Assembly: GCA_002733605.1 (NCBI GenBank)
Contig: NVWK01000013.1
Location: 124,001 to 188,000, forward strand
Direction of reading: 5' to 3'
Source of the DNA: Robiginitomaculum sp.
GTDB lineage: Bacteria; Pseudomonadota; Alphaproteobacteria; Caulobacterales; Maricaulaceae
DNA length: 64,000 bases
In this document: one piece after another, positions 1 to 64,000 of the stretch
Layout: each line of letters begins with the position of its first letter
How positions within the stretch are numbered: position 1 is the first letter of the stretch
Notes under the pieces: generated by a model
Told to the model about the DNA's origin: nothing
The model's database searches: none
The model's input: the letters and a program-made list of their open reading frames with translations, nothing else
Made by a program: the position numbers and the translations under genes

Positions 1-1020
1 CCCCATGGCCTGTAAAGCTTCATTTATGTTTTTAAAGCCCAGCGCACTGAATGACGCCATATTGACAGCCGCAGCACGACGATCAAACTTTTTCAAGGCC
101 CCATTTGTAAAATCAAACAAGGTCGGTCGCACCGCATGTTCTGCCCCGTCAACAGTCGCAGAATGTAACCGGTTAAGCCGGATCGCAATCGGCACAGCTT
201 TATGGCCACAGCCCCGCCCGTAATTTCCACCCGGCCCGTCTTGAAACAATCCCGCGTCAAACGGCATGCTGTCATAGCCCTCGATCTTCATCAGCACTTT
301 TTTGTCGACATTGATTGTATGGGACGCGAACGGCTTACGATCCACCGCCCCCCCTTTGCGGCCGTTCTCGCGCATCTCTACCGCCACCAGAAACTCAAGT
401 TCACGCGCCGCACTCTCTTTGGCCAGCTCTTTCATCTCCTCACTGTCCGGGTATTCTATCACGGCCGCGTGCGCGCTCATATGTATGCGCCGGTAGAAGA
501 TAAAAATCTTACCGTCCGCGTCCCGGTCATACCAGCTATCAAAACAAGAAACCGCCCGGAACCGGGGCAAGCCCCCATACGGGCCACCTGACCAGCCCAT
601 ACCCGTCCCGTAATTGGCATGCTGGTAAAGCTGCTGATAAAGAGCCTTCTTGAAGGTCACATCCCCGTGCTTAAAAAATTTGTGGGTTTTGTCCCGCGCG
701 AAGTCCAACCATTGCTGTTCTTCATGTGAAACCTTGTCACGGCCCCGCACCTCGGGAATAGCAAATGCGTTCGAGCTCCCAATCAAATACCCGTACAACA
801 TCGCCGGGAAGCGCTCCCCCGCATCGACCGCAGTCGTATCAGTCAAATACTGAGTGAGTAACGATTGCTGGATCTGAAACTTTGCCCCGATGGTTCGCGG
901 CGCACAAAACATTGTGATCAGATCCCAATCGGCCTCGAACGGCATCCGCTTGGCTTTCAGATCCTCCCATTTCGCAAAAATACCTGTAATCAGCGCTTTA
1001 TTGGCTGTATCTTGTTCCAT
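1..1020 (-). CDS. Phage head-to-tail connector (portal) protein, 3' end cut by the window edge
   Basis: This frame is open from an ATG at 1020 down to base 1, about 340 codons, so the C-terminal part is missing. The N-terminus (FAKWEDLKAKRMPFEADWD, then an Ala-Pro-Arg) matches the start of podovirus head-to-tail connecting proteins, where an R-x-x-F/W-x-x-x-W helix is typical. These form the dodecameric portal ring through which DNA is packaged. The start overlaps the stop of the upstream 77-codon gene as TAATG, which indicates translational coupling. The upstream terminase-like gene supports the portal assignment. Family assignment is from pattern only; the phage structural role is fairly secure. 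Confidence 0.8.
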   Translation of the reverse strand, partial: MEQDTANKALITGIFAKWEDLKAKRMPFEADWDLITMFCAPRTIGAKFQIQQSLLTQYLTDTTAVDAGERFPAMLYGYLIGSSNAFAIPEVRGRDKVSHEEQQWLDFARDKTHKFFKHGDVTFKKALYQQLYQHANYGTGMGWSGGPYGGLPRFRAVSCFDSWYDRDADGKIFIFYRRIHMSAHAAVIEYPDSEEMKELAKESAARELEFLVAVEMRENGRKGGAVDRKPFASHTINVDKKVLMKIEGYDSMPFDAGLFQDGPGGNYGRGCGHKAVPIAIRLNRLHSATVDGAEHAVRPTLFDFTNGALKKFDRRAAAVNMASFSALGFKNINEALQAMG

Positions 1021-1253
1021 TACGCCCCTCCCAACACGGTTACACGGGTCGCAGGAGCCTTCAAAGCCCCGCTAGTATTGGCAATGCCAAGCTTACGGGA
1101 CGGTGCACCCGCCAAGACGGTTGATGCTCCACCCTTTTTTGACCGCCTTTTGCGCTCAATCTCGGATGCCCTGCGCGATTCTTCGTCCGATACACTCGGT
1201 GCCTCGGGTAATTTCTCCGGTTCCGGTAGTTTCGGTGTCTTTAAAAAGCCCAT
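1020..1253 (-). CDS. Small phage protein between terminase and portal
   Basis: This is a 77-residue protein with a Pro/Glu-rich N-terminus (KTPKLPEPEKLPEAPSV), a basic charged helix (RRASEIERKRRSKKGG) and an Ala/Gly-rich tail. A strong ribosome binding site, AGGAGG, lies six bases before the ATG at 1253, and the stop overlaps the portal start as TAATG. The composition resembles the short accessory proteins often found just upstream of portal genes in podovirus-like prophages. I recognise no enzymatic motif and its exact role is unknown. Confidence 0.7.
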   Translation of the reverse strand: MGFLKTPKLPEPEKLPEAPSVSDEESRRASEIERKRRSKKGGASTVLAGAPSRKLGIANTSGALKAPATRVTVLGGA

Positions 1254-1262
1254 AAGTCCCTC

Positions 1263-2768
1263 CTATGTGATCAATTCCGGTTGAAAATCACCAATTGCAT
1301 GCTGATATTGATTGGCAGCCGCCATGATCGCCTGCTGAATAATGCCCTGATCGCCGTCCGCACCCATACTCCCGTACTGAAGCCCGTCATGGACGTGCGA
1401 AAACGGGCCTTTATCGGGCCTGTCTTTGTACCCAATGGCATTATCGACCTTGATCCTTTGCAATTTATACCCGGTCAGAAACCCTTCGATCAGACGCGCA
1501 CAAGCCGGATCGACTTGCAGAAGTGTCCGCCCCTGATGCAAGGTACGAAGTTTGCGTTTCACGCTGGATGTGCGAGCATTCAGTGCATTTGAGCTGGCCG
1601 GGAACATGGTGACCCCGGACGCTTTTTGAAAAGCTTCCATCCAAGAACGTTTTTCATCATTTGAGGATTCGCGGCTAAAATTTGCAGGGTCACCGAAACC
1701 GATAACCGGGCATCCGGGAAATCTTGTTTGCAGCTTTATTTTAACCCGAAAGCCGATTTCTTCGGCCGTGTCAAAATCACCAACCGGCGTCACTTCCTCG
1801 TCCAGAACATCGAGGCCACCCCAGTCATTGGCCTGTAAAAACACGATCCCCGCAGATCCCCCACCGTCCACACCTAGCAATATCGGACGACCTTTCTGGT
1901 ATTCAATCCGAGTTTTTGCCACATGAAGCTGACCGTCGAAATCTGCGTAAACCGGTTTGCCATGACGACTATAACCCGGCTTGTTCTCGATCATCCGCTT
2001 TACTTCGTCAGGATCGCCCATATCGAGAGCCGTATTTTTATAATATTCTGGGTCGATCTTGTGCAATACGTCCAAATTTTCTGCCAATGGCGAAAACCCG
2101 GACGGCTGGACAAATAACTTATCACGTGAGCTTGGGTTAATCATCAAACGCTGAAATATCTCATGACTTATGTTAGGCGCATTAAAATCAGTCCATAACG
2201 CTTTATGAACCGGCCCTGTCAAACTGTTTGGATCGGGCCAACGCCCCAACCTTTGGGCAAGCTTTGTCATTGATCCAGGCGGCAACAATGTCCCCTCATA
2301 TAGATAGATTGCCGTGGGCTGAAGCCCACCAATAAACGCATCCAACGCCACCGGATCCCCAATGGCGCGAAATTGCCACCACATGTGGATCTTCCCAACC
2401 GTACGTTCTTCGAAGCGACAGTGATGTTCGGCACGCCCACCTGAACTGCCTTTCCATTCCCCTCGCCATTTCGGGATTACGTCCAAATAGGACGGGATCA
2501 ATTTGTCCCAAACATTGCCATAAGTGTCGGCAATCGCAATTATCTTGCAATGTCGGACACCATCGTGCTTAGATGGAGGTTGTCGCCGACTCACTACTAA
2601 GCCACGCACGATGCTAGCAACTGTTTTACCGCCAGCCACAGGCCCCATAATTCCAGAAACCGGATACTCAGAGTGAATATAGGCGGCAGCCACAGGCCCA
2701 GGGGGAATATATCCCGCAATTAAGCCTGGGCGGGCCTTGGCCTCTTCGGTATCTTCATAACTCGGCAT
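1263..2768 (-). CDS. Phage terminase large subunit (packaging ATPase/nuclease)
   Basis: The protein has 501 residues. A Walker A motif, GPVAGGKT, lies at about residues 42-49 and is followed by an aromatic and basic segment. The C-terminal half contains LGVDGGGSAGIVF, which fits the first acidic strand of the RNase H-like nuclease domain, and later GFGDPANFS and HVHDGLQYG, typical of terminase nucleases. The large terminase cuts concatemeric DNA and drives it into the prohead through the portal. Its ATG overlaps the upstream stop as ATGA at 2768. The stop is 9 bases before the next gene's start, so all of these are one leftward late operon. Confidence 0.85.
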   Translation of the reverse strand: MPSYEDTEEAKARPGLIAGYIPPGPVAAAYIHSEYPVSGIMGPVAGGKTVASIVRGLVVSRRQPPSKHDGVRHCKIIAIADTYGNVWDKLIPSYLDVIPKWRGEWKGSSGGRAEHHCRFEERTVGKIHMWWQFRAIGDPVALDAFIGGLQPTAIYLYEGTLLPPGSMTKLAQRLGRWPDPNSLTGPVHKALWTDFNAPNISHEIFQRLMINPSSRDKLFVQPSGFSPLAENLDVLHKIDPEYYKNTALDMGDPDEVKRMIENKPGYSRHGKPVYADFDGQLHVAKTRIEYQKGRPILLGVDGGGSAGIVFLQANDWGGLDVLDEEVTPVGDFDTAEEIGFRVKIKLQTRFPGCPVIGFGDPANFSRESSNDEKRSWMEAFQKASGVTMFPASSNALNARTSSVKRKLRTLHQGRTLLQVDPACARLIEGFLTGYKLQRIKVDNAIGYKDRPDKGPFSHVHDGLQYGSMGADGDQGIIQQAIMAAANQYQHAIGDFQPELIT

Positions 2769-3037
2769 CAGCCCACACCCCCGACCCCGAGGCCAAGTTT
2801 TTTATTTCGCGATTTTTCAAGACCCCTGTGATGGCCGTACAAAACGACTTTGATCAGTTTTTTAAAAATTGGCATCTTGCCATGCACTTGCCCCTCTATG
2901 TTGCGCGGGCCGGCTTGCTGGCGGGGTATGGGGGTCGGAAAGGCCCCGGGGGGGGTCGAAGATTCGCGGCGCGGCAACTGATTTTTTATCAGTTCGATTG
3001 TTCTGCAAACCATGAATGTTTTCAATAACTTAAGCAT
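2768..3037 (-). CDS. Uncertain 89-codon ORF between small and large terminase-like genes
   Basis: The frame is supported by position: it overlaps the gene upstream by 8 bases and the large terminase downstream by an ATGA junction, leaving no spacer. The product is basic (for example NQLPRRESS and KKLIKVVLYGHHRGLEKSRNKK) and matches nothing I recognise. The coding strand contains a run of eight C residues (2948-2955), encoding part of Thr-Pro-Pro, where slippage could occur. The ribosome binding site is weak. It may be a real small phage gene or the remnant of a longer one. Confidence 0.4.
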   Translation of the reverse strand: MLKLLKTFMVCRTIELIKNQLPRRESSTPPGAFPTPIPRQQAGPRNIEGQVHGKMPIFKKLIKVVLYGHHRGLEKSRNKKLGLGVGGVG

Positions 3038-3590
3038 GTTGTGCGACGCTCTCTTGTGCGACGGCGGGGCCTGCGTTCTGGTAACCTATTGATTTCATTG
3101 CATTTGTTAAAGGGCCTTCAACCTCATCCAGACCGAAGCCCAGCTTGCCCGTCTCAATCGGTGCAGCGCCTAAATTCATGTCGATTGGTTGCCAATTGAT
3201 ACCCGCCACAATGACCGCCTGCGGCTGCCGCTGATGGATGTACTCAAGCGCCTTGGACACACAAGCCAGCCAAAACTTGGCTGCATCCTTCGGCATCAAG
3301 CCCCACGCCGTGCACACTTGCACCGGTGACATGGCCGCAATGTCCATCAAACCCAACAGTGGGTCGCGGTAATGGGCCTTGATGTACTTGGCCAAATCGT
3401 TCGTAGATCGGTTCTTAGAGCCTTTGGGACGCCCTCTTGGCTTCTTCCCAACGATCTTCACCGGCCCTTGACCCGATGAAAGCATATCGAATTGCCCAGT
3501 AAATAGATCAGCATCGAGGTCGCTGGTATCGTCTGGATCATCAATCCCGCCCCAGCCCATATTTTCCCCAGCCTCGTCTCCCGCGCGCAT
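3030..3590 (-). CDS. Putative terminase small subunit, AT-hook containing
   Basis: The central motif KKPRGRPKGSKNRS is an AT-hook-like basic segment, common at the start of phage small terminase proteins. It is followed by a helical region (LAKYIKAHYRDPLLGLMDIAAM) and MSPVQVCTAWGLMPKDAAKFW. Small terminases bind the packaging site and recruit the large subunit, which here lies immediately downstream. I chose the ATG at 3590. The frame stays open to a GTG at 3755, but that extension would start inside the repeat array and its N-terminus does not look coding. A start between the two, such as a TTG, is possible. Confidence 0.6.
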   Translation of the reverse strand: MRAGDEAGENMGWGGIDDPDDTSDLDADLFTGQFDMLSSGQGPVKIVGKKPRGRPKGSKNRSTNDLAKYIKAHYRDPLLGLMDIAAMSPVQVCTAWGLMPKDAAKFWLACVSKALEYIHQRQPQAVIVAGINWQPIDMNLGAAPIETGKLGFGLDEVEGPLTNAMKSIGYQNAGPAVAQESVAQHA

Positions 3591-3744
3591 TTCATCGGAT
3601 TTGCGGCCTTCGTCGTCGTCTGGTGAATATAAGCCCAATTGTTTATTCCCGTGCGCTGCTGAAATTGGCGGCAAATATAGACACAGGTTTGAGGCTTGTT
3701 CGGTTGACCGCACTTTTTCTTGATGGTGAAACTTGTTACAATAT

Positions 3745-4045
3745 CCGGTAACCACGGTAACCGCAAAGTAACCGCATTGGTAACCGTCTAAACCACTGTA
3801 ATATATACCTAAATATACATATATATCTATGGGTTACTGGGTTACCTGCAAATGCACTCGCACATATGCACATATGTACACATGTAGACCCATACGGCAC
3901 GGGTAACCGAACGGCCAAAACAACAACAAAACTCAATGAAAACAACGACTTACAGCGGTTACCTCACGGTTACCCAGTTACCGAACCGGAATAAACGCAA
4001 TGAATACAACCACTTACCAGTTACCAATACCGCAATCCAGTTACC
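3745..4045. repeat. Iteron-like array of GGTAACC/GGTTACC sites around an AT-rich core
   Basis: Twelve copies of a 7-bp word or its close variants are packed into 300 bp. In GGTAACC orientation they start near 3747, 3756, 3767 (AGTAACC variant), 3779 and 3902. In the inverse GGTTACC orientation they lie near 3832 (GGTTACT), 3840, 3957, 3968, 3976, 4019 and 4039 (the last three AGTTACC). The left group is mostly in one orientation and the right group in the other. Between them lie an AT-rich stretch (3797-3830) and CACATATG direct repeats (3861-3876). The layout resembles a replication origin or a multi-site operator. The function is inferred. Confidence 0.75.
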
Positions 4046-4144
4046 CACACCCAGTTTTTACAGGCAAAACCGATTTATAATTCTTATCAGAAATCAAAGG
4101 GTGGGGGAATAAAAAAGATGAAAAACAGCAAAATAAATGTGTTT

Positions 4145-4258
4145 GACGGGTCGGGGTCGGGGGTTTGAAGACATAAGGGCCGCTCACGCGGTCATAATAC
4201 GACCCGTCCCGAGTGCCATTCGAAGCGTCCAGCCTAACGGCCGTACACTCCGGCACTC
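4145..4258. other. Possible structured RNA or cruciform in the 3756-4314 gene-free stretch
   Basis: A perfect 9-bp inverted repeat, GACGGGTCG (4145-4153) with CGACCCGTC (4200-4208), encloses a hairpin, GGCCGC-TCAC-GCGGTC (4178-4193). It is followed at once by a second stem, GAGTGCC (4211-4217) with GGCACTC (4252-4258). No convincing ORF covers this interval. The rest of the gene-free stretch beyond the repeat array (4046-4144 and 4259-4314) shows nothing I recognise. The strand and any transcript are unknown. Confidence 0.4.
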
Positions 4259-4314
4259 TGCCGCCACCATAGCGAATCACATGACAAGCCCGCACATTTA
4301 GTCTACCAAAGCCC

Positions 4315-4620
4315 ATGCATGACGTTTTCATCACATCTCTAAAGTCTCGGATATCCTACCACACCAAAGAGGTCTCCAAGTTCGACGACCCCGACTACAC
4401 CATGTCAAATCTGATCATAAACGGCATGCTGTCCTTCGCAATCGCCGCGCTCTCAAGCGTATTTTTCTTTGAAAACAACGGGTATGGGCAACGCGGCCGC
4501 TGGGTGTTCATCCTTGCGGCCGTCATTATCGGCATGTTCGCCCTCTCCCCGATCCGGCAAGCATGGTCACGCTGGCGCATACGGTCCCTTCAGGCAAAAA
4601 TAGACAGGCTCAAAGAATAA
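4315..4620 (+). CDS. Small membrane protein with two predicted TM helices
   Basis: The product has 101 residues. Two hydrophobic segments (around LIINGMLSFAIAALSSVFFF and WVFILAAVIIGMFAL) are followed by a basic amphipathic tail, RIRSLQAKIDRLKE, that could form a coiled coil. It ends 7 bases before the convergent XRE regulator gene. No clear ribosome binding site precedes the ATG at 4315; a shorter start at 4403 would still include both helices. A holin-like or superinfection-exclusion role is conceivable from size and topology, but I cannot assign one. Confidence 0.5.
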   Translation: MHDVFITSLKSRISYHTKEVSKFDDPDYTMSNLIINGMLSFAIAALSSVFFFENNGYGQRGRWVFILAAVIIGMFALSPIRQAWSRWRIRSLQAKIDRLKE

Positions 4621-4627
4621 ATCTGAG

Positions 4628-4927
4628 TTATGCGCGCAAAATAACGCCAACACCAAAAAGCCGATCCTCATCAACCGGCACAACGCCCGCCGCCGCCAAA
4701 GCGTCACGGATCCCGTTTACGGCCGTATCATCAAGAAACACAATACCGGCTCCCGCCAGGGCGGCCCGCAACTTTTTTGTGGTGCTCTCTTTGCCTACGA
4801 CTAAGCCGCCGGCCGCTTCCCGGGCTTTAATCGCGCCAAGCGACACTCCTGATTGTCGTGCAAGGTCTCGTTGCGTCCAACCCAGCAGCATTCGTGCCGC
4901 CTTGATTTGCTCAATAGTTAAATTCAT
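4628..4927 (-). CDS. XRE-family HTH regulator (99 aa)
   Basis: Residues 1-40 (MNLTIEQIKAARMLLGWTQ, then RDLARQSGVSLGAIKARE) form a classic Cro/CI helix-turn-helix of the type starting ARxLLGWxQxDLA. Proteins of this group usually end with a short LRxALExAGVxFxD segment. Here that segment appears twice (LRAALAGAGIVFLDD and IRDALAAAGVVPVDE), as though the C-terminal module were duplicated. It is divergent from the small-gene cluster at 5064 and shares with it a compact promoter/operator region, which it probably represses. Confidence 0.8.
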   Translation of the reverse strand: MNLTIEQIKAARMLLGWTQRDLARQSGVSLGAIKAREAAGGLVVGKESTTKKLRAALAGAGIVFLDDTAVNGIRDALAAAGVVPVDEDRLFGVGVILRA

Positions 4928-4933
4928 AGCAAC

Positions 4934-4986
4934 TTAATAGACTTTTGGTCTTGACATGTCAAGTTAGTTAATATACTTAAAGTCTA
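4934..4986. promoter_or_regulatory. Divergent overlapping promoters with nested palindromic operators
   Basis: The perfect palindrome CTTGACATGTCAAG (4950-4963) contains a TTGACA -35 box on each strand. On the minus strand it has a 17-bp spacer to TATTAA (4939-4934), serving the XRE gene. On the plus strand a TATACT -10 lies at 4972-4977 with a short 15-bp spacer, serving the genes from 5064. A second inverted repeat, TAGACTTT (4938-4945) with AAAGTCTA (4979-4986), encloses the whole. A dimeric HTH protein bound here would block both promoters. Confidence 0.65.
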
Positions 4987-5063
4987 TGAACGGCTGAAAT
5001 GAGTGCATCAACACTCACCCCAGCCTAACCACATACGGATCAACCAGTTGAAAGGAATCCGCC

Positions 5064-5264
5064 ATGACTATAACCAATATAGGTACGCACAGCCCGTCTG
5101 TCGATACCCAAGCACTCGAAAACATCTACCACCAGTTGGAAGGCCTCATACGCGCCCACAAGCACATCGAGGGTCAGAACGACCGTGCGGCCGCCTTCGC
5201 GCTCAACAACGCCCTGTACCAAGCAAATAAGGAATTAGGCCTTGTTTTAAGAGCGGGGGCATAA
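5064..5264 (+). CDS. Small phage protein, first gene of the rightward cluster
   Basis: This 66-residue protein starts at an ATG preceded by GAAAGGA at good spacing. It is mostly helical and charged (ALENIYHQLEGLIRAHKHIE) with no signal or membrane segment. It ends LVLRAGA, and its stop lies in a GGGGGCATAATCATGA junction that also carries the next gene's start. I do not recognise the family. The promoter at 4951-4977 probably drives it together with the genes to 6446. Confidence 0.65.
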   Translation: MTITNIGTHSPSVDTQALENIYHQLEGLIRAHKHIEGQNDRAAAFALNNALYQANKELGLVLRAGA

Positions 5265-5266
5265 TC

Positions 5267-5593
5267 ATGACAGATTTAGAGATAGCAAACGAAATACTAA
5301 GACAAATCGGCGGCAATAAATTTATCGCCATGACCGGAGCAAAAAATCTGGTCGCTGGCCCGTCTTCCCTATCCTTCAAACTTCCAAACAACTTTGCAAA
5401 AGATGGCATCAATCACGTAGCAATCGCACTAAAACCCAACGATCTATACGATATCGCCTATTCGCGTTTGTGGGGCACAAAATTTGCACCTCTGTACAAT
5501 AGCACCGATCTATATTGCGATATGCTCACAAGCGACTTTACAGCCATAACCGGCCTTGATTGCTCAATGGGCAATCTATTGCGGGGGGCATAA
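5267..5593 (+). CDS. Conserved phage protein (LRQIGGNKFIAMTGAKN type)
   Basis: The 108-residue product begins with IANEILRQIGGNKFIAMTGA, a pattern I know from small proteins found in many phages of diverse bacteria, usually about 100 residues long. These share an N-terminal LGGNKFIxMTGAK segment, a central LPxNFAKxxINxVxIxL strand pair and a Trp-Gly-Thr-Lys motif. All are present here (LPNNFAKDGINHVAIALKP; LWGTKFAPLYN). Their biochemical function is unknown to me. It is two bases downstream of the previous stop and is probably co-translated. Confidence 0.75.
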   Translation: MTDLEIANEILRQIGGNKFIAMTGAKNLVAGPSSLSFKLPNNFAKDGINHVAIALKPNDLYDIAYSRLWGTKFAPLYNSTDLYCDMLTSDFTAITGLDCSMGNLLRGA

Positions 5594-5595
5594 TC

Positions 5596-5856
5596 ATGAG
5601 TACTCATGATTTTACAAAGATCGCAGAACTGACCGCCAACAATGACCACACAATGGCCCGTCACGCACTGGCCACGCAATTTGATTGCGGCAAGTTTATG
5701 CGCATATTTCGCGCCATAGAGGCGATCCGTGACGAGGAAGGCCATTTACCGGAAGAAATGTGGAGCTACCAGCGCTCATGCACACACAGATTGATCCAAT
5801 ACATCGAGACCCGTTGGGACAAAGAAACCGCCCAGCAAGCGATTCAAGCGATTTAA
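5596..5856 (+). CDS. Hypothetical phage protein (86 aa)
   Basis: I chose the ATG at 5596 because it sits in the same GGGGGCATAATCATGA junction used by the preceding gene, directly after the previous stop. The product is acidic to neutral and helical, with GKFMRIFRAIEAIRDEEGHL and a Trp/Tyr-rich centre (EEMWSYQRS). No known domain was recognised. It ends one base before the next start. Confidence 0.6.
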   Translation: MSTHDFTKIAELTANNDHTMARHALATQFDCGKFMRIFRAIEAIRDEEGHLPEEMWSYQRSCTHRLIQYIETRWDKETAQQAIQAI

Positions 5857-5857
5857 C

Positions 5858-6202
5858 ATGGCACTCTGGACAGCACTTAAGTATGGCAAGAAACCGGATG
5901 GTACCACATCCCCATACCCGAAAGACTTCATCACACTCTTGGCGGTGCGCTCTGAAGGCCATGAGACACCGCCAGAGATCGAGGCATTGCTGGAAATCGG
6001 CAAAGTCACGCTAGGATGGTCGGCCGACAAGCCTGTTAAACGCCTACCCCAGTCCAGCCTCGCCAAACTCCGTAAAACCCGACGCAAGAACCAGCTCAAG
6101 AAGAAATTTCCCCTGTTCTGGCAAGATTTTTATAACGCGGAGCTGGCCGCCCGGCCGGACTACTTCAACGGCGTGCGCCCAAATCTCAAAAACCATGAAT
6201 AA
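5858..6202 (+). CDS. Hypothetical basic phage protein (114 aa)
   Basis: The start is the ATG one base after the previous stop (TAACATG). The protein is Lys/Arg-rich near its middle (AKLRKTRRKNQLKKKFPLFW) and contains a GKVTLGWSADKPVKRLP segment. The basic patch suggests nucleic-acid binding, but no family was recognised. It overlaps the following gene by 8 bases, so it belongs to the same transcript. Confidence 0.6.
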   Translation: MALWTALKYGKKPDGTTSPYPKDFITLLAVRSEGHETPPEIEALLEIGKVTLGWSADKPVKRLPQSSLAKLRKTRRKNQLKKKFPLFWQDFYNAELAARPDYFNGVRPNLKNHE

Positions 6203-6446
6203 CGTGCCCCAACACCCCGCCCGGATCACCCCTGAAACCTTTGTGACCATCTCCAAGGCCATGTTCCCAGTGGACACGGCCGTTCGGCTCACAAAAGCAC
6301 TGGGCGCACACAGACAAAGCTATTATTATTGGGCCAAGCACGGCCTGAAAGGGCAAGCAGCAGTCCACTTACGCGACCTCGCGGCCCTACACGTCACAGA
6401 GCTACGCCAACGCGCCCGCATTATAGACCGCTTCACAACGTCCTAA
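6195..6446 (+). CDS. Putative small HTH-like protein, last gene of the rightward cluster
   Basis: This 83-residue protein contains TAVRLTKALGAHRQSYYYWA, which resembles the turn and recognition helix of Cro-type or YdaS-type HTH proteins (ALGxxxxxVxxW). It is followed by HLRDLAALHVTELRQRARII. It begins inside the previous gene and ends convergent to and overlapping the minus-strand gene ending at 6433. The HTH reading is a weak inference. Confidence 0.5.
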   Translation: MNNVPQHPARITPETFVTISKAMFPVDTAVRLTKALGAHRQSYYYWAKHGLKGQAAVHLRDLAALHVTELRQRARIIDRFTTS

Positions 6447-6687
6447 CCCTAATCTGGAAATCCCCGAACCAAACACCGTCCCCGCTGTCCACCATATCCG
6501 GGGGAAATAAATCACAATTAAAGATATATTTGAACGCTTCAAGCTCCCGCTCGCTCTCTAATTCGAGCGCCACCGGCGCACTCAGCCCCGCACGATCAAA
6601 CGCCGCCATGACAGTGCCCAGCGCCGCGTATAAATCCATATAATTAGGTGTATCCTTGCCTCTCATAGGCCGGACGGTATAGAACAT
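6433..6687 (-). CDS. Hypothetical protein (84 aa)
   Basis: The frame is open much further upstream, but that part reads through the neighbouring zinc-ribbon gene in another phase. I therefore start at the ATG at 6687, just below that gene's stop. The product (MFYTVRPMRGKDTPNYMDLY, then an Ala/Glu-rich helix and a DGVWFGDFQIRVRTL end) has no recognised domain. It overlaps the convergent gene by 14 bases. The start is uncertain: no good ribosome binding site is visible, and a TTGACA lies about 15 bases upstream. Confidence 0.45.
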   Translation of the reverse strand: MFYTVRPMRGKDTPNYMDLYAALGTVMAAFDRAGLSAPVALELESERELEAFKYIFNCDLFPPDMVDSGDGVWFGDFQIRVRTL

Positions 6688-6706
6688 AGAGAGAACGTTT
6701 GTCAAG

Positions 6707-7092
6707 GATATTAATGGCCAATTTTGCGTGATACTGTGAGGATGTGCGTACCGGGAACCTTCGGTGTACCCGTAATGCGGCCTGATGCAGAATCGATAAC
6801 TATGCCAGCGGGCGGGTCGATTAACGAGTACACCGGTGCATCGGCATCGGCATCGATCTCTCCTATAATCCCCGTCAACCAAACAATTTCTCCACAATGC
6901 ACGCAGTAGTCCCCCCGCCGCCCATCAGATCTAATGTAGTATTTCCCGTCATACTCATGCTCGCATGTAACTTCCTCTCGCTCATTTTGTGTTTTTGAGG
7001 ACAATTTATTTCTCCTTGATCTTGATGCCGGCGGGGCTGGAAGTCTCCACATTAACACATTTGTTAATGCGGTAAAATGATATTAATGGCCA
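6707..7092. repeat. Pair of 14-bp direct repeats flanking a one-gene cassette
   Basis: GATATTAATGGCCA occurs exactly at 6707-6720 and again at 7079-7092, bracketing the zinc-ribbon gene and its presumed promoter. The left copy covers the gene's stop codon. Near the right copy is the inverted repeat CATTAAC (7050-7056) with GTTAATG (7063-7069), a possible operator. Such flanks suggest insertion or exchange of a moron-like cassette by recombination. Confidence 0.55.
6711..7004 (-). CDS. Zinc-ribbon protein with a putative Ig-like (He_PIG) motif
   Basis: I chose a TTG start at 7004 because AAGGAG lies seven bases upstream; the longer ATG at 7058 overlaps an inverted repeat. After a short lead the protein shows CEHEY and CVHCGEIVW, a four-ligand zinc ribbon. 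The C-terminal half, PAGIVIDSASGRITGTP then GTHILTV, fits the putative Ig domain family He_PIG (PAGLxxDxxTGxIxGTP). This combination in 97 residues is unusual. The gene is bounded by exact 14-bp direct repeats. Confidence 0.6.
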   Translation of the reverse strand: MSSKTQNEREEVTCEHEYDGKYYIRSDGRRGDYCVHCGEIVWLTGIIGEIDADADAPVYSLIDPPAGIVIDSASGRITGTPKVPGTHILTVSRKIGH

Positions 7093-7170
7093 CCTATGCA
7101 ATCTACGCTAGGTTTCCCGCTAAATGTTACATGGCAACAGATACGGGCTTCTTGCACAGGTGACCAAGCC

Positions 7171-7761
7171 TTAAAACCCCAAACCGGTTTCCCGCATTCG
7201 GCGACGTAAAAACTTTGGAAACGCCCAAGCCCCCTGCAAATCCGCATGATCCGCATAGCGCTTTATCAATTTCCCATGCTGCAACTGCAGCCCTTCATTG
7301 CCTTCCTCATAAATATCATGCCAGACCATATCCCAATACTTCCCCTTCAGGGGAAATTCAAATGCATCGGCCACATGAATAGTAACACGCGGATCATCTG
7401 CAAACGGGCGCCCAAAATGTTCCGCTATATCAGGATCAATCTCAACCACATCAATATGCTCTATCTCTGGCTTGGTCAGACACATTCGCACAAAGCACCC
7501 CAGCCCCAGCCCCGTCTTTAACACTCGCCCCTTTGCATGATACACCGCCTCGAAATGCCTGCAAATTTCAAATGCACAATCATCCATGACCGTATAACCA
7601 CCATAGCCTTCATCATCGACCCGCTGCAGCCCTGCCATACAAACGTTGAACAAAAACGCACCGCCCAAAATATGCTTTGCATTCATCAACCCGTCCGGGG
7701 ACTTCCACGGCAACAGATCGACCGGCACACGCGCGGCCGCTAAGAGGGCATTAGTGTTCAC
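7171..7761 (-). CDS. Class I SAM-dependent methyltransferase, spermidine-synthase-like
   Basis: The start is taken as GTG at 7761, with AGGGA upstream and overlap with the previous gene's TAA. The longer frame above it reads antiparallel to nothing sensible. Motif I is KTGLGLGCFV, where an acidic residue is usual in place of Thr. The acidic loop is VVEIDPDIAEHF, and DPRVTIHVADAFEF follows with DMVWHDIYE after it, as in spermidine synthase and related folds. The substrate is unknown. It is the last gene of a leftward operon of small phage genes. Confidence 0.7.
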   Translation of the reverse strand: MNTNALLAAARVPVDLLPWKSPDGLMNAKHILGGAFLFNVCMAGLQRVDDEGYGGYTVMDDCAFEICRHFEAVYHAKGRVLKTGLGLGCFVRMCLTKPEIEHIDVVEIDPDIAEHFGRPFADDPRVTIHVADAFEFPLKGKYWDMVWHDIYEEGNEGLQLQHGKLIKRYADHADLQGAWAFPKFLRRRMRETGLGF

Positions 7762-8302
7762 TTTGACATTCCCTGTCACACTGGATGCACGCACCGTCCC
7801 CACAACACACATCACACCAGCCGCAATAATCCACATCATCAACACCAGAGCCACCACACGCCGGACAATCCCCGCTATTCTGGCAATGGTGACAATCTGG
7901 CTGCACACCGGTATTGATACGGGCCAATTGCTGCGCCACCCGTTCAAGGATTTTCCCTGGCATTGCAGATTTGAGATACGTTAAGCGCACTCGATCTGCT
8001 TCTGTAAGGGGTGGCGGCGTAATGATTTTGTTAGTGATAACAAAGCGCACAGGTTCGGCCTTCACAACGTCAACAGGCGCAAAGCCAATCAGCCAAAACA
8101 GCCAGTTCATTCTGGTAGGCCGCGCCGCTCGCCCCGTCCAGGCCGAACTATCCACCCGGAGATCCCAAACATGTGTAACGCTTTCGGAAGGACGGCCCGT
8201 ATCTACCACAAACCAACTCGGGCGAGACACATATTCATTCTCTATATGTTTCACCATCGCAACCGGCGCAAACAAATACTTATTATCTGGCCGCCCTACC
8301 AT
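7751..8302 (-). CDS. Phage protein with C-terminal DnaJ-like cysteine-rich zinc motifs
   Basis: This 183-residue protein has a C-terminal region rich in CxxC pairs: CHHCQNSGDCPACGGSG, then CGWCDVCCGDGACIQC. The CxxCxGxG-type spacing is that of DnaJ-like zinc fingers. The N-terminal 100 residues include a Trp-rich strand region (NWLFWLIGF) and a conserved-looking ITPPPLTEADRVRLTYL. It overlaps the genes on both sides. It is probably a metal-binding phage accessory factor; the function is unknown. Confidence 0.6.
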   Translation of the reverse strand: MVGRPDNKYLFAPVAMVKHIENEYVSRPSWFVVDTGRPSESVTHVWDLRVDSSAWTGRAARPTRMNWLFWLIGFAPVDVVKAEPVRFVITNKIITPPPLTEADRVRLTYLKSAMPGKILERVAQQLARINTGVQPDCHHCQNSGDCPACGGSGVDDVDYCGWCDVCCGDGACIQCDRECQSEH

Positions 8303-8730
8303 TTGATCAAAACCCCTCTGAAGGCAATTGGCGCATCAGCCACAAAGAACTCATAAAACGCATCTGCATTGGTAAACCCGTCCGCATATGCCAACGCCAC
8401 AACGGCTTCATCTGACAGACAAGGCCCAGTTTTAGGATCGCCCAAAATAACGCCACGCTTGCCCCAGGGCGCTTCTGAATAAATCGTAATAGGTGACACA
8501 GACAAGCAATCTATAAGCCCTAAGCGCTTTCGGGCAGCCGTCCGGCTTTTCCACCAAAGATGCAAAGCATCCCCCGGTTTCACCCGGGCATAGGGCGAAC
8601 GTGGGTTTCCATCAAATTTACGAATTGTCTGGCACTTGGTTCGCCCAAAGCCACCAGCAGGGCCATGCTTCTCAGCAACCCCCGCCTCAATCATCGGCCT
8701 CATCTCATCCATTGAAAACGATAACAGCAT
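8296..8730 (-). CDS. ASCH/PUA-like domain protein
   Basis: The product begins MLLSFSMDEMRPMIEAG and has KCQTIRKFDGNP, then HLWWKSRT, TIYSEAP and finally FRGVLIKW. This order (phage-type LSFxxxMxxxIxxGxKxQTIR start, TxW-like middle, GxLIxW end) is that of ASCH-fold proteins, which bind RNA or modified nucleotides. Its ATG overlaps the upstream stop at 8730, and its end overlaps the next gene by 7 bases. Role in the phage is unknown. Confidence 0.65.
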   Translation of the reverse strand: MLLSFSMDEMRPMIEAGVAEKHGPAGGFGRTKCQTIRKFDGNPRSPYARVKPGDALHLWWKSRTAARKRLGLIDCLSVSPITIYSEAPWGKRGVILGDPKTGPCLSDEAVVALAYADGFTNADAFYEFFVADAPIAFRGVLIKW

Positions 8731-9116
8731 TACTTGCCCTCCTGTAGAGCTTTACGGATTTCTATATCCACAGCTAAATCAAGATGCTCCTCATTCAGCA
8801 CCACGTTTTCAGGCGTCATGCCCGCAAATACACCGCCGACACTGATTTTATCTAAGTCCACATTTCGCAAATATTGGTACCTACTGGCATAAAGCTCCAA
8901 CTCATCATGGTCTCTAACGAACCGGGTCGGCCCATTTTGCAACGGTGTGTCGATGTCTAGGGCGGACATACAGGAATGCGATTTTACCCGTACCTCAAAC
9001 CCCAGCCGGTTAAGCTCATTAAATAGGCCAAGACCACGATCAATGCTGTCCCCGAAACTCAACGTTTCAGCGTTAGACAAGGCCCTCCCCATTCGTGATG
9101 CATAAACATTATCCAT
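8730..9116 (-). CDS. Hypothetical phage protein (128 aa)
   Basis: The gene lies between a Lys-rich small protein and the ASCH-like gene, with a 1-base overlap at its 3' end and AGGAGG just before its start. The protein (MDNVYASRMGRALSNAETLS, later GLFNELNRLGFEVRVKSHSC) looks globular, with no membrane segment. No family was recognised. Confidence 0.6.
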   Translation of the reverse strand: MDNVYASRMGRALSNAETLSFGDSIDRGLGLFNELNRLGFEVRVKSHSCMSALDIDTPLQNGPTRFVRDHDELELYASRYQYLRNVDLDKISVGGVFAGMTPENVVLNEEHLDLAVDIEIRKALQEGK

Positions 9117-9125
9117 ATCACCCTC

Positions 9126-9482
9126 CTAAAATGGACACGGATTGGCTGCATGATCCAGCCGCTTAAACACTTCACGGCTCGATTGTGCGACCGTTATGTC
9201 TTCTACATGTTTTGTAAAAATGCTCGTTTGCGGGACACATAAATCACAATCCATTGACGGATGTATTCCCAGTATTTCGCTTGGCCTTAAATAAATCGGC
9301 GCAAAATCCCCACACGTAATCCGCTCATCCAATAAGACAAACCCGTTATCCTCCGCACGTTTCACAGCGTCATAGGAGGAAAGCTTTGCCTCCCGCGCCA
9401 CTTTAGCCTCCTGCACCAGTGCCGAGTTTTCCGCCTTGGTCAGTTTCCGTGCCGGCTTTGCCTTCACATTCGTTTTAGCCAT
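9126..9482 (-). CDS. Hypothetical phage protein (118 aa)
   Basis: I chose the ATG at 9482, preceded by AAGGAG at ideal spacing. The frame continues upstream, but those codons (SWIPAFAGM) are only the translation of a dispersed palindromic repeat. The product has an Ala/Lys-rich N-terminus (MAKTNVKAKPARKLTKAENS) and a CGDFAPIYLRPSEIL segment with several cysteines. No domain was recognised. It is followed 10 bases later by the next gene. Confidence 0.6.
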   Translation of the reverse strand: MAKTNVKAKPARKLTKAENSALVQEAKVAREAKLSSYDAVKRAEDNGFVLLDERITCGDFAPIYLRPSEILGIHPSMDCDLCVPQTSIFTKHVEDITVAQSSREVFKRLDHAANPCPF

Positions 9483-9504
9483 AATCTTCTCCTTTTTCCC
9501 GCTC

Positions 9505-9524
9505 ATCCCCGCGAAGGCGGGGAT
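9505..9524. repeat. Dispersed palindromic repeat (SWIPAFAGM type)
   Basis: ATCCCCGC-GAAG-GCGGGGAT forms an 8-bp stem with a 4-base loop and is flanked by CTC and CCAGC. The extended word, when translated, gives the well-known spurious peptide SWIPAFAGM seen across many proteobacterial and rickettsial genomes. It lies in the leader of the gene starting at 9482. Confidence 0.7.
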
Positions 9525-9545
9525 CCAGCTCATGTATTAAAAAAT

Positions 9546-9609
9546 GCCCTTTGAAGGTCAGACTTTCGACCTTTTGCTGGCGGGATTAGCGCCAATTCCC
9601 TCAAAGGGC
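9546..9609 (-). ncRNA. Candidate three-way-junction RNA followed by a U-run
   Basis: A perfect 9-bp closing stem, GCCCTTTGA (9546-9554) with TCAAAGGGC (9601-9609), encloses two hairpins: AGGTC/GACCT (9555-9559 with 9568-9572) and TGGCG/CGCCA (9578-9582 with 9590-9594). Read on the minus strand, with the surrounding genes, the closing stem is followed by ATTTTTTAAT. It could therefore be a terminator or a riboswitch-like leader for the gene at 9482. I could not match it to a known class. Confidence 0.5.
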
Positions 9610-9657
9610 GGTACAATGCCACTCCCATAATTTATGGTTGTGTTAGCAAGAGCAGCA

Positions 9658-9840
9658 CTATTCTTTTGTTTTCCGGTCGCGCTTCCTGGCGATATCCAAC
9701 CGCCGCGCCGCCCGATCCCGATTTACAAAATCCACCGGCCGCCGATCTTTCCCCTCACACATCTTCGTATACCGATCCAGCTCGGCCCGCAGCCGTGCGA
9801 TCTCGAGCGCTTTGTATGTGGCTGGAGGTGTCGGGGCCAT
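9658..9840 (-). CDS. Small basic phage protein (60 aa)
   Basis: A short, charged, helical product (YKALEIARLRAELDRYTKMC, ending RRLDIARKRDRKTKE). It begins 5 bases after the stop of the P-loop gene on the same strand. The heptad-like Leu/Ile spacing suggests a coiled coil. The family is unknown. Confidence 0.5.
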   Translation of the reverse strand: MAPTPPATYKALEIARLRAELDRYTKMCEGKDRRPVDFVNRDRAARRLDIARKRDRKTKE

Positions 9841-9845
9841 GATCT

Positions 9846-10100
9846 TTACCCCGGTCGCCCCGGCTTAAATTTGAACGGCTTTATGCCAATCAATTTGGCA
9901 ACATCTTCAAAATTATAGATTGTCGCGACCGAGTTTTGGTGATCATAGACTGAATGAGCCAGCGCCAAATCCCCATCCTTCAAAACCTGCCGACCGTCAA
10001 AATCGTCAACAATACGCTTAGCTTTAAAGTGCTTTTTTAATGCCTCTTTGTGGTGCGTTTTCCCGCAAGCCATTGGCCCTATAATGATCGTAATACTCAT
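9846..10100 (-). CDS. Small P-loop NTPase (84 aa)
   Basis: The N-terminus MSITIIIGPMACGKTHH is a beta strand followed by a Walker A loop. It is followed by KRIVDDFDGRQVLKDGDLAL, whose Asp-Asp pair could act as Walker B. At 84 residues it is a minimal nucleotide-binding protein of a kind often seen beside phage replication genes. AAGGAG precedes the ATG. It lies 18 bases downstream of the helicase gene in the same transcript. The substrate is unknown. Confidence 0.65.
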   Translation of the reverse strand: MSITIIIGPMACGKTHHKEALKKHFKAKRIVDDFDGRQVLKDGDLALAHSVYDHQNSVATIYNFEDVAKLIGIKPFKFKPGRPG

Positions 10101-10118
10101 AATTTTCTCCTTTTCTGC

Positions 10119-11969
10119 CTAATCGAAATTCATAAATTCACGGATATGGATTTTGTGGCCGTGCTTGCTCGCGCCCAGGACTTTCGCCTTGTCGACCATG
10201 GCCACACGTTCCGGGGCCTGGCTAAGTGTCTCATGCCACACGCCCTGGGCCGCCCCCGTCGATCTCCACACAGATTGCGCGAACAAGGCTGAAAGCTGGG
10301 CGTGATTAGCCGGCACAAAAAGGTAAGCATTTTCAAAATTATGAATATTTTTACCGAACACCAAAGAACATCCGATCTCGCCCAGCTTGCGCCGGCATTT
10401 CCCGAGATTTTTATCCTCGCCGTCATTGACAAATTCGCGGTGCAGCACCGCCCGCACTGTCGAAACAGGTGTATTGCGCCAGGCGTCGACCGTCGTATCG
10501 AGCAGATGATTTAGACACCCCTCCCAGTTACGGATCGAGCCGCTATAATCATTTTCAAGCTGTTCACGCACGCGCCGTACCCAGTGTTCGATCTGGTCGG
10601 GACGCGCCGGGCCGTCACATGTCAAAATATGATGCGCCGCGATTAATGACCCGTATTGATCCCCGCCCCGGCTATCCAATCCGCAGCCTTCGATCAACGC
10701 CTTGCGGTAGGCATAGAAAACATCACTATAAAGCGGCCACCCGTCCATCATCCGCCGTAAAACTTGCTGCCCGACACGCTTTAACTTCGTCCCGTCTATG
10801 TTCGGCCCGCCCGATATATCGACAATTGGATTTAACGACAGCATGGTAATCCGAGATCGATCTTGCGGTTTTAAAGCCGGCACATTAATCGCGCTCATTA
10901 AAAAACACGATCTAAGCGTAAACTCGACCCCTTTATGCTCGGCCCCGCCGCGCAAAGCTTTACCACCCGAGCTGGAAATACGCGCCAGCTCCAAAACCTT
11001 TTGCGTCGCCCGATCATCAGCTTCAGCTTCCAGCTCATCGATAGCCACCGCAATCGTATCATTCTTCAAGGCCTGATAAATACCGGCCGCCGTCGTATCG
11101 GCCGCCATAATCAACCCGTCCCCCATCACATGGCCAACCAAGGCCTGTAAGGTCGATTTACCCGTCCCGCGCTCGCCGGTCATAAAGACATGCGGCCGCC
11201 AGGGCAGCGCCCCGCCCAAAAACGCACACCCGATCCAGCCCAACAACATATCCGCGTCAAAATGGCCGCGCTTCCAATTCCACGTCTCCAACATATCAAG
11301 CAAATGCGAGATCAACCCATTCCCTGAAGGCAAAACCGGATCAGGCCATGGCTCTAGTGCAGCCGGTCGCCCCGGATACAAATATTTCCCGATTTCCCCG
11401 GTCGGGTACTTACTTTCGAAATTCTCCACATAAACCCAACGCCCGGAATTATAGACCAGCTTGAAATGCTCATTTAAATGCGCCCCCCGCCCCTTCACCT
11501 TATCCATCGGGTTCCAGGCCCCTTTACGGCCGCACGCCTCGATCATGGCCCGTTCGGTAACTTCCGCATTAAACCGCCCCGGATCGGATTTTGACGGCAA
11601 TGGCCACGCCCACGCTAAGTAATTATTGCGGGTGATAAACAAATTGACGATGACTTTTTTACCGCCCCGGGTCGACGATATTGTCCCGATTGTCCCCACT
11701 GGTGTCAGGAAATATTTTATATCGTCGTCATAGCCCAGCGGCGTTACCGGGCATTCGGGCGGCAATCCCAACATATCGGGTTCCCAATCCCCCGGCGAAT
11801 ACATCCGCTTTTTAATCAATTTATCGTCGCCCGGAATTGGATCCGCATACAGGGTCGTATTTATTTGTTCGGCTTCTCCCAGCGCCCCCGCCATTTCCTC
11901 CCGGCTCGCCTCATGTTGCATTCCCGGTCGCGCTCCCGCGCTCCCGGCCTCTTGATGTGTCCCCGTCAT
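10119..11969 (-). CDS. Phage D5-like helicase/ATPase for replication
   Basis: The protein has 616 residues from the ATG at 11969, which overlaps the primase stop as ATGA; a longer frame adds nine codons without support. The C-terminal half contains MTGERGTGKSTLQAL (Walker A), VAIDELEAEAD (Walker B) and later FLMSAINVPAL and DRSRITMLSL, as in SF3/D5-type or DUF927-like phage helicases. It is expected to unwind DNA with the adjacent primase. The N-terminal 200 residues are of unknown fold. Confidence 0.75.
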   Translation of the reverse strand: MTGTHQEAGSAGARPGMQHEASREEMAGALGEAEQINTTLYADPIPGDDKLIKKRMYSPGDWEPDMLGLPPECPVTPLGYDDDIKYFLTPVGTIGTISSTRGGKKVIVNLFITRNNYLAWAWPLPSKSDPGRFNAEVTERAMIEACGRKGAWNPMDKVKGRGAHLNEHFKLVYNSGRWVYVENFESKYPTGEIGKYLYPGRPAALEPWPDPVLPSGNGLISHLLDMLETWNWKRGHFDADMLLGWIGCAFLGGALPWRPHVFMTGERGTGKSTLQALVGHVMGDGLIMAADTTAAGIYQALKNDTIAVAIDELEAEADDRATQKVLELARISSSGGKALRGGAEHKGVEFTLRSCFLMSAINVPALKPQDRSRITMLSLNPIVDISGGPNIDGTKLKRVGQQVLRRMMDGWPLYSDVFYAYRKALIEGCGLDSRGGDQYGSLIAAHHILTCDGPARPDQIEHWVRRVREQLENDYSGSIRNWEGCLNHLLDTTVDAWRNTPVSTVRAVLHREFVNDGEDKNLGKCRRKLGEIGCSLVFGKNIHNFENAYLFVPANHAQLSALFAQSVWRSTGAAQGVWHETLSQAPERVAMVDKAKVLGASKHGHKIHIREFMNFD

Positions 11970-13153
11970 GCCGCAATCCTTGTAAACTGGCCACACAGCC
12001 AGGCATTCATATCTTTTGTTCCAATTGGGGCCCGGAACGCTTTCAGCACCCGCTCCAATTCAGCCACATGCGCTTGCTTCGCATAATGAACCTTCGCCGC
12101 CTCGAACGCTTCCAGCGCCTCCTCCGCGTCGTCATTATCCCCGATCAAAATAATCTCCCGGGCACAGTCCGGCCAATCCATAGCCCTGAAATTTCCCACA
12201 TCCCCGACAACCCATACGCGCCAATCCGGCCGCAAAATCGCGACCGTCAGCCCGTCCTCAATGCCTTCGATCAAACACAAAGGCGCAAACTGCCCCTTGG
12301 CAATCGCCTGTTTCTCGGTCAGCTGGCCTTCGCCCCGCGCCAAGCGGATCACAGATCCCTTTTTGTCGCCGCGCATTTTTTTAGGCTTCGGCACATCGGC
12401 CTTGCCGTGCCCACCCTTGGCCAAATATGTCCGGTGCACACACGTAATATCATTGGCCGCACTGACCATTGCCGACACGATGCACGGGTGTTGGGTGTAA
12501 AATCGCTTGATAATCCCGTCAAAAACCATCCCGTGCAGATCATTTAACCGGTCATATTCTTCCCTGGGCAGATCCCCGTAATAATAACGTGCGCTGGGCG
12601 AGTACCGGAGCGCCCCGGGCTGGCGGGCAAGTTTACGCAAATCAATCTTGCGCTCCCCGAAATATATATCCGCGTCCGTATCGATCACCCCGGCCTTTGC
12701 CGACAACCATGTACCCTTTGCATTAAATGGCCTGGACGTAGTGGGGGCGGCTGTCTTGCGGGTCGGGGCCGCGCCCATGCGTTTAGCTGTCCCGGACGCC
12801 TCCCCTAGTGTGATCCCAAGCCAGCGCTCGGCCCAGCCCATGACATCGCCAAACTCTGCCGGCAGCCGCCAACCTTTGACATAGGCAATGAACTGGAATA
12901 TATCCCCCTCATCCCCGGTGGCCTTGTCACACCACGCCCCGCAATACGGGCCTTTGACCGCAATATAAAATGACCCGACGGAACGATCTGCACGGGTCGG
13001 GTTGAGCGCGAAATAATTATCACCATCAACCCCGCCGCCCCGTTCACAGTCCGGCGCAAGCGTCCGCGCCAACGCCAAGGCCCGCCCCTTCAGAGCCTCC
13101 TTGACGCGATCACGGTGCGCTTTGTCCTGAAACCTATCCCGTGGGGCACTCAT
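11966..13153 (-). CDS. Phage DNA primase with Toprim domain
   Basis: The protein has 395 residues. Its N-terminal region (RALALARTLAPDCERGGGVD, then CGAWCDKATGDEGDIFQFIA) resembles the zinc-binding part of phage primases. The Toprim domain shows LIEGIEDGLTVA (catalytic Glu) and IILIGDNDDAEEA (the DxD motif). It synthesises RNA primers or starts replication with the D5-like helicase. It overlaps the methyltransferase upstream and the helicase downstream by ATGA junctions. Confidence 0.8.
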   Translation of the reverse strand: MSAPRDRFQDKAHRDRVKEALKGRALALARTLAPDCERGGGVDGDNYFALNPTRADRSVGSFYIAVKGPYCGAWCDKATGDEGDIFQFIAYVKGWRLPAEFGDVMGWAERWLGITLGEASGTAKRMGAAPTRKTAAPTTSRPFNAKGTWLSAKAGVIDTDADIYFGERKIDLRKLARQPGALRYSPSARYYYGDLPREEYDRLNDLHGMVFDGIIKRFYTQHPCIVSAMVSAANDITCVHRTYLAKGGHGKADVPKPKKMRGDKKGSVIRLARGEGQLTEKQAIAKGQFAPLCLIEGIEDGLTVAILRPDWRVWVVGDVGNFRAMDWPDCAREIILIGDNDDAEEALEAFEAAKVHYAKQAHVAELERVLKAFRAPIGTKDMNAWLCGQFTRIAA

Positions 13154-13884
13154 TTTAATGGCCCCAACACCGGCCCAGGCCCCGCAAAGCGTTTCGCATC
13201 ATCTGGATGAGTAAGTTCGGTGTGGGCCGCATACGGCACGTGCACACCTTCCCAATTGCGGCGCGCACGGTTGTGCATCGGCGTCCACACATACCAGGCA
13301 TAACCTGTCATGGTGGTTTTCACCGGATCCCAACCGCCCTTGACCATGCACGGCCGGTAGGCAAAAGTCCCCATGCCCCGAAACCGCAGATCATGATAAA
13401 AATCTTCCCGGCCTTCAGAGTTAATCGCTTCCAGTTTGAAGATCATAGCCACAATCGACACCTGATATGTCAGCACCTCCCGGATAAACTCTGCCAAGAC
13501 TGGCCCGAATGGCGGATTGGTAAATATACAATCTTTTTCAGACAAAGCCGGCGCAGGGTCCGCATTCAGGAGCGGCGCCGTAAAATCAAAACTGTTTTGA
13601 TCCGAATATCCATAATTGTGCAAATCTGTCGCATGGACACTATAGCCCTCATCGCGCAGCACTTGCGCCATATGGCCCCCGCCGCACGCCGGCTCCCATA
13701 TCTTGCTCGTCTCTGGTCTCCACGGCGTAATGGGATCATTCCCGATCAAGCCCGGTAACACATATTTCAACAAAACCCGGGTCGCCCACGGCGGCGTCGC
13801 AAACAGTTGAGGACTGTCTGCAGGTTCGATCCGCCGGTTTTGCGAGACTTCAAGCTTCGAACCTCTTTTTGGCAAACCACTCAT
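13150..13884 (-). CDS. Phage DNA methyltransferase, NPPF type
   Basis: This 244-residue protein has motif I as WEPACGGGHMAQVL, an acidic loop HATDLHNYGY and the catalytic motif FTNPPFGP, the (D/N)PP(Y/F) signature of DNA N6-adenine or N4-cytosine methyltransferases. No target recognition domain can be named. Methylation of the phage genome probably protects it from host restriction or marks regulatory sites. The flanking overlaps, 13881-13884 and 13150-13153, are both ATGA. Confidence 0.75.
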   Translation of the reverse strand: MSGLPKRGSKLEVSQNRRIEPADSPQLFATPPWATRVLLKYVLPGLIGNDPITPWRPETSKIWEPACGGGHMAQVLRDEGYSVHATDLHNYGYSDQNSFDFTAPLLNADPAPALSEKDCIFTNPPFGPVLAEFIREVLTYQVSIVAMIFKLEAINSEGREDFYHDLRFRGMGTFAYRPCMVKGGWDPVKTTMTGYAWYVWTPMHNRARRNWEGVHVPYAAHTELTHPDDAKRFAGPGPVLGPLK

Positions 13885-14207
13885 ACGGACAACATTTTCG
13901 GCAAACCAAACTCGGCCCGGGCCCGAACTTCTGCGCCCGCAAGCGCGACGTCGATAACATCCAGTTCATCCCGCAAATCTGTAACCTTGCCCAACCAATA
14001 TCCAATTTTCGTATGATTAATCCCGGCCAGCTTTGCGATCTGGTTTTGCGGGATCTGCAAGCTGATATGCATAAGATAGATACAGACGTGCAGGGCCGTT
14101 GACTTGGAGGCAGCTCGCCCGCCCGGCAATGCCAGCGCAAACCGGCATCCGACCACATCGGCCGCCAACCCCGTACAAAAATACAAATGTGCGTGTGTGC
14201 CCTTCAT
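13881..14207 (-). CDS. DnaA domain IV-like DNA-binding protein
   Basis: Residues around 38-85 (ALHVCIYLMHISLQIPQNQI, then AKLAGINHTKIGYWLGKVTD) follow the layout of the DnaA C-terminal HTH: an alanine-rich helix, a short LP-type turn, then a G-x-(D/N)-H-T-x-(V/I) recognition motif. No AAA+ domain is present. Such stand-alone DnaA-box-binding-like proteins occur in alphaproteobacterial phages. Together with the adjacent replication genes this suggests a role in origin recognition or interference with host DnaA. Confidence 0.55.
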   Translation of the reverse strand: MKGTHAHLYFCTGLAADVVGCRFALALPGGRAASKSTALHVCIYLMHISLQIPQNQIAKLAGINHTKIGYWLGKVTDLRDELDVIDVALAGAEVRARAEFGLPKMLSV

Positions 14208-14548
14208 TGGAGATCCCGCCTTGGTTTGACCCAGTCTTTATCCGGCATCACCAACCCTTGCGCCAAATCCGTTGTCGGCGTCCGTGCCGGCACGTCTTCC
14301 AACTTCAAGATCAGATCCCGCAAATACCCAGCCCATATGCGCCGCCAGGCATCACTATCGTTTTCGCAAAATATCCGCGCCGCAACATAGACCGCCCTGC
14401 GTAACAGCGGCTCCGCACCATCGGCCGCAAATTTTTCCTGAGTGACAAGTGCCAATGTGTCGCGCAGTGCCGAGACGGTAAATGTCTTGTAGGGCGTCGC
14501 GGCCGCCTCACTGATAAGCCCCTGCAATACGGTCACGGTCGAAATCAT
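14204..14548 (-). CDS. Hypothetical early phage protein (114 aa)
   Basis: I start at the ATG at 14548, whose ATGA overlaps the stop of the Cro-like gene. The frame extends 34 codons further, but inside that gene. The product is helical (TVTVLQGLISEAAATPYKTF, later RRAVYVAARIFCENDSDAWRR) with no recognised domain. It is coupled by another ATGA to the DnaA-like gene downstream. Confidence 0.6.
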   Translation of the reverse strand: MISTVTVLQGLISEAAATPYKTFTVSALRDTLALVTQEKFAADGAEPLLRRAVYVAARIFCENDSDAWRRIWAGYLRDLILKLEDVPARTPTTDLAQGLVMPDKDWVKPRRDLQ

Positions 14549-14853
14549 GACGCACCACCCACATCTTCCATCCGGCCAGCAATCAGCTTCATCGAATTTA
14601 CAGGGTTGGCTTTGGCATATTCCCATGTCGGGCGGGCCATGTCCGACCACAACACCGGCAGGCCCAACTCCTGCGCCCGATCATAAATTTTTCTGAAATG
14701 TTTTTGCGGGATATGAAAGCGCCAATTGCGAACCGTTTCCGACTTCAGGCCCAGGGCTTTACAAAACGCCACCCGGCCGCCAAACTTGTCATATACGATC
14801 ACCGGCGACCAGATTTCCGGCACATCATCCCCTGTTTTTTTCGCATTTACCAT
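14545..14853 (-). CDS. Cro-like / YdaS-type HTH regulator, first gene of the early operon
   Basis: The segment YDKFGGRVAFCKALGLKSET, followed by VRNWRFHIPQKHFRKIYDRA, is a Cro/YdaS-type helix-turn-helix with the characteristic W-x-x-x-x-IP and a following helix. It starts leftward, directly opposite the CI-type repressor, with repeated TGTTTATT words in the intervening region. By position it is the counterpart of cro: the early regulator that represses the lysogenic repressor promoter. Confidence 0.7.
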   Translation of the reverse strand: MVNAKKTGDDVPEIWSPVIVYDKFGGRVAFCKALGLKSETVRNWRFHIPQKHFRKIYDRAQELGLPVLWSDMARPTWEYAKANPVNSMKLIAGRMEDVGGAS

Positions 14854-14870
14854 TGAAACCGCTCATAAAT

Positions 14871-14966
14871 TGTTTATTTAATGTTTATTAACGGTTTTTT
14901 TACATGAAGTGATTCGCGGTATTTGTAAATGCTAAAAACAAAAAAAATGCATATTTGTATAAACAT
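14871..14966. promoter_or_regulatory. Operator-like repeats between the Cro-like and CI-like genes
   Basis: TGTTTATT occurs at 14871-14878 and 14882-14889, 11 bp apart. The word ATAAACAT (reverse complement of ATGTTTAT) recurs at 14881-14888 (minus), 14959-14966 (plus) and again past the repressor gene at 15627-15634. The region is very AT-rich and sits where both divergent promoters must lie. Confidence 0.5.
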
Positions 14967-15549
14967 GCTTACTCATCACGATATAAAGGTGAAGCTTAAA
15001 CAGCTACGCCGCACACAAGGGGAACTCGGTGAAGCCATCGGCATGCCCTATCATACAATCAACAGAACCGTAAACGGCGAGCGCGTCCTTCGCGCCACCG
15101 AAATGATCAAGATCGAGGCCCAGCTCGAACTTTGGGAAACTGCATTCACCCCACACGCGGGCGGCCGCACCAAAGAAGTCGATCGCATCCCGTTCTACAC
15201 AACGCCCAGCGCCGACAATACAGCCGTAAACCTCGGCAAAAGCGCGGTAATAGAGCTTGTGAAAGCCCACCCCAGTCAAGACACAGACCAGCGCCCCTTC
15301 GCGGTACGCATCGCAAATGATCTTATGTCCCCACGTTTCGAACCGGGCGAAACTGCCTACATTGCCCGCATCATGCCGCGCCGTTATGACGACTGCCTGA
15401 TCGAACGCACAGACGGCACGGCCGTCGTGTGTCGCTACACCATGCAGAAAGACGGCATGGTTTTTTGCGAACAACTCAACCCTGAAACAGAACTCCGCTT
15501 CCCGGCAAAAGACGTTATCGCCGTGCATAAAGTGGTCGGGCGAGGGTAA
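14965..15549 (+). CDS. CI-type repressor with a LexA/S24-like fold lacking the catalytic dyad
   Basis: An N-terminal HTH (KVKLKQLRRTQGELGEAIGM, then HTINRTVNGERV) is followed by a LexA-like C-terminal domain (FAVRIANDLMSPRFEPGE, YIARIMPRRYDDC, and so on). Where cleavable repressors have Ser-Met after the Asp (DSM), this protein has DLM. Where the general-base lysine is expected (VxVKR), it has VVCRY. Self-cleavage is therefore unlikely. I chose the ATG at 14965; ATGs at 14929 and 14947 are in frame, but the extra codons are A-rich and no ribosome binding site is visible for any of them. Confidence 0.7.
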   Translation: MLTHHDIKVKLKQLRRTQGELGEAIGMPYHTINRTVNGERVLRATEMIKIEAQLELWETAFTPHAGGRTKEVDRIPFYTTPSADNTAVNLGKSAVIELVKAHPSQDTDQRPFAVRIANDLMSPRFEPGETAYIARIMPRRYDDCLIERTDGTAVVCRYTMQKDGMVFCEQLNPETELRFPAKDVIAVHKVVGRG

Positions 15550-15569
15550 TTACACACGAAAATAACAAA

Positions 15570-15585
15570 TGTTTCACGTGAAACA
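15570..15585. other. parS: Perfect parS site (ParB binding) in the phage element
   Basis: TGTTTCACGTGAAACA matches the bacterial chromosomal parS consensus at all 16 positions. It lies 20 bases after the repressor stop, in a non-coding stretch, so it is not a by-product of coding sequence. ParB proteins load and spread from this site. A second perfect copy lies in valS in the flanking chromosome (59497-59512). Confidence 0.85.
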
Positions 15586-15618
15586 ATCCCTTTTTTAAAC
15601 AATATTTACACAGTTTTT

Positions 15619-15646
15619 AAACATTTATAAACATTTATCATTGACA
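15619..15646 (+). promoter_or_regulatory. Tandem operator-like repeats and a -35 box before the AlpA-like gene
   Basis: Two adjacent copies of AAACATTTAT (15619-15628 and 15629-15638) are followed directly by TTGACA (15641-15646). The -10 box is not clear. The repeats share ATAAACAT with the sites beyond the other end of the repressor gene, so the same repressor may bind on both sides. Confidence 0.45.
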
Positions 15647-15694
15647 CTCTTGCATTAGCTGTGCAATCCCTTGGCTCAACCAAGGAGATTAACC

Positions 15695-16063
15695 ATGCTA
15701 AATCCGGCCAATCGCACCCCGCGACCTGCCCCACACTTCCCCCCCAGCCTTAGCATGAGCAAAGCTGCTCGATTGATCGGCATTGGCTACGCCTCCTTTT
15801 CAAATCAAGTTGCGGACATGATTGCCGATGAAGGCTTCCCCAAAGCCTATATCGGCACGCCCGGCCGGCACGGCACACACCGTCGCTGGCACCGCGTCGC
15901 CGTTGAGGATTGGATGCGTGATCGAAGTTCACGCAGTTCATGCCCAACCTCAACGGCGCGCGACCAACCAACACCACAACTTCAAGCTAACAACTTGCTG
16001 GACATCCATCATGGCGACAATTCCATCATAACCCTGCGGATCGAAGATCTGCGCTATTCATAG
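15695..16063 (+). CDS. AlpA/excisionase-like HTH protein
   Basis: The ATG at 15695 has AAGGAG upstream. Residues around 20-70 (SMSKAARLIGIGYASFSNQV, then RRWHRVAVEDWM) form a MerR/AlpA-type winged HTH with the terminal W-x-V-x-x-W-(M/L) motif that marks excisionases and AlpA-like regulators. The C-terminal 50 residues are low in structure. On the element's integrase side, such a protein commonly directs excision or regulates the integrase. Confidence 0.6.
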   Translation: MLNPANRTPRPAPHFPPSLSMSKAARLIGIGYASFSNQVADMIADEGFPKAYIGTPGRHGTHRRWHRVAVEDWMRDRSSRSSCPTSTARDQPTPQLQANNLLDIHHGDNSIITLRIEDLRYS

Positions 16064-16072
16064 GAGAGACAC

Positions 16073-16441
16073 ATGCCACCAATGTTAGGCATAAAAAAAA
16101 TTGAAGGACCTCGTATCACAGAACAACAAGTGATCATGCGCGACCTTATTGGCACGGCCCAAAACGAACTCGGTAAAACCGTCAGTAAAAGCGTGACGGC
16201 CGCCCAGTGCGTTTTTGACGACAAGACTACATTTGAATTTTCGATATCACTTCAAAATTCACTCGCGATCCATATGGCAATGGGCATAGCAACCACTATG
16301 CACGTAGCCAGCGGTGAAAATTTGCAGAAATGCATAGATGAGGTCTCGCGCATATTTGTCGAAACATTTGCCGCAACCACAAAGGAAAAATTCGCAAAAG
16401 AACTTAGAGAGGAGAAACCCAGTGGCACCTTCAAGCACTGA
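16073..16441 (+). CDS. Hypothetical protein (122 aa)
   Basis: A clear AGGAG precedes the ATG. The protein has a helical centre (MAMGIATTMHVASGENLQKC) and a basic C-terminus (FAKELREEKPSGTFKH). There is no signal peptide and no recognised domain. Its end overlaps the next gene's GTG start by 20 bases, so the two are likely co-translated. Confidence 0.55.
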   Translation: MPPMLGIKKIEGPRITEQQVIMRDLIGTAQNELGKTVSKSVTAAQCVFDDKTTFEFSISLQNSLAIHMAMGIATTMHVASGENLQKCIDEVSRIFVETFAATTKEKFAKELREEKPSGTFKH

Positions 16442-16730
16442 GTCCAACAATTTCATTGACCATATGAGTGATAAACTCATTGAAAGCGGCAAGCCAATTG
16501 CCGGCGGCTGGCTTTTATTTGTTAAAGTTGCGGATCTGGATGAACATAGTAAAGCCCAGCGAAAAGAAATGCATCAAGCATACTTTACGGGCGCACAGCA
16601 CACATTCGCTATGATGATGCACGGCCTGTCAGACGGTGAAGAAATTACAGAAACAGACCTCAAGCGCATGGACAACATCGCAAATGAACTGGCTGAATTT
16701 GCAGCCGAAATGAAGATAAAAGGAGCCTAA
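16422..16730 (+). CDS. Hypothetical protein (102 aa), GTG start
   Basis: I chose the GTG at 16422, which has GAGAGGAG about seven bases upstream; the earlier ATG in this frame lies deep inside the previous gene. The product (for example KPIAGGWLLFVKVADLDEHS, later TFAMMMHGLSDGEEITETDL) is acidic with amphipathic helices. No family was recognised. Confidence 0.55.
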   Translation: MAPSSTESNNFIDHMSDKLIESGKPIAGGWLLFVKVADLDEHSKAQRKEMHQAYFTGAQHTFAMMMHGLSDGEEITETDLKRMDNIANELAEFAAEMKIKGA

Positions 16731-16731
16731 A

Positions 16732-17148
16732 ATGGCACAATACGACCCCCGCAAACCACACACGATTGACACACATGTCGGCTCACAAATCCGCACCCGC
16801 CGGGTAGCCCTCAAAATGAGCCAGGAAAAACTTGGCGGTAAAGTTGGTGTCTCATTCCAGCAAGTCCAGAAATACGAGCGCGGCCAAAACCGCGTTGGGG
16901 CGAGCCGCCTTTTCTACATGTCGAAAGCCCTCGAAGTCCCTGTCAGTTTCTTCTACAACGGGCTAGAGACCGAAGGCCAAACACCGACACAGGAAACCAC
17001 AGATACACTGCAAAGTTTCATCCAGTCTCCGGAAGGCCTTCGCATGGCCCGCGCCTTCAACAAGATCAAACTGGCAATCACCCGTAACAGCGTCATTGAC
17101 ATGATTGAGAACATTGCCGAAGTCACCGATCCGGCCGCAACATCATGA
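16732..17148 (+). CDS. XRE-family transcriptional regulator (138 aa)
   Basis: The HTH VGSQIRTRRVALKMSQEKLG, then GKVGVSFQQVQKYERGQNRV, is the alphaproteobacterial type of Cro/CI regulator (G-x-x-(I/L)-R-x-x-R-x-x-x-x-x-S-Q). AAGGAG precedes the ATG. After the HTH come a VSFFYNGL segment and a helical tail, as in many chromosomal homologues. It may control the lysogeny-side genes 15695-19487. Its stop overlaps the next start as ATGA. Confidence 0.8.
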   Translation: MAQYDPRKPHTIDTHVGSQIRTRRVALKMSQEKLGGKVGVSFQQVQKYERGQNRVGASRLFYMSKALEVPVSFFYNGLETEGQTPTQETTDTLQSFIQSPEGLRMARAFNKIKLAITRNSVIDMIENIAEVTDPAATS

Positions 17149-17453
17149 ACCAGATCATAGAATTTGAAGATACCGGGCAAGATTTTTTAAAGTGGATTGT
17201 TTCGCCAACAGGTGAAGTTCTGGACTGCGTGCCATTTCAAGCTTGGTTGTGGTGCGAAAAGAAAGTTGTAGCGACACAGTTCAATAAGGCTGGCAAGCTA
17301 GTTCTTGTTCTACTCGACCCGGAAACGAAAGAGGAGATGGTACTAAAACACGCCATCACATCTATCCGCACCACAAACAAGTCCCAATTCCATGCGCCTA
17401 AAAAGGCCGCGAAAATCCCAACAGGCTTGACGGCCGCGCAAGCCCGGTCATAG
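17145..17453 (+). CDS. Hypothetical phage protein (102 aa)
   Basis: The ATG overlaps the XRE gene stop (ATGA at 17145-17148). The product has several beta-strand segments (KWIVSPTGEVLDCVPFQAWL, KLVLVLLDPETKEEMVL) and a Lys/Ala-rich tail. No recognised family. The next gene is the integrase, after 43 bases. Confidence 0.55.
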   Translation: MNQIIEFEDTGQDFLKWIVSPTGEVLDCVPFQAWLWCEKKVVATQFNKAGKLVLVLLDPETKEEMVLKHAITSIRTTNKSQFHAPKKAAKIPTGLTAAQARS

Positions 17454-17496
17454 ACTGGGCACGTCGCACCCCTGATTTGCTTCCCACGAGCTTACC

Positions 17497-18813
17497 ATGA
17501 CCACACTCAAAGCCCCCTATTTCGAACCCCGTCTTCGCAAAGACGGAGAAACCCTGTGCCGGTTCACCGCGTCGCCCAAGCTCCGAAAGCTCGGATTTGT
17601 CACCTTTGACTATTACACGGACGGGCCGCCCCTAGAGCCGCACGAGGCCCAAGAGCTGGGCTTCGCACCCTCGACCACGCAAAACCTCCCCTTCACCCAC
17701 CCTGGGCGACTGATGAGCGTGGGCGAAGCGGTTGCGGCCGCACACATCGTCGCCAAGATGATCGAACACCAACTCGACAACCCGCAAGACGAAACCGACA
17801 TACGCCTTCACGCCCAGGCCAAGCCCATGAATATCGATCATCTCCTCGATGATTATTTCGAAACGGAAGAATTTAACAACCTCGCCCCCAAAACCCAGCT
17901 CGGCTATAAAAGCTGGGCCGTCCTCATCCGTAAATATTTTGGCGATCAACGCCCGAAAGCCCTGGATGAGATCTCGATCATCGAAACCTATTGGGCCGCC
18001 CGCAATTCTCGCGGCGAACGACTGGCCTATGGGGCCGTACAAATATTACGCATTGTCTACAAATGGGGCCGCTCCCGTTCGCGCAAATGGAAACATCATG
18101 CGCCGGGCATTGAATGGTCAGGCCTCAAAATCCCCACACCCAAGCCCCGTGTCCGGGTTGGCACTGACGAAGAACTGGACGCCATCATGCTTGCGGCCGA
18201 AAACCCGCTTAAAATTCACCAGCTCACAGGCGCGAAGATCAACGAGAAGCGCCCGTCCGAACTTCTCCCCCGCCCAAGCCTTGCGGACGCCCTTATGATC
18301 GCTCTGTGGACAGCACAGCGCCAAACAGACATTCTCCTGCTCACCAGCCCCAACCTGTCCCGGGGCCGCTGTGCGCTCCAACAGAGCAAAGGCGGCAAAT
18401 TTGTCTCCGTCCCGCTTATGGATCCCCTCAAGCAAAGGATCGCAGAACTCAAACGCCGCAAGATGCAGCGCGGCTGGGGCGACCGGCCACAAATCATTTT
18501 AACCGATGTCAACGGCATTCCCTACCAAACCAAGGCCGCCACCAATACCACCTTCAGTTCCTATTTCTGCCGGGTTCGCAATCTCGCGGCCGAGATATGC
18601 CCGTCCGTCGCAGACTTCCAGTTCCGCGATCTGCGCGATACAGCCCTCACACGCCTGGGCGCTGCGGGTTGCGACATATGGGAAATCATCAGTTGGAGCG
18701 GCCACAATCCCGACACCGCCATGCAAGTCATAAAACACTACATGGCCATAGACCAATCCTTCGCCGACCGCGCCGGCGAAAAACTCGCCAAACACCTCGC
18801 CAAAGGCCACTGA
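17497..18813 (+). CDS. int: Tyrosine-family phage integrase
   Basis: The protein has 438 residues. A core-binding helical domain (about residues 105-210) precedes the catalytic domain. Catalytic landmarks are LWTAQRQTDIL (first Arg), the Lys in QQSKGGKFVSVPL, FRDLRDTALTRLGAAG (box II, with the common F-R-D-L-R form instead of H-x-x-R), ISWSGHNPDTA (second His) and KHYMA (nucleophile Tyr). It carries out site-specific recombination at the adjacent tRNA-Lys. It sits at the tRNA-proximal end of the element, as usual for tRNA-targeted integrases. Confidence 0.92.
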   Translation: MTTLKAPYFEPRLRKDGETLCRFTASPKLRKLGFVTFDYYTDGPPLEPHEAQELGFAPSTTQNLPFTHPGRLMSVGEAVAAAHIVAKMIEHQLDNPQDETDIRLHAQAKPMNIDHLLDDYFETEEFNNLAPKTQLGYKSWAVLIRKYFGDQRPKALDEISIIETYWAARNSRGERLAYGAVQILRIVYKWGRSRSRKWKHHAPGIEWSGLKIPTPKPRVRVGTDEELDAIMLAAENPLKIHQLTGAKINEKRPSELLPRPSLADALMIALWTAQRQTDILLLTSPNLSRGRCALQQSKGGKFVSVPLMDPLKQRIAELKRRKMQRGWGDRPQIILTDVNGIPYQTKAATNTTFSSYFCRVRNLAAEICPSVADFQFRDLRDTALTRLGAAGCDIWEIISWSGHNPDTAMQVIKHYMAIDQSFADRAGEKLAKHLAKGH

Positions 18814-18814
18814 T

Positions 18815-19138
18815 ATGCCTAACAACATAATCAATAAAGATTTCGGGAAAACAGATCGCGAATCCGCACGTAAGCTTAGAGAGCTGCTCGGCATTATTGA
18901 AGCCTTCGAGGCGGACATGATCGCCAACCCTGTAAAGTATTTTAATCTTGCCAGGCAAGAAATCGAAAGCTTACAACGAAAACTCCTAGCACTGAAAGTT
19001 GCGGCATGGCCCAGATTTGACGAACAATTTATTGAGCCAGATGCCGCCTGTGAACCAGAGCCTATAAAAACAGTCCGCATTCAGCAAGAAGACTACAATT
19101 GTCTTCAAGCCTTGAGAAAGCAACTCAATGACAAATGA
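18815..19138 (+). CDS. Hypothetical protein downstream of the integrase (107 aa)
   Basis: It starts one base after the integrase stop. The product is charged and helical (SARKLRELLGIIEAFEADMI, later NLARQEIESLQRKLLALKV), with coiled-coil potential and an acidic, proline-containing section. No domain was recognised. It overlaps the following gene by 11 bases. Confidence 0.5.
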   Translation: MPNNIINKDFGKTDRESARKLRELLGIIEAFEADMIANPVKYFNLARQEIESLQRKLLALKVAAWPRFDEQFIEPDAACEPEPIKTVRIQQEDYNCLQALRKQLNDK

Positions 19139-19487
19139 TATGGATGAACCTAAATATTATCGAGGGTCATACTTGGCAGGTAGATCATCTGCCGTTCGGG
19201 CATGCATTGCAGCCGAAAAGGGCCGTAAGGTAGCGTATGTAGTCAACAGTATTTCGCACGCAATGCGGGCCTTAATTCAGGCCTCTGCCTTTGTGAGCGA
19301 ACACACACATATAGAACCGGAAATTGATTTTCTCGGCTTACAAATAAATTATCCGTCCAGGGGGCGAGTTAAACTCGTAACGCCAAACGACCAGGAGCGA
19401 CAGATATCCTGGGCCTATGACGAATGCCACGATGAACTGACAGTAATACCCAAAAGAGCACTCTCACCCGTAAAATTACACTACTGA
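19128..19487 (+). CDS. Hypothetical protein, last gene before the attachment site (119 aa)
   Basis: The start is either 19128 or the ATG at 19140. The product (YRGSYLAGRSSAVRACIAAE, later EIDFLGLQINYPSRGRVKLV) looks globular and soluble, with no recognised domain. It is followed by a strong palindromic terminator. Base use is more AT-rich than in the integrase gene. Confidence 0.5.
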   Translation: MTNDMDEPKYYRGSYLAGRSSAVRACIAAEKGRKVAYVVNSISHAMRALIQASAFVSEHTHIEPEIDFLGLQINYPSRGRVKLVTPNDQERQISWAYDECHDELTVIPKRALSPVKLHY

Positions 19488-19513
19488 TCCGGGTGTATTT
19501 TCACAGTTTCCAA

Positions 19514-19543
19514 TGAAAAGGGGGCCAATTGGCCCCCTTTTCA
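19514..19543. terminator. 30-bp perfect palindrome, bidirectional intrinsic terminator
   Basis: The palindrome runs TGAAAAGGGGGCCAA and its exact complement, giving an eight-pair GC-rich stem flanked by A and T tracts on either strand. It closes the integrase-side operon and would also stop transcription arriving from the tRNA side. Confidence 0.8.
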
Positions 19544-19584
19544 TGCGACGTGCGACGAATTGCAACGTCGCATGTCCGTCGCAC
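19542..19584. repeat. Four TGCGACG-type repeats near the attachment site
   Basis: TGCGACG occurs at 19544-19550 and 19551-19557, and its complement CGTCGCA at 19566-19572 and 19577-19583. They form two alternative inverted repeats: CATGCGACGT (19542-19551) with ACGTCGCATG (19565-19574), and GTGCGACG (19550-19557) with CGTCGCAC (19577-19584). They lie 60-100 bp from the tRNA 3' end, where integrase arm-type sites are expected. Confidence 0.5.
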
Positions 19585-19640
19585 ACGCATTTATGTTTAC
19601 GTGTTTTGCAGTCTAAACATATGAAATATCAGTAAAAGTA

Positions 19641-19716
19641 TGGTGAGCTGTCAGGGATTCGAACCCTGGACCTACTGATTAAAAGTCAGTTGCTCTACCA
19701 ACTGAGCTAACAGCTC
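19641..19716 (-). tRNA. tRNA-Lys (anticodon UUU), probable att site
   Basis: The cloverleaf is complete on the minus strand: acceptor GAGCTGT/ACAGCTC, D-arm TAGCTCAGTTGGTAGAGC, anticodon arm ACTGA-CTTTTAA-TCAGT with anticodon TTT, T-arm with GGTTCGAATCC, discriminator A and an encoded CCA. The 3' end faces the phage element, so the integrase probably recombines in the 3' half and leaves the gene intact. The matching second att copy is outside the window. Confidence 0.97.
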
Positions 19717-19845
19717 TAAAAGAGCGCGATGTTTAGGACTGCTTTTTCATCAGGTCAAGAGTAAAATCAGCTAAAATCATGATATTGATCACTTTTATCA
19801 GCCAGCTCTACATCCACACGCGCTCTTGCTGGCCACATCTTTCAT

Positions 19846-20979
19846 TTAGGTCTTTATAATCAGGTTTTTACGGAAGTTATCAGCAAATTCGTTAAAGCGC
19901 CCAGCCACGATACTCGCCCTTATGCGTTGCATCAAATTTTGGTAATAGGCAATATTGTGCCAGCTTAACAACATCCCGCCCAAAAGCTCCCCACAGCGAA
20001 TAAGATGGTGGATATAGGCTTTCGAATAATCACAACTCGCCGGACAATCAATCGAAGCGTCCAAAGGCGATAAATCCTCGGCAAATCTGGCAGATTTTAT
20101 GTTATATGGCCCCGTATCGGTCCACACTTGCCCATGACGTCCGGAGCGGGTGGGAATAACGCAATCAAACATATCCACCCCGCGCGCAACTGATTCGACC
20201 AAATCAATCGGCTTGCCAACCCCCATTAAATAGCGAGGGCGGGCCGCGGGCAAATGCGGCATCACATTCTCGAGAACCTCCAACATCGCCTCATGCCCCT
20301 CGCCCACCGCAAGGCCACCAATAGCAAATCCGCCATATCCCGCTCCGTTTACGCGGGCTTCTACACTGGATTCGGCACTGATCTGGCGTAAATCGGGGAA
20401 TGTCGAGCCTTGAACAATGGCGAACAATGTCTGAATCTCGCGGTCTCCAAACGCTTCGAGGGAGCGTTTGCCCCAGCGAAGCGATAATTCCATAGATTTC
20501 GCAGCCTCGGCGTGGGTTGACGGAAAATTGGTACACTCGTCAAGTTGCATACAAATATCCGCACCCAGCAAATCCGCCTGAATTTCGATAGAGCGCTCCG
20601 GGGACAGCATATGTTTCGATCCATCAAGGTGGCTTTGAAACTCGACCCCTTTTTCGCTCATTTTACGCAGTTTGGACAGAGACCAGACCTGAAACCCACC
20701 ACTATCGGTTAAAATCGGCCCTTTCCAGCCCCCCAAAGCATGCAAACCACCCAATCGCGCCACACGTTCAGCCCCGGGACGCAGCATAAGATGATAGGTA
20801 TTGCCCAATATGATATCCGCGCCCGCGCCCGCAACCTGATCCATATACAGACCTTTGACCGTGCCGGCCGTACCCACAGGCATAAAAGCCGGTGTACGAA
20901 TATCCCCGCGTGCCGTTTTCAAAACGCCCGTGCGCGCCGCCCCGTCTGTGGCCGCAATATCAAAACTAAAACCCGTCAT
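19846..20979 (-). CDS. tgt: Queuine tRNA-ribosyltransferase
   Basis: Tgt exchanges the guanine at position 34 of tRNAs with GUN anticodons for preQ1, on the way to queuosine. The 377-residue protein shows [22 protein letters not shown] (nucleophile and base-recognition region), [38 protein letters not shown] (catalytic Asp) and a zinc site, [12 protein letters not shown] start at the ATG at 20979, which overlaps the queA stop as ATGA. The gene forms an operon with queA. Confidence 0.96.
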
Positions 20980-22037
20980 AAAGACCCCCTCCAAAGCAAG
21001 CTTGTATCCCCGTAGGAATAAAACCGGTATTTTTCGCTAATCGCATAATTATAGGCATTTTGCATAGTCTCAAGCCCTGCCAACGCACTGACCAACATAA
21101 ACAAAGTCGATTTCGGTAGATGGAAATTTGTCAGCAACCCATCAACAATTTTATACCTATATCCCGGTGTGATAAATATCTCTGTATCCGCATTTTGTGC
21201 GATTAATTGATTATCCGCGCCCACACTGCTCTCAAGCGCACGCAAAGCCGTCGTCCCCACGGCAATCACACGCCGTCCTTCCGCTTTAGCCAGATTAATC
21301 CGCTCAGCCACATCCCCGTCAATAGAGAACCATTCCGAATGCATTTTGTGATCATCCGTATTCGCGTGCGAAACTGGCAAAAACGTCCCCGCCCCAACAT
21401 GCAGGGTCAGGCGCACAATTTCGATGCCGTTCGCCTCTAGGCGCTTAAATAATGCGGGCGTAAAATGCAGCCCCGCCGTCGGCGCCGCCACAGAGCCTTT
21501 CTCAGTGGCAAATACGGTTTGATAATCCACATCATCGCGGTCATCCACAGCACGTTTGCGGGCAATATAGGGCGGCAAAGGCATCTCGCCCGCCTGCTCT
21601 ATCTCGCGCTCTAATGCAGCGCCTGAGACACTAAATCGCAACCCGATATCGCCGCCGTCAAATTTGTCAAACACGACCGCGTTGAGAGTTTCGGAAAATT
21701 GAATTTTATCCCCGTCTTTCAATCGCTTGGCGGGACGAGCAAAGGCTCTCCATTCATGATCCGACAGGCATTTATGCAAGTTAATGCCGATGCGCACATC
21801 TCCGCCGCCGCCGTGGGCACGCGCACGCCTTACGCCCTTAAGACAGGCGCGTAACACCCGTGTTTCGTTTAAAACCAGCACATCGCCTGCGCGCAGCAAT
21901 TGCGGCAAATCCCCGATACTATGATCCGAAATATCACCGTTTTTCACCTGCAATAATTTCGCACTATCGCGCGGATTTGCAGGGCGCAAAGCGATCCGGT
22001 CTTCCGGCAGATCAAAATTGAAAAGTTCGACGTCCAT
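20976..22037 (-). CDS. queA: S-adenosylmethionine:tRNA ribosyltransferase-isomerase
   Basis: QueA moves the ribose of SAM onto preQ1-tRNA, giving epoxyqueuosine; Tgt acts just before it. The family N-terminus [20 protein letters not shown] is clear, followed by [37 protein letters not shown]-like [19 protein letters not shown], and the [15 protein letters not shown] end. The start is the ATG at 22037, as [10 protein letters not shown] is the usual N-terminus; nine upstream codons are unlikely. It is coupled to tgt. Confidence 0.95.
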
Positions 22038-22066
22038 AGGGGGTTCTAACGCTAAAATACACACAT

Positions 22067-22094
22067 AAAAAAAGGGGCTATACGCCCCTTTTTC
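22067..22094. terminator. Intrinsic terminator between ppiB and queA
   Basis: AGGGGC-TATA-GCCCCT with A and T tracts of five or more on both sides forms a short bidirectional hairpin. It lies just below the stop of ppiB on the minus strand, so it would end or attenuate transcription before queA-tgt. Confidence 0.65.
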
Positions 22095-22123
22095 ACATAA
22101 GAAAAGCAGGTTTTACGGCAAAA

Positions 22124-22567
22124 TTACGCTGTAACAACCTTGACAATACTCCCCGGCACAACCGGTGGCTCGCCTTTAGGCAGTGCATCAACATGCTCCA
22201 TACCACTTTCGACCACACCCCATACAGTGTATTGATTGTCGAGGAAGCCTGCATCATCAAGACAGATAAAGAACTGGGAGCTGGCAGAATCAGGGCTTTG
22301 AGACCGCGCCATAGAACACACACCACGTATATGAGGCTCACTAGAAAATTCGGCCTCAATATTTGTATCACTTCCGCCCATGCCTGTGCCGTCAGGACAG
22401 CCACCCTGAGCCATAAATCCGTCAATAACACGGTGAAAAATCAATCCGTCATAAAAACCGTCTTCAACTAAAGAGACAATCTGTTCCACATGTTTTGGTG
22501 CCAAATCCGCACGCAATTTAATTACAATGTCGCCGCCATCGACGGTCATTATCAGCTTATCAGCCAT
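22124..22567 (-). CDS. ppiB: Cytoplasmic peptidyl-prolyl cis-trans isomerase, cyclophilin type
   Basis: This 147-residue cyclophilin carries the catalytic FHRVIDGFMAQGG motif, SMARSQSPDSASSQFFIC and FLDNQYTVWGVV. It has no signal peptide and is of normal length for bacterial PpiB. It speeds proline isomerisation in folding proteins. It lies between the secreted paralogue and queA, the usual order in alphaproteobacteria. Confidence 0.93.
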   Translation of the reverse strand: MADKLIMTVDGGDIVIKLRADLAPKHVEQIVSLVEDGFYDGLIFHRVIDGFMAQGGCPDGTGMGGSDTNIEAEFSSEPHIRGVCSMARSQSPDSASSQFFICLDDAGFLDNQYTVWGVVESGMEHVDALPKGEPPVVPGSIVKVVTA

Positions 22568-22592
22568 AGTTTTTCCTTTGTTTTTTTACTTT

Positions 22593-23546
22593 TTAGGGTT
22601 TCAATCGTGAGGGTACGACCACATCACACGCTTTTGGTAATTTTCCGCTACTGCTCCTTAAACTCTCCATATAGTTTTTAAAAGCATCAGAATCTATTTT
22701 CAGTACCTGTACAGGAATACGGTCTGCCTCCGGCACATCCGCAGCCACCCGCATACTCAGCATTGTATCAGGTATAAAGTTGGGAGTTGTGCCTATTTCG
22801 CCGACTTGAATTCTCGTTAAATTCTCACGTCCCCAAACCGTCATACCCCAAATAGAATAGTTCTGGTTCAAAGATGTATATTCGCCGCGCATAAGGAAAA
22901 ACTGGCTGTTTCCGGAATTTATATCACTTCCGCCCCGGGCCATAGACGTTGTCCCCTTACAATGCAGTCCCCAAGCCTCGACCTTGCCGTCCTTGGTCAA
23001 CATCGTCTGAATAATCGGCTTGGTGGCAATCGGGAAGCTTTTGTAAAACCCGGTATCAACTTCTCCGTCAGTCGATAGCTCTTTTCCAAATACGCTCACA
23101 ACCATGTCTGACGCCCGACGAAACGTAAATTCAGCCTGAATATTCGGCAAGGACGAATCACCCGTACCATCTCCTTTGGGATCCCCTGTCTGATTCATAA
23201 AGCCATCAATCACACGGTGAAAGGTGATGTCATCATAAAATTTTTGCCGCGCCAGAGTTTTAATTTGCGCCACATGGTTGGGTGCAAATTCAGGAGCCAT
23301 TTCAATGATGAAAGTCCCATACACAGTTGTAATATAAAGTGTATTTTCCAAATCAATGTCACGCCAGTCATCCTCATTTGAAGGAATAACCGGTGTGCTT
23401 GGCCCCGTTGTACTTGGCTCAGGTGTACTTGACGCAGTATCCTCTACGACGGGGGCCGTTTGGGCTTGCGCCTGTTTCTCATCCGCACACGCGGACGCAA
23501 ACAAAAGACCGGCACCAAATAAGGTCACTGTTAAACGTGTCATCAT
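22593..23546 (-). CDS. Lipoprotein cyclophilin-type peptidyl-prolyl isomerase
   Basis: The start is the ATG at 23546 (AGGA upstream). A signal peptide ends in a lipobox, LLFASAC, so the mature protein is anchored by Cys about 18 residues in. A Thr/Pro/Ser-rich linker of about 40 residues follows. The cyclophilin domain has FHRVIDGFMNQTGDP, GTTSMARGG and SGNSQFFLM. The FHRVIDGF motif keeps the catalytic Arg. Compared with PpiB it has insertions and a 60-residue C-terminal extension. It is probably a periplasmic foldase. Confidence 0.85.
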   Translation of the reverse strand: MMTRLTVTLFGAGLLFASACADEKQAQAQTAPVVEDTASSTPEPSTTGPSTPVIPSNEDDWRDIDLENTLYITTVYGTFIIEMAPEFAPNHVAQIKTLARQKFYDDITFHRVIDGFMNQTGDPKGDGTGDSSLPNIQAEFTFRRASDMVVSVFGKELSTDGEVDTGFYKSFPIATKPIIQTMLTKDGKVEAWGLHCKGTTSMARGGSDINSGNSQFFLMRGEYTSLNQNYSIWGMTVWGRENLTRIQVGEIGTTPNFIPDTMLSMRVAADVPEADRIPVQVLKIDSDAFKNYMESLRSSSGKLPKACDVVVPSRLKP

Positions 23547-23556
23547 GAATTCAATC

Positions 23557-24051
23557 CTATTTATATTTCTTCTCAAGGCGTTGCCTTACCGTTGGCGATA
23601 CAAATGCACTGACATCACCGCCGAGCCTGGCAATCTCTTTAACCAATCTGGAAGCAATTGCCTGATTTTGCGCATCTGCCATTAAAAAAACCGTTTCAAT
23701 ATCCGGGTTAAGTTTGCGGTTCATCCCCACCATCTGAAACTCGTATTCAAAATCGGAAAGAGCCCGTAAGCCCCGCACTATCATGGAAGCCCCGATCGTT
23801 TCAACAAATTGTATCAGTAGACCTTCAAACGGCACGACTTCAACCTCACACCCCCCCACAGTGCCGATACGCTTAACCGCATTGCGCACCATTTCTGTGC
23901 GCTCGTCGAGATCAAAAAGCGGATTTTTATCCCGGTTAATGGCAACACCAATCACCAGCTTGTCACACAATTTCATAGCCCTACGAATAATATCCGTATG
24001 GCCGTTGGTCATCGGGTCAAATGTCCCCGGGTAAAGAGCAGTTTTTGTCAT
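23557..24051 (-). CDS. coaD: Phosphopantetheine adenylyltransferase
   Basis: CoaD makes dephospho-CoA from ATP and 4'-phosphopantetheine, the fourth step of CoA synthesis. The 164-residue protein has the nucleotidyltransferase signature ALYPGTFDPMTNGHTDIIRR (TxGH motif), KLVIGVAINRDKNPLF, IVRGLRALSDFEYE, QMVGMNRKLNP and the FVSPTVRQRLEK end. The start is the ATG at 24051 with AAAGAG upstream. It lies between gyrA and the lipoprotein cyclophilin. Confidence 0.96.
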   Translation of the reverse strand: MTKTALYPGTFDPMTNGHTDIIRRAMKLCDKLVIGVAINRDKNPLFDLDERTEMVRNAVKRIGTVGGCEVEVVPFEGLLIQFVETIGASMIVRGLRALSDFEYEFQMVGMNRKLNPDIETVFLMADAQNQAIASRLVKEIARLGGDVSAFVSPTVRQRLEKKYK

Positions 24052-24117
24052 AAACTCTTTATACAAGCGCGCTTTGCAAAATCTAGCCCGTTTTACGTGA
24101 AAAAATCGTGAGAAACC

Positions 24118-26952
24118 CTATTCAGGCGTATCCTCACCCCTCTCGTCTCCAGAATGCCCGTCTCCAGCATGTTCATCTCCAGCGTCTTCCCCATCGGACT
24201 CTTCGATGCGTTCAACCGAGACAACTTTTTCAGGTGCATTGACCCGCAAAACCATGACCCCTTTGGAAGACCGGCTGATAATGCTGATATTACGTACAGG
24301 GCAACGAATAAGCTGCCCCCCGTCTGTCACAAGCATAAGCTGGTCATCCTGCGTAATCGACATAGCCCGCACAAGCCGTGCATCATCCGCATCCTTGCGC
24401 GAAACATCCTGCGCACTGACGCCCTGCCCGCCGCGGTTCATGCACCGGTAATCGTAAGACGAGGACCGCTTGCCATAACCATCATCCGCAATCGTCAGAA
24501 CAAATTGCTCATTGGCTTCCAATTCGATCTTACGCTCCATGCTGAGAATGTTTTCCTCATCACCCACGTCGCCATCCTCAACCACATCATCCCCGAGCGC
24601 CCTGCGTTTGGTATTGGCATATTTGATATAGGCACGGGCTTCATCAGGTGCCACATCAACATGACGCAAGACAGCCATAGAGATGACTTCATCCCCTTCC
24701 GGCAATCGTATCCCGCGTACGCCGCTAGACGTACGTCCAACAAACCGGCGAATATCCGTCACTTTAAACCGGATGGTTTTACCGCCACCACGGGTCAAAA
24801 GAATATCGTCATCCTCGGTACACAATTTCACATCCACAATGCCGTCGCCCTCATCCGGTTTCATGGCAATTTTACCGCCACGGTTCACACGGGTGAAATC
24901 AGCCAGAGAGTTCCGCCTTACACCGCCAGAACGCGACGCAAACATAATGTCGAGGTTTTTCCAATCCTCCTCGTCAATCGGCAGTGCCATGATCGAGTTT
25001 ATCCGCTCGTCCGTATCCAGAGGCAATATATTGACCAGTGCCTTACCACGGGTATTTGGCCCGCCGATTGGCAATTTCCAGACCTTCAGTTTATACGCCA
25101 TACCAGTCGAGGAGAAGAACAGCACAGGTGTATGTGTTGTCGCCACAAAGACGGTGGTCACATAATCCTCATCCTTCATCGCCATGCCTGAGCGCCCCTT
25201 ACCACCACGCTTTTGTGTCCGGTAAGTATCGAGGGCTGTACGTTTGATATATCCAGCCGCAGTCACAGTCACCACCATGTCTTCGACGGCGATCAAATCC
25301 TCGTCCTCGAAATCCAGTCCGCCTTCAACAAATTGACTGCGGCGTGGTGTCGCGAACTTCTCTCTGACGTCCGTAAGCTCTTCCTTGATAATGTCCTGAA
25401 CCCGCGCACGCGAACGTAAAATATCAAGCAAATCAGTGATTTGCGCGGCTAATTTCTTGGCCTCAATGGTAATATCATCCATACCAAGACCAGTTAGACG
25501 ATGTAAGCGCAACTCAAGAATAGCCCGTGCCTGCTCATCGGTAAGCTGAATGTCCCCGTCCTCAAGCAGTTTGGAACGCGGGTCGGCAATCAACTCGATC
25601 AACGCACTCATAGACTTGGCCGGCCATGTTTTGGCCAACAGGTTGTCTTTCGCCTCTTTCGGGTTATCGGACTGACGGATAATCCGAATAACTTCGTCAA
25701 TATTGGCAACAGCCGTCGCAAGGCCCACAAGAATATGTGCCCGCGCTCGCGCTTTCGCCAGATCAAATTTCGAACGACGCGCAATCACTTCTTCGCGGAA
25801 ACTGAGGAAAGCCGACAACATTTGCCGCAAATTCATCTGCTCAGGGCGACCACCATTAAGCGCCAACATGTTGGACGCAAAATTGGTCTGCAATTGCGAG
25901 AACCGGAAAAGCTGATTGAGCACGACTTCAGGCACGGCGTCACGTTTCAACTCGACAACAATGCGCATACCGTCCCGATCACTCTCGTCGCGCAGATCGG
26001 AAATGCCCTCAATGCGTTTCTCACGCACATGTTCGGCAATTTTCTTGATAAGATTGGCTTTGTTCACCTGATAAGGGATCTCTGTCACGATAATCGCAAA
26101 TCGGTCTTTGCGAATTTCCTCAACATCGGTGAGCGCCCGCATAATCACGGACCCGCGGCCCGTCAACAGGCCAGATTTCGCACCGGAACGCCCCATAATC
26201 AACCCGCCAGTCGGGAAATCCGGGCCGGGTACGATCTCTAGTAATTCCTCATCGCTGACATTCGCGTCCCCGTTTTCCAACAGCAAAACGGTCGCATCAA
26301 TGATCTCGCCAAGATTATGCGGCGGAATATTGGTCGCCATACCCACGGCAATCCCGCTCGCCCCGTTGACCAACAGATTTGGATAGCGCGCAGGCAAAAC
26401 CGTCGGTTCGCTTTCAGAACTATCATAATTGTCCTGAAAATTGACCGTGTTTTTTTCGATATCCGCCAAAAGTTGGGCCGCAGGACGGTCCATACGCACT
26501 TCTGTATAGCGCATAGCCGCCGGACGATCCCCGTCTACAGAACCAAAGTTCCCTTGACCATCAAGGAGTGGCAACCGCATGGAAAAATCCTGCGCAAGAC
26601 GCACCAGAGCGTCATAGACAGCACTATCGCCGTGAGGATGGTATTTACCAATCACATCACCAACAACACGCGCTGACTTCTTATAGGGTTTTTCCCGCAC
26701 AAACCCGTTCTCGTGCATAGAGTATAAAATACGACGATGCACGGGCTTCAAACCGTCACGCACATCCGGTATGGCCCGGCTCACGATCACGCTCATAGCG
26801 TAATCGAGATAGGAACGGCTCATTTCCTCTTCGATATCAATCGGGCTTACACCAAATTCCGGCGGCGCAGGAGGGGAAGTATCCGTACCCGATGGAGGGG
26901 GTGTTGTCCCCTCTTGTGTATCATCTTCGGGAGTATCGTTTTCGTCGCTCAA
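24118..26952 (-). CDS. gyrA: DNA gyrase subunit A
   Basis: The protein has 944 residues with an N-terminal Pro/Thr-rich extension of about 30 residues before the usual start ([20 protein letters not shown]). The quinolone-resistance region, [20 protein letters not shown], has Ser110 and Asp114 at the key positions, the sensitive-type residues. The catalytic tyrosine is Tyr149 in [10 protein letters not shown]. The GyrA box QKRGGKG and six-blade C-terminal domain are present. The last 30 residues are an acidic tail rich in Glu, Asp, Gly and His. Confidence 0.97.
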
Positions 26953-27120
26953 TTTGCTCTGCCAATTCCATTTTTTCCAGATGCGCCGAATCGCGCAAAA
27001 CCTGTAAAAAACTTAGCATTTTGTGAGCTTCACGGCAAACAATTGCGTGCTTTTTCTAAAGGGGTTTTCTATCCAGAACCTCGACAAAACCGGAAAGCCC
27101 GGAAATCGGTTATCCATTGG

Positions 27121-29145
27121 CTATCCAACGGAAGCCTGTTGCCCCGCATCCGGCATTTTCGTATTGGTCGCGCTCGCCATGGCTTCCACCAAACGGGCAC
27201 GGTTTAGGGGCTTGGACACATATCCGGTCATGCCGATTTGCAGGCAATCCCGCTTGTCACTTGGCATAGCATTGGCCGTCATAGCAACGATTGGAACGTT
27301 CGCATAAGCCTGCCCGGACGCACGTATGCGCTGCGTCGCTTCAAGTCCACCCATGACGGGCATTTGCAAATCCATCAAGACCAGATCAAACGCCTGTACC
27401 TCCAGAGCGTCCAGAGCTTCCTGACCATTTCTGGCGACGATTACATTTAACTTATATGGCTCAAGCAACAACGTAATCACTTCAAGGTTTATATCATTAT
27501 CTTCCACGACCAGACACTTCATGCCGACGAAGCGCTCTTCCTCGGAAACAACAGCCGCCGGAACACTACCCACTTGGCCCGGAGCAACTTGCCCAGACCC
27601 AGCTTGTATAGGAGGCCCAGCCTGTATAGGAGGCCCAGCCTGTATAGGAGGCCCAGCCTGTATAGGAGGCGCGGTTGGTATAGGAGGTGCCGCGGCGGGA
27701 CTTGCTTGTGGTATTGTAGCTGTAGCCGGGGCCACAGACGGCGCAGATGGCATCACTTGCGGGTTTTCAAATACGGTTTCTTGGGACGGCGCATTTACGA
27801 TATCCGCCATAACAGTGATCTTAAACGCACTCCCTTCCCCGACAACACTTGTAACCGTAGCATCCCCGCCCATAAGACGACAAAGCTTCCGGGTAATCAT
27901 AAGCCCTAGCCCCGTACCGCCATATTTACGGGTTGTGGAGGCCTCAGCCTGACTAAACGGCTGGAAAAGCTTAACAATATTTTCTTCTGAAATACCAATG
28001 CCCGTATCTTGCACTGTAATACAAATCCCGTAACGACCTTTGATTTCCTTACCCGTCAAGGTCACCGTCACCCGGCCACCCTCGGGTGTGAACTTCAATG
28101 CATTGGTGATCATATTGTTCATACACTGCCGTAAACGCACCATGTCCAGGCGAATACAATCGGGCAAATCTTTTTGCTTCTGATACACAAGCTCGATTTG
28201 TTTTTTATCTGCAAACGGCTTCCAAAAAGCAAAATGGTTTTGAAAACCAATTTTTATATTCAACTCTGTTGGCTCTAGCGAAACACTTTCCGCTTCAATT
28301 TTTGAAATATCAAGAATATCGTTCAAAAGCGCCAGCAGGCTTTTGCCACTTTCCTTAATCAGTTTTAATTTTGAATGTTGAGACCGATGCATAGGCTCGC
28401 CCAACAAAACGTCCGAAAGACCAAGAATGCCGTTTAAAGGGGTGCGCAATTCATGGCTCATATTGGCCAAAAACATAGATTTGGCATGATTGGCCCGATC
28501 GGCTTCAACCCGCGCAGACTCCAGATCGGCCAGCAATTCATCCTGCTCGATCTTATACTTCACAATCGCCTGTTTTGAGCGGTAGCCCGAATATAGAAAT
28601 CCCCCCAGCGTGCCCAAATACGCCAGAGTAGCCACAACCCCGAGAATCAATGTCGGGCCCATTGGCGATGAATATAAAAACCAGGCAATTAACATAAGAT
28701 AAGGCGCCGCCACGATCACAGCTGGACGCGGACTAGACCCGTATCTATTGATAACCAGCAAAAACCCGACACCAATCATGGTCACGGCAAGAACATTATA
28801 TTCATCCCCGGCTGAGCTCCAGACAAGGAAAGGTGCAATACCCCAAATACCTGCTGTCAGAAAGGCCAGTGCCTGCCCATGAAAACCATTTGGTTCTTCG
28901 TCTATTTTCTTTTTGAAAGGATGCATTTGCGCCATGGAAACGGTCACAAGAATAGCTGCGAACCATATGGCGGCCTGCACAGGCCCAAGTGCAACAAATA
29001 AGGCTGCCGTCCACAACCCCGCCAAGAACATTTGCGTCAGCAAGGCGTCCTCGACATGCGTGAGTTTACTCACAAATAAATCAGCTTGATATTGTTTTTC
29101 GTTTTCCAACTTTATAACCCCGTAATTTCCCACGGGGTTATACAT
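27121..29145 (-). CDS. Membrane hybrid histidine kinase with receiver domain
   Basis: This 674-residue protein has several N-terminal membrane helices (about residues 35-195), a short coiled coil (KYKIEQDELLADLESARVEA), a HisKA domain with MSHELRTPLNGILG (phospho-acceptor His), an ATPase domain (NNMITNALKFTPEGG, DTGIGI, GGTGLGLMITRKL) and a C-terminal receiver (LVVEDNDIN, LVLMDLQMPVMGG with the acceptor Asp). A Pro/Ala-rich linker made of tandem repeats joins the kinase and receiver. No sensory domain other than the membrane region is seen. No partner regulator gene is adjacent. Confidence 0.9.
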   Translation of the reverse strand: MYNPVGNYGVIKLENEKQYQADLFVSKLTHVEDALLTQMFLAGLWTAALFVALGPVQAAIWFAAILVTVSMAQMHPFKKKIDEEPNGFHGQALAFLTAGIWGIAPFLVWSSAGDEYNVLAVTMIGVGFLLVINRYGSSPRPAVIVAAPYLMLIAWFLYSSPMGPTLILGVVATLAYLGTLGGFLYSGYRSKQAIVKYKIEQDELLADLESARVEADRANHAKSMFLANMSHELRTPLNGILGLSDVLLGEPMHRSQHSKLKLIKESGKSLLALLNDILDISKIEAESVSLEPTELNIKIGFQNHFAFWKPFADKKQIELVYQKQKDLPDCIRLDMVRLRQCMNNMITNALKFTPEGGRVTVTLTGKEIKGRYGICITVQDTGIGISEENIVKLFQPFSQAEASTTRKYGGTGLGLMITRKLCRLMGGDATVTSVVGEGSAFKITVMADIVNAPSQETVFENPQVMPSAPSVAPATATIPQASPAAAPPIPTAPPIQAGPPIQAGPPIQAGPPIQAGSGQVAPGQVGSVPAAVVSEEERFVGMKCLVVEDNDINLEVITLLLEPYKLNVIVARNGQEALDALEVQAFDLVLMDLQMPVMGGLEATQRIRASGQAYANVPIVAMTANAMPSDKRDCLQIGMTGYVSKPLNRARLVEAMASATNTKMPDAGQQASVG
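27605..27690. repeat. 18-bp tandem repeat inside the histidine kinase linker
   Basis: TGTATAGGAGGCCCAGCC is repeated exactly three times (27605-27658) and is followed by diverged copies to about 27690. On the coding strand it encodes a Pro-Pro-Ile-Gln-Ala-Gly unit. The copy number can change without shifting the frame, so the linker length is probably variable between strains. Confidence 0.8.
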
Positions 29146-29265
29146 AAATTCAACACCCTAAAATATTACTAAGATTAGGACAAAACAATTCAAAATCCGG
29201 CCCTTTTCCCTTGGGACCCACACTCTGGAAACCGCATTTTTGTTGAGTTTATAGTAAACAAATTC

Positions 29266-29757
29266 TTAGAACGGGATATCATCATCCAGATCAAAGTTTT
29301 CCTTCGGGCCTTCTTGAGCAGAAGCAGGACGAGATCCGCCGCCATTGCCGCCGCCGTACCCGCCACTATCTTGGTTATAACCGCCGCTACCTTCCGAGCC
29401 ACCACCGCGACTATCCAGCATTGCCAGCTCACCGCGAAAGCGTTGCAGAACGACCTCGGTGGTATATTTGTCATTGCCGTCACGGTCAGTCCATTTACGG
29501 GTTTGCAATGCGCCCTCGATATAAACCTTGGAGCCTTTTTTTAGATAATTTTCGGCAACACGGGCAAGATTTTCATTGAAAATAACAATCCGGTGCCATT
29601 CGGTTTTCTCCCGGCGCTCTCCGCTTTGCTTGTCTTTCCACGATTCAGACGTCGCCAAAGAGAAATTGCAAACCTTGCCACCATTCCCCATAGAGCGCAC
29701 TTCAGGATCAGATCCCAAATTACCGACCAAAATCACCTTATTGATTGAACCCGCCAT
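29266..29757 (-). CDS. ssb: Single-stranded DNA-binding protein
   Basis: The protein has 163 residues with the OB fold start [57 protein letters not shown], a Gly-rich disordered linker and the conserved C-terminal tip DLDDDIPF, which docks replication and repair partners. It lies in the usual ssb-gyrA neighbourhood, on the other side of the DEAD-box gene from uvrA. Confidence 0.97.
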
Positions 29758-29892
29758 GTCATTCCACCTACAAATTTATGCTTATAATATTTCATTTTTC
29801 TGGCGACGAGTCACCCCGTAAACCACCGAACAGGTTTGACGCAAAAACCTCGCCCTGTCCATGCCCAAATAGGCCGACCCAAAACAGACCCC

Positions 29893-31935
29893 TTAGCTGT
29901 CTTTATCTGTACGCTTTTTACGCGCCAGCTGTTCACCTTGAGAACGGGGAGGCTTTCCAGCCGCCTTTGCCGCCGCCCGCGCTAGTTTCTTTTTATGCGG
30001 CTTTTTAGGCTTACCACCCTGTTTGGGCTTCTTGCGCTTTGGAGGCTGAAACCCTGCATCACCTTCCCATGCCGCCGCCTCATAAAGCGACGCACCCGCG
30101 TCAGGATTAAAGCTTTCCGAGTTCTCAGAACGTCCCCGTTTATTGTCATGTTTATCGTCACGGTTGTTATCGCGCTTGTTGTCACGCTTGTGATCCCGCT
30201 TGGGGCCTCTATCACGTTTTGGTTTGGAATATTCCGACGTGCGATCTCTGCCGCCGTCCCGTGCACCACGTTCTCTGCGGGCTTTACGCGGACGATCTCC
30301 ACGCTCACGACCAGAGCCACCACGCGTATCAATATTCTCGGGCCGGGCGTCCAAACGCACAACATCGATTTTATCTTCCAACAACATGGCTTCGCCAAGA
30401 TTTGCGAGAAACCCTTCCACGCCTTTAGGTGCCAATTCAACATAGGTCTCGTCCTGAGCGATCTTGATCGAACCGATCTCTTTCTTGTTCAACCCGCCCT
30501 CATTAATCAGCAAAGGCAAAAGCCAGCGCGGCTCTGCATTGTTCTTGCGGCCAACAGAAAGCTTGAACCAGACACCGCCCTGGAAATCCTCACGCAGGTT
30601 TTTCTTGTCCGCCAAAGCTCTGGACACATCACCTAGCTCTTCCGGTGCAGACTGCCCTGCACGGTACAAGCGTACAAACGCCCCCGCCATTTGCTCCGCC
30701 CCAAAGCGCTCGATCAGTGTTTTAGCAAACTCGGCCTCACTCTCAGCCAGTGCCACACTTAAGTTCGGATCCGCCAACATGCGCTCTTCATCGCGTTCTT
30801 TAATGTCTTTTACAGAAGGCGGCGTATCCCAAGTCGCATTCACACCAGCACTCCGCAGCAACCGGTCTGCACGTTTTTGGCCTTTCAAAGGCACAATCAC
30901 CACACTGACCCCTTTGCGCCCCGCCCGACCGGTTCGGCCTGATCTGTGCAACAAGCCTTCGCGGTTTTTAGGCATATCCGCATGGATAACCAGATCAAGA
31001 TTTGGTAAATCAATCCCGCGCGCCGCCACATCGGTGGCAATACACACCCGCGCCCGACCATCACGCATGGCTTGCAGGGCATTGCTCCGCTCTTTCTGGC
31101 TCAACTCGCCCGACAGGGCCACACAGGACATGCCCCGATTATTAAACCGGCTTGTGATACGATTGACCGCAGCCCGTGTGCCACAAAACACAAGCGCGTT
31201 CTTGGCTTCATAATAGCGCAACACATTGATAATCGCGTTTTCACGATCATTTTGATGACAGGTCAGCGCCCGGTACTCAATATCCACATGCTGTTCACGA
31301 CTTGAAACCGTGTTGATACGCACAGCATCATTTTGGTATCTCTTGGCCAGCGCCGCGATGGAGTTAGGCACGGTGGCCGAAAACATCAATGTACGGCGAT
31401 CCGCCGGAGCCGCCCCTAATATCTCTTCCAGATCATCGCGAAAGCCCATATCAAGCATTTCATCCGCTTCATCCAGCACAACTACGCGCAAACCTCTCAG
31501 ATTAAGAGAGCCACGTTTAATGTGATCCACCAAACGCCCCGGTGTCCCGACAACAATATGCACACCACGAGACAGGTTTTTACGCTCCGTCATCATGTCC
31601 ATGCCGCCGACACAAGACGCAACTTTCGCCCCTGTTTCCGCGTAAAGCCATTCCAGCTCGCGCTTCACCTGCAAAGCCAATTCGCGCGTGGGCGCAATCG
31701 CCAGCGCTAGAGGTGATCCCGCTTTTAAAAACCGGCCATTATCTTCCAACAAAGTCGGCGCTAGCGCCAAACCAAAAGCAACCGTTTTACCAGATCCCGT
31801 CTGTGCAGAAACCAGCATATCCACGCCCACATTTTCCGGCTCCAGCACGGCCTCTTGTACGGGGGTCAATTGGGTATAGCCGCGTCCACTCAACGCTTTA
31901 GCGAGCGTCGGAACGACACCTTCAAATTCACTCAT
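29893..31935 (-). CDS. DEAD-box RNA helicase with DbpA-type RNA-binding domain and basic tail
   Basis: The protein has 680 residues. Q motif at about 20-30 (YTQLTPVQEAVL), motif I AQTGSGKT (44-51), GRLVDHIKRG, VLDEADEMLDMGF, MFSATVPN, and the second RecA domain with ARGIDLPNLDLVIHADMPKN and HRSGRTGRAGRKG. A DbpA-like RNA-binding fold (about 460-535; GGVWFKLSVGRKNNAEPRW) follows, then a long Arg/Lys/Asp-rich tail with NKRDNNRDDKHDNKRG-type repeats. The layout matches CsdA/DeaD-like helicases that act on rRNA in ribosome assembly or at low temperature. Confidence 0.9.
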   Translation of the reverse strand: MSEFEGVVPTLAKALSGRGYTQLTPVQEAVLEPENVGVDMLVSAQTGSGKTVAFGLALAPTLLEDNGRFLKAGSPLALAIAPTRELALQVKRELEWLYAETGAKVASCVGGMDMMTERKNLSRGVHIVVGTPGRLVDHIKRGSLNLRGLRVVVLDEADEMLDMGFRDDLEEILGAAPADRRTLMFSATVPNSIAALAKRYQNDAVRINTVSSREQHVDIEYRALTCHQNDRENAIINVLRYYEAKNALVFCGTRAAVNRITSRFNNRGMSCVALSGELSQKERSNALQAMRDGRARVCIATDVAARGIDLPNLDLVIHADMPKNREGLLHRSGRTGRAGRKGVSVVIVPLKGQKRADRLLRSAGVNATWDTPPSVKDIKERDEERMLADPNLSVALAESEAEFAKTLIERFGAEQMAGAFVRLYRAGQSAPEELGDVSRALADKKNLREDFQGGVWFKLSVGRKNNAEPRWLLPLLINEGGLNKKEIGSIKIAQDETYVELAPKGVEGFLANLGEAMLLEDKIDVVRLDARPENIDTRGGSGRERGDRPRKARRERGARDGGRDRTSEYSKPKRDRGPKRDHKRDNKRDNNRDDKHDNKRGRSENSESFNPDAGASLYEAAAWEGDAGFQPPKRKKPKQGGKPKKPHKKKLARAAAKAAGKPPRSQGEQLARKKRTDKDS

Positions 31936-32168
31936 GTCTTGCCTTTCGCCGCCTCACAAATCCGGGGGCATCACTTTGCTAAAATACAAAGTCAACGGTT
32001 TTACCATAGCCAAAACGCCATGAACCGTGATGTGCGTGTCATATAGACGGTATACATGATTGTACAGCGCTATATGCGTTTTTTTCAGACATGTCAGCAG
32101 TGATTATTTTCTCCTGTCATTTTTGGATGTTCCTGTTATGTATCTGCTTCAATTTGGCTATGGTACGG

Positions 32169-35009
32169 ATGATGAGCAGCTTAAAAACGATAAAAGTACG
32201 TGGGGCACGCACCCATAATCTAAAAAACATCAATGTGGATTTACCGCGCGACAAACTGATCGTCATCACCGGCCTGTCAGGTTCGGGGAAATCCTCCCTT
32301 GCCTTTGATACAATTTACGCCGAAGGCCAGCGCCGCTACGTCGAAAGCCTCTCGGCCTATGCCCGCCAGTTTCTGGAGTTGCAACAAAAACCGGATGTAG
32401 ACTCCATCGAAGGCCTGTCACCTGCCATCTCGATTGAACAAAAAACCACCTCTCGCAATCCGCGCTCGACCGTCGGCACCGTCACAGAAATATATGATTA
32501 TATGCGCCTGCTCTGGGCCCGGGTCGGTGTGCCGTACTCTCCCGCCACAGGCTTGCCTATCGAAAGCCAGTCTGTCGCCCAGATGGTTGACCGGATCATG
32601 AGTTTGGAAGAAGGCACCAAGCTTTACATCCTCGCCCCGCTTGTACGTGGACGCAAAGGCGAATACCGCAAAGAATTTGCCGATCTGATGAAACAGGGCT
32701 TCCAACGGGCCAAAATCGACGGCGAATTCACCCGTATCGAAGACGCCCCCGCTCTCGACAAGAAATTCAAGCACGATATCGACATCGTCATTGACCGGAT
32801 TGTCGTGCGTGAAGGTCTGGAAACCCGCCTTGCCGACAGTTTTGAAACCGCTCTGCGCATCGCCGATGGTCTGGCCGTGGCCGAAAACGCCGACGATAGT
32901 GAGCGGATATTGTTCTCCGAGCGCTTCGCCTGCCCCGTCTCCGGTTTTACTATTTCCGAAATCGAGCCGCGCCTGTTTTCATTCAACAACCCGCACGGTG
33001 CCTGCCCGCAATGTGATGGACTGGGTCAGGAATTGAAGTTTGACCCCGAATTGGTTGTGCCAGATACCGGCCTGACACTTGGGTCGGGTGCCATTGCCCC
33101 TTGGTCAAAAACACCGAGCCGGATGTACCGCCAAACCCTCGAAGCCATTGCCCGGCATTATGATTTTACTCTGGATGTGCCGTGGAAGACCCTCTCCGCC
33201 AAAATTCGCGATATCATTCTCTACGGCACCAAAGGCGAGCAAATTCAATTCGTCTACACAGACGGTGGCCGCAAATACGAAACCCGCAAGGCGTTTGAAG
33301 GTGTCATCCCCAATCTGGAACGCCGGTTTCGCGATACGGAAAGCAGTTGGTCACGTGATCACATTGCCAAATTCCAATCCAGTGCCCCGTGCGAAACCTG
33401 CGAAGGTAAACGCCTGCGCCCCGAAGCCTTAGCCGTAAAAATCGCCGGCATGGACATTACCGAAACCGGCGCCATGTCCATAAAACAAGCGCAGAACAGG
33501 TTTGAAAAACTCCGTACAGAGCTTTCTAAAAAAGATATGGAAATTGCCGAACGGATTTTAAAAGAAATCCATGACCGCCTCAGTTTCCTAAACGCAGTCG
33601 GGCTTGATTATCTGACATTGGGGCGCGGCTCCGGCTCGCTCTCGGGCGGCGAAAGCCAGCGCATCCGCCTCGCCTCGCAAATCGGCTCAGGCCTCACCGG
33701 CGTTCTCTATGTGTTAGACGAACCCAGTATCGGCCTGCACCAACGCGACAATGCCCGCCTGTTGGAAACCCTGCAAAACCTGCGCGATCTTGGCAACACG
33801 GTCATTATGGTCGAGCATGATGAAGACGCAATCCTAACCGCCGATTATGTGGTGGATATGGGACCATTAGCAGGCATTAACGGCGGCGAAGTCATCGTCT
33901 GCGGCCCACCTGACCGCATCAAGAAAAGCAAAAAATCTCTTACAGGACAATATCTTACAGGCAAGAAGAGAATCAAAATCCCGGCAAAGCGCCGCGACAT
34001 CACGCCCCACAAAATCCTGAAGATCAAAGGTGCCCGCGGCAACAATCTCAAAAGCATTGATGTTGAATTTCCGCTCGGCCTGTTCATCTGCGTCTCGGGC
34101 GTCTCGGGGGGCGGTAAATCCACCCTGACCATTGAAACCTTATACAAAGCGGCCGCACGCAAACTGAACAATGCCAGCTCCAATCCCATGCCCCATGACA
34201 GTATCGAAGGGTTCGAGCACCTCGACAAAGTCATTGATATCAACCAAGCCCCGATTGGCCGCACCCCGCGCTCCAACCCTGCTACTTATACAGGCGCATT
34301 CACACCAATACGCGAATGGTTCGCCGGATTACCCGAAGCCAAAACCCGTGGCTATAAACCGGGCCGGTTTAGTTTCAATGTCAAAGGCGGACGGTGTGAG
34401 TCCTGTCAGGGCGGCGGCGTCATCAAGATCGAAATGCACTTCCTGCCGGACGTCTATGTGGAATGCGAAACCTGCAAGGGCCAGCGCTATAACCGCGAAA
34501 CCCTTGAAATTAAGTTCAAAGGCAAGTCGATTGCCGATGTACTCGCGATGGGCATTGACGAAGCCGCCGGTTTTTTCAAGGCTGTCCCCTCTATCCGCGA
34601 TAAAATGGTCACCCTGCAACGGGTCGGGCTTGGCTATCTGAATGTGGGTCAACAGGCCACAACCCTGTCCGGCGGCGAAGCCCAACGGGTCAAACTCGCC
34701 AAAGAACTCGCCAAACGGGCCACAGGTCGCACATTGTATATTCTGGACGAACCTACGACCGGCCTGCATTTCGAGGACGTCAACAAACTCCTCGGGGTTT
34801 TGCAAGAACTGGTCGAGGGTGGCAATACAATGATCGTGATCGAACATAATCTCGATGTAATCAAAACCGCAGACTGGGTTATCGACCTTGGCCCCGAAGG
34901 CGGTGATGGCGGCGGTGAAATTGTCGCCATTGGCACGCCTGAAGACATTGCCAATGTCAAGAAAAGCTGGACTGGCCGATATTTAAAGCCAATGTTGGCT
35001 AAATACTAG
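32169..35009 (+). CDS. uvrA: UvrABC excinuclease subunit A
   Basis: UvrA recognises bulky DNA damage and loads UvrB. The 946-residue protein begins with [20 protein letters not shown]. It has two ABC ATPase units: [20 protein letters not shown] with ABC signature [17 protein letters not shown], and [16 protein letters not shown] with [16 protein letters not shown]. Zinc-finger cysteine pairs are at [25 protein letters not shown] and [10 protein letters not shown] start at 32169, as the 26 upstream codons form an unlikely hydrophobic extension; the ATG at 32172 is equally possible. Confidence 0.95.
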
Positions 35010-35026
35010 GGTTCTGTATACATCCA

Positions 35027-36247
35027 CTAAATCGGGTTTCCATCATAATCTCTCAAATAATAATGGATAGTCGTTATGAGCCCCTTGCGTTGCGCATCTG
35101 CAGGCCCGTCTGCTTTGGTCTCGTATTTGTATTTTCGCACTGAAACTAATGATGACTTTACATATACTTTCTCGGGCCACGAATGAACAATTATCGGATT
35201 AACAACATTTCCATCATCGTCCACATCAAATTTTACAATAGCATATCCGGATGTCGTCGCCTTACGTGGCATGTGCGGCGGCACCCTCTTTAGTGCAGTT
35301 GCTGTGACGTTCTCTTCCTCATCATACGGCCAACATTTACAAAGACCTTTTTCTCTTGCCAGTTCTAACTCGTCGGCCCGTCTCAGGTAATTACGCGCAT
35401 TCAGCCAACGTCCTACTATCGATACATAGGCTACGTCCTCTAAATCACTATACTCTTTTTGTATAAGCATGGATTTTTGATACATAAGCGCGGCATCCAT
35501 CCATTCTTTATCTCGTTCATGGCTAAATCCGATAAGCTTATAAGCACTTGCCATATAATCTGGTCGTGCGTTTTCGACATCCTTTTCAAAAATTTCAAGG
35601 GCCACCCGAGCATAATCAGCACTATTGGACTGTAAGCGCGATAAGTGACTTCCCTTCCTATTTTTGGGTTGTACGCGCGATAAATTAGTGCCCGTTTTAT
35701 ATGCAGGTGCCAGTCCATGTTTTGCGACAGAATTGGCCCGATTATGTTTTAGCAGGCCTTGATGCACCATAAGTTCACCCGCAAAAACCGTATCATCCAG
35801 ATTGTGAGCGGCCGCAAATTCACGAGCCTGTCCCAACACTGTCCAGGCTTTTTTATTTTGCTCTGCGCTCATGAGCGCAGAGGTGAGTTCTACCTCCCTC
35901 TCAAGCCGGACAAGAGCCGCATTTCCCGGCGAATATCCTGCAAGTGCCACTGAACGTTCAAAAGCCTCTGCCGCAAGTTTGGATTTCGCCATCTTCGAGG
36001 CAAGGAATCCGTAATTATAAGCTAAATCTCCTGTAAGCTGACTGTCTCCAACCGTAGATTCAGCATTTTTCCAAGCGAGTTTGGCATGTTTGAGAGCCCC
36101 TTTAAAATCCTTGTCTAAAAGAGAGGTTTTATAGGCCTTATACTCTGCCACGACCTTGGGCGGAATCGGCGCAGCCTGCCCTTGAACGCCATGGGACAAA
36201 GCCCCCAGCAAAACTACCCCAAATACCAATATACGAAACATACCCAT
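35027..36247 (-). CDS. Periplasmic protein with helical repeats and a TonB-like C-terminal domain
   Basis: The start at 36247 gives a clear signal peptide (GMFRILVFGVVLLGALSHGV, then QGQA). The middle (about residues 30-280) is a run of TPR-like helical pairs: YKAYKTSLLDKDFKGALKHA, later SADYARVALEIFEKDVENAR. The last 90 residues (SGYAIVKFDVDDDGNVVNPI, then KSSLVSVRKYKYE) match the energy-transducer TonB C-terminal fold, where G-x-(V/A)-x-V-x-F-x-(V/I)-D-x-x-G is typical. No TonB membrane anchor and proline spacer are seen. It is probably an envelope protein of unknown partner. Confidence 0.75.
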   Translation of the reverse strand: MGMFRILVFGVVLLGALSHGVQGQAAPIPPKVVAEYKAYKTSLLDKDFKGALKHAKLAWKNAESTVGDSQLTGDLAYNYGFLASKMAKSKLAAEAFERSVALAGYSPGNAALVRLEREVELTSALMSAEQNKKAWTVLGQAREFAAAHNLDDTVFAGELMVHQGLLKHNRANSVAKHGLAPAYKTGTNLSRVQPKNRKGSHLSRLQSNSADYARVALEIFEKDVENARPDYMASAYKLIGFSHERDKEWMDAALMYQKSMLIQKEYSDLEDVAYVSIVGRWLNARNYLRRADELELAREKGLCKCWPYDEEENVTATALKRVPPHMPRKATTSGYAIVKFDVDDDGNVVNPIIVHSWPEKVYVKSSLVSVRKYKYETKADGPADAQRKGLITTIHYYLRDYDGNPI

Positions 36248-36448
36248 TATCCACCCCCACGCTAGATTGAGGTTTATATATATACACTTAATGCCGCCAT
36301 CAACAAGAGTAACTTTCCAAGGCAAACACTTTAAACAAGACCGTGAAAAACACGGAACCTTATAAAACAAGCCGGATTATATGACAAATTCTGGTCACAA
36401 GCTCAAATTGGGCTTTTCAAATTAGCTGCGGGCGACTACATACGCGCT

Positions 36449-37837
36449 ATGACAAATTCAACACAGATATCCCCCGTTCACGTTATTGGCGCCGGCCTCG
36501 CAGGCAGCGAAGCCACATGGCAAATTGCCCAAGCCGGCGTACCCGTCATTTTACATGAAATGCGGCCGGAAAAAATGACCGCCGCCCACCAGACCAGCGG
36601 ATTCGCAGAACTGGTCTGCTCCAACTCATTTCGCAGTGACGATGCCCAAGGCAATGCAGTCGGCGTTCTGCACGAAGAAATGCGCAAGGCGGGCTCCCTG
36701 ATCATGCGCGAAGGCGACGCACATAAATTGCCGGCAGGGGGAGCGCTGGCCGTTGACCGCGATATATTCTCCGACGGGGTCGGCAAAGCTTTGGAAGAAC
36801 ATCCAATGGTCACCATTGAATACGGTGAAATCGCAGGCCTGCCCCCGAGCAGTTGGGACAATGTCATCATTGCCACCGGCCCATTGACCTCCCCGGCCCT
36901 CGCAGAAGCTATTTTAGAAGTCACCGGCGAGGATAGCCTTGCCTTCTTCGACGCCATTGCCCCGATCATCTATAAAGACAGCATTAATTTTGACAAAGCC
37001 TGGATGCAATCCCGTTATGACAAAAAAGGCCCGGGCGGCGACGGCGCGGACTATATCAACTGTCCCTTGGACAAAGAGCAATACGAGAGCTTCATTCAAG
37101 CGCTCATAGAGTCCGATCAAACCGAATTTAAAGACTGGGAGAAAGACACCCCCTATTTCGAAAGCTGCCTGCCGATTGAAGTCATGGCCGCACGCGGGAC
37201 GGAAACCCTGCGCTGGGGCCCTATGAAACCGGTTGGTCTGACCAACCCCCATAGTCCCAACATAAAATCCCACGCCATCGTCCAACTGCGCCAAGACAAT
37301 GCGCTCGGCACCCTTTATAATATGGTGGGTTTTCAGACAAAAATGAAATACGGATCCCAAACCGATATTCTACGCGCCATTCCCGGATTGGAAAACGCCG
37401 TCTTTGCCCGCCTTGGCGGCATTCATAGAAATACCTTCATCAATTCCCCCAAGCTCTTGAACGGTCAATTACAGTTAAGTGCGCACCCGGCATTGCGGTT
37501 TGCAGGTCAGATTATGGGGGTAGAAGGCTATGTGGAAAGCGCAGCCCTTGGCCTGATCACAGGCCGTATGGCGGCGGCGCAAGCCCTCGGCAAAACCTAT
37601 CCTGTCCCGCCGCTGACCACAGCCCTCGGCGCTTTGGTTGAACATGTCACAGGTGGATTTATGAGCGGCGACAAAGCCAAATTCCAGCCCATGAATGTCA
37701 ATTTCGGCCTCTTCCCGCCAATCGAGCTTGTTTACAAAGACGAAGACGGCAACCGCGTACGCGGCAAGGACAAAACCCGCTTTCGCAAACGCCATTTAGC
37801 CGAGCGCGCCTTAAAAGATATTGAAAGCTGGATTTAA
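36449..37837 (+). CDS. trmFO: Folate-dependent tRNA (uracil-54) methyltransferase, FAD type
   Basis: TrmFO makes ribothymidine at U54 of the T-loop using methylenetetrahydrofolate and FADH2. The 462-residue protein has the FAD-binding start [48 protein letters not shown] (catalytic Cys), [33 protein letters not shown] and the [20 protein letters not shown] segment. It is normal in length and needs no other subunit. It stands alone, convergent with nothing, upstream of the nickel SOD promoter. Confidence 0.95.
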
Positions 37838-37880
37838 CCCTCTCCTACTTACCTGCGAAGAAATGTAAACGTATCAAGCC

Positions 37881-37910
37881 TTGGCAAATCTCAACCCATG
37901 GGCCTATAAT
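37881..37910 (+). promoter_or_regulatory. Sigma-70-type promoter for the nickel SOD operon
   Basis: TTGGCA (37881-37886) and TATAAT (37905-37910) are separated by 18 bp, 34 bases before the ATG at 37945. An AGGAG is placed correctly in the leader. No Nur box is obvious to me. Confidence 0.6.
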
Positions 37911-37944
37911 TACGCCACACAACTAGATTCTTTAGGAGCCCAAA

Positions 37945-38154
37945 ATGAAAATTATTCACGCAGCCGCCCTCACCGGCGTAACATTTCTGGCAAGTGCCAC
38001 GTCGGCCTTTGCACATACAGGCGAGCATTCGGCCTCCTTTTTTGCCAATATCGGTCACTGGTTGTCCAGCCCGTCCCACGCCCTGTTTTCCGTGATTGGT
38101 GGCGCAATCGCCGCTTACATCCTCGTAAAAATCTTCAAATCAAAAAACGCATAG
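37945..38154 (+). CDS. Small exported membrane protein, first gene of the Ni-SOD operon
   Basis: The product has 69 residues. Residues 1-23 are a signal peptide (ending ATSAFA), followed by HTGEHSASFFANIGHWLSSP and one membrane helix (HALFSVIGGAIAAYILVKIF) with a KSKNA end. The sequence directly after cleavage, a His-rich A-H-T-G-E-H, resembles the start of HupE/UreJ nickel permeases, though the protein is far shorter. It is 12 bases before sodN. I infer a nickel-binding or delivery role, but this is not established. Confidence 0.65.
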   Translation: MKIIHAAALTGVTFLASATSAFAHTGEHSASFFANIGHWLSSPSHALFSVIGGAIAAYILVKIFKSKNA

Positions 38155-38166
38155 GCGGAGACCATT

Positions 38167-38655
38167 ATGTTACACACACTACTTTCAAAATTCGACACAT
38201 CCTTGGACAGCGCTTCTGCCCATTGTGATATTCCGTGCGGCATTTATGATCCGCAACCTGCGCTCTACCACGCGCTTTCAACCGTACGGCAAATGGACAT
38301 TTTGATCGGGTTGAAAGACAAGGAGCTTGATGTGCATACTGTGATGCAAATCACCCGTAATTCTACCGAGAAAGAAAAGCAGGCTGAAAAGGTGAAAGCC
38401 GAAATTCGCATTATCTGGGGTGATTTCATCAAAGGCGACAACCTCAAAAACAATCCGGGTGCCCACGACCTAGCCCACAACATCATGCTGAAAGCTAGCG
38501 CTTGCAAGCAAGACCTTCACCGTGAAGATGGTCTGGCTCTGGTTGAACTGGTCAATGATTTCGCCGAAATGTTCTGGAAAATGAAGGGCGTAAGGACAAA
38601 ACGTGTTGTTGCCCCCTACGCGCCGGCTTTGGAAGTCGTCTACCCGGACTTATAA
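38167..38655 (+). CDS. sodN: Nickel superoxide dismutase
   Basis: The mature N-terminus HCDIPCGIYDPQPA is the Ni-hook: His1, Cys2 and Cys6 bind nickel. Here it is at residues 19-24 and onward, preceded by an 18-residue leader, MLHTLLSKFDTSLDSASA, that must be removed to form the active site. The full length of 162 matches known precursors. The enzyme dismutates superoxide to peroxide and oxygen. The leader peptidase is encoded immediately downstream. Confidence 0.95.
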   Translation: MLHTLLSKFDTSLDSASAHCDIPCGIYDPQPALYHALSTVRQMDILIGLKDKELDVHTVMQITRNSTEKEKQAEKVKAEIRIIWGDFIKGDNLKNNPGAHDLAHNIMLKASACKQDLHREDGLALVELVNDFAEMFWKMKGVRTKRVVAPYAPALEVVYPDL

Positions 38656-38659
38656 GAAC

Positions 38660-38959
38660 GTGCGCCTGTTACGGGTTGCCGGCGACAGTATGTTGCCAAC
38701 CTTAAGCGCAGGCGATTATGTTCTGAGTATAAAAACCAAGCCCCGGTCCATTCGGCCGGGGCTTATTTATATTATCAACCATTCCGATCTCGGGCGGATT
38801 ATAAAACGTGTTCGTTCACAGCAAGACAGCGGCACTTATATGCTATGTGGAGACAATCCAAACTCGACCCCATCCGCAGTCATAGGCCCGGTCAGTCCTG
38901 AGCGCATTATAGAGCGCGCCATACTGGCCATCACCAAATCCGGTATAAGGAAGCTTTGA
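38660..38959 (+). CDS. sodX: Nickel-type superoxide dismutase maturation protease
   Basis: The protein has the S24/S26 protease motifs VAGDSMLPTLSAGDYVL (catalytic Ser) and GRIIKRVRSQ (catalytic Lys), then GDNPNSTPSAVIGPV. It fits SodX, which cleaves the SodN leader. I start at a GTG at 38660, four bases past the sodN stop, because family members begin directly with the V-R-L-L-R-V-x-G-D-S-M block. A longer ATG start at 38603 overlaps sodN. It has no membrane anchor, unlike signal peptidase I. Confidence 0.88.
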   Translation: MRLLRVAGDSMLPTLSAGDYVLSIKTKPRSIRPGLIYIINHSDLGRIIKRVRSQQDSGTYMLCGDNPNSTPSAVIGPVSPERIIERAILAITKSGIRKL

Positions 38960-38961
38960 GT

Positions 38962-39939
38962 TTATTTATGCGCGCCCGTGCGGTTCACACCAAGGACCAT
39001 CAACACCGGTGCCGCCACGAATATCGATGAATACGTACCCACAAACACACCCCAGATCATCGCAAATGCAAATCCGTGCAAACCATCGCCGCCCCATACA
39101 AACAAGGCCACCAACGCCAGCATTGTGGTCACAGAGGTCATAATCGTACGCGATAAAGTGTCATTGATCGACAAATTCAAAACATCTTCCAGAGGTTTCG
39201 ACTTAAATTTGCGCAAATTTTCGCGAATACGGTCATACACAATCACCGTATCATTCAAGGAATAGCCGACAATTGTCAAAATCGCCGCCACAATCGAGAG
39301 ATTGAACTCAAGCTGGGTCAATGAAAACACACCGATCGTCAAGATCACATCATGAGCCAAAGCAATCACAGCCCCCGCCCCGAACTGCCATTCAAATCGC
39401 ACCCAGATATACAGCAATACAAAAAACAGAGCCAGGATAACCGCAAGCGCCCCTTTGGTTTTCAACTCATCGGAAACTTTACTGCCAAGAACCTGACGAC
39501 CATGAAATTTAACACTGTCTCCAAAGGTTTCCTTGAGAGCCGCTTCCGTTTTATCCAAAGCTATTTGCTGCGCCCGGTCATCCGTCTCGTCGCCCTCTAA
39601 AGCTGGCTGTTTGGTGATGCTTAAACGGATCGCAATATTGTCTACACCTGTAGCTTCGTCCCTGATCGTAATTGTCTGCACCTGAAATGCACCCAAGCCA
39701 ATGCTCTCGCCCAATCGCCGGGACGTTTCCATATCTGCATCGGACGGGTCATGATCAAGCTGAAATTCCACGACCGTACCGCCCTTAAAATCAATACCGT
39801 AGTTCAGATTACGCGTAGAGAACAAAAAGATAGACCCGATAATAGCAAGGATAGACAAGACCATTGAAATCTTACGCCAGCTTATAAACGGGATGGTCGT
39901 GTTTTTGGGAAGATAGCGAACAAATGAAATATCATACAT
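38962..39939 (-). CDS. secF: Protein translocase subunit SecF
   Basis: The protein has 325 residues. A first membrane helix (LSILAIIGSIFLFS) is followed by a periplasmic domain starting NYGIDFKGGTVVEFQL, then five helices. The SecF signatures FEWQFGAGAVIALAHDVILT, GYSLNDTVIVYDRIRENLRK and GDGLHGFAFAMIWGVFVGTY are present. With SecD it uses the proton gradient to pull exported proteins out of SecYEG. It follows secD after 9 bases. Confidence 0.96.
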   Translation of the reverse strand: MYDISFVRYLPKNTTIPFISWRKISMVLSILAIIGSIFLFSTRNLNYGIDFKGGTVVEFQLDHDPSDADMETSRRLGESIGLGAFQVQTITIRDEATGVDNIAIRLSITKQPALEGDETDDRAQQIALDKTEAALKETFGDSVKFHGRQVLGSKVSDELKTKGALAVILALFFVLLYIWVRFEWQFGAGAVIALAHDVILTIGVFSLTQLEFNLSIVAAILTIVGYSLNDTVIVYDRIRENLRKFKSKPLEDVLNLSINDTLSRTIMTSVTTMLALVALFVWGGDGLHGFAFAMIWGVFVGTYSSIFVAAPVLMVLGVNRTGAHK

Positions 39940-39948
39940 GACAGAGAC

Positions 39949-41565
39949 CTATATCGGAAGCGTTTTGGGACGGGCACGCCGCAACCAAACCGCTGTCATC
40001 AAACGGGCGACCACGACGGCCGTAAACACGGACATAACAATGCCGATAGAAAGCGTAACCGCAAATCCCCGGATCGGGCCGGAGCCGACGAAATACAGGG
40101 TTAAAGCCGCGATTAATGTGGTCACATTGGCATCCAGAATAGGGGCAAGTGAGAGACGATAACCCGTATCCACCGCATTGATAGGCCCTCGACCATTGGC
40201 CGTTTCTTCACGTATGCGCTCGAAAATCAGCACATTGGCATCCACCGCCATACCGATTGTCAGGATAATACCGGCAATCCCCGGCAAGGTCAGGGTCGCC
40301 CCTAAAATGGATAACGCGCCAGCAATCAGGATGATATTAGTGGCCAAAGCGATATTGGCAAAGGTGCCAAACCGGAAGCCATATGAAAACCACATAAAGA
40401 TGCCAACAAGTACCAGACCAATAATGGATGCCGCCTTACCCTTGGCAATCGAATCTTTCCCGAGCTCGGCCCCCACAGTGTTTTCCTGCGCAATTTCCAG
40501 CTTGGCCGGCAATGCACCAGCATTCAGTAACAAAGACAATTCGCGCGCGCTTGCCATGGTAAAGCTACCTTCAATATAGCCACGCCCACCACAGATCGCG
40601 CCGTTAATGCGCGGGGCCGTAATAATTTCCCCGTCCAGAACAACCGCAAACAAATCCCCTTCATGGTCGGCAGTAAATTTACAGAACTTACGCGCACCAC
40701 TGCCATTATAGGTAAAGTTCACAATCGGGTTGCCGTTCTGGGGATGTATGCCCTCGGAAGATTTTTTCAAATCAGCACCGGTCACGACCTCGCGCTCATA
40801 CACAATCATAGAACCGCCACCATCTTTACTGGGGTACGCAATCCGTCCCAAATCGCATCGGCCCTGATTGACGCATCGGTCGAGTGTCAAAGCATCGGCG
40901 GGGTCAACCTGATGAAAGCTTAGCTTGGCCGTACGGCGAATAACTTTTTTAATTTCGGCAACACGGTCATTATTGGCGCCCGGAACCTGCAATAAAATCC
41001 GGCTTTTACCTTCTTTCGCAAGGGTCATTTCCGTCGTACCACTAGGGTCAATCCGCTTGCGGAGCACCTGTATAGATTGCTCAATCGTTCTTGCACTTAG
41101 AAATTCCAGATATGCGTCGGAAACAGTGATCTTATAGCGCAACTCACCAACGTTTTCGATAATCAGGGTTTTCCCGCCGCCGCCAATGGCACGGTCATCA
41201 ACATTTTCCGATTGTGCACGTATAATAGGCGCGCCAGTTTCATCATCTGCCGCCGATTTAAACGTGACATAAATAGCCTCGTCTTCAATGCGCATGTTTG
41301 GGCGAATACGTTCTTCGCGCAAAGCATCGCGAATCCCGTCGCGCTGTACTTTCAAAGTACGTTCCAAACCGTCCTTCAAATCGACCGAGAGCAACATATG
41401 CGCCCCACCCTGCAAATCCAGACCAAGGTTCAAGGTCTGCCGCGGCAGGGGCCAAGGCAAATTATCTCTGACATCTTTTGGCAAAGCATTCGGCAAGGCG
41501 AACAACAACCCCAGAATGATAGCGCCCAGAATGAAAAAGATTTTTGTTTTTGAAAAATGCAACAT
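39949..41565 (-). CDS. secD: Protein translocase subunit SecD
   Basis: The protein has 538 residues with a single N-terminal helix and a large periplasmic part: LGLDLQGGAHMLLSVDL, then LRKRIDPSGTTEMTLAKEGK and FHQVDPADALTL. Five further helices follow, containing MAVDANVLIFERIREE and the GFAVTLSIGIVMSVFTA end. It works with SecF and YajC, encoded around it in the order yajC-secD-secF. Confidence 0.96.
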   Translation of the reverse strand: MLHFSKTKIFFILGAIILGLLFALPNALPKDVRDNLPWPLPRQTLNLGLDLQGGAHMLLSVDLKDGLERTLKVQRDGIRDALREERIRPNMRIEDEAIYVTFKSAADDETGAPIIRAQSENVDDRAIGGGGKTLIIENVGELRYKITVSDAYLEFLSARTIEQSIQVLRKRIDPSGTTEMTLAKEGKSRILLQVPGANNDRVAEIKKVIRRTAKLSFHQVDPADALTLDRCVNQGRCDLGRIAYPSKDGGGSMIVYEREVVTGADLKKSSEGIHPQNGNPIVNFTYNGSGARKFCKFTADHEGDLFAVVLDGEIITAPRINGAICGGRGYIEGSFTMASARELSLLLNAGALPAKLEIAQENTVGAELGKDSIAKGKAASIIGLVLVGIFMWFSYGFRFGTFANIALATNIILIAGALSILGATLTLPGIAGIILTIGMAVDANVLIFERIREETANGRGPINAVDTGYRLSLAPILDANVTTLIAALTLYFVGSGPIRGFAVTLSIGIVMSVFTAVVVARLMTAVWLRRARPKTLPI

Positions 41566-41640
41566 GGCATTTCCTTACATTGCCTTAAGGCCGCGCCCTC
41601 CCCACACATAAGTACGAAAAGCGGCGTAAAACCGAAAATG

Positions 41641-41973
41641 TTATTTTTTAGCCGTATCGTTTGCAGCTTCTGTTTTATTGCGCACATCGGCAAGCATTCC
41701 GGCAACAACTTTCACCTTGACGCCAGCCCCAAGATCAAGGGTCAATTCGTTATCCTTAACTTTAGTGACCTTACCGATTAATCCACCATTGGTGACAACC
41801 GTATCCCCACGCACCACCGCCGCCAACATGGCCTTATGCTCTTTCGCGCGTTTGTTTTGCGGACGAATAAGAAGGAAGTAGAAAACAAAGCCTATCAGTA
41901 TAAACGGAAGAATTGACTGGATCAGGTTTGGAGGTGCTCCGGCGGGCGCAGCCTGCATAATAAGATTTAACAT
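41641..41973 (-). CDS. yajC: Preprotein translocase subunit YajC
   Basis: The protein has 110 residues from the ATG at 41973; 14 upstream codons in frame are unlikely. A membrane helix (LIQSILPFILIGFVFYFLLI) is followed by RPQNKRAKEHKAMLAAVVRG, DTVVTNGGLIGKVTKVKDNE and the short acidic tail. The RPQ-x-K(R/K) segment after the helix is the YajC hallmark. It associates with SecDF. Confidence 0.93.
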   Translation of the reverse strand: MLNLIMQAAPAGAPPNLIQSILPFILIGFVFYFLLIRPQNKRAKEHKAMLAAVVRGDTVVTNGGLIGKVTKVKDNELTLDLGAGVKVKVVAGMLADVRNKTEAANDTAKK

Positions 41974-42106
41974 AAAGTGTCCCAAAATAAAACGTCCCGA
42001 TACAACAGGCCGCAATTGTTTATAGTTTGCGAACTATATAGGGCCGTCCCCTAGCTTTGCAATGGTTTTACAATGCGATTTCACGCATTACCCGATTATT
42101 TAATGA

Positions 42107-42820
42107 TTATTTTGTGCACGCAGTACGAGGCAAACGTAAAATCTGGCCCGGCTGAATAGCTTTGTCCGCGTCAATACCGTTATGCTTGGCCAACTCACCC
42201 GCGCTCAGGCAATAATATTTCCCGATACTATAGAGCGAATCTTTAGGGAGAACCGCGTAATTTTGGGTCTCGGCTATATTTATACTTGTCGGCACTGGCA
42301 TGACTTTACGGACATAATCCTTACGGGAAATTTCGGAATGCATCGCCGTTTGGGCGCATTGACTGGCAGGGAGTGTGATAAGCTGACCGAGCCGGATATT
42401 GGCACCCTCAAGAGTATTGCGGCTCTGAATATCCGCGACTGTAATACAGCGCGCACGGGCCAGACTATAAAGTGTGTCACCCTCGGTAATTGTATGCTGT
42501 AGCATTTGGCTAGGAACGCTTGGCGCCTGAGGCGTTTGCCCTGTCGGCGCTTGCATTGTCGGCGTTGCGTACAATTCAATTTTCTGACGTACACCAGACG
42601 GTTCGGAAATACCGACCCGGGAATTCACATAGGCATTATAGGCGCGAATTTTGCGAATTTCTTCTCGCAACGCGCTATCTTCAGGAGAGTTCGCGACAAT
42701 AATTTGTTTTTGAGCCGGAACAGCCTCACGAACAACATTTACATCTGTCGTTTGCGCACCCACAGGCATCGCAAAATTAAGAGCAACAATTCCAGTTGAA
42801 AGCATCAATACACGAATCAT
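42107..42820 (-). CDS. Exported protein with two LysM domains
   Basis: The protein has 237 residues, with a signal peptide ending PVGAQ. The LysM domains run from about 113 to 160 (ITEGDTLYSLARARCITVAD, then LGQLITLP) and from about 187 to 235 (VLPKDSLYSIGKYYCLSAGE, then PGQILRLP). Both carry a cysteine at the same position of the first helix, an uncommon LysM subtype. LysM domains bind peptidoglycan. No enzymatic domain is present. Confidence 0.82.
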   Translation of the reverse strand: MIRVLMLSTGIVALNFAMPVGAQTTDVNVVREAVPAQKQIIVANSPEDSALREEIRKIRAYNAYVNSRVGISEPSGVRQKIELYATPTMQAPTGQTPQAPSVPSQMLQHTITEGDTLYSLARARCITVADIQSRNTLEGANIRLGQLITLPASQCAQTAMHSEISRKDYVRKVMPVPTSINIAETQNYAVLPKDSLYSIGKYYCLSAGELAKHNGIDADKAIQPGQILRLPRTACTK

Positions 42821-43026
42821 TACAACCTCCTAATTCCTTTAACGGCGCGATTCAGTTGCACAGTATCCACATTCATAGTTAATGAAGTGATAAAACATTC
42901 TCCTTTTAGCAGGCTCTCAGTGTCATTTATTTACGCGCCCATATTAGCGTGCGGCCTTCAAAACAACTTGCTTTCCTGCGCGTTTTAGCCAGAATTCCGA
43001 TACGTGCCCGAACATAAGGAGTTTCA

Positions 43027-43554
43027 ATGCGTATCCCGACAATCTGCACCCCGCTTCTGTTCGCACTGACGATAACACTGTCCGTAAATTCTTTTACGCC
43101 AGCCCACGCACAAGACATGGCCCCGAGCCTGAATCTAAAAACGGCACAAACCATTCGCGATGGCTGCCTCACTTACGCCAAAGCCAATAATCTAAGCATG
43201 GCCATCGCCATTTATGATGCTCACGGGCAATTGAAAACATTCACCCGCATGGACGGCACCTCGCTCGGCACCGCCAAAGCCGCCCACTGGAAAGCCCTCT
43301 CCGCCGCAACATACCAATATACCACCGCACAAACCGCCCAGTGGAATGTCCCAACAGCCCCCGACATAGCTACTTCGCGTGGCGGCATCCCGATCAAAAC
43401 AAATGACGGCAAAGCCCTCGGCGGCATAGGTGTTTCAGGCGCGGCCTCTTCTATCGACGAACTTTGCGCCCACGCAGGCCTTAAGGCCGCGGACAAACTG
43501 CTCGGAGCCGAAAATAACACCGACGACGCAAGCACAAAATCAATAGAAGACTAG
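43027..43554 (+). CDS. Exported GlcG/HbpS-family protein
   Basis: The protein has 175 residues with a signal peptide (LTITLSVNSFTPAHA). The domain shows LKTAQTIRDGCLTYAKANNL, MAIAIYDAHGQLKTFTRMDG, GTAKAAHWKALSAATYQYTT, then ATSRGGIPIKTNDGKALGGI and GVSGAASSIDE, which is the GlcG/HbpS family order. Members bind haem or other small ligands, often sensing redox in the periplasm. There is no adjacent sensor gene. Confidence 0.8.
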   Translation: MRIPTICTPLLFALTITLSVNSFTPAHAQDMAPSLNLKTAQTIRDGCLTYAKANNLSMAIAIYDAHGQLKTFTRMDGTSLGTAKAAHWKALSAATYQYTTAQTAQWNVPTAPDIATSRGGIPIKTNDGKALGGIGVSGAASSIDELCAHAGLKAADKLLGAENNTDDASTKSIED

Positions 43555-43584
43555 ACTTAAAGCGCCTTGTCTAAAGCGCCATAT

Positions 43585-44211
43585 CTAAAGCGCCAATGAC
43601 TTCCCGGGCACCAAGGCTGGTAGCTGCATATCCATCACGGTCGTTTCCTTGATCCGTCCACCCGTGCGTTCAGCCACACACAATTTGCCGTCAACCACAG
43701 CCACCATACGCCCTCTTGGCGGCAATTGCTCTAACAAGGCCGTCGGCATCACCCGCACAGACCCACACACCATTATCCGGTCAAATGGAGCCTGCCCACG
43801 CCAGCCAAAACGTCCGTCTCCATGACGTAAAACCGTATTACGACATAAATTCCGCAACCGCTCTTCCGCCTCGTCGCGCAGGGTCTTATACCGTTCGACC
43901 GAGTAAACCCGCGTACATAATTTACTGAGTACAGCCACGCTATATCCACTACCTGTACCGATATGCAGCACCTTGTGATTGGGTGCAATCTGAAGGGTCT
44001 GGCACAAAATAGCCACCGTCAAAGGTGCGAGCAGGCTTTGTCCGCACGCAATAGGAATCTCGCACTCATCATAGCTCTGCATTTTCAAAGCATTGGGCAC
44101 AAACACCGTGCGCGGTATGGCTTCCATAGCGCGTAAAACGGAGGTATCGGAAATCCCGCGGCTCCGAAGCCGCATAATCATATCTACAAGACCGGGTTCA
44201 AGAAACGACAC
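43585..44211 (-). CDS. pcm: Protein-L-isoaspartate O-methyltransferase
   Basis: Pcm repairs isoaspartate residues in damaged proteins using SAM. The 208-residue protein has FVPNALKMQSYDECEIPIAC, GQSLLAPLTVAIL (the usual Ile-Ser is Leu-Leu here), KVLHIGTGSGYSVAVLSKLC (motif I, with His-Ile in place of Leu-Glu), VYSVERYKTL and FDRIMVCGSV. It lies in the alphaproteobacterial pcm-surE-serS order, two bases after surE. Confidence 0.88.
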   Translation of the reverse strand: MSFLEPGLVDMIMRLRSRGISDTSVLRAMEAIPRTVFVPNALKMQSYDECEIPIACGQSLLAPLTVAILCQTLQIAPNHKVLHIGTGSGYSVAVLSKLCTRVYSVERYKTLRDEAEERLRNLCRNTVLRHGDGRFGWRGQAPFDRIMVCGSVRVMPTALLEQLPPRGRMVAVVDGKLCVAERTGGRIKETTVMDMQLPALVPGKSLAL

Positions 44212-44213
44212 GC

Positions 44214-44984
44214 CTAATCCTCGAACAATGCGCCCAAAGCGGTCGCTGTCTTGTAATGGGTGTGATCAACATGAATAGGCGTCACAGAAATATATCCGTC
44301 ATATACGGCTCTCAAATCGGTGCCCTTGGGCGGATTGGATTTTCCGGCCCCGTAGGTAAGCCAGTAATAATGCCCCCCGCGTGGATGTTTGCGTTTGTCC
44401 ACATCACTCATGATAAAATCGCGTTTGCCCTGAATAGTCGCATGAATGCCTTTGACATCGCCTGCGTCCACATCGGGGAAATTGATATTTAGGGCCACAT
44501 CCTTGTCCCAACCTGCGTCCAAAAGCGTGCGGATCAGCTTAGCCCCATGCGCCAACCCCGAAGACCAGTTCATCTTGCCACGCCCATAGGTGCTTAGCCC
44601 GCGGGCTTGCGACAAAGCAATCGAAGGCACACCCATTTGCAAGCCCTGCAACGCCCCGGCCACTGTCCCGGAAAACCCGATATCCTCGGCAATATTTTGC
44701 CCGTGATTAATGCCCGAAAGCACCAAGTCCGGCGGATTGTCCTTTAAAATATCGCTCATCGCGACAATCATACAATCTGTCGGCGTGCCGGACACCGAAT
44801 AGGTTTTGTCCTCTATTTTTCGAGCCACAACGGGATTATGCAAGCTCACCCCGCGCGACGCCGCAGACTGCTCCTGCGCAGGCGCGACAATCCAGACATC
44901 ATCGCTCAACTCCAGAGCAATTTCTTTTAAAACCGCAAGACCGCGAGCCTGAACCCCGTCATCATTTGTCAGCAATATTCTCAT
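44214..44984 (-). CDS. surE: 5'/3'-nucleotidase SurE
   Basis: SurE is a metal-dependent nucleoside monophosphate phosphatase. The 256-residue protein has [20 protein letters not shown] (metal-binding DD), VAPAQEQSAASRGVSLHNPV, GTPTDCMIVAM, LVLSGINHGQNIAEDIGFSG and NINFPDV. The ATG overlaps the serS stop (TAATG at 44984). It forms an operon with serS and pcm. Confidence 0.96.
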   Translation of the reverse strand: MRILLTNDDGVQARGLAVLKEIALELSDDVWIVAPAQEQSAASRGVSLHNPVVARKIEDKTYSVSGTPTDCMIVAMSDILKDNPPDLVLSGINHGQNIAEDIGFSGTVAGALQGLQMGVPSIALSQARGLSTYGRGKMNWSSGLAHGAKLIRTLLDAGWDKDVALNINFPDVDAGDVKGIHATIQGKRDFIMSDVDKRKHPRGGHYYWLTYGAGKSNPPKGTDLRAVYDGYISVTPIHVDHTHYKTATALGALFED

Positions 44985-46258
44985 TATTTCGCAATCATCT
45001 CTACACCGCCCATATAGGGCACCAATGCTTTCGGCACAGTGATCGTCCCGTCTTCGTTTTGATAATTCTCAAGCACAGCCACCAGCGTACGGCCAACCGC
45101 AAGGCCGGACCCGTTCAGCGTATGCACAAACCGGTTATCCTTTTCACCCGCCTTATAGCGCGCATTCATCCTGCGCGCCTGAAAGTCCCCGCAATTGGAA
45201 ATACTGGAAATCTCGCGGTAGGTATCTTGTGAAGGCAACCACACTTCAATGTCATAGGTTTTACGCGCCCCGAAACCAAGATCGCCCGTGCACAATTCAA
45301 TCACTTTATAAGGCAACTCAAGCCGCTTCAAAATTTCCTCCGCGCACCCAAGCATGCGCTCATGCTCGGCCTCACTATCTTCGGGTTTGACAATAGACAC
45401 CATCTCGACCTTGTTAAACTGGTGCTGGCGGATCATACCCTTGGTATCCCGCCCTGCACTGCCAGCCTCTGAACGAAAACACGGTGTATGGGCCGTCAAC
45501 CGCATCGGCAACTCATCCGCGCCAAGAATTTGCTCACGCACAAGATTCGTCAGAGACACTTCCGCCGTCGGGATCAAATAATGATCGCCAGTCGTCTTAA
45601 ACAAATCCTCTTCAAATTTCGGCAATTGCCCCGTGCCGTACAGCGCCGGCGCTTTGACCATAAATGGCGGTACAATTTCCAGATACGCATGTTCGTCCGT
45701 TTGAATATCCAACATCAACGCCGCCAACGCCCGATCCAGCCGCGCAAGCTTGCCTTTCAATGCTACAAAGCGCGCCCCGGACATTCTCGCCGCAGCCTCG
45801 AAATCCATCATGCCTAGCGCTTCGCCAAGATCATCATGGGCTTTCGGCTTGAAATCAAATGTCGGGAGCGTGCCAACAACCCGCACATCAACATTCGCAT
45901 CCTCATCCGCCCCGTCCGGCACGCTCGCAAGCGGCAGATTAGGCAGGCTGGCAAGAAGATCGTTAAGAACCCCCTTCTCGGACTCGATTTGCGCCCCCAT
46001 CATGGCAATCACATTTTTAGCCCCGGCAACTTCGGTTTTCAGGCGCTCGGCCTCCTCTTTATCCCCGCGCCCCATCGCCGCCCCGATCTGCTTGGACGCC
46101 TTGTTACGGGCCGCTTCCGCGTCTTGCTGAACCTTCAAAGCCTGACGGACAAGTATGTCTTTATCCAAAATCGCCTTGGACTGCGGCTCCATGCCACGAC
46201 GGGCCCACTGGGTATCGTAATGGTCAGGATTTTCGCGGATGGCTTTTATGTCATGCAT
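44984..46258 (-). CDS. serS: Seryl-tRNA synthetase
   Basis: The protein has 424 residues, with the N-terminal coiled-coil arm (about residues 30-100) and class II motifs: [20 protein letters not shown] (motif 2) and the C-terminal [20 protein letters not shown], then [20 protein letters not shown] (motif 3). It charges tRNA-Ser and, for selenocysteine, tRNA-Sec. Typical length. Confidence 0.97.
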
Positions 46259-46340
46259 ACTGGTCTCGATTCATCAAGGATCGTCTAAAAGAGTGCACGC
46301 TATAGACATAAGCTGTGCGCACGGCAAGCACGAGAATGCG

Positions 46341-47474
46341 TTATTGTCCGCGTTTTGTCATCAAATATGTGGCAAAGCTCGCCAACCAGTGCGAGCCGCT
46401 ATAATGGGCATCGGTCACGGCCTTCAAACCGGCCTCGCGGTGCACGGCCGCACTGGCATTTAACGCCCCGATGCGCGGATCACCATCAGGCAAACTCGCC
46501 GCGATATTTTCAAGATTCCATGCCCGTGACAAATTCACCCCGTCCAGATGCACCAGCTTACCATCAGATGCATCCTTCACAATCCCCGGAGCCAGCCAGT
46601 CGCCAGACCCATCCGTCGGCAAATCCGGCAAAAATCCGGTCAGCCAACGGGCAAATTCACGCTCGTCCAAAACACGGCGCATCAAATCAGCCTCCATCAA
46701 ACACGGCGACAAAAAATCCTCTCCGCTCGGCTCATAAGCCAACGGACAAGCTTTATCAGCCAAATGATAGTCTTTCGAGCGCGAAACAATCAACGCTTCC
46801 ATATCTGTGTCGCCAGAGACCCGCGCCCAGTCCAGCATCAAGCCAAAGGCAAAGGCCGACTGGTTATGGGTGCCAAGCCGGATTGGATACGCCAGTTTCG
46901 GCATCCAGTTTTTCAAACGGCCTGCAATCATCTGCTCTAAGGGTTCCAGTGTCGCCAACCATTCTTTCGCCTGCGCATCATCCCATTCCCGAAGCTCTGC
47001 GGTCAATTGTAACAACCACGCCACCCCGTAAGGACGCTCATAAGATCCCCTGTCCGAATTCTCGAAATACGCCATTTCACCCGCGATATTTTCAGGCGTG
47101 AAACTTTCTGACAATTTAGCAATTGCCTCTGCGCGCCACGGCGCATCCTGTGGCCCCACATGCAAAAGCCGCACAAGCAGCCAATGCCCGTGCACCGAAG
47201 AGTGCCAGTCAAAACAGCCATAAAATGCAGGATGCAATTGGCGCGGCGTGCCAGCATCCGCGTCACTGCTCATGGTATGGCCAATTTTATTGGGATATTC
47301 CCTGTGCACACACTCCAGCGCCAGTTTCGAAAACCGCCCAGCTAAATCAGGGGTAACAACACTCTGAACGCTGGAAATTTCAGAAGGCGTAGAGACCGAC
47401 GCACCGTCACTCTGTCCACACGCGGACAAAACCAAAACCGAACTTAGAAACAAACTTGCACGTAATACTGACAT
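46341..47474 (-). CDS. DUF2891-family lipoprotein
   Basis: The start is the ATG at 47474 with AGGGG upstream. A lipoprotein signal ends VLVLSAC. The body shows KLALECVHREYPNKIGHTMS, HPAFYGCFDWHSSVHGHWLL, ENSDRGSYERPYGVAWLLQL, LAYPIRLGTHNQSAFAFGLM and HLDGVNLSRAWNLENIAASL, the conserved blocks of DUF2891. It looks like an alpha/alpha-toroid fold with a possible enzymatic site. The function is unknown. Confidence 0.85.
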   Translation of the reverse strand: MSVLRASLFLSSVLVLSACGQSDGASVSTPSEISSVQSVVTPDLAGRFSKLALECVHREYPNKIGHTMSSDADAGTPRQLHPAFYGCFDWHSSVHGHWLLVRLLHVGPQDAPWRAEAIAKLSESFTPENIAGEMAYFENSDRGSYERPYGVAWLLQLTAELREWDDAQAKEWLATLEPLEQMIAGRLKNWMPKLAYPIRLGTHNQSAFAFGLMLDWARVSGDTDMEALIVSRSKDYHLADKACPLAYEPSGEDFLSPCLMEADLMRRVLDEREFARWLTGFLPDLPTDGSGDWLAPGIVKDASDGKLVHLDGVNLSRAWNLENIAASLPDGDPRIGALNASAAVHREAGLKAVTDAHYSGSHWLASFATYLMTKRGQ

Positions 47475-47533
47475 AACATTCCCCTGATCACATTGAAACG
47501 TAAAGGAAAACGCCGGTAACTTCAAAGTAAATT

Positions 47534-48433
47534 CTACTCCTCGGCCTGCCCGTCAACGCTCGCCGTTTCCGTAGACTTCTCACCCTTGTCTCCGCTCTTG
47601 TCCCCACTCTTGTCCGAGGAAGGGCCAAATCCGAATTTCTTCATTTTCGCGACACTGGGAACCGGCGTCATTGTGTAGCTATTTCCGGCAATCAAAAGAG
47701 TATCTGCACCAAGGTCGCGCAAATCTTTAATCCCAATCACCTGCATAGCGCCCATTTCTCCAATATTAAGGCCGCTCAGCACAGCCCCGTCTTTTAAGGC
47801 CGTAATAGTAAGGGGCGCAATCTCTGCATCCTCTGCATTCCCTGTATCATCCCTCTTTATATCATCTCTCTTGGGCGTGATCCCAATATGGGTCATTTTA
47901 GGCACCAGAATCGACATAGGCCCGCCAAACATTTTCTTGTAATGGGATTTCCCATCGCCAGTACCATCTATCAATTCCGCAATACTGTGCGTACCGGATG
48001 TGTTTTTAAACGCGACAGTAAAATCAATACTTAAGCCAAAGCGACCCTTTGTTTCTTCTCTGGTTTTCTTCACAAGACTGGAATCTTGTAAACACAATTC
48101 GCCTTTTTTGCTTAAATCTCCCATTTTTTTAAAATCAACGACCTTACCGTCCTCGGCGACCATAAAATCCGTTTCAACATCCTTGTTTCTATGAAAAAGC
48201 CGGGCCGGTAATTTATCACCCTCATTTGCCTTCAAGCGCATATTGGCAGTAGTCTGCACTGTATCAATGCGCCCGGGTTTCATCCCGTCAAATTTCTTAA
48301 GCGCTTTGACCAGTTTCTTCGCAGAAAGACATTGCGTCCCCGTTTCGAAATCCTGTGCTTCATCTGCCAAAGCCGTCAGTGGCAATAGTGAAACACTCAA
48401 CAAGCTAGTGAAAGTCAGAATTATTTTGGACAT
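47534..48433 (-). CDS. Exported protein of unknown family (299 aa)
   Basis: The start is the ATG at 48433 with GGGGAG upstream. The signal peptide (LTFTSLLSVSLLPLTALA) is followed by an acidic-basic alternating body with KRDDIKRDDTGNAEDAEIAP and a C-terminal tail of DKSGDKSGDKGEK repeats. Two cysteines (TGTQCLSAKK and ELCLQDSSL) could form a disulphide. I do not recognise the family. It is downstream of nothing in its operon and is divergent from the LptM-like gene. Confidence 0.65.
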   Translation of the reverse strand: MSKIILTFTSLLSVSLLPLTALADEAQDFETGTQCLSAKKLVKALKKFDGMKPGRIDTVQTTANMRLKANEGDKLPARLFHRNKDVETDFMVAEDGKVVDFKKMGDLSKKGELCLQDSSLVKKTREETKGRFGLSIDFTVAFKNTSGTHSIAELIDGTGDGKSHYKKMFGGPMSILVPKMTHIGITPKRDDIKRDDTGNAEDAEIAPLTITALKDGAVLSGLNIGEMGAMQVIGIKDLRDLGADTLLIAGNSYTMTPVPSVAKMKKFGFGPSSDKSGDKSGDKGEKSTETASVDGQAEE

Positions 48434-48590
48434 AGAACTCCCCATATAAGTTGGCCATATAAGTAAGCCATTGATATACGGCTATCACATACAGCCATGC
48501 CAGTGAAAAGTGCCAGTGAAATATTCGTAATTTGTCAGATCGCATTTTATTCTCGACGTGGACGGGTTTTGCCCGTATAGAAAATTTATT

Positions 48591-48815
48591 ATGGAAACAC
48601 GAACGCACCGTACACGTCTGGGCAAACATATAAGCAGACATATTGCACATTTTACCGCGCTGGCATTGGTCAGCAGCTTTGTGCTGAGCGCCTGCGGCAT
48701 TCGTGGCAAGCTCGAAACACCACCGCCTCTTTGGGGTGACAAAGCCAAACAGGACCAAGCAGAAAAACAAAAGGCAGAAAAACCACAGGCAGAAAAACAA
48801 AAGAGCAATAACTAG
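48591..48815 (+). CDS. LptM-like small lipoprotein upstream of lysA
   Basis: The product has 74 residues. A signal peptide ends ALVSSFVLSAC and continues CGIRGKLETPPPLWG, which fits the LptM (formerly YifL) pattern C-G-x-x-G-x-L-x-x-P-P. LptM helps assemble the LptD-LptE outer membrane LPS translocon in gammaproteobacteria. The tail is a Lys/Gln/Glu repeat (EKQKAEKPQAEKQK). Location just before lysA matches the usual order. The start is the ATG at 48591; the earlier ATG at 48558 is less likely. Confidence 0.75.
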   Translation: METRTHRTRLGKHISRHIAHFTALALVSSFVLSACGIRGKLETPPPLWGDKAKQDQAEKQKAEKPQAEKQKSNN

Positions 48816-48880
48816 CGCCTGCTGGGTATTGCTCGCACCAATCTTCCTCATATTTTTGATTTTTTTACAACGGTAACTCC

Positions 48881-50146
48881 ATGCGACATTTTCACTTTCA
48901 AGACGGCCAGATGATGGCCGAAAACGTTTCCCTACACACGATCGCCGACGAGGTCGGTACCCCCGTCTATGTCTATTCCGCCGCCACCCTCAAACGCCAT
49001 TATCAGGTCTTCGAACAGGCCATAAGCGATATGGACGCCCTGATTGCCTTCTCCGTCAAAGCCAATTCCAATATCGCGGTTCTGGCCCTGCTGGCAAAGC
49101 TGGGCGCTGGCGCAGACGTGGTCAGTGGCGGCGAGCTGACCCGGGCATTGATGGCCGGCATGCCTGCACAAAAGATCGTATTTTCCGGTGTCGGCAAAAC
49201 CATGGACGAAATGCGTGCCGCCCTGGAAGCGGATATTCTACAGTTCAATGTTGAATCCATGCCCGAGCTTTATGCGCTCGACGCCACCGCGCGGGCATTA
49301 AACACGACCGCCCGGATTGCCTTTCGCATCAACCCCGATGTCAGCGCAGGTGGCCATGCCAAAATCACCACCGGCAAAGCCGAAAACAAATTCGGCATCA
49401 ATATAGATCAGGCCGAATCCGCCTACGCCGAAGCGGCCAGTTTGGGCAATATAGAAATCGTCGGGATCGACATGCATATTGGCAGCCAGATCGACACGCT
49501 CGCCCCTTTTAAAGCCGCCCTAACAAAAGGGATTGAACTGATCAAAACCCTGCGCGCATCGGGACATAATATCCGCAGTTATGATTTTGGCGGCGGCCTC
49601 GGCATCCCCTATAATGAAGACGAAAACACCCCGCCTCTGCCCGCGCTTTACGGACAGATGATTGCAGAGGCCACCATTGGCCTTGACCTGAAAATGATTT
49701 TCGAACCTGGACGCTTGATTGCCGGAAATGCTGGCATATTGTTGTCAAAAACTGTCTATGTCAAAAAAGGCAGTGTCCGCAATTTCATCATTCTGGACGC
49801 CGCCATGAATGATCTGATCCGGCCTGCGCTTTATGATGCCCATCATCATATAGAACCTGTCACTTTAACCGAGAACGGCGCGCCAACCCAAACCTATGAC
49901 ATTGTTGGCCCTGTTTGCGAAACCGGGGATACTTTTGCCAAGCACAGAGATTTGCCCGAAATCAGTGCTGGCGATCTGATTGTTATCCATTCGGCTGGCG
50001 CTTACGGCGCTGTGCAAGCGGGTCAATACAATACCCGCCCTCTCATCCCCGAAGTTCTGGTCAGCGGCGACAAATACGAAATCATCAGAGAACGCCCAAG
50101 TGTCGAGGACATTTTAAAAACCGAACATATTCCTGACTGGGTTTAA
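48881..50146 (+). CDS. lysA: Diaminopimelate decarboxylase
   Basis: LysA makes lysine from meso-diaminopimelate, using PLP. The 421-residue protein has AFSVKANSNIAVLALLAKLG (PLP-binding Lys), GADVVSGGELTRAL, KFGINIDQ, GIDMHIGSQI, YDFGGGLGIPY, EPGRLIAGNAGILL and GPVCETGDTFAKHRDLPE (active-site Cys), AGAYGAVQAGQYNTRP. Full length. Confidence 0.97.
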   Translation: MRHFHFQDGQMMAENVSLHTIADEVGTPVYVYSAATLKRHYQVFEQAISDMDALIAFSVKANSNIAVLALLAKLGAGADVVSGGELTRALMAGMPAQKIVFSGVGKTMDEMRAALEADILQFNVESMPELYALDATARALNTTARIAFRINPDVSAGGHAKITTGKAENKFGINIDQAESAYAEAASLGNIEIVGIDMHIGSQIDTLAPFKAALTKGIELIKTLRASGHNIRSYDFGGGLGIPYNEDENTPPLPALYGQMIAEATIGLDLKMIFEPGRLIAGNAGILLSKTVYVKKGSVRNFIILDAAMNDLIRPALYDAHHHIEPVTLTENGAPTQTYDIVGPVCETGDTFAKHRDLPEISAGDLIVIHSAGAYGAVQAGQYNTRPLIPEVLVSGDKYEIIRERPSVEDILKTEHIPDWV

Positions 50147-50158
50147 GCCAGATTAGAT

Positions 50159-51004
50159 TTAAGACGTTTCCTCTTCGGGACGCTTCTTCTCGATCATCCG
50201 TACACTGAGAATGGAAATCTCGTAAAGGATATATATGGCCCCGCCCAGTGCGATCTGTGTGATCGGGTCTGGCGGTGTCACGAAAGCGGCAAACAAGGCA
50301 ATCCCGACAACCGCATACCGGCGTCCTTTTTTAAGAGCGTCAGAGCTGACAATCCCCGCCCGTCCCAAAAGGCTTAGAACAACAGGGAGTTGAAAAGACA
50401 GGCCGAACGCAATGAACAGTGTTGTCGCAAGCCCTAGATATTCGCTGACTTTTGGCAGAAGTGTCACGGTCGCGCCTGTACTGAACGCTTGTTGCTGACG
50501 CAGGCCAAATTCGAGCACATACGGGAAAATAAAGAAGAACACCATGCTCGCCCCCACCAAAAATAGAAGTGGGGAAACAATGAGATAGGGCAAAAACGCC
50601 ATCTTCTCATTCTTGTACAGCCCCGGCGCAACAAAACGGTAAATCTGGTAAGCAATCACCGGAAATGACAGGAGTAGTCCCCCGAACAGAGCCAGTTTCA
50701 GCTTCACAAAGAAAAATTCCAGCACTTGCGTATAGATCAAATCCCCATCCAGCCCAGGCTTGCCCTGTTCTATTAAATCAGCGCTCACCTTGGTCACCGC
50801 TTGCTCAAACGGCAAGACAAGCAGATCAAAAATAGGGCGTACAAAAAACAAACAAATGACGAACCCGATGATCAAGGCGATCATGGAATATATCAACCGC
50901 GTCCGTAGCTCTTTCAAATGATCAAGCAAGGGTGCCCGGCTATCTTCTATATCGCCGTCCCCATTTGCATCCGGGGACGTTCCGGTTTCCAACTTAGCTG
51001 TCAT
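50159..51004 (-). CDS. tatC: Sec-independent translocase subunit TatC
   Basis: The start is the ATG at 51004, overlapping the tatB end by 11 bases; a longer frame runs back into tatB. The 281-residue protein starts with a short polar tail then LLDHLKELRTRLIYSMIALI (the twin-arginine signal recognition site), followed by six membrane helices (for example LALFGGLLLSFPVIAYQIYR, FVAPGLYKNEKMAFLPYLIV, FGLSFQLPVVLSLLGRAGIV). It is the receptor and core of Tat export. Confidence 0.95.
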   Translation of the reverse strand: MTAKLETGTSPDANGDGDIEDSRAPLLDHLKELRTRLIYSMIALIIGFVICLFFVRPIFDLLVLPFEQAVTKVSADLIEQGKPGLDGDLIYTQVLEFFFVKLKLALFGGLLLSFPVIAYQIYRFVAPGLYKNEKMAFLPYLIVSPLLFLVGASMVFFFIFPYVLEFGLRQQQAFSTGATVTLLPKVSEYLGLATTLFIAFGLSFQLPVVLSLLGRAGIVSSDALKKGRRYAVVGIALFAAFVTPPDPITQIALGGAIYILYEISILSVRMIEKKRPEEETS

Positions 51005-51362
51005 CTTTAGCCTCTTTTGGATCACCATCTTTTGAAGAGGCTTTAGGCGCCGGAGTGCTGACATCCGTACCTTCACGCAAATCCTTATCAAGTGCGCGCA
51101 TATCTTCCTCAAACGCTTCATCGGAAAGGTTGGAAAGCTTGCCCAGTGATTTCAGCTCGTCCATTTCACGGCGAAGTTCCGCCAACTCGTCGTCTTGGCC
51201 AATCTGGTCAAATGCGTCTTTAAATTCTTGGCCCAGCATTTTCAGCTTGGCGACGAATTGCCCCGCCTTACGCATCATACCGGGCAAGTCTTTTGGCCCG
51301 ACCACAACAAGGGCCAGGATCGCAATGACGAGCATTTCTGAGAAACCGATTTGCGGGATCAT
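50994..51362 (-). CDS. tatB: Sec-independent translocase subunit TatB
   Basis: The protein has 122 residues with an N-terminal helix, IGFSEMLVIAILALVVVGPK, and DLPGMMRKAGQFVAKLKMLG, the Tat-type short membrane helix with hinge G-P and amphipathic helix. An acidic C-terminal region (DDELAELRREMDELKSLGKL) follows. The Glu at position 8 marks TatB rather than TatA. It sits between tatA and tatC. Confidence 0.93.
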   Translation of the reverse strand: MIPQIGFSEMLVIAILALVVVGPKDLPGMMRKAGQFVAKLKMLGQEFKDAFDQIGQDDELAELRREMDELKSLGKLSNLSDEAFEEDMRALDKDLREGTDVSTPAPKASSKDGDPKEAKDDS

Positions 51363-51380
51363 GGCCGCGAACTCTTTAAA

Positions 51381-51587
51381 TTACTTTTTTTCAGATTTGG
51401 GCGGAGTGATGTCAATCGCTTCTTCGGCGGCATCAACATCTGCGTCCGGATCATCTTTCAAGCCTTTTTTAAAGCTTGTAATCCCCTTGGCCACATCACC
51501 CATAATCGCAGAAATTTTGCCCCGGCCACCAAAAAGCAGCAGAACAAGCACACCAACGATCAGTAATTGTATGGGACTGGCAAACAT
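51381..51587 (-). CDS. tatA: Sec-independent translocase subunit TatA
   Basis: The protein has 68 residues: a membrane helix [20 protein letters not shown], then [20 protein letters not shown] (amphipathic helix) and an acidic tail. The F-G-x-x-(K/R)-(L/I) hinge is typical. TatA oligomers form the transport pore. It is first in tatABC, 65 bases after scpB. Confidence 0.93.
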
Positions 51588-51652
51588 AGATATCTCCTAA
51601 TGGGTTTTCCCCTTTGCCCCTCTTTACGCCCTTGTTTGCCAATCATCAAGCC

Positions 51653-52417
51653 TTAGTCGTCCAAATCCGGCTTGTCATCATCCTCCAGATAGTCCGTAAC
51701 AAACTCGCCCTCGTCATCGTCTTCGATCGGGTCTTCGTCAATATCGAGAGACAACATCGGAATAGGCACTTCGAAATCTTTTGGCAGACGGGAATCGAGC
51801 AAACCGGCCGCTTTCAAATCTTCCCGCCCCGGTAAATCCGTAAGCTGTTCCAGATTGAAATGGGCCAAAAAATCCTCTGTAGTCCCATATGTCACAGGCC
51901 GGCCCGGTGTCCGACGACGACCGCGTAATCTCACCCAGCTCAATTCCATCAACACGTCCAACGTCCCAACCGATACAGCCACGCCGCGAATGTCTTCGAT
52001 TTCAGGCCGCGTCACCGGCTGATGATAAGCAATAATCGCCAAAGTTTCGAGCGCCGCCTTCGACAGCTTACGCGGGGTTTCTTTCATATCGGTCAAATGC
52101 GGCTCCAGATCAGGCGCGGTTTGAAACCGCCACCGCTCTGCCACCCGCACCAAATTCACACCGCGTCCAGAATAATCCCGCGCCAAACGCGCCAACAATA
52201 CCCCCACATCACACCCGTCCGGCATGCGTTCACGCAAGGTTTCCACATCAATAGGCTCAACAGCCGCAAACAAAAGCGCTTCCAGCAAACGTAATTCCTG
52301 CTCGATCGGCTCCCCGTCCCCGCGTACATTCAGACGGTCATTTAAACTGATGATATCGTCTTCAATACCGGCAGCAGCCTTTTCAACCCGCGAGGTAGGT
52401 TTCGATGTATCACTCAT
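51653..52417 (-). CDS. scpB: Segregation and condensation protein B
   Basis: The protein has 254 residues. The winged-helix pair shows LRLLEALLFAAVEPIDVETL, then RKLSKAALETLAIIAYHQPV, TRPEIEDIRGVAVSVGTLDV and GRRRTPGRPVTYGTTEDFLA, all ScpB hallmarks. The N- and C-termini are acidic. It pairs with ScpA on SMC to organise the chromosome. It overlaps scpA as ATGA. Confidence 0.95.
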   Translation of the reverse strand: MSDTSKPTSRVEKAAAGIEDDIISLNDRLNVRGDGEPIEQELRLLEALLFAAVEPIDVETLRERMPDGCDVGVLLARLARDYSGRGVNLVRVAERWRFQTAPDLEPHLTDMKETPRKLSKAALETLAIIAYHQPVTRPEIEDIRGVAVSVGTLDVLMELSWVRLRGRRRTPGRPVTYGTTEDFLAHFNLEQLTDLPGREDLKAAGLLDSRLPKDFEVPIPMLSLDIDEDPIEDDDEGEFVTDYLEDDDKPDLDD

Positions 52418-53244
52418 GTTTCATCCTCTTGGTTTTGCAATATGCCCCGTAGGAAAATCGGCGCAAAAGCCTTGCTCTGGCGTATTTCCAGCTTGCCCTC
52501 CTTGGCAAGTTCCAATCCGGCCAAAAGCGAACTGGCCCGTATAGAACGTTTTGGGAGAGGCGTAGAAAAATCCTCGGGCTTTGGCAGTAAATCCTCCCAC
52601 GACACCCATTTCGAACCTTCAGCCCCCGTGCCTAAATACATAGCCCGCGCCAAACGGCTACGCGCTTCATCAAGGGACAACACCAAAGGCCTGGTAAGCT
52701 TGTGGTTACGCATGGCCGATTGCGAACGAATATCCCCATAGGCTTTAAGCATATCAAACAACTCGGCCTGATACAAAGGCGTGGTGCGCGAGCGCAAGCC
52801 TTCCGGTGCGCCGCGAACAAACACCTCTTGCCCGACCCGTTTTAACTTGAAAAACGCTTCTGAGGCCCGGCGCATCGCCTCCAGTCTTTGCAGACGAAAA
52901 GCCAGATGCGAAGCCAACTCGTCCGCCTCCGGCATTTCCTCTTCCCCTTCGGGCGTAGGCAAAATTAAACGCGACTTCAAATACGCCAACCAAGACGCCA
53001 TCACCAGATAATCTGCCGCCAGCTCTATGCGTAAATTTTGCGCCGCATTGATAAACGCCAGATACTGCTCTGCCAGCTCAAGAATAGAGAGACGGGCCAA
53101 ATCCACCTTCTGCATACGCGCCAGCTCGAGCAGCAAATGCAGCGGCCCTTCATAACCGTCAATATCAAGGATCAGGGCTTGCCCTTCCTCCGCAGCGTCA
53201 TCGGCCGCTTCAAACGCAATCCCTTCTAGAAATTCATCACTCAT
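52414..53244 (-). CDS. scpA: Segregation and condensation protein A (kleisin)
   Basis: The protein has 276 residues: N-terminal YEGPLHLLLELARMQKVDLA, then LSILELAEQYLAFI, ELAADYLVMASWLAYLKSRL and a C-terminal winged helix (SLLAGLELAKEGKLEIRQSK, AFAPIFL). This is the kleisin that bridges the SMC heads. scpB is coupled downstream by ATGA and nagZ lies upstream with an overlap. Confidence 0.95.
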   Translation of the reverse strand: MSDEFLEGIAFEAADDAAEEGQALILDIDGYEGPLHLLLELARMQKVDLARLSILELAEQYLAFINAAQNLRIELAADYLVMASWLAYLKSRLILPTPEGEEEMPEADELASHLAFRLQRLEAMRRASEAFFKLKRVGQEVFVRGAPEGLRSRTTPLYQAELFDMLKAYGDIRSQSAMRNHKLTRPLVLSLDEARSRLARAMYLGTGAEGSKWVSWEDLLPKPEDFSTPLPKRSIRASSLLAGLELAKEGKLEIRQSKAFAPIFLRGILQNQEDET

Positions 53245-54299
53245 GAGAACCCGAACATCTTGCTGAATTTATCAGCTTTATTGGACGCGCTTAAAATCCC
53301 CATTAAGTTTTCATATTCGGATAAACCCTGCTGGACATCAAAATCCATCGCGTACTCACTCATCAACCAAGCCAGCTCTGCCCGACGCATACTCTCCCCC
53401 GTCAAGGGTTTCAACCCTTTGGCAATTTGCACCATGGCTGGTAATTTACCACTACATTGCAAGACAATATCACACCCTGCCTTCAAAGTCTCTTCCGTCA
53501 GTTTCGTCAATCCACCTTTCAGAGCCTTCATATCCAGATCGTCACTCATCACCAAACCCTGATAGCCAAGCTCGCCACGGATCACACTTTGCATTGCATG
53601 CCTAGAAATCGTCACCGGTTTATGCGGGTCAACCGCACTGAGCACCACATGGGCCGTCATGGCCATCGGGGCGTCCATAAAGGCTTTGAACGGGATAAAG
53701 TCGCTATTGATAAGTGTCTCGAGGCTTTCCTCAATGATCGGCAAGGCTTTGTGGCTATCCACCTTGGCCCGACCATGGCCCGGCAAATGCTTGATCACAG
53801 GCACAACCCCGCCCGCCGTAAGCCCGGCCATACAAGCATGGGCAAGCTTAATCATAATCTCCGGGTTACAAGAAAACGCCCGATCGGAAATGATCGGGTC
53901 AGCGCCCCAGACCGGCAAATCCAGCACAGGCGCACAATTCGCGCTCACTCCCATATCTTTTAATTCGTGTGCAATGAGGCGAAAATTAAGCCACGCCGCC
54001 CGCAATCCGGCTCTTTGGTTTAGTTCGTACAAATCCCCGAACTTACCCGCCCACGGGGCTTCGCGCCAATGCGGAGGTTTGAAACGTTGTACACGCCCCC
54101 CCTCCTGATCGACGAAGATCAACGCATCCCGCCCGACACTTTCGCGTAAATCTATACACAATTTACGCACCTGATTTGGCGTTTCAATATTGCGAGCAAA
54201 CAAGATAAACGCCCACGGATTACAATCACGGAAAAACACCGCTTCACCCCGGGTTAACTCGGGGCCGGAACATCCGAAAATAGCAGCATTAATCGTCAT
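53241..54299 (-). CDS. nagZ: Beta-N-acetylhexosaminidase
   Basis: NagZ removes N-acetylglucosamine from muropeptides during cell wall recycling. The 352-residue GH3 protein has LFARNIETPNQVRKLC, VDQEGGRVQRFKPPHW, APVLDLPV, VIKHLPGHGRAKVDSHKALP (His/Asp catalytic loop), MTAHVVLSAVDP and LVMSDDLDMKAL (nucleophile Asp). No signal peptide, as expected for the cytoplasmic enzyme. It is coupled to scpA (53241-53244 overlap). Confidence 0.95.
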   Translation of the reverse strand: MTINAAIFGCSGPELTRGEAVFFRDCNPWAFILFARNIETPNQVRKLCIDLRESVGRDALIFVDQEGGRVQRFKPPHWREAPWAGKFGDLYELNQRAGLRAAWLNFRLIAHELKDMGVSANCAPVLDLPVWGADPIISDRAFSCNPEIMIKLAHACMAGLTAGGVVPVIKHLPGHGRAKVDSHKALPIIEESLETLINSDFIPFKAFMDAPMAMTAHVVLSAVDPHKPVTISRHAMQSVIRGELGYQGLVMSDDLDMKALKGGLTKLTEETLKAGCDIVLQCSGKLPAMVQIAKGLKPLTGESMRRAELAWLMSEYAMDFDVQQGLSEYENLMGILSASNKADKFSKMFGFS

Positions 54300-54308
54300 G
54301 GGTTAGGG

Positions 54309-55022
54309 TCATCTTTTCGTGACAATGCAATCTTGCCCACGCGTTTTCAACCGCGAGCACAAGGCTGTGGCCGCATTTTTATCGGCCAAGCCACTGACCC
54401 GCAACCGATAGTAAATGCCTTTAGCCCCCAGATCGACCCGTTTAATATCGGCGCTGTGCGCCGAGCCAATCACATCCCCCATTTTGTCATCCAAACGGGT
54501 CCAAAGCGTGTTGGCCTCTACGCGCGAGCGTAAAGACGCGACCTGCACCACATAAGCGCCCGCCCCAATAGCAGTGGTAGCACGCGGCGTTTTTACAGAA
54601 CTGGCAAGGGGTTTAGCTGTACGATCTTTAATCACCACATTTGCCGTAGATGTATCGGTTGGGGCTTTCGGTTTTGGCAAAGGTTGTTCAGCCACAGGCA
54701 CAAGCTGCACAGGGTCTTCCTTTAAAGTCCCGTTCAGTTTTTGATAAATCTCTTTATCCTGATTGGGCGTCTGCTCGCCGCCCCGATCAATTGGCACTTC
54801 CTTATAGGGTGAATTATCGGCCAATATACGCGGGGTTTGATCCCGGTCACGCGTCCCTGCCGCAAATAGTTTTAATACAATAAAGGCCATCACCACCAAG
54901 AAGACAAACGCGCCCAACAGCCACATCATGCCCCGCCGCGAGGATTGCTGGCGTACATCAAACGGCTCTAAAATCTCGTTTTCACTTTGCGGAAGATACG
55001 CGTCTTGTGGTTCATTTTCCAT
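54309..55022 (-). CDS. Membrane-anchored SPOR-domain protein
   Basis: The protein has 237 residues: a cytoplasmic lead, one membrane helix (MMWLLGAFVFLVVMAFIVLK), a long Pro/Lys-rich linker and a C-terminal SPOR domain (AYVVQVASLRSRVEANTLWT, then YYRLRVSGLADKNAATALCS, RLKTRGQDC). SPOR domains bind denuded septal peptidoglycan, so the protein is probably part of the division apparatus. It lies nine bases upstream of nagZ on the same strand. Confidence 0.85.
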   Translation of the reverse strand: MENEPQDAYLPQSENEILEPFDVRQQSSRRGMMWLLGAFVFLVVMAFIVLKLFAAGTRDRDQTPRILADNSPYKEVPIDRGGEQTPNQDKEIYQKLNGTLKEDPVQLVPVAEQPLPKPKAPTDTSTANVVIKDRTAKPLASSVKTPRATTAIGAGAYVVQVASLRSRVEANTLWTRLDDKMGDVIGSAHSADIKRVDLGAKGIYYRLRVSGLADKNAATALCSRLKTRGQDCIVTKR

Positions 55023-55151
55023 GTTTCATCCTTAAAGGGCGCCCGCACAACCCGAATCATGCAGACCGCCTTCGCTAGCTTATAACGCTTTTACGCTGTA
55101 ATATCGCCCATATTATGCCGATTTCAAGGTTAGGAAGGGGTTAATACGGGC

Positions 55152-56345
55152 TTACAAATATCCAGACACCGAAAACAGTTTTTTATGCTCTTCAATCGCG
55201 AATCTATCGGTCATACCGGCAATATAATCGCAAATGACCCGCGCTGTCTTCTCGGAACGCTCCCCGTCACATTGGGCATAAACATCGCTTGGCAACAGAT
55301 TTGGCCCCTCGATAAACAATTCAAACAATTCAGTCACCACCCGCGACGCCTGCCCCATCATCCGGTTGACTTTGTAATGGCGGTACATATTGGTGAACAA
55401 AAATGCGCGCAACGGCGCTTCTTCATCCCGAAATGCATCGGAAAATGCAATCACCGGCGCATCAAGTACGCGTACGGCATCGGCGCTTTGCGGTTTATAT
55501 TTCTCCAGCCGCACCCGACTTTCCTTAAGCACATCTGCCACCATATAGCCGATCATATCGCGAACCGTTTCGTGAATGAGCCGGCTTTCATCAAGTTCGG
55601 GATAGCGCGCCCGCACATCCGCAAACATCCGCCCCACCAACGGCACTGCGCACACATCTGCAACACTGAACAGACCGGCACGTAACCCGTCATCCAGATC
55701 ATGGTTATTATAGGCAATATCGTCGGCCAAAGCCGCCACTTGCGCCTCCGGCCCGGCAAAGGTTTCAAGCTCCAGCCCTTGCCAATCCTCCAGCGCCCGC
55801 ATGGCCCAAGGCAGGCTCTCCGCAGGCGCGTCTTTGGTGACAAGCGGCCCGTTATGCTTGGCAATCCCCTCCAAGGTCTCCCATGTCAGGTTTAGCCCGT
55901 CAAACAGGGCATATCGGCCTTCAAGTTTCTCGATAATACGCAAAGTCTGGGCATTGTGATCAAACCCGCCATAAGGCTCCATAACCACTTGCAATGCGTC
56001 CTCGCCACTATGGCCAAACGGCGGATGGCCCAAATCATGGGCCAAGGCCAGACATTCGGCCAAATCCTCGTCCAGCCCCAACACCCGCGCAATCGAACGC
56101 GCAATTTGCGCCACTTCTAACGAATGGGTCAGGCGGGTCCGGTAAGTATCCCCCTCATGGGCGACAAAAACCTGCGTTTTACCCTTGAGGCGCCGAAAAG
56201 CAGTCGAATGGATGATCCTGTCCTTGTCATGTTGGAACACGGTGCGCTCGGATTGGCTGTTTTGGTCGATGCGCCGTCCACGACTTTGAGCCGGGTCACT
56301 GGCATAAATTGCCCGTTCGCGCGTACAAGAATACATTGTTTTCAC
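55152..56345 (-). CDS. dgt: dGTPase-like HD-domain phosphohydrolase
   Basis: The protein has 397 residues: SRGRRIDQNSQSERTVFQHD, KDRIIHSTAFRRLKGKTQVF, THSLEVAQIARSIARVLGLD, CLALAHDLGHPPFGHSGEDA (the HD motif that binds metal), and ADDIAYNNHDLDDGLRAGLF. It hydrolyses dGTP or other dNTPs to nucleoside and triphosphate, a dGTPase-like subfamily common in alphaproteobacteria. The start is a GTG at 56345; an ATG at 56336 is possible. Confidence 0.92.
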   Translation of the reverse strand: MKTMYSCTRERAIYASDPAQSRGRRIDQNSQSERTVFQHDKDRIIHSTAFRRLKGKTQVFVAHEGDTYRTRLTHSLEVAQIARSIARVLGLDEDLAECLALAHDLGHPPFGHSGEDALQVVMEPYGGFDHNAQTLRIIEKLEGRYALFDGLNLTWETLEGIAKHNGPLVTKDAPAESLPWAMRALEDWQGLELETFAGPEAQVAALADDIAYNNHDLDDGLRAGLFSVADVCAVPLVGRMFADVRARYPELDESRLIHETVRDMIGYMVADVLKESRVRLEKYKPQSADAVRVLDAPVIAFSDAFRDEEAPLRAFLFTNMYRHYKVNRMMGQASRVVTELFELFIEGPNLLPSDVYAQCDGERSEKTARVICDYIAGMTDRFAIEEHKKLFSVSGYL

Positions 56346-56413
56346 AAAAGCACCTTTTGATTCTTTAACTTCCCCCCTATATTGAACATATCAAAGCAAG
56401 AAGCGAGCCGATT

Positions 56414-56785
56414 ATGTCCGAAGTCAACATTACCCCAAATACGCCATCAGGCACCACCCTCCCCGCTATCACGATGAGTGAAAGCGCGGCCACTAAGATC
56501 AATGCGATCATGGCCAAACAAGGCAAAACGCAGTTCCTGCGCGTTGCGGTCAATGGCGGCGGCTGTTCGGGGTTTCAATATGCATTCGACTTCGCAGATG
56601 TTCCCAATGAAGATGATTTGATTATCGAACGCGATGGCGCCCGCATTTTAATCGATGAGGTTTCGCAAGAATTTTTGAAAAACTCTGAAATTGATTATGT
56701 AAACGAACTCATCGGGGCCGCCTTCAAAATCCACAACCCCAATGCAACCGCGTCCTGTGGCTGTGGCACCAGTTTCTCGATTTAA
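56414..56785 (+). CDS. erpA: A-type iron-sulfur carrier protein
   Basis: The protein has 123 residues with three conserved cysteines: VNGGGCSGFQYAFDFAD and ASCGCGTSFSI. This matches IscA/ErpA-type carriers that hand Fe-S clusters to target enzymes. The N-terminus is about 18 residues longer than in the core family. Naming as erpA rather than iscA is by similarity of layout only. It is divergent from the dGTPase gene, the usual arrangement in alphaproteobacteria. Confidence 0.9.
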   Translation: MSEVNITPNTPSGTTLPAITMSESAATKINAIMAKQGKTQFLRVAVNGGGCSGFQYAFDFADVPNEDDLIIERDGARILIDEVSQEFLKNSEIDYVNELIGAAFKIHNPNATASCGCGTSFSI

Positions 56786-56786
56786 C

Positions 56787-57116
56787 ATGCCAGAGTTCAA
56801 TACTGTATCAGACTCTTTGTTGGGGAACCTTCTTATTCTTATCCCTGCACTCCTCACCATTATTGCGGGGCTAGGCTATGTTGTTAAAAGCATAGGTATA
56901 CTTAAGAATAAGCCTGCGACTTCACAAGACAAAGCCATTGCAAAAGACGCTCTGGAAAATAAACGGCTTTTACAGAAAATGGCAGCCCTGCGTAAACAGA
57001 TTGATGAGCTAGATGAGGACGACGAAGAACTTGTTGCGAAACTGCCTCAATTGGCTCAGGAATTAAATGAACTCACGGAAAAAATAATCAGCCGCACAAA
57101 CCAGCCCCATAAGTAA
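56787..57116 (+). CDS. Small membrane protein with coiled coil (109 aa)
   Basis: I start at the ATG at 56787, one base after the erpA stop; the upstream codons overlap erpA. One membrane helix (LLILIPALLTIIAGLGYVVK) is followed by a basic segment and a coiled coil (LLQKMAALRKQIDELDEDDE, ELVAKLPQLAQELNELTEKI). The topology suggests a bitopic protein with a cytoplasmic coil. No family was recognised. Confidence 0.65.
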   Translation: MPEFNTVSDSLLGNLLILIPALLTIIAGLGYVVKSIGILKNKPATSQDKAIAKDALENKRLLQKMAALRKQIDELDEDDEELVAKLPQLAQELNELTEKIISRTNQPHK

Positions 57117-57189
57117 GACTTAAACACATCAAAACCACCCGATACCGACACCATAACCTTCACCCTCTTAACGATAAAGATCAGACAAA

Positions 57190-57981
57190 ATGGATATAGC
57201 CAGTTGGAATGTAAATTCGATCAAAGCCCGTATCCCTGCCGTGACCCAATGGCTGGACGAAGCCAAGCCGGATGTGGTTTGTATTCAGGAGATTAAAACC
57301 GTTGATGAGGCCTTCCCGTTCGAACCCTTTGAGGAGCGCGGTTATAATGTGGCGGTGCACGGGCAGAAATCTTACAACGGTGTCGCCTTGTTCTCGAAAT
57401 TTCCGTTTGAAGAGGTGAACACTCGCCTGCCCGGTGATGATGATGACGAGCAAGCCCGCTATATTGAAGCGGTTATTTCGGGCGAAAATGGCCCTGTACG
57501 GTTTGCCAGTATTTATCTCCCCAATGGCAATCCTGTCGAAGACGGCAACGGCCCAAAATACGAATATAAAATGGCCTGGATGGAGCGCCTCTACGACCAT
57601 GCAAAGCATCTGCTCCAATATGAGGAACCTCTAATTTTAGCCGGAGATTACAATGTGATACCGACAGATGATGATGTATTCGACGCCGCCCTCTGGTCAG
57701 GCGACGCCCTGATAAGACCGCGCACACGCGCCGCGTTTCGCAAACTGCAACATCTCGGCCTGACCAGCGCCTATGAGCAGCTGGATGGTCGCCCGCACCA
57801 GTACACATTTTGGGATTACCAAGCTGGCGCGTGGCCTAAAAATCACGGCATTCGCATTGACCATCTTTTACTATCACCACAGGCCGCCGACCGGATAAAA
57901 TCCGTGCGTATAGACGCTCATGTCCGAGACCGCGAACGCCCGTCCGATCATGTACCGATTATCGGAAGTTTTGATTTATAG
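57190..57981 (+). CDS. xthA: Exodeoxyribonuclease III
   Basis: XthA is an AP endonuclease and 3'-5' exonuclease in base excision repair. The 263-residue protein has ASWNVNSIKARIPAVTQWLD, VVCIQEIKTVDEAFPF (catalytic Glu), GVALFSKFP, ILAGDYNVIPTDDDVF, FRKLQHLGLTSAYEQLDGRP, and RIDHLLLSPQAADR with ERPSDHVPIIGSF (catalytic His). Full length. Confidence 0.96.
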   Translation: MDIASWNVNSIKARIPAVTQWLDEAKPDVVCIQEIKTVDEAFPFEPFEERGYNVAVHGQKSYNGVALFSKFPFEEVNTRLPGDDDDEQARYIEAVISGENGPVRFASIYLPNGNPVEDGNGPKYEYKMAWMERLYDHAKHLLQYEEPLILAGDYNVIPTDDDVFDAALWSGDALIRPRTRAAFRKLQHLGLTSAYEQLDGRPHQYTFWDYQAGAWPKNHGIRIDHLLLSPQAADRIKSVRIDAHVRDRERPSDHVPIIGSFDL

Positions 57982-57989
57982 GGAGGAAA

Positions 57990-58946
57990 TCACCGCTTCT
58001 TTTGCGGCTTTGACACCCCGTCAATCACATCAAATATAGCGCTAATTTCGCTTAGGATTTTTTCGGTACGAGATGTATCCAGAAGGGTTTTGAACATAGA
58101 GTCAACCTCAAATTGGTTAGGGGCTTCGACAGCAATATGTAACCGCCGATCAAAAAACCCGAACCGGATTTTTTTGCCCGAAACAGTCGATTCCAAATCT
58201 ACCAGTTTTTGCATAAAAACCGGGGTCAACAAATACCGTGCCTCAACCTGATCCGTACCATAAGCCTCAAATATCTTCTCGAATACCGGATCGACAAGAC
58301 CAACCCGTTTCATACCGGCCTTCTTTTTCATGTTGAAAAACCCGCCATCGCGTAAAACAACTGTGCGGCCCAAAAACTCTCTATGAAAATCTATTTCGAG
58401 CATTATGCCGCGAAACACCGTCGACCAATGGGTTTTCCCGTCTTTGTCTGTATGTTTTTTCTCCATATGCGATTCACAGAAACTGAAATCGGCACCATGG
58501 GCATTTCCACTCATCTGGTCTTCGAATTTCACACGGTCATAATAACGTGGTAAAAGCCGGTTGGCTTGCCAAGGTTCCAAATCCGGCGAAATGAAATCCT
58601 TTTCGCTATATTTCCACCCGATAAATTCGCATATGTTTTCCATCATATACTGCTTTATTTCCCCGCTCAACGCATTGGCTATATGATGGAGAACCGCGAA
58701 CCCAATGCCGACCCCCATCAAGGCAGGAATGATCAATCCGGGCATAGATCCGGTCTTCATGTAAATGGTGATTGCGACCAACAGTCCAGAAATGGCGATA
58801 CCAAATCCAATTTTTTTGGCTTTGGTAACACCCACTTTTCGTTCCTGTTCCCGGCTTTCCAGATACGGCCCGATCTTGTCATTATAAAACGCATTAAACC
58901 CGTTAAACTCCGGGCGGCTCTCATCAAAGGGCACAATATTTGACAT
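57990..58946 (-). CDS. DUF3137 membrane protein
   Basis: The protein has 318 residues: a cytoplasmic start, two membrane helices (IGFGIAISGLLVAITIYMKT and LIIPALMGVGIGFAVLHHIA), and a soluble domain with DRVKFEDQMSGNAHGADFSF, HWSTVFRGIMLEIDFHREFL, YGTDQVEARYLLTPVFMQKL and FDRRLHIAVEAPNQFEVDSM. These are the DUF3137 (Galanin-like) blocks. The function is unknown. It is 25 bases downstream of valS on the same strand. Confidence 0.85.
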   Translation of the reverse strand: MSNIVPFDESRPEFNGFNAFYNDKIGPYLESREQERKVGVTKAKKIGFGIAISGLLVAITIYMKTGSMPGLIIPALMGVGIGFAVLHHIANALSGEIKQYMMENICEFIGWKYSEKDFISPDLEPWQANRLLPRYYDRVKFEDQMSGNAHGADFSFCESHMEKKHTDKDGKTHWSTVFRGIMLEIDFHREFLGRTVVLRDGGFFNMKKKAGMKRVGLVDPVFEKIFEAYGTDQVEARYLLTPVFMQKLVDLESTVSGKKIRFGFFDRRLHIAVEAPNQFEVDSMFKTLLDTSRTEKILSEISAIFDVIDGVSKPQKKR

Positions 58947-58971
58947 TTATTATGCTCCCATTCCCAGATGA

Positions 58972-61704
58972 CTAGGCAGGTAAATTCGCCAAAGCCTGTT
59001 GCAATTTCTCCAAATCGGCCCCAAATGTGGCCCGTCTTGTATGCTGCTCTGCAACAACGGTTTCAGGGGCACGGTCTGTAAAATTCTTATTGGCAAGCTT
59101 CTTGTCGATTTTATCCATTTCGTCCTGGATTTTACCGATTTCCTTTTCAAGCCTTGCCCGTTCTGCACCCAAATCAATCATGCCGGCAAGCGGCAAAGCA
59201 ATCGTCGCCTCATCGACCACCGCCTGTATAGAGGCTTTGGGGGCCGTTTCTGCCGTCTCCCAAGACGACATCCGTGCCATGCGTTCTAACACGCCTTTAT
59301 AGGTTTCCATCCGCGCAAGTGTCTCTGGTGCGGCGCCAATCAATACAAGTGTGGCCTTGGCCGCAGGCGGGACATTCATCTCTGAACGTACAGATCGCAC
59401 TTCGCTAATCAGTTTAATCAACCAGTCAATATCGGCCTCGGCTTTGGCGTCCAGATAACTGTCATCAAGCTCAGGCCAACTCGCCGAAATCAACAATGTT
59501 TCACGTGAAACATTTTCGCCGGACGCCGTTTTACCAGCCATCTCGTTCCATAATTCTTCGCTCACATAGGGCATAAACGGATGTAATAGCTTCAATATTT
59601 GATCCAGTGCCCACGCCGCACAGGCCCGGGTTTCGGTTTTGGCGGCCTCATCATCACCATTCATAATCGGCTTGATCAACTCTAGGTACCAGTCGCAATA
59701 CTGGCCCCAAGCAAACTTATAGATCGCGTCAGTCGCGTCATTAAAACGGTATGTTTCGATATTCACCGTTACACTTTGCGCGGCTTTCGTCGCTTCACCA
59801 ACAATCCAGCGATTGACCATTTGCGTACAGGACTTCGGATCAAAATCCGCGACGGGAACGCATTCGTTCATCTGGGCAAAACGGGCGGCGTTCCAGAGCT
59901 TGGTCCCGAAGTTCCGGTAGCCTTCAATTCGCTGTTCACTGAGGCGAATATCACGCCCCATCGCCGCCATAGCGCTCAGTGTAAACCGCAATGCATCCGC
60001 ACCGTATTTCTCGACCAGATCAAGCGGATCAACGACATTACCCTTGGACTTGGACATTTTCTTACCGTGTTCATCACGCACAATAGCATGGATATATACG
60101 GTCTTGAACGGGACATCCCCCATCAGATGCAAACCTTGCATCATCATGCGCGCGACCCAAAAGAAAATTATATCAAACGCTGTCACCACAACAGAGGTCG
60201 GGTAAAACCGCTTTAAATCCTCACTATCATCCGGCCAACCCAAGGTCGCAAATGGCCAGAGACCAGAGCTAAACCATGTGTCGAGAACATCCTCGTCACG
60301 CTCAAGGTCGACGTCTTTACCGTAATGCTCTTTTGCAGCCACATAAGCTTCGGCCTCGGTCTCTTTGACAAAGATATGTCCGTCCGGACCGTACCATGCC
60401 GGTACCTGATGCCCCCACCAGAGCTGGCGGGAAATACACCAAGGCTCAATATCGTGCATCCACATATCATAGGTTTTCTTCCAGTTCGCCGGTACGAATT
60501 TGGTGCGGCCATCATCCACGGCCGCAATCGCTTCCTTCGCCAACTCCTTAGCATTCACATACCATTGATCGGTTAGCATAGGTTCAATCACAACGCCCGA
60601 ACGATCCCCGAACGGTTGCTGGATGATTTTATCCTCGACTTTTTCGAGCAGACCGAGCGCATCAATATCCGCGACAACATGTTTGCGCGCTTCAAATCTA
60701 TCCATGCCGACATATTTAGCGGGCATAATATCACTGGCCACCATTCGGCCCTGCTCATCCATAAGGATATACATGGGCAGATCATGACGACGGGCAACTT
60801 CATAATCGTTGAAATCATGTGCGCCTGTAATTTTCACGGCCCCCGAGCCTTTTTCAGGATCAGGATGACGATCTGTAATGATCGGAATATAACGATCCGC
60901 GAGTGGCAATAATACCCGTTTACCAACAATCGGCGCATAGCGCTCGTCGGAGGGATGCACGGCAACCGCCCCGTCGCCCAGCATGGTTTCCGGTCGGGTC
61001 GTCGCGATTGAAATATAATTTCGGGTTTCGCGCAGAACGACATTACCGTCCTCGTCTTTTTCCACATATTCGTAAGTTTCGCCGCCTTCCAGCTCGTATT
61101 TAAAGTGCCAGAAATGTCCGTTCACTTCCCTTTGTTCAACCTCGAGGTTCGAGATCGCCGTCTGGAAATGCGGGTCCCAGTTGACCAATCGCTTATCACG
61201 GTAAATCAGGCCTTCTTCATGGAGTTTCACGAAAACCTTCAACACCCCCTCGGATAGCCCCTCATCCATCGTAAACCGGGATCTTGACCAGTCACACGAA
61301 GCCCCAAGGCGGCGGGTCTGGTTTTGAATATTACCGCCGCTTTCCTCTTTCCATTGCCAGACACGTTCAATAAACGCCTCGCGGGTCATGTCTTTACGGC
61401 CAATATCGCCCTGTTCGGCCATCTGGCGTTCCACAACCATTTGTGTCGCAATACCTGCATGATCCATACCCGGTTGCCACAGCACATCTTTGCCGCGCAT
61501 GCGCTCGAACCGGATCAACACATCTTGTAAGGTAACGTTCAGAGCATGGCCCATATGCAGGCTCCCCGTCACGTTCGGTGGCGGAATCACAATGCAATAT
61601 GGTTCTAGATCAGGATCGTATTTAGGCTTGAATGCCCCGCTCTCTTCCCAGCGTTTATAAATACGCGGCTCGGCGTCCTGCGGATTAAAACTTTTATCAA
61701 GCAT
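58972..61704 (-). CDS. valS: Valyl-tRNA synthetase
   Basis: The protein has 910 residues: the class I HIGH motif as PNVTGSLHMGHALN (residues 50-53 HMGH), the editing domain (ISIATTRPETMLGDGAVAVH), KMSKSKGNVVDPLDLV, an anticodon-binding domain and a C-terminal coiled coil (AERARLEKEIGKIQDEMDKI). Residues 731-736, Asn-Val-Ser-Arg-Glu-Thr, are encoded by a perfect parS site. The neighbour popZ is upstream on the same strand, a common order in alphaproteobacteria. Confidence 0.97.
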   Translation of the reverse strand: MLDKSFNPQDAEPRIYKRWEESGAFKPKYDPDLEPYCIVIPPPNVTGSLHMGHALNVTLQDVLIRFERMRGKDVLWQPGMDHAGIATQMVVERQMAEQGDIGRKDMTREAFIERVWQWKEESGGNIQNQTRRLGASCDWSRSRFTMDEGLSEGVLKVFVKLHEEGLIYRDKRLVNWDPHFQTAISNLEVEQREVNGHFWHFKYELEGGETYEYVEKDEDGNVVLRETRNYISIATTRPETMLGDGAVAVHPSDERYAPIVGKRVLLPLADRYIPIITDRHPDPEKGSGAVKITGAHDFNDYEVARRHDLPMYILMDEQGRMVASDIMPAKYVGMDRFEARKHVVADIDALGLLEKVEDKIIQQPFGDRSGVVIEPMLTDQWYVNAKELAKEAIAAVDDGRTKFVPANWKKTYDMWMHDIEPWCISRQLWWGHQVPAWYGPDGHIFVKETEAEAYVAAKEHYGKDVDLERDEDVLDTWFSSGLWPFATLGWPDDSEDLKRFYPTSVVVTAFDIIFFWVARMMMQGLHLMGDVPFKTVYIHAIVRDEHGKKMSKSKGNVVDPLDLVEKYGADALRFTLSAMAAMGRDIRLSEQRIEGYRNFGTKLWNAARFAQMNECVPVADFDPKSCTQMVNRWIVGEATKAAQSVTVNIETYRFNDATDAIYKFAWGQYCDWYLELIKPIMNGDDEAAKTETRACAAWALDQILKLLHPFMPYVSEELWNEMAGKTASGENVSRETLLISASWPELDDSYLDAKAEADIDWLIKLISEVRSVRSEMNVPPAAKATLVLIGAAPETLARMETYKGVLERMARMSSWETAETAPKASIQAVVDEATIALPLAGMIDLGAERARLEKEIGKIQDEMDKIDKKLANKNFTDRAPETVVAEQHTRRATFGADLEKLQQALANLPA
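59497..59512. other. parS: Perfect parS site inside valS
   Basis: TGTTTCACGTGAAACA matches the chromosomal parS consensus at 16 of 16 positions. The codons (minus strand) read Asn-Val-Ser-Arg-Glu-Thr, in a stretch of the anticodon-binding region that tolerates variation. ParB bound here would be near the popZ locus. Bacterial parS sites often lie inside genes close to the chromosome origin. Confidence 0.85.
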
Positions 61705-61723
61705 GGCAAACTCTTAAAAACAA

Positions 61724-61751
61724 ACCCGCCCCTTCGGATAAGAGGGCGGGT
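61724..61751 (-). terminator. Intrinsic terminator between popZ and valS
   Basis: On the minus strand ACCCGCCC pairs with GGGCGGGT across a 12-base loop and is followed by TTGTTTTT. It ends the popZ transcript 40 bases below its stop, so valS is likely to have its own promoter. Confidence 0.75.
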
Positions 61752-61790
61752 AAATTGTGTCATAACGTGCGGGTGCACAGATTTCCAGAT

Positions 61791-63869
61791 TTATTTGCCC
61801 GAAGACATACGTTTGATTTCTTTGGTAACAGCGCGCTCGACAATACCTTTTAAATTCTTGTCCAGCCACTCTTTCAACATCGGTCTCAGCGAGTCCTGCA
61901 CGAGATCACCAATCGCCGGCCCTTTTTCTTCCAAATCAGATTTTTCCTGCACAGCAGACGCCAGTGATGCAAAGGCATCAATCGCCTCCCTTTGTGTGGA
62001 TTCATCAAGCATGCTCTCAGTTGTTACGGCTTGAGCCATATTTCCGTCCTCCTCAGACTGTGTAGGTTGTTGTGGTAAACCAGCATCGACCGGTTCCCCT
62101 TGTTGCTCGGCACTTACATCCACATCCGTATCGTCGGTTTCAAATGCCTCTCTGTCCTGTGTGGGTGTTTCCACACTTTCTTCACGCACCAGCAAGGCGC
62201 TGGCAGCGCCAGTCCCACTTCCCACTGCCCCCATGCCAACAGGCTCGGAATCAGTTTTTGCTGTCAATGAAAACTGGTCGCCCATTTCAACGTCTGGCAA
62301 AACAACGACATCTTCTTCACTACTGTTACCACTTTCTAAGGCATCAGCTTCTAAGTGATCTGTCTCAATGTTATCAGGTTCAGGGTCTTCAGATTCACTA
62401 TCTACAGATTCGGAGTTCCCATTTATGAGCTGCTGTATTTCAGCAGCAATATCACGTAAATTATCCTCTTCAGGCTCCTGCTCTTCTGCTACTGCCTCTT
62501 CTGCTACTGCCTCTTCAAGGACGTCCTCTTCAGGCGTGGAGCTTTCCGCAACAAAAACCGGCTGGGTTTCTTCAGGGGCTTTCTCGTCTGTGGGTTGGGC
62601 AGTCGCTATTTCTTCTTGTACAGCCGCTTCAATCGATTCTTGCAAAGCACTATCTACAACAAGATCCTGATCCTGTACCGGCACATCTTCATCCATCAAG
62701 TCCTCTAACAAGGACTTTACAAGATCCATATCTTCATCCGGTGTTACGCAAATTGTGGCCTCTTCAACCGTTGCCTCGACAACCGGGCTTTCCGGTTGAG
62801 TACGCGCCACAGTTCTCCCTCTCGACATTGAGGGAATCTCCAGACCATCATCCACATCTGCAAGCGCGCCTACCTGATCAACACCAACAGGCGCCGCAAC
62901 AGAGGTCTCGGTGTCGGGTTTTATATCTGCACGCACAAGATCAACCAGGTTTTCAAACGCCTCACTGGCAAACATTTCGCCCGCAGGCGTTTCACTAGCC
63001 AATGCATCATTGGTCAATGTCTCACTGGTCAATGTTTCACTGGCCAATGCTTCACGGGAGCGAGGTGTCTCGGCCGCCTCGCTTGAAACAGGGCGTTCAC
63101 TCGCGCTCCCCGGCACGTCTGCCTCCATGACCAAATCAAGCGTCTCCTCAAAATCAATACTGGCAGCCAAATCAGGCCCATCCGTGTTTTCTGATATTGC
63201 CTGAGGTGACGTTATCTGAGGGGATGTTACCTGAGGTGACGTTATCTGGGGCGTTTCCGGCGTCGCGTCTTCAGATACGACTTCAAGCGATGAAACCTTA
63301 GAACCAGCACCCGCCTCCAATGTCTGTTCATCAGCCACTATCTGGCTGTCTTCATTTCCACCTACCGGTGCCACGGCTTCCAAAGTGGGTGTCTCCACCC
63401 CAGAAGCGGGAACAGAACCAGAAGCAGGTATCCCAGAAGCAACTGGGGCTGTAAGACTGTCTTCGATACTTTCATCCACAAAATGAATCAGATCAAGGAT
63501 ATCGACATCATCCTCAGCAATGACAGCCGTGCTTTCCGGCTGAGGGGGCTCGACCACCATTTCTATTTCGCGGTTGGGAGCGGACACAGCCACGTCAACG
63601 CCATGAGCTTTGCCGTTCGACACAGTCTCTACGTCGGTGACAGGGCCAGTGGTTGGGCCAGTGACAGGCGTGTTCTCCAAACTCGCCAAATCGACCAAGT
63701 CTTCCGTTTTGTCATCGGCAATAATCTGCCGGATGGACGCAAGGATATCTTCCATGCTGGGTTCTTCCCCCCCAGCAGAGATCGCCTCCGTACCAGCATC
63801 ATCAATGACCATATCGTCAGTCGCAATCTCTGATAAATCCATAGCAGTATCCGGTGTGTTTTCCGACAT
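61791..63869 (-). CDS. popZ: Polar organising protein PopZ, very long form
   Basis: PopZ self-assembles at cell poles and tethers ParB-parS in Caulobacter. The short conserved N-terminal helix is SMEDILASIRQIIADDKTED at residues 38-57. The C-terminal oligomerisation region is LRPMLKEWLDKNLKGIVERA, then VTKEIKRMSSGK (655-692). Between them lies a strongly acidic, repeat-rich linker of about 580 residues, where the Caulobacter protein has a linker of about 80. The whole is 692 residues, several times the usual size. It lies upstream of valS. Confidence 0.85.
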   Translation of the reverse strand: MSENTPDTAMDLSEIATDDMVIDDAGTEAISAGGEEPSMEDILASIRQIIADDKTEDLVDLASLENTPVTGPTTGPVTDVETVSNGKAHGVDVAVSAPNREIEMVVEPPQPESTAVIAEDDVDILDLIHFVDESIEDSLTAPVASGIPASGSVPASGVETPTLEAVAPVGGNEDSQIVADEQTLEAGAGSKVSSLEVVSEDATPETPQITSPQVTSPQITSPQAISENTDGPDLAASIDFEETLDLVMEADVPGSASERPVSSEAAETPRSREALASETLTSETLTNDALASETPAGEMFASEAFENLVDLVRADIKPDTETSVAAPVGVDQVGALADVDDGLEIPSMSRGRTVARTQPESPVVEATVEEATICVTPDEDMDLVKSLLEDLMDEDVPVQDQDLVVDSALQESIEAAVQEEIATAQPTDEKAPEETQPVFVAESSTPEEDVLEEAVAEEAVAEEQEPEEDNLRDIAAEIQQLINGNSESVDSESEDPEPDNIETDHLEADALESGNSSEEDVVVLPDVEMGDQFSLTAKTDSEPVGMGAVGSGTGAASALLVREESVETPTQDREAFETDDTDVDVSAEQQGEPVDAGLPQQPTQSEEDGNMAQAVTTESMLDESTQREAIDAFASLASAVQEKSDLEEKGPAIGDLVQDSLRPMLKEWLDKNLKGIVERAVTKEIKRMSSGK
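62995..63250. repeat. 15-bp-period tandem repeats in the popZ linker
   Basis: Near 63201-63250 the unit CTGAGGTGACGTTAT recurs with small changes, encoding repeats of Thr-Ser-Pro-Gln. Near 62995-63060 the unit CTCACTGGTCAATGT recurs, encoding Leu-Thr-Ser-Glu-Thr. A third pair (TCTTCTGCTACTGCC) lies at 62486-62515. All keep the frame, so the linker length can vary. Confidence 0.7.
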
Positions 63870-64000
63870 AAACCTTCCCCGTATGATTCGTCTAATGCGA
63901 ACCTAGGTGCAAATTACATAATAGGTTAAGACAACCCTAATGGATTGTCTAGAAGCGCAAGCACTCAATCCACAGGCGAATCATGCTTAATAGGGAAAAT

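Follow-up and report, generated by a model that had tools for sequence, protein, structure and literature searches.

Introduction

Phage P1 persists as an extrachromosomal prophage with a phage-encoded ParABS system, and some other elements mimic the dif site and borrow the host XerCD. Chromosomal ParABS systems use parS sites with a 16-bp consensus (Livny et al. 2007, as cited in an excerpt of PMC10197239); when ParB binds parS together with CTP, it forms a closed clamp and spreads (excerpt of PMC12704722). Mycobacteriophage RedRock contains its own parA and parB genes and repeated 8-bp parS motifs, and has no integrase (excerpt of PMC7157519), and the Staphylococcus phage Lacachita encodes ParB without ParA (excerpt of PMC10286716). 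A survey of titles and abstracts, with Livny et al. 2007 outside its scope, yielded no recognisable report of an orphan host-type parS on phages, and "parS" is absent as a whole word from PMC13386836.

Compared with the parS of chromosomal ParABS systems, the site described here has the identical 16 bp, the same palindrome and a canonical host ParB; it differs in being located on a mobile element, as a single copy, next to a phage repressor and outside the ori cluster. Dif-mimicking elements are similar in that a short copy of a host chromosome-maintenance site would recruit a host protein, for integration in their case and presumably for segregation or anchoring in this one. The marking of phage DNA by a centromere-like site is shared with the ParABS systems of P1 and RedRock. 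The prophage differs from RedRock, as described in the excerpt of PMC7157519, in lacking ParB and in having a host-type site together with an integrase. With Lacachita, as far as the excerpt of PMC10286716 describes it, the common feature is an incomplete partition system on a phage (compare also the related elements L290 and L293, below); however, Lacachita has the ParB-like gene, whereas the opposite half, a site without the protein, is found here.

Results

Extent and gene content of the prophage

The window, i.e. the whole stretch of DNA analysed (64,000 bp), corresponds to positions 124001–188000 of contig C8 of the host genome G000 (3.07 Mb, 14 contigs). A 53-bp exact repeat of the 3′ end of a tRNA-Lys gene was identified at window positions 19639–19691 and at C8:113739–113791. 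This duplication at both ends delimits a prophage of 29,953 bp (C8:113739–143691), complete on one contig. The part of the element to the left of the window contains endolysin, tail and major head genes. The features within the window are as follows (window coordinates).

1–19691, no strand: part of the prophage inside the window (whole element C8:113739–143691, 29,953 bp)
10119–11996, minus strand: phage primase/helicase-like protein (phrog_21086, E 2e-61; phrog_35358 DNA primase, E 1e-44)
11966–13153, minus strand: Toprim primase (Toprim_3 and DUF7146)
14871–14887, no strand: two copies of TGTTTA, putative operators, in the divergent gap upstream of the repressor gene (TAAACA also at 14960–14965)
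14968–15549, plus strand: CI/S24-type phage repressor (phrog_4 transcriptional repressor, E 2e-10; Pfam HTH_3, E 7e-4, below the cut-off)
15570–15585, no strand: orphan parS, TGTTTCACGTGAAACA, exact match (6e-6 to 9e-6 copies expected in the element)
15592–15633, no strand: operator-like repeats (TTTTTAAACA twice, TAAACA three times) between parS and the AlpA-like gene, putatively bound by the repressor
15695–16063, plus strand: AlpA-like small HTH protein, likely an excisionase or regulator (phrog_668 HTH DNA-binding protein, E 2e-6)
16732–17148, plus strand: second HTH regulator (HTH_3, E 4e-11)
17497–18813, plus strand: tyrosine integrase (phrog_1, E 2e-22; Phage_integrase, PF00589)
19639–19691, no strand: att copy, 53 bp, identical to C8:113739–113791, 10.3 kb to the left of the window
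19641–19716, minus strand: tRNA-Lys (TTT), the integration target (tRNA gene call)

The repressor ORF opens at 14929, and 14968 is the start chosen here. The AlpA-like protein has no Pfam match, its name being that of the initial annotation; its gene holds the same position as the excisionase-like gene (phrog_66) of the related element L285 (see below). A terminase identity for 1263–2768 was not retained, as the name had been given by reading alone and neither a Pfam nor a PHROG match was obtained. A perfect 32-bp palindrome is present at 19513–19544, in the interval that separates the att site from the last phage gene.

A profile search of G000 detected no ParB_N domain on contig C8, the sole two matches in the genome being located on C6 and C2. 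The host ParA and ParB proteins gave no tblastn match on the element at E 0.01 (a search by similarity to the host proteins rather than with a ParA profile). The absence of parB, initially noted together with that of parA for the part of the element within the window, extends to the complete element, in which these searches detected no parA and parB pair such as a phage-encoded ParABS would require. Neither is it an extrachromosomal prophage without an integrase, since it has both an integrase and the 53-bp att duplication.

The parS site of the prophage

The sequence TGTTTCACGTGAAACA at 15570–15585 matches the 16-bp chromosomal parS consensus at 16/16 positions and is a perfect palindrome, one of six of at least 14 bp in the element. 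A second exact copy is located in the window at 59497–59512, inside an ORF of 910 aa that reads as valyl-tRNA synthetase (valS; name by reading). The initial annotation had described an exact 16-mer in non-coding DNA just after the repressor gene, the same as the valS copy and very unlikely to occur by chance. Both copies are indeed exact and the prophage site is intergenic, and Markov models gave an expectation of 6e-6 to 9e-6, i.e. about 1e-5, exact copies in the whole element. In the dinucleotide-shuffled window the mean number of parS matches at up to three mismatches was 0.2. The flanks of the prophage site share at most 17/40 letters with those of host parS sites; being unlike those of any host site, they indicate that it was not recently copied in with host sequence.

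parS sites and ParB of the host genome

G000 holds 12 exact parS sites; two more sites have one mismatch and a single one has two. Four of the exact sites form one cluster on C6 together with parAB, mnmG and mnmE-like genes (names by reading), six are located in or beside genes on C2, C7, C9, C12 and C13, and the rest are the valS and prophage copies. Seven host sites thus lie outside C6, five inside core-gene-like ORFs (glyS, xseA, sufD, trpE and valS) and two beside genes (by reading). The dispersed sites in or beside glyS-, xseA-, sufD-, trpE- and rluC-like genes (L006, L007, L009–L012) make up an unusually scattered set. Exact parS was found in 34 of the 40 other genomes searched, none of which reaches the number in G000. 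The congeners G013 and G009 (L315–L322) share parS sites in the xseA- and sufD-like genes or at the rluC-like gene; since these dispersed sites are common to congeners, some are old host sites, and the lineage keeps dispersed sites.

The chromosomal ParB of the host (ParB_N at C6:159423, E 1.4e-32) is canonical, matching the chromosome-partitioning protein ParB of PDB entry 6t1f (E 4e-66). Two properties of a chromosomal-type parS can be compared on this basis: a cognate ParB is present in the same cell, and location in the ori/parAB cluster does not apply, as the cluster is on C6 and the prophage site on C8. A second, short-frame ParB_N match was observed at C2:312187–312381, away from the prophage.

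The gap between the repressor and AlpA-like genes

The repressor stop codon is followed by 20 bp, parS, 109 bp and the ATG of the AlpA-like gene. The operator-like repeats that had been reported beyond parS are real, with TTTTTAAACA at 15592 and 15614. Of the 24 TGTTTA/TAAACA hexamers of the element, six fall within two stretches around the repressor gene, three in each. These repeats are the likely operators of the repressor, judging from their sequence and placement, and parS is separate from and unlike them: a repressor operator should recur in both gaps flanking the repressor gene, and it is TGTTTA/TAAACA that is repeated there, parS being present once. The site was accordingly rejected as an operator, the likely operators having a different sequence.

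An intrinsic terminator, defined by a GC-containing stem-loop with a close T run, was not called at parS. The hairpin that the site may form is weak (6-bp stem, −4.7 kcal/mol), with a T run beginning 5 nt after the palindrome, and a terminator function was likewise rejected. No sigma-70-type promoter was called in the repressor–AlpA gap.

parS in related prophages

Relatives of the prophage were sampled by their primase, regardless of parS. The primase was matched in 11 others among 397 genomes of the order and in 7 among 384 of the class, one of these with two matches. Sixteen stretches were taken from these 19 matches, the three weakest (G382, G495 and G800) being omitted; contig ends truncate L285, L288 and L292. 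A host-type parS (TGTTYCACGTGRAACA, exact to the pattern) was found in 3/16 of these stretches, compared with about 8e-5 expected: the site of L285 is exact, that of L281 is TGTTCCACGTGGAACA and that of L283 is TGTTTCACGTGGAACA. The other 13/16 have no host-type parS, which shows that the trait is recurrent, not general. None was detected in nine further primase relatives from IMG/VR and GTDB contigs (L150 of this set overlaps with L280; L147 and L155 agree in length and in match positions but not in every letter).

The arrangement in L285 is a repressor-like ORF, 0 bp, parS, 96 bp, an excisionase-like HTH gene (phrog_66) and an integrase. Its parS flanks are unrelated to those in the window (13/40 identical). 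The repressor-like ORF has no family match and aligns with the phrog_4 repressor of L283 (E 1e-7, single comparison). In L281, the distance to parS from the S24 repressor before it is about 390 bp, and a GapR-domain gene follows the site after 81 bp; parS also falls within the opening codons of an opposite ORF, given the start that was called. GapR-domain genes were observed beside or near parS-like sites in phage-like DNA in L281 (8994–9263, Pfam) and L325 (1482–1760, sequence resemblance only).

The parS of L283 is placed between a partial tRNA-Pro-like sequence and the 3′ end of the integrase gene. ARAGORN called no tRNA at this partial sequence; a whole tRNA-Pro of different sequence is located 10.8 kb further on, and no perfect att repeat was detected, the longest shared repeat being 18 bp. 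With no tRNA called at the partial copy and no perfect att repeat, the boundary of the element is unproven, and its parS is likely, from the sequence context, to lie inside it. The initial annotation had proposed a search of related prophages for a conserved parS at the same spot: L285 (96 versus 109 bp to the AlpA-like gene) agrees with this placement, L281 and L283 do so more loosely, and the other 13/16 relatives are without the site.

Another element in the genome of L285, L313, has TGTTCCACGTGGAACA between a repressor-like ORF and an integrase; as it was found by the parS pattern, it stands outside the 3/16 count and is not an independent test. Apart from the L285 and L313 sites, G270 has no perfect match to the Y/R consensus, and its C32 cluster consists of six one-mismatch sites. 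G276 and G287 have one ParB_N match each, at the ori cluster, and G270 has an additional sub-cut-off match on another contig, C17; all confident ParB matches in the hosts of L285, L281 and L283 are chromosomal. The G287 parS is on the opposite flank of the integrase, and one further Y/R site is present in this genome beside pyrG- and secG-like genes (by reading), i.e. in host DNA.

Two of the relatives without parS, L290 and L293 (both in G648), encode their own ParB, which shows that partition proteins are not foreign to this phage group; the ParB-like genes are near the integrase (L290, 6722–7303; L293, 5241–5789). Parts of L150/L280 and L152 that resemble parS with 2 to 4 mismatches were not counted: those of L150 are degenerate, and that of L152 belongs to a longer palindrome centred elsewhere. 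Such palindromes or repeats, similar to parS yet distinct from it, were seen in the lysogeny regions of L152 (near 2970) and L150 (1465–1543) and are perhaps operators or drifted parS.

The repressor, used as query against INPHARED phages, viral contigs and the genus, had no relative besides the window itself, and the integrase gave three distant matches besides its own in 99 family genomes; neither search found a close copy of this element. The L285 integrase was found in three others among 62 genomes of its family, namely G287, G182 and, as a fragment, G403; the G182 and G403 loci contain no parS-like site at up to three mismatches.

Orphan parS in viral sequences

Analysis of IMG/VR revealed exact parS in at least 120 stretches (at least 146 sites), compared with 0 and 2 stretches for control palindromes of equal composition. 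A tagged subsample contained 20 matches with exact parS, which, multiplied by 128, corresponds to roughly 2,500 viral stretches if TGCA occurs at 1/256 on either side. Among the matches listed, 63/146 sites are located outside crudely called ORFs, compared with 9.7% of windows. The host ParA, ParB, mnmG, mnmE and rsmG gave no match at E 1e-6 in the 120 stretches listed (the positive control worked); with no matches to genes of the ori cluster, there is no sign that these stretches are ori fragments.

ParB_N was detected in 4/50 whole parS-bearing viral records tested from among the matches listed, three of them over the cut-off. More than one parS-like site (up to two mismatches) is present in 27/120 listed stretches, the maximum being 12 (L107), and six permuted palindromes gave 0 or 1 match each in the same 120 stretches (1.05 Mb). 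Arrays were noted in L107 (8906–13878, 12 sites), L136 (117–2405, 6), L037 (2657–3444, 5) and L064 (10535–11462, 5), and the whole records of these four have no ParB_N.

HMMs built from the integrase, repressor and AlpA-like sets of this study matched 1 of 140 parS-bearing viral stretches listed; these models being too narrow, proteins flanking the sites were scanned with PHROGs instead. Of 136 proteins flanking viral parS outside ORFs (120 listed plus 20 tagged stretches), 128 were scanned. Terminase family phrog_38 leads with 18/128, and no repressor or integrase family is among the 25 commonest PHROG families of this set. Among the matches listed, parS lies 17–135 bp upstream of one TerL family in 11 stretches (L039, L047, L049, L062, L086, L103, L113, L117, L121, L139 and L140). 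Conservation of this arrangement across the terminase family was not borne out: TerL-sampled relatives not already selected by parS have the exact site in 2/57 cases, and one more has it with one mismatch. This count sets aside 15 rows already selected by parS and 8 with less than 150 bp upstream; L184 and L194 are also outside it, being on contigs already selected by parS (L113 and L117). The site upstream of TerL is clade-limited or often lost.

Discussion

The explanation that we favour, on balance, is that the site is a phage-owned orphan parS that would recruit the host chromosomal ParB, with segregation or anchoring of phage DNA in its unintegrated state as the most likely purpose. The initial annotation had suggested that an element with a host-type parS but lacking a ParB gene would rely on the host protein, and this view is now well supported, the complete element having been checked and prophages of other genera being alike. 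It had named three uses, any of which may apply: segregation when excised, placement near the origin, and regulation of the nearby repressor and AlpA-like promoters. Given the CTP-clamp behaviour of ParB, the host protein should load on phage DNA. It would close at the phage parS and slide over adjoining sequence, and the unintegrated phage genome could become cargo of host ParA/ParB, possibly also of SMC, between entry and integration and again following excision. The phage would most probably gain in that its circular DNA stays tethered to the nucleoid or ori focus and passes to both daughter cells, at no cost for a parA and parB of its own. In the lysogen, a patch of ParB over the repressor–AlpA gap may also damp the integrase operon.

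In favour of segregation, parS recurs in the repressor–integrase region of some related prophages in other hosts. Against it count the facts that an integrated prophage needs no partition and that the unintegrated period may be short; that, with dispersed parS sites abundant in the host lineage, selection might in this case act on the host side; and that the position of parS differs among phages. Such variable positions, together with the arrays and the ParB-bearing relatives, do fit with segregation or anchoring.

This explanation ranks above regulation, which is the main rival and which we consider unlikely. In a regulatory role, ParB located between the repressor and the AlpA-like/integrase operon would repress or insulate the operon and make the lysogeny switch dependent on host ParB or on the cell cycle. 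The distances of parS upstream of the AlpA-like gene, similar in the window and in L285, agree with this, as do the L313 site between repressor-like ORF and integrase and the L281 site downstream of a repressor. There is also a precedent in P. aeruginosa, where ParB with intergenic parS3/parS4 represses PA0011/PA0013; however, the same source (excerpt of PMC7022226) reports that loss of Spo0J in B. subtilis left parS-adjacent genes unchanged. Furthermore, no promoter was called in the gap, the G287 site is on the other side of the integrase, and the commonest identified neighbour of viral parS is a terminase, which a promoter-specific role does not predict, with repressors and integrases missing from the 25 commonest families. 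A simpler local function, that of a coincidental operator or terminator of the repressor gene, is suggested by the palindrome just after the gene, its 6-bp stem and the T run that follows. We regard this as the least probable account of all, because no terminator was called, the likely operators differ in sequence and exact parS identity recurs in L285.

It is improbable, though better founded than such a coincidence, that the site is a chromosomal parS of the host lineage that lies in the prophage by chance and serves the host origin domain rather than the phage. The number of exact sites in G000 exceeds that of each of the 40 relatives searched, and dispersed sites at xseA-, sufD- and rluC-like genes are common to congeners, but the prophage flanks resemble no host site, and no dispersed host pattern explains the exact Y/R matches of G276 and G270, which lie outside the ori cluster in prophage-like DNA. 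Very little likelihood attaches to a decoy that titrates or redirects ParB/SMC in infection and disturbs the host cycle: a single site against 11 host sites would hardly titrate ParB here, even if arrays of up to 12 parS-like sites exist on some viral contigs among the matches listed.

Whether orphan parS is a widespread viral strategy is, in our judgement, evenly balanced. Perhaps a few thousand viral contigs would carry it, singly or in arrays and mostly without ParB (in the 50 records tested), and the DNA of many different kinds of phage would be handled by the host segregation machinery ("viral centromere mimicry").

A parS site distant from the origin may mark a prophage rather than an origin domain, which calls for caution. 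The presence of parS in some related viruses of other hosts suggests that phages borrow the host segregation machinery. If this is true, the bacterial centromere would not be a tool of the host alone, and viruses without partition genes would use it by means of 16 bp. This could tie the lysogeny switch to the loading of ParB, and could help to explain how integrating phages survive cell division before integration or after excision.
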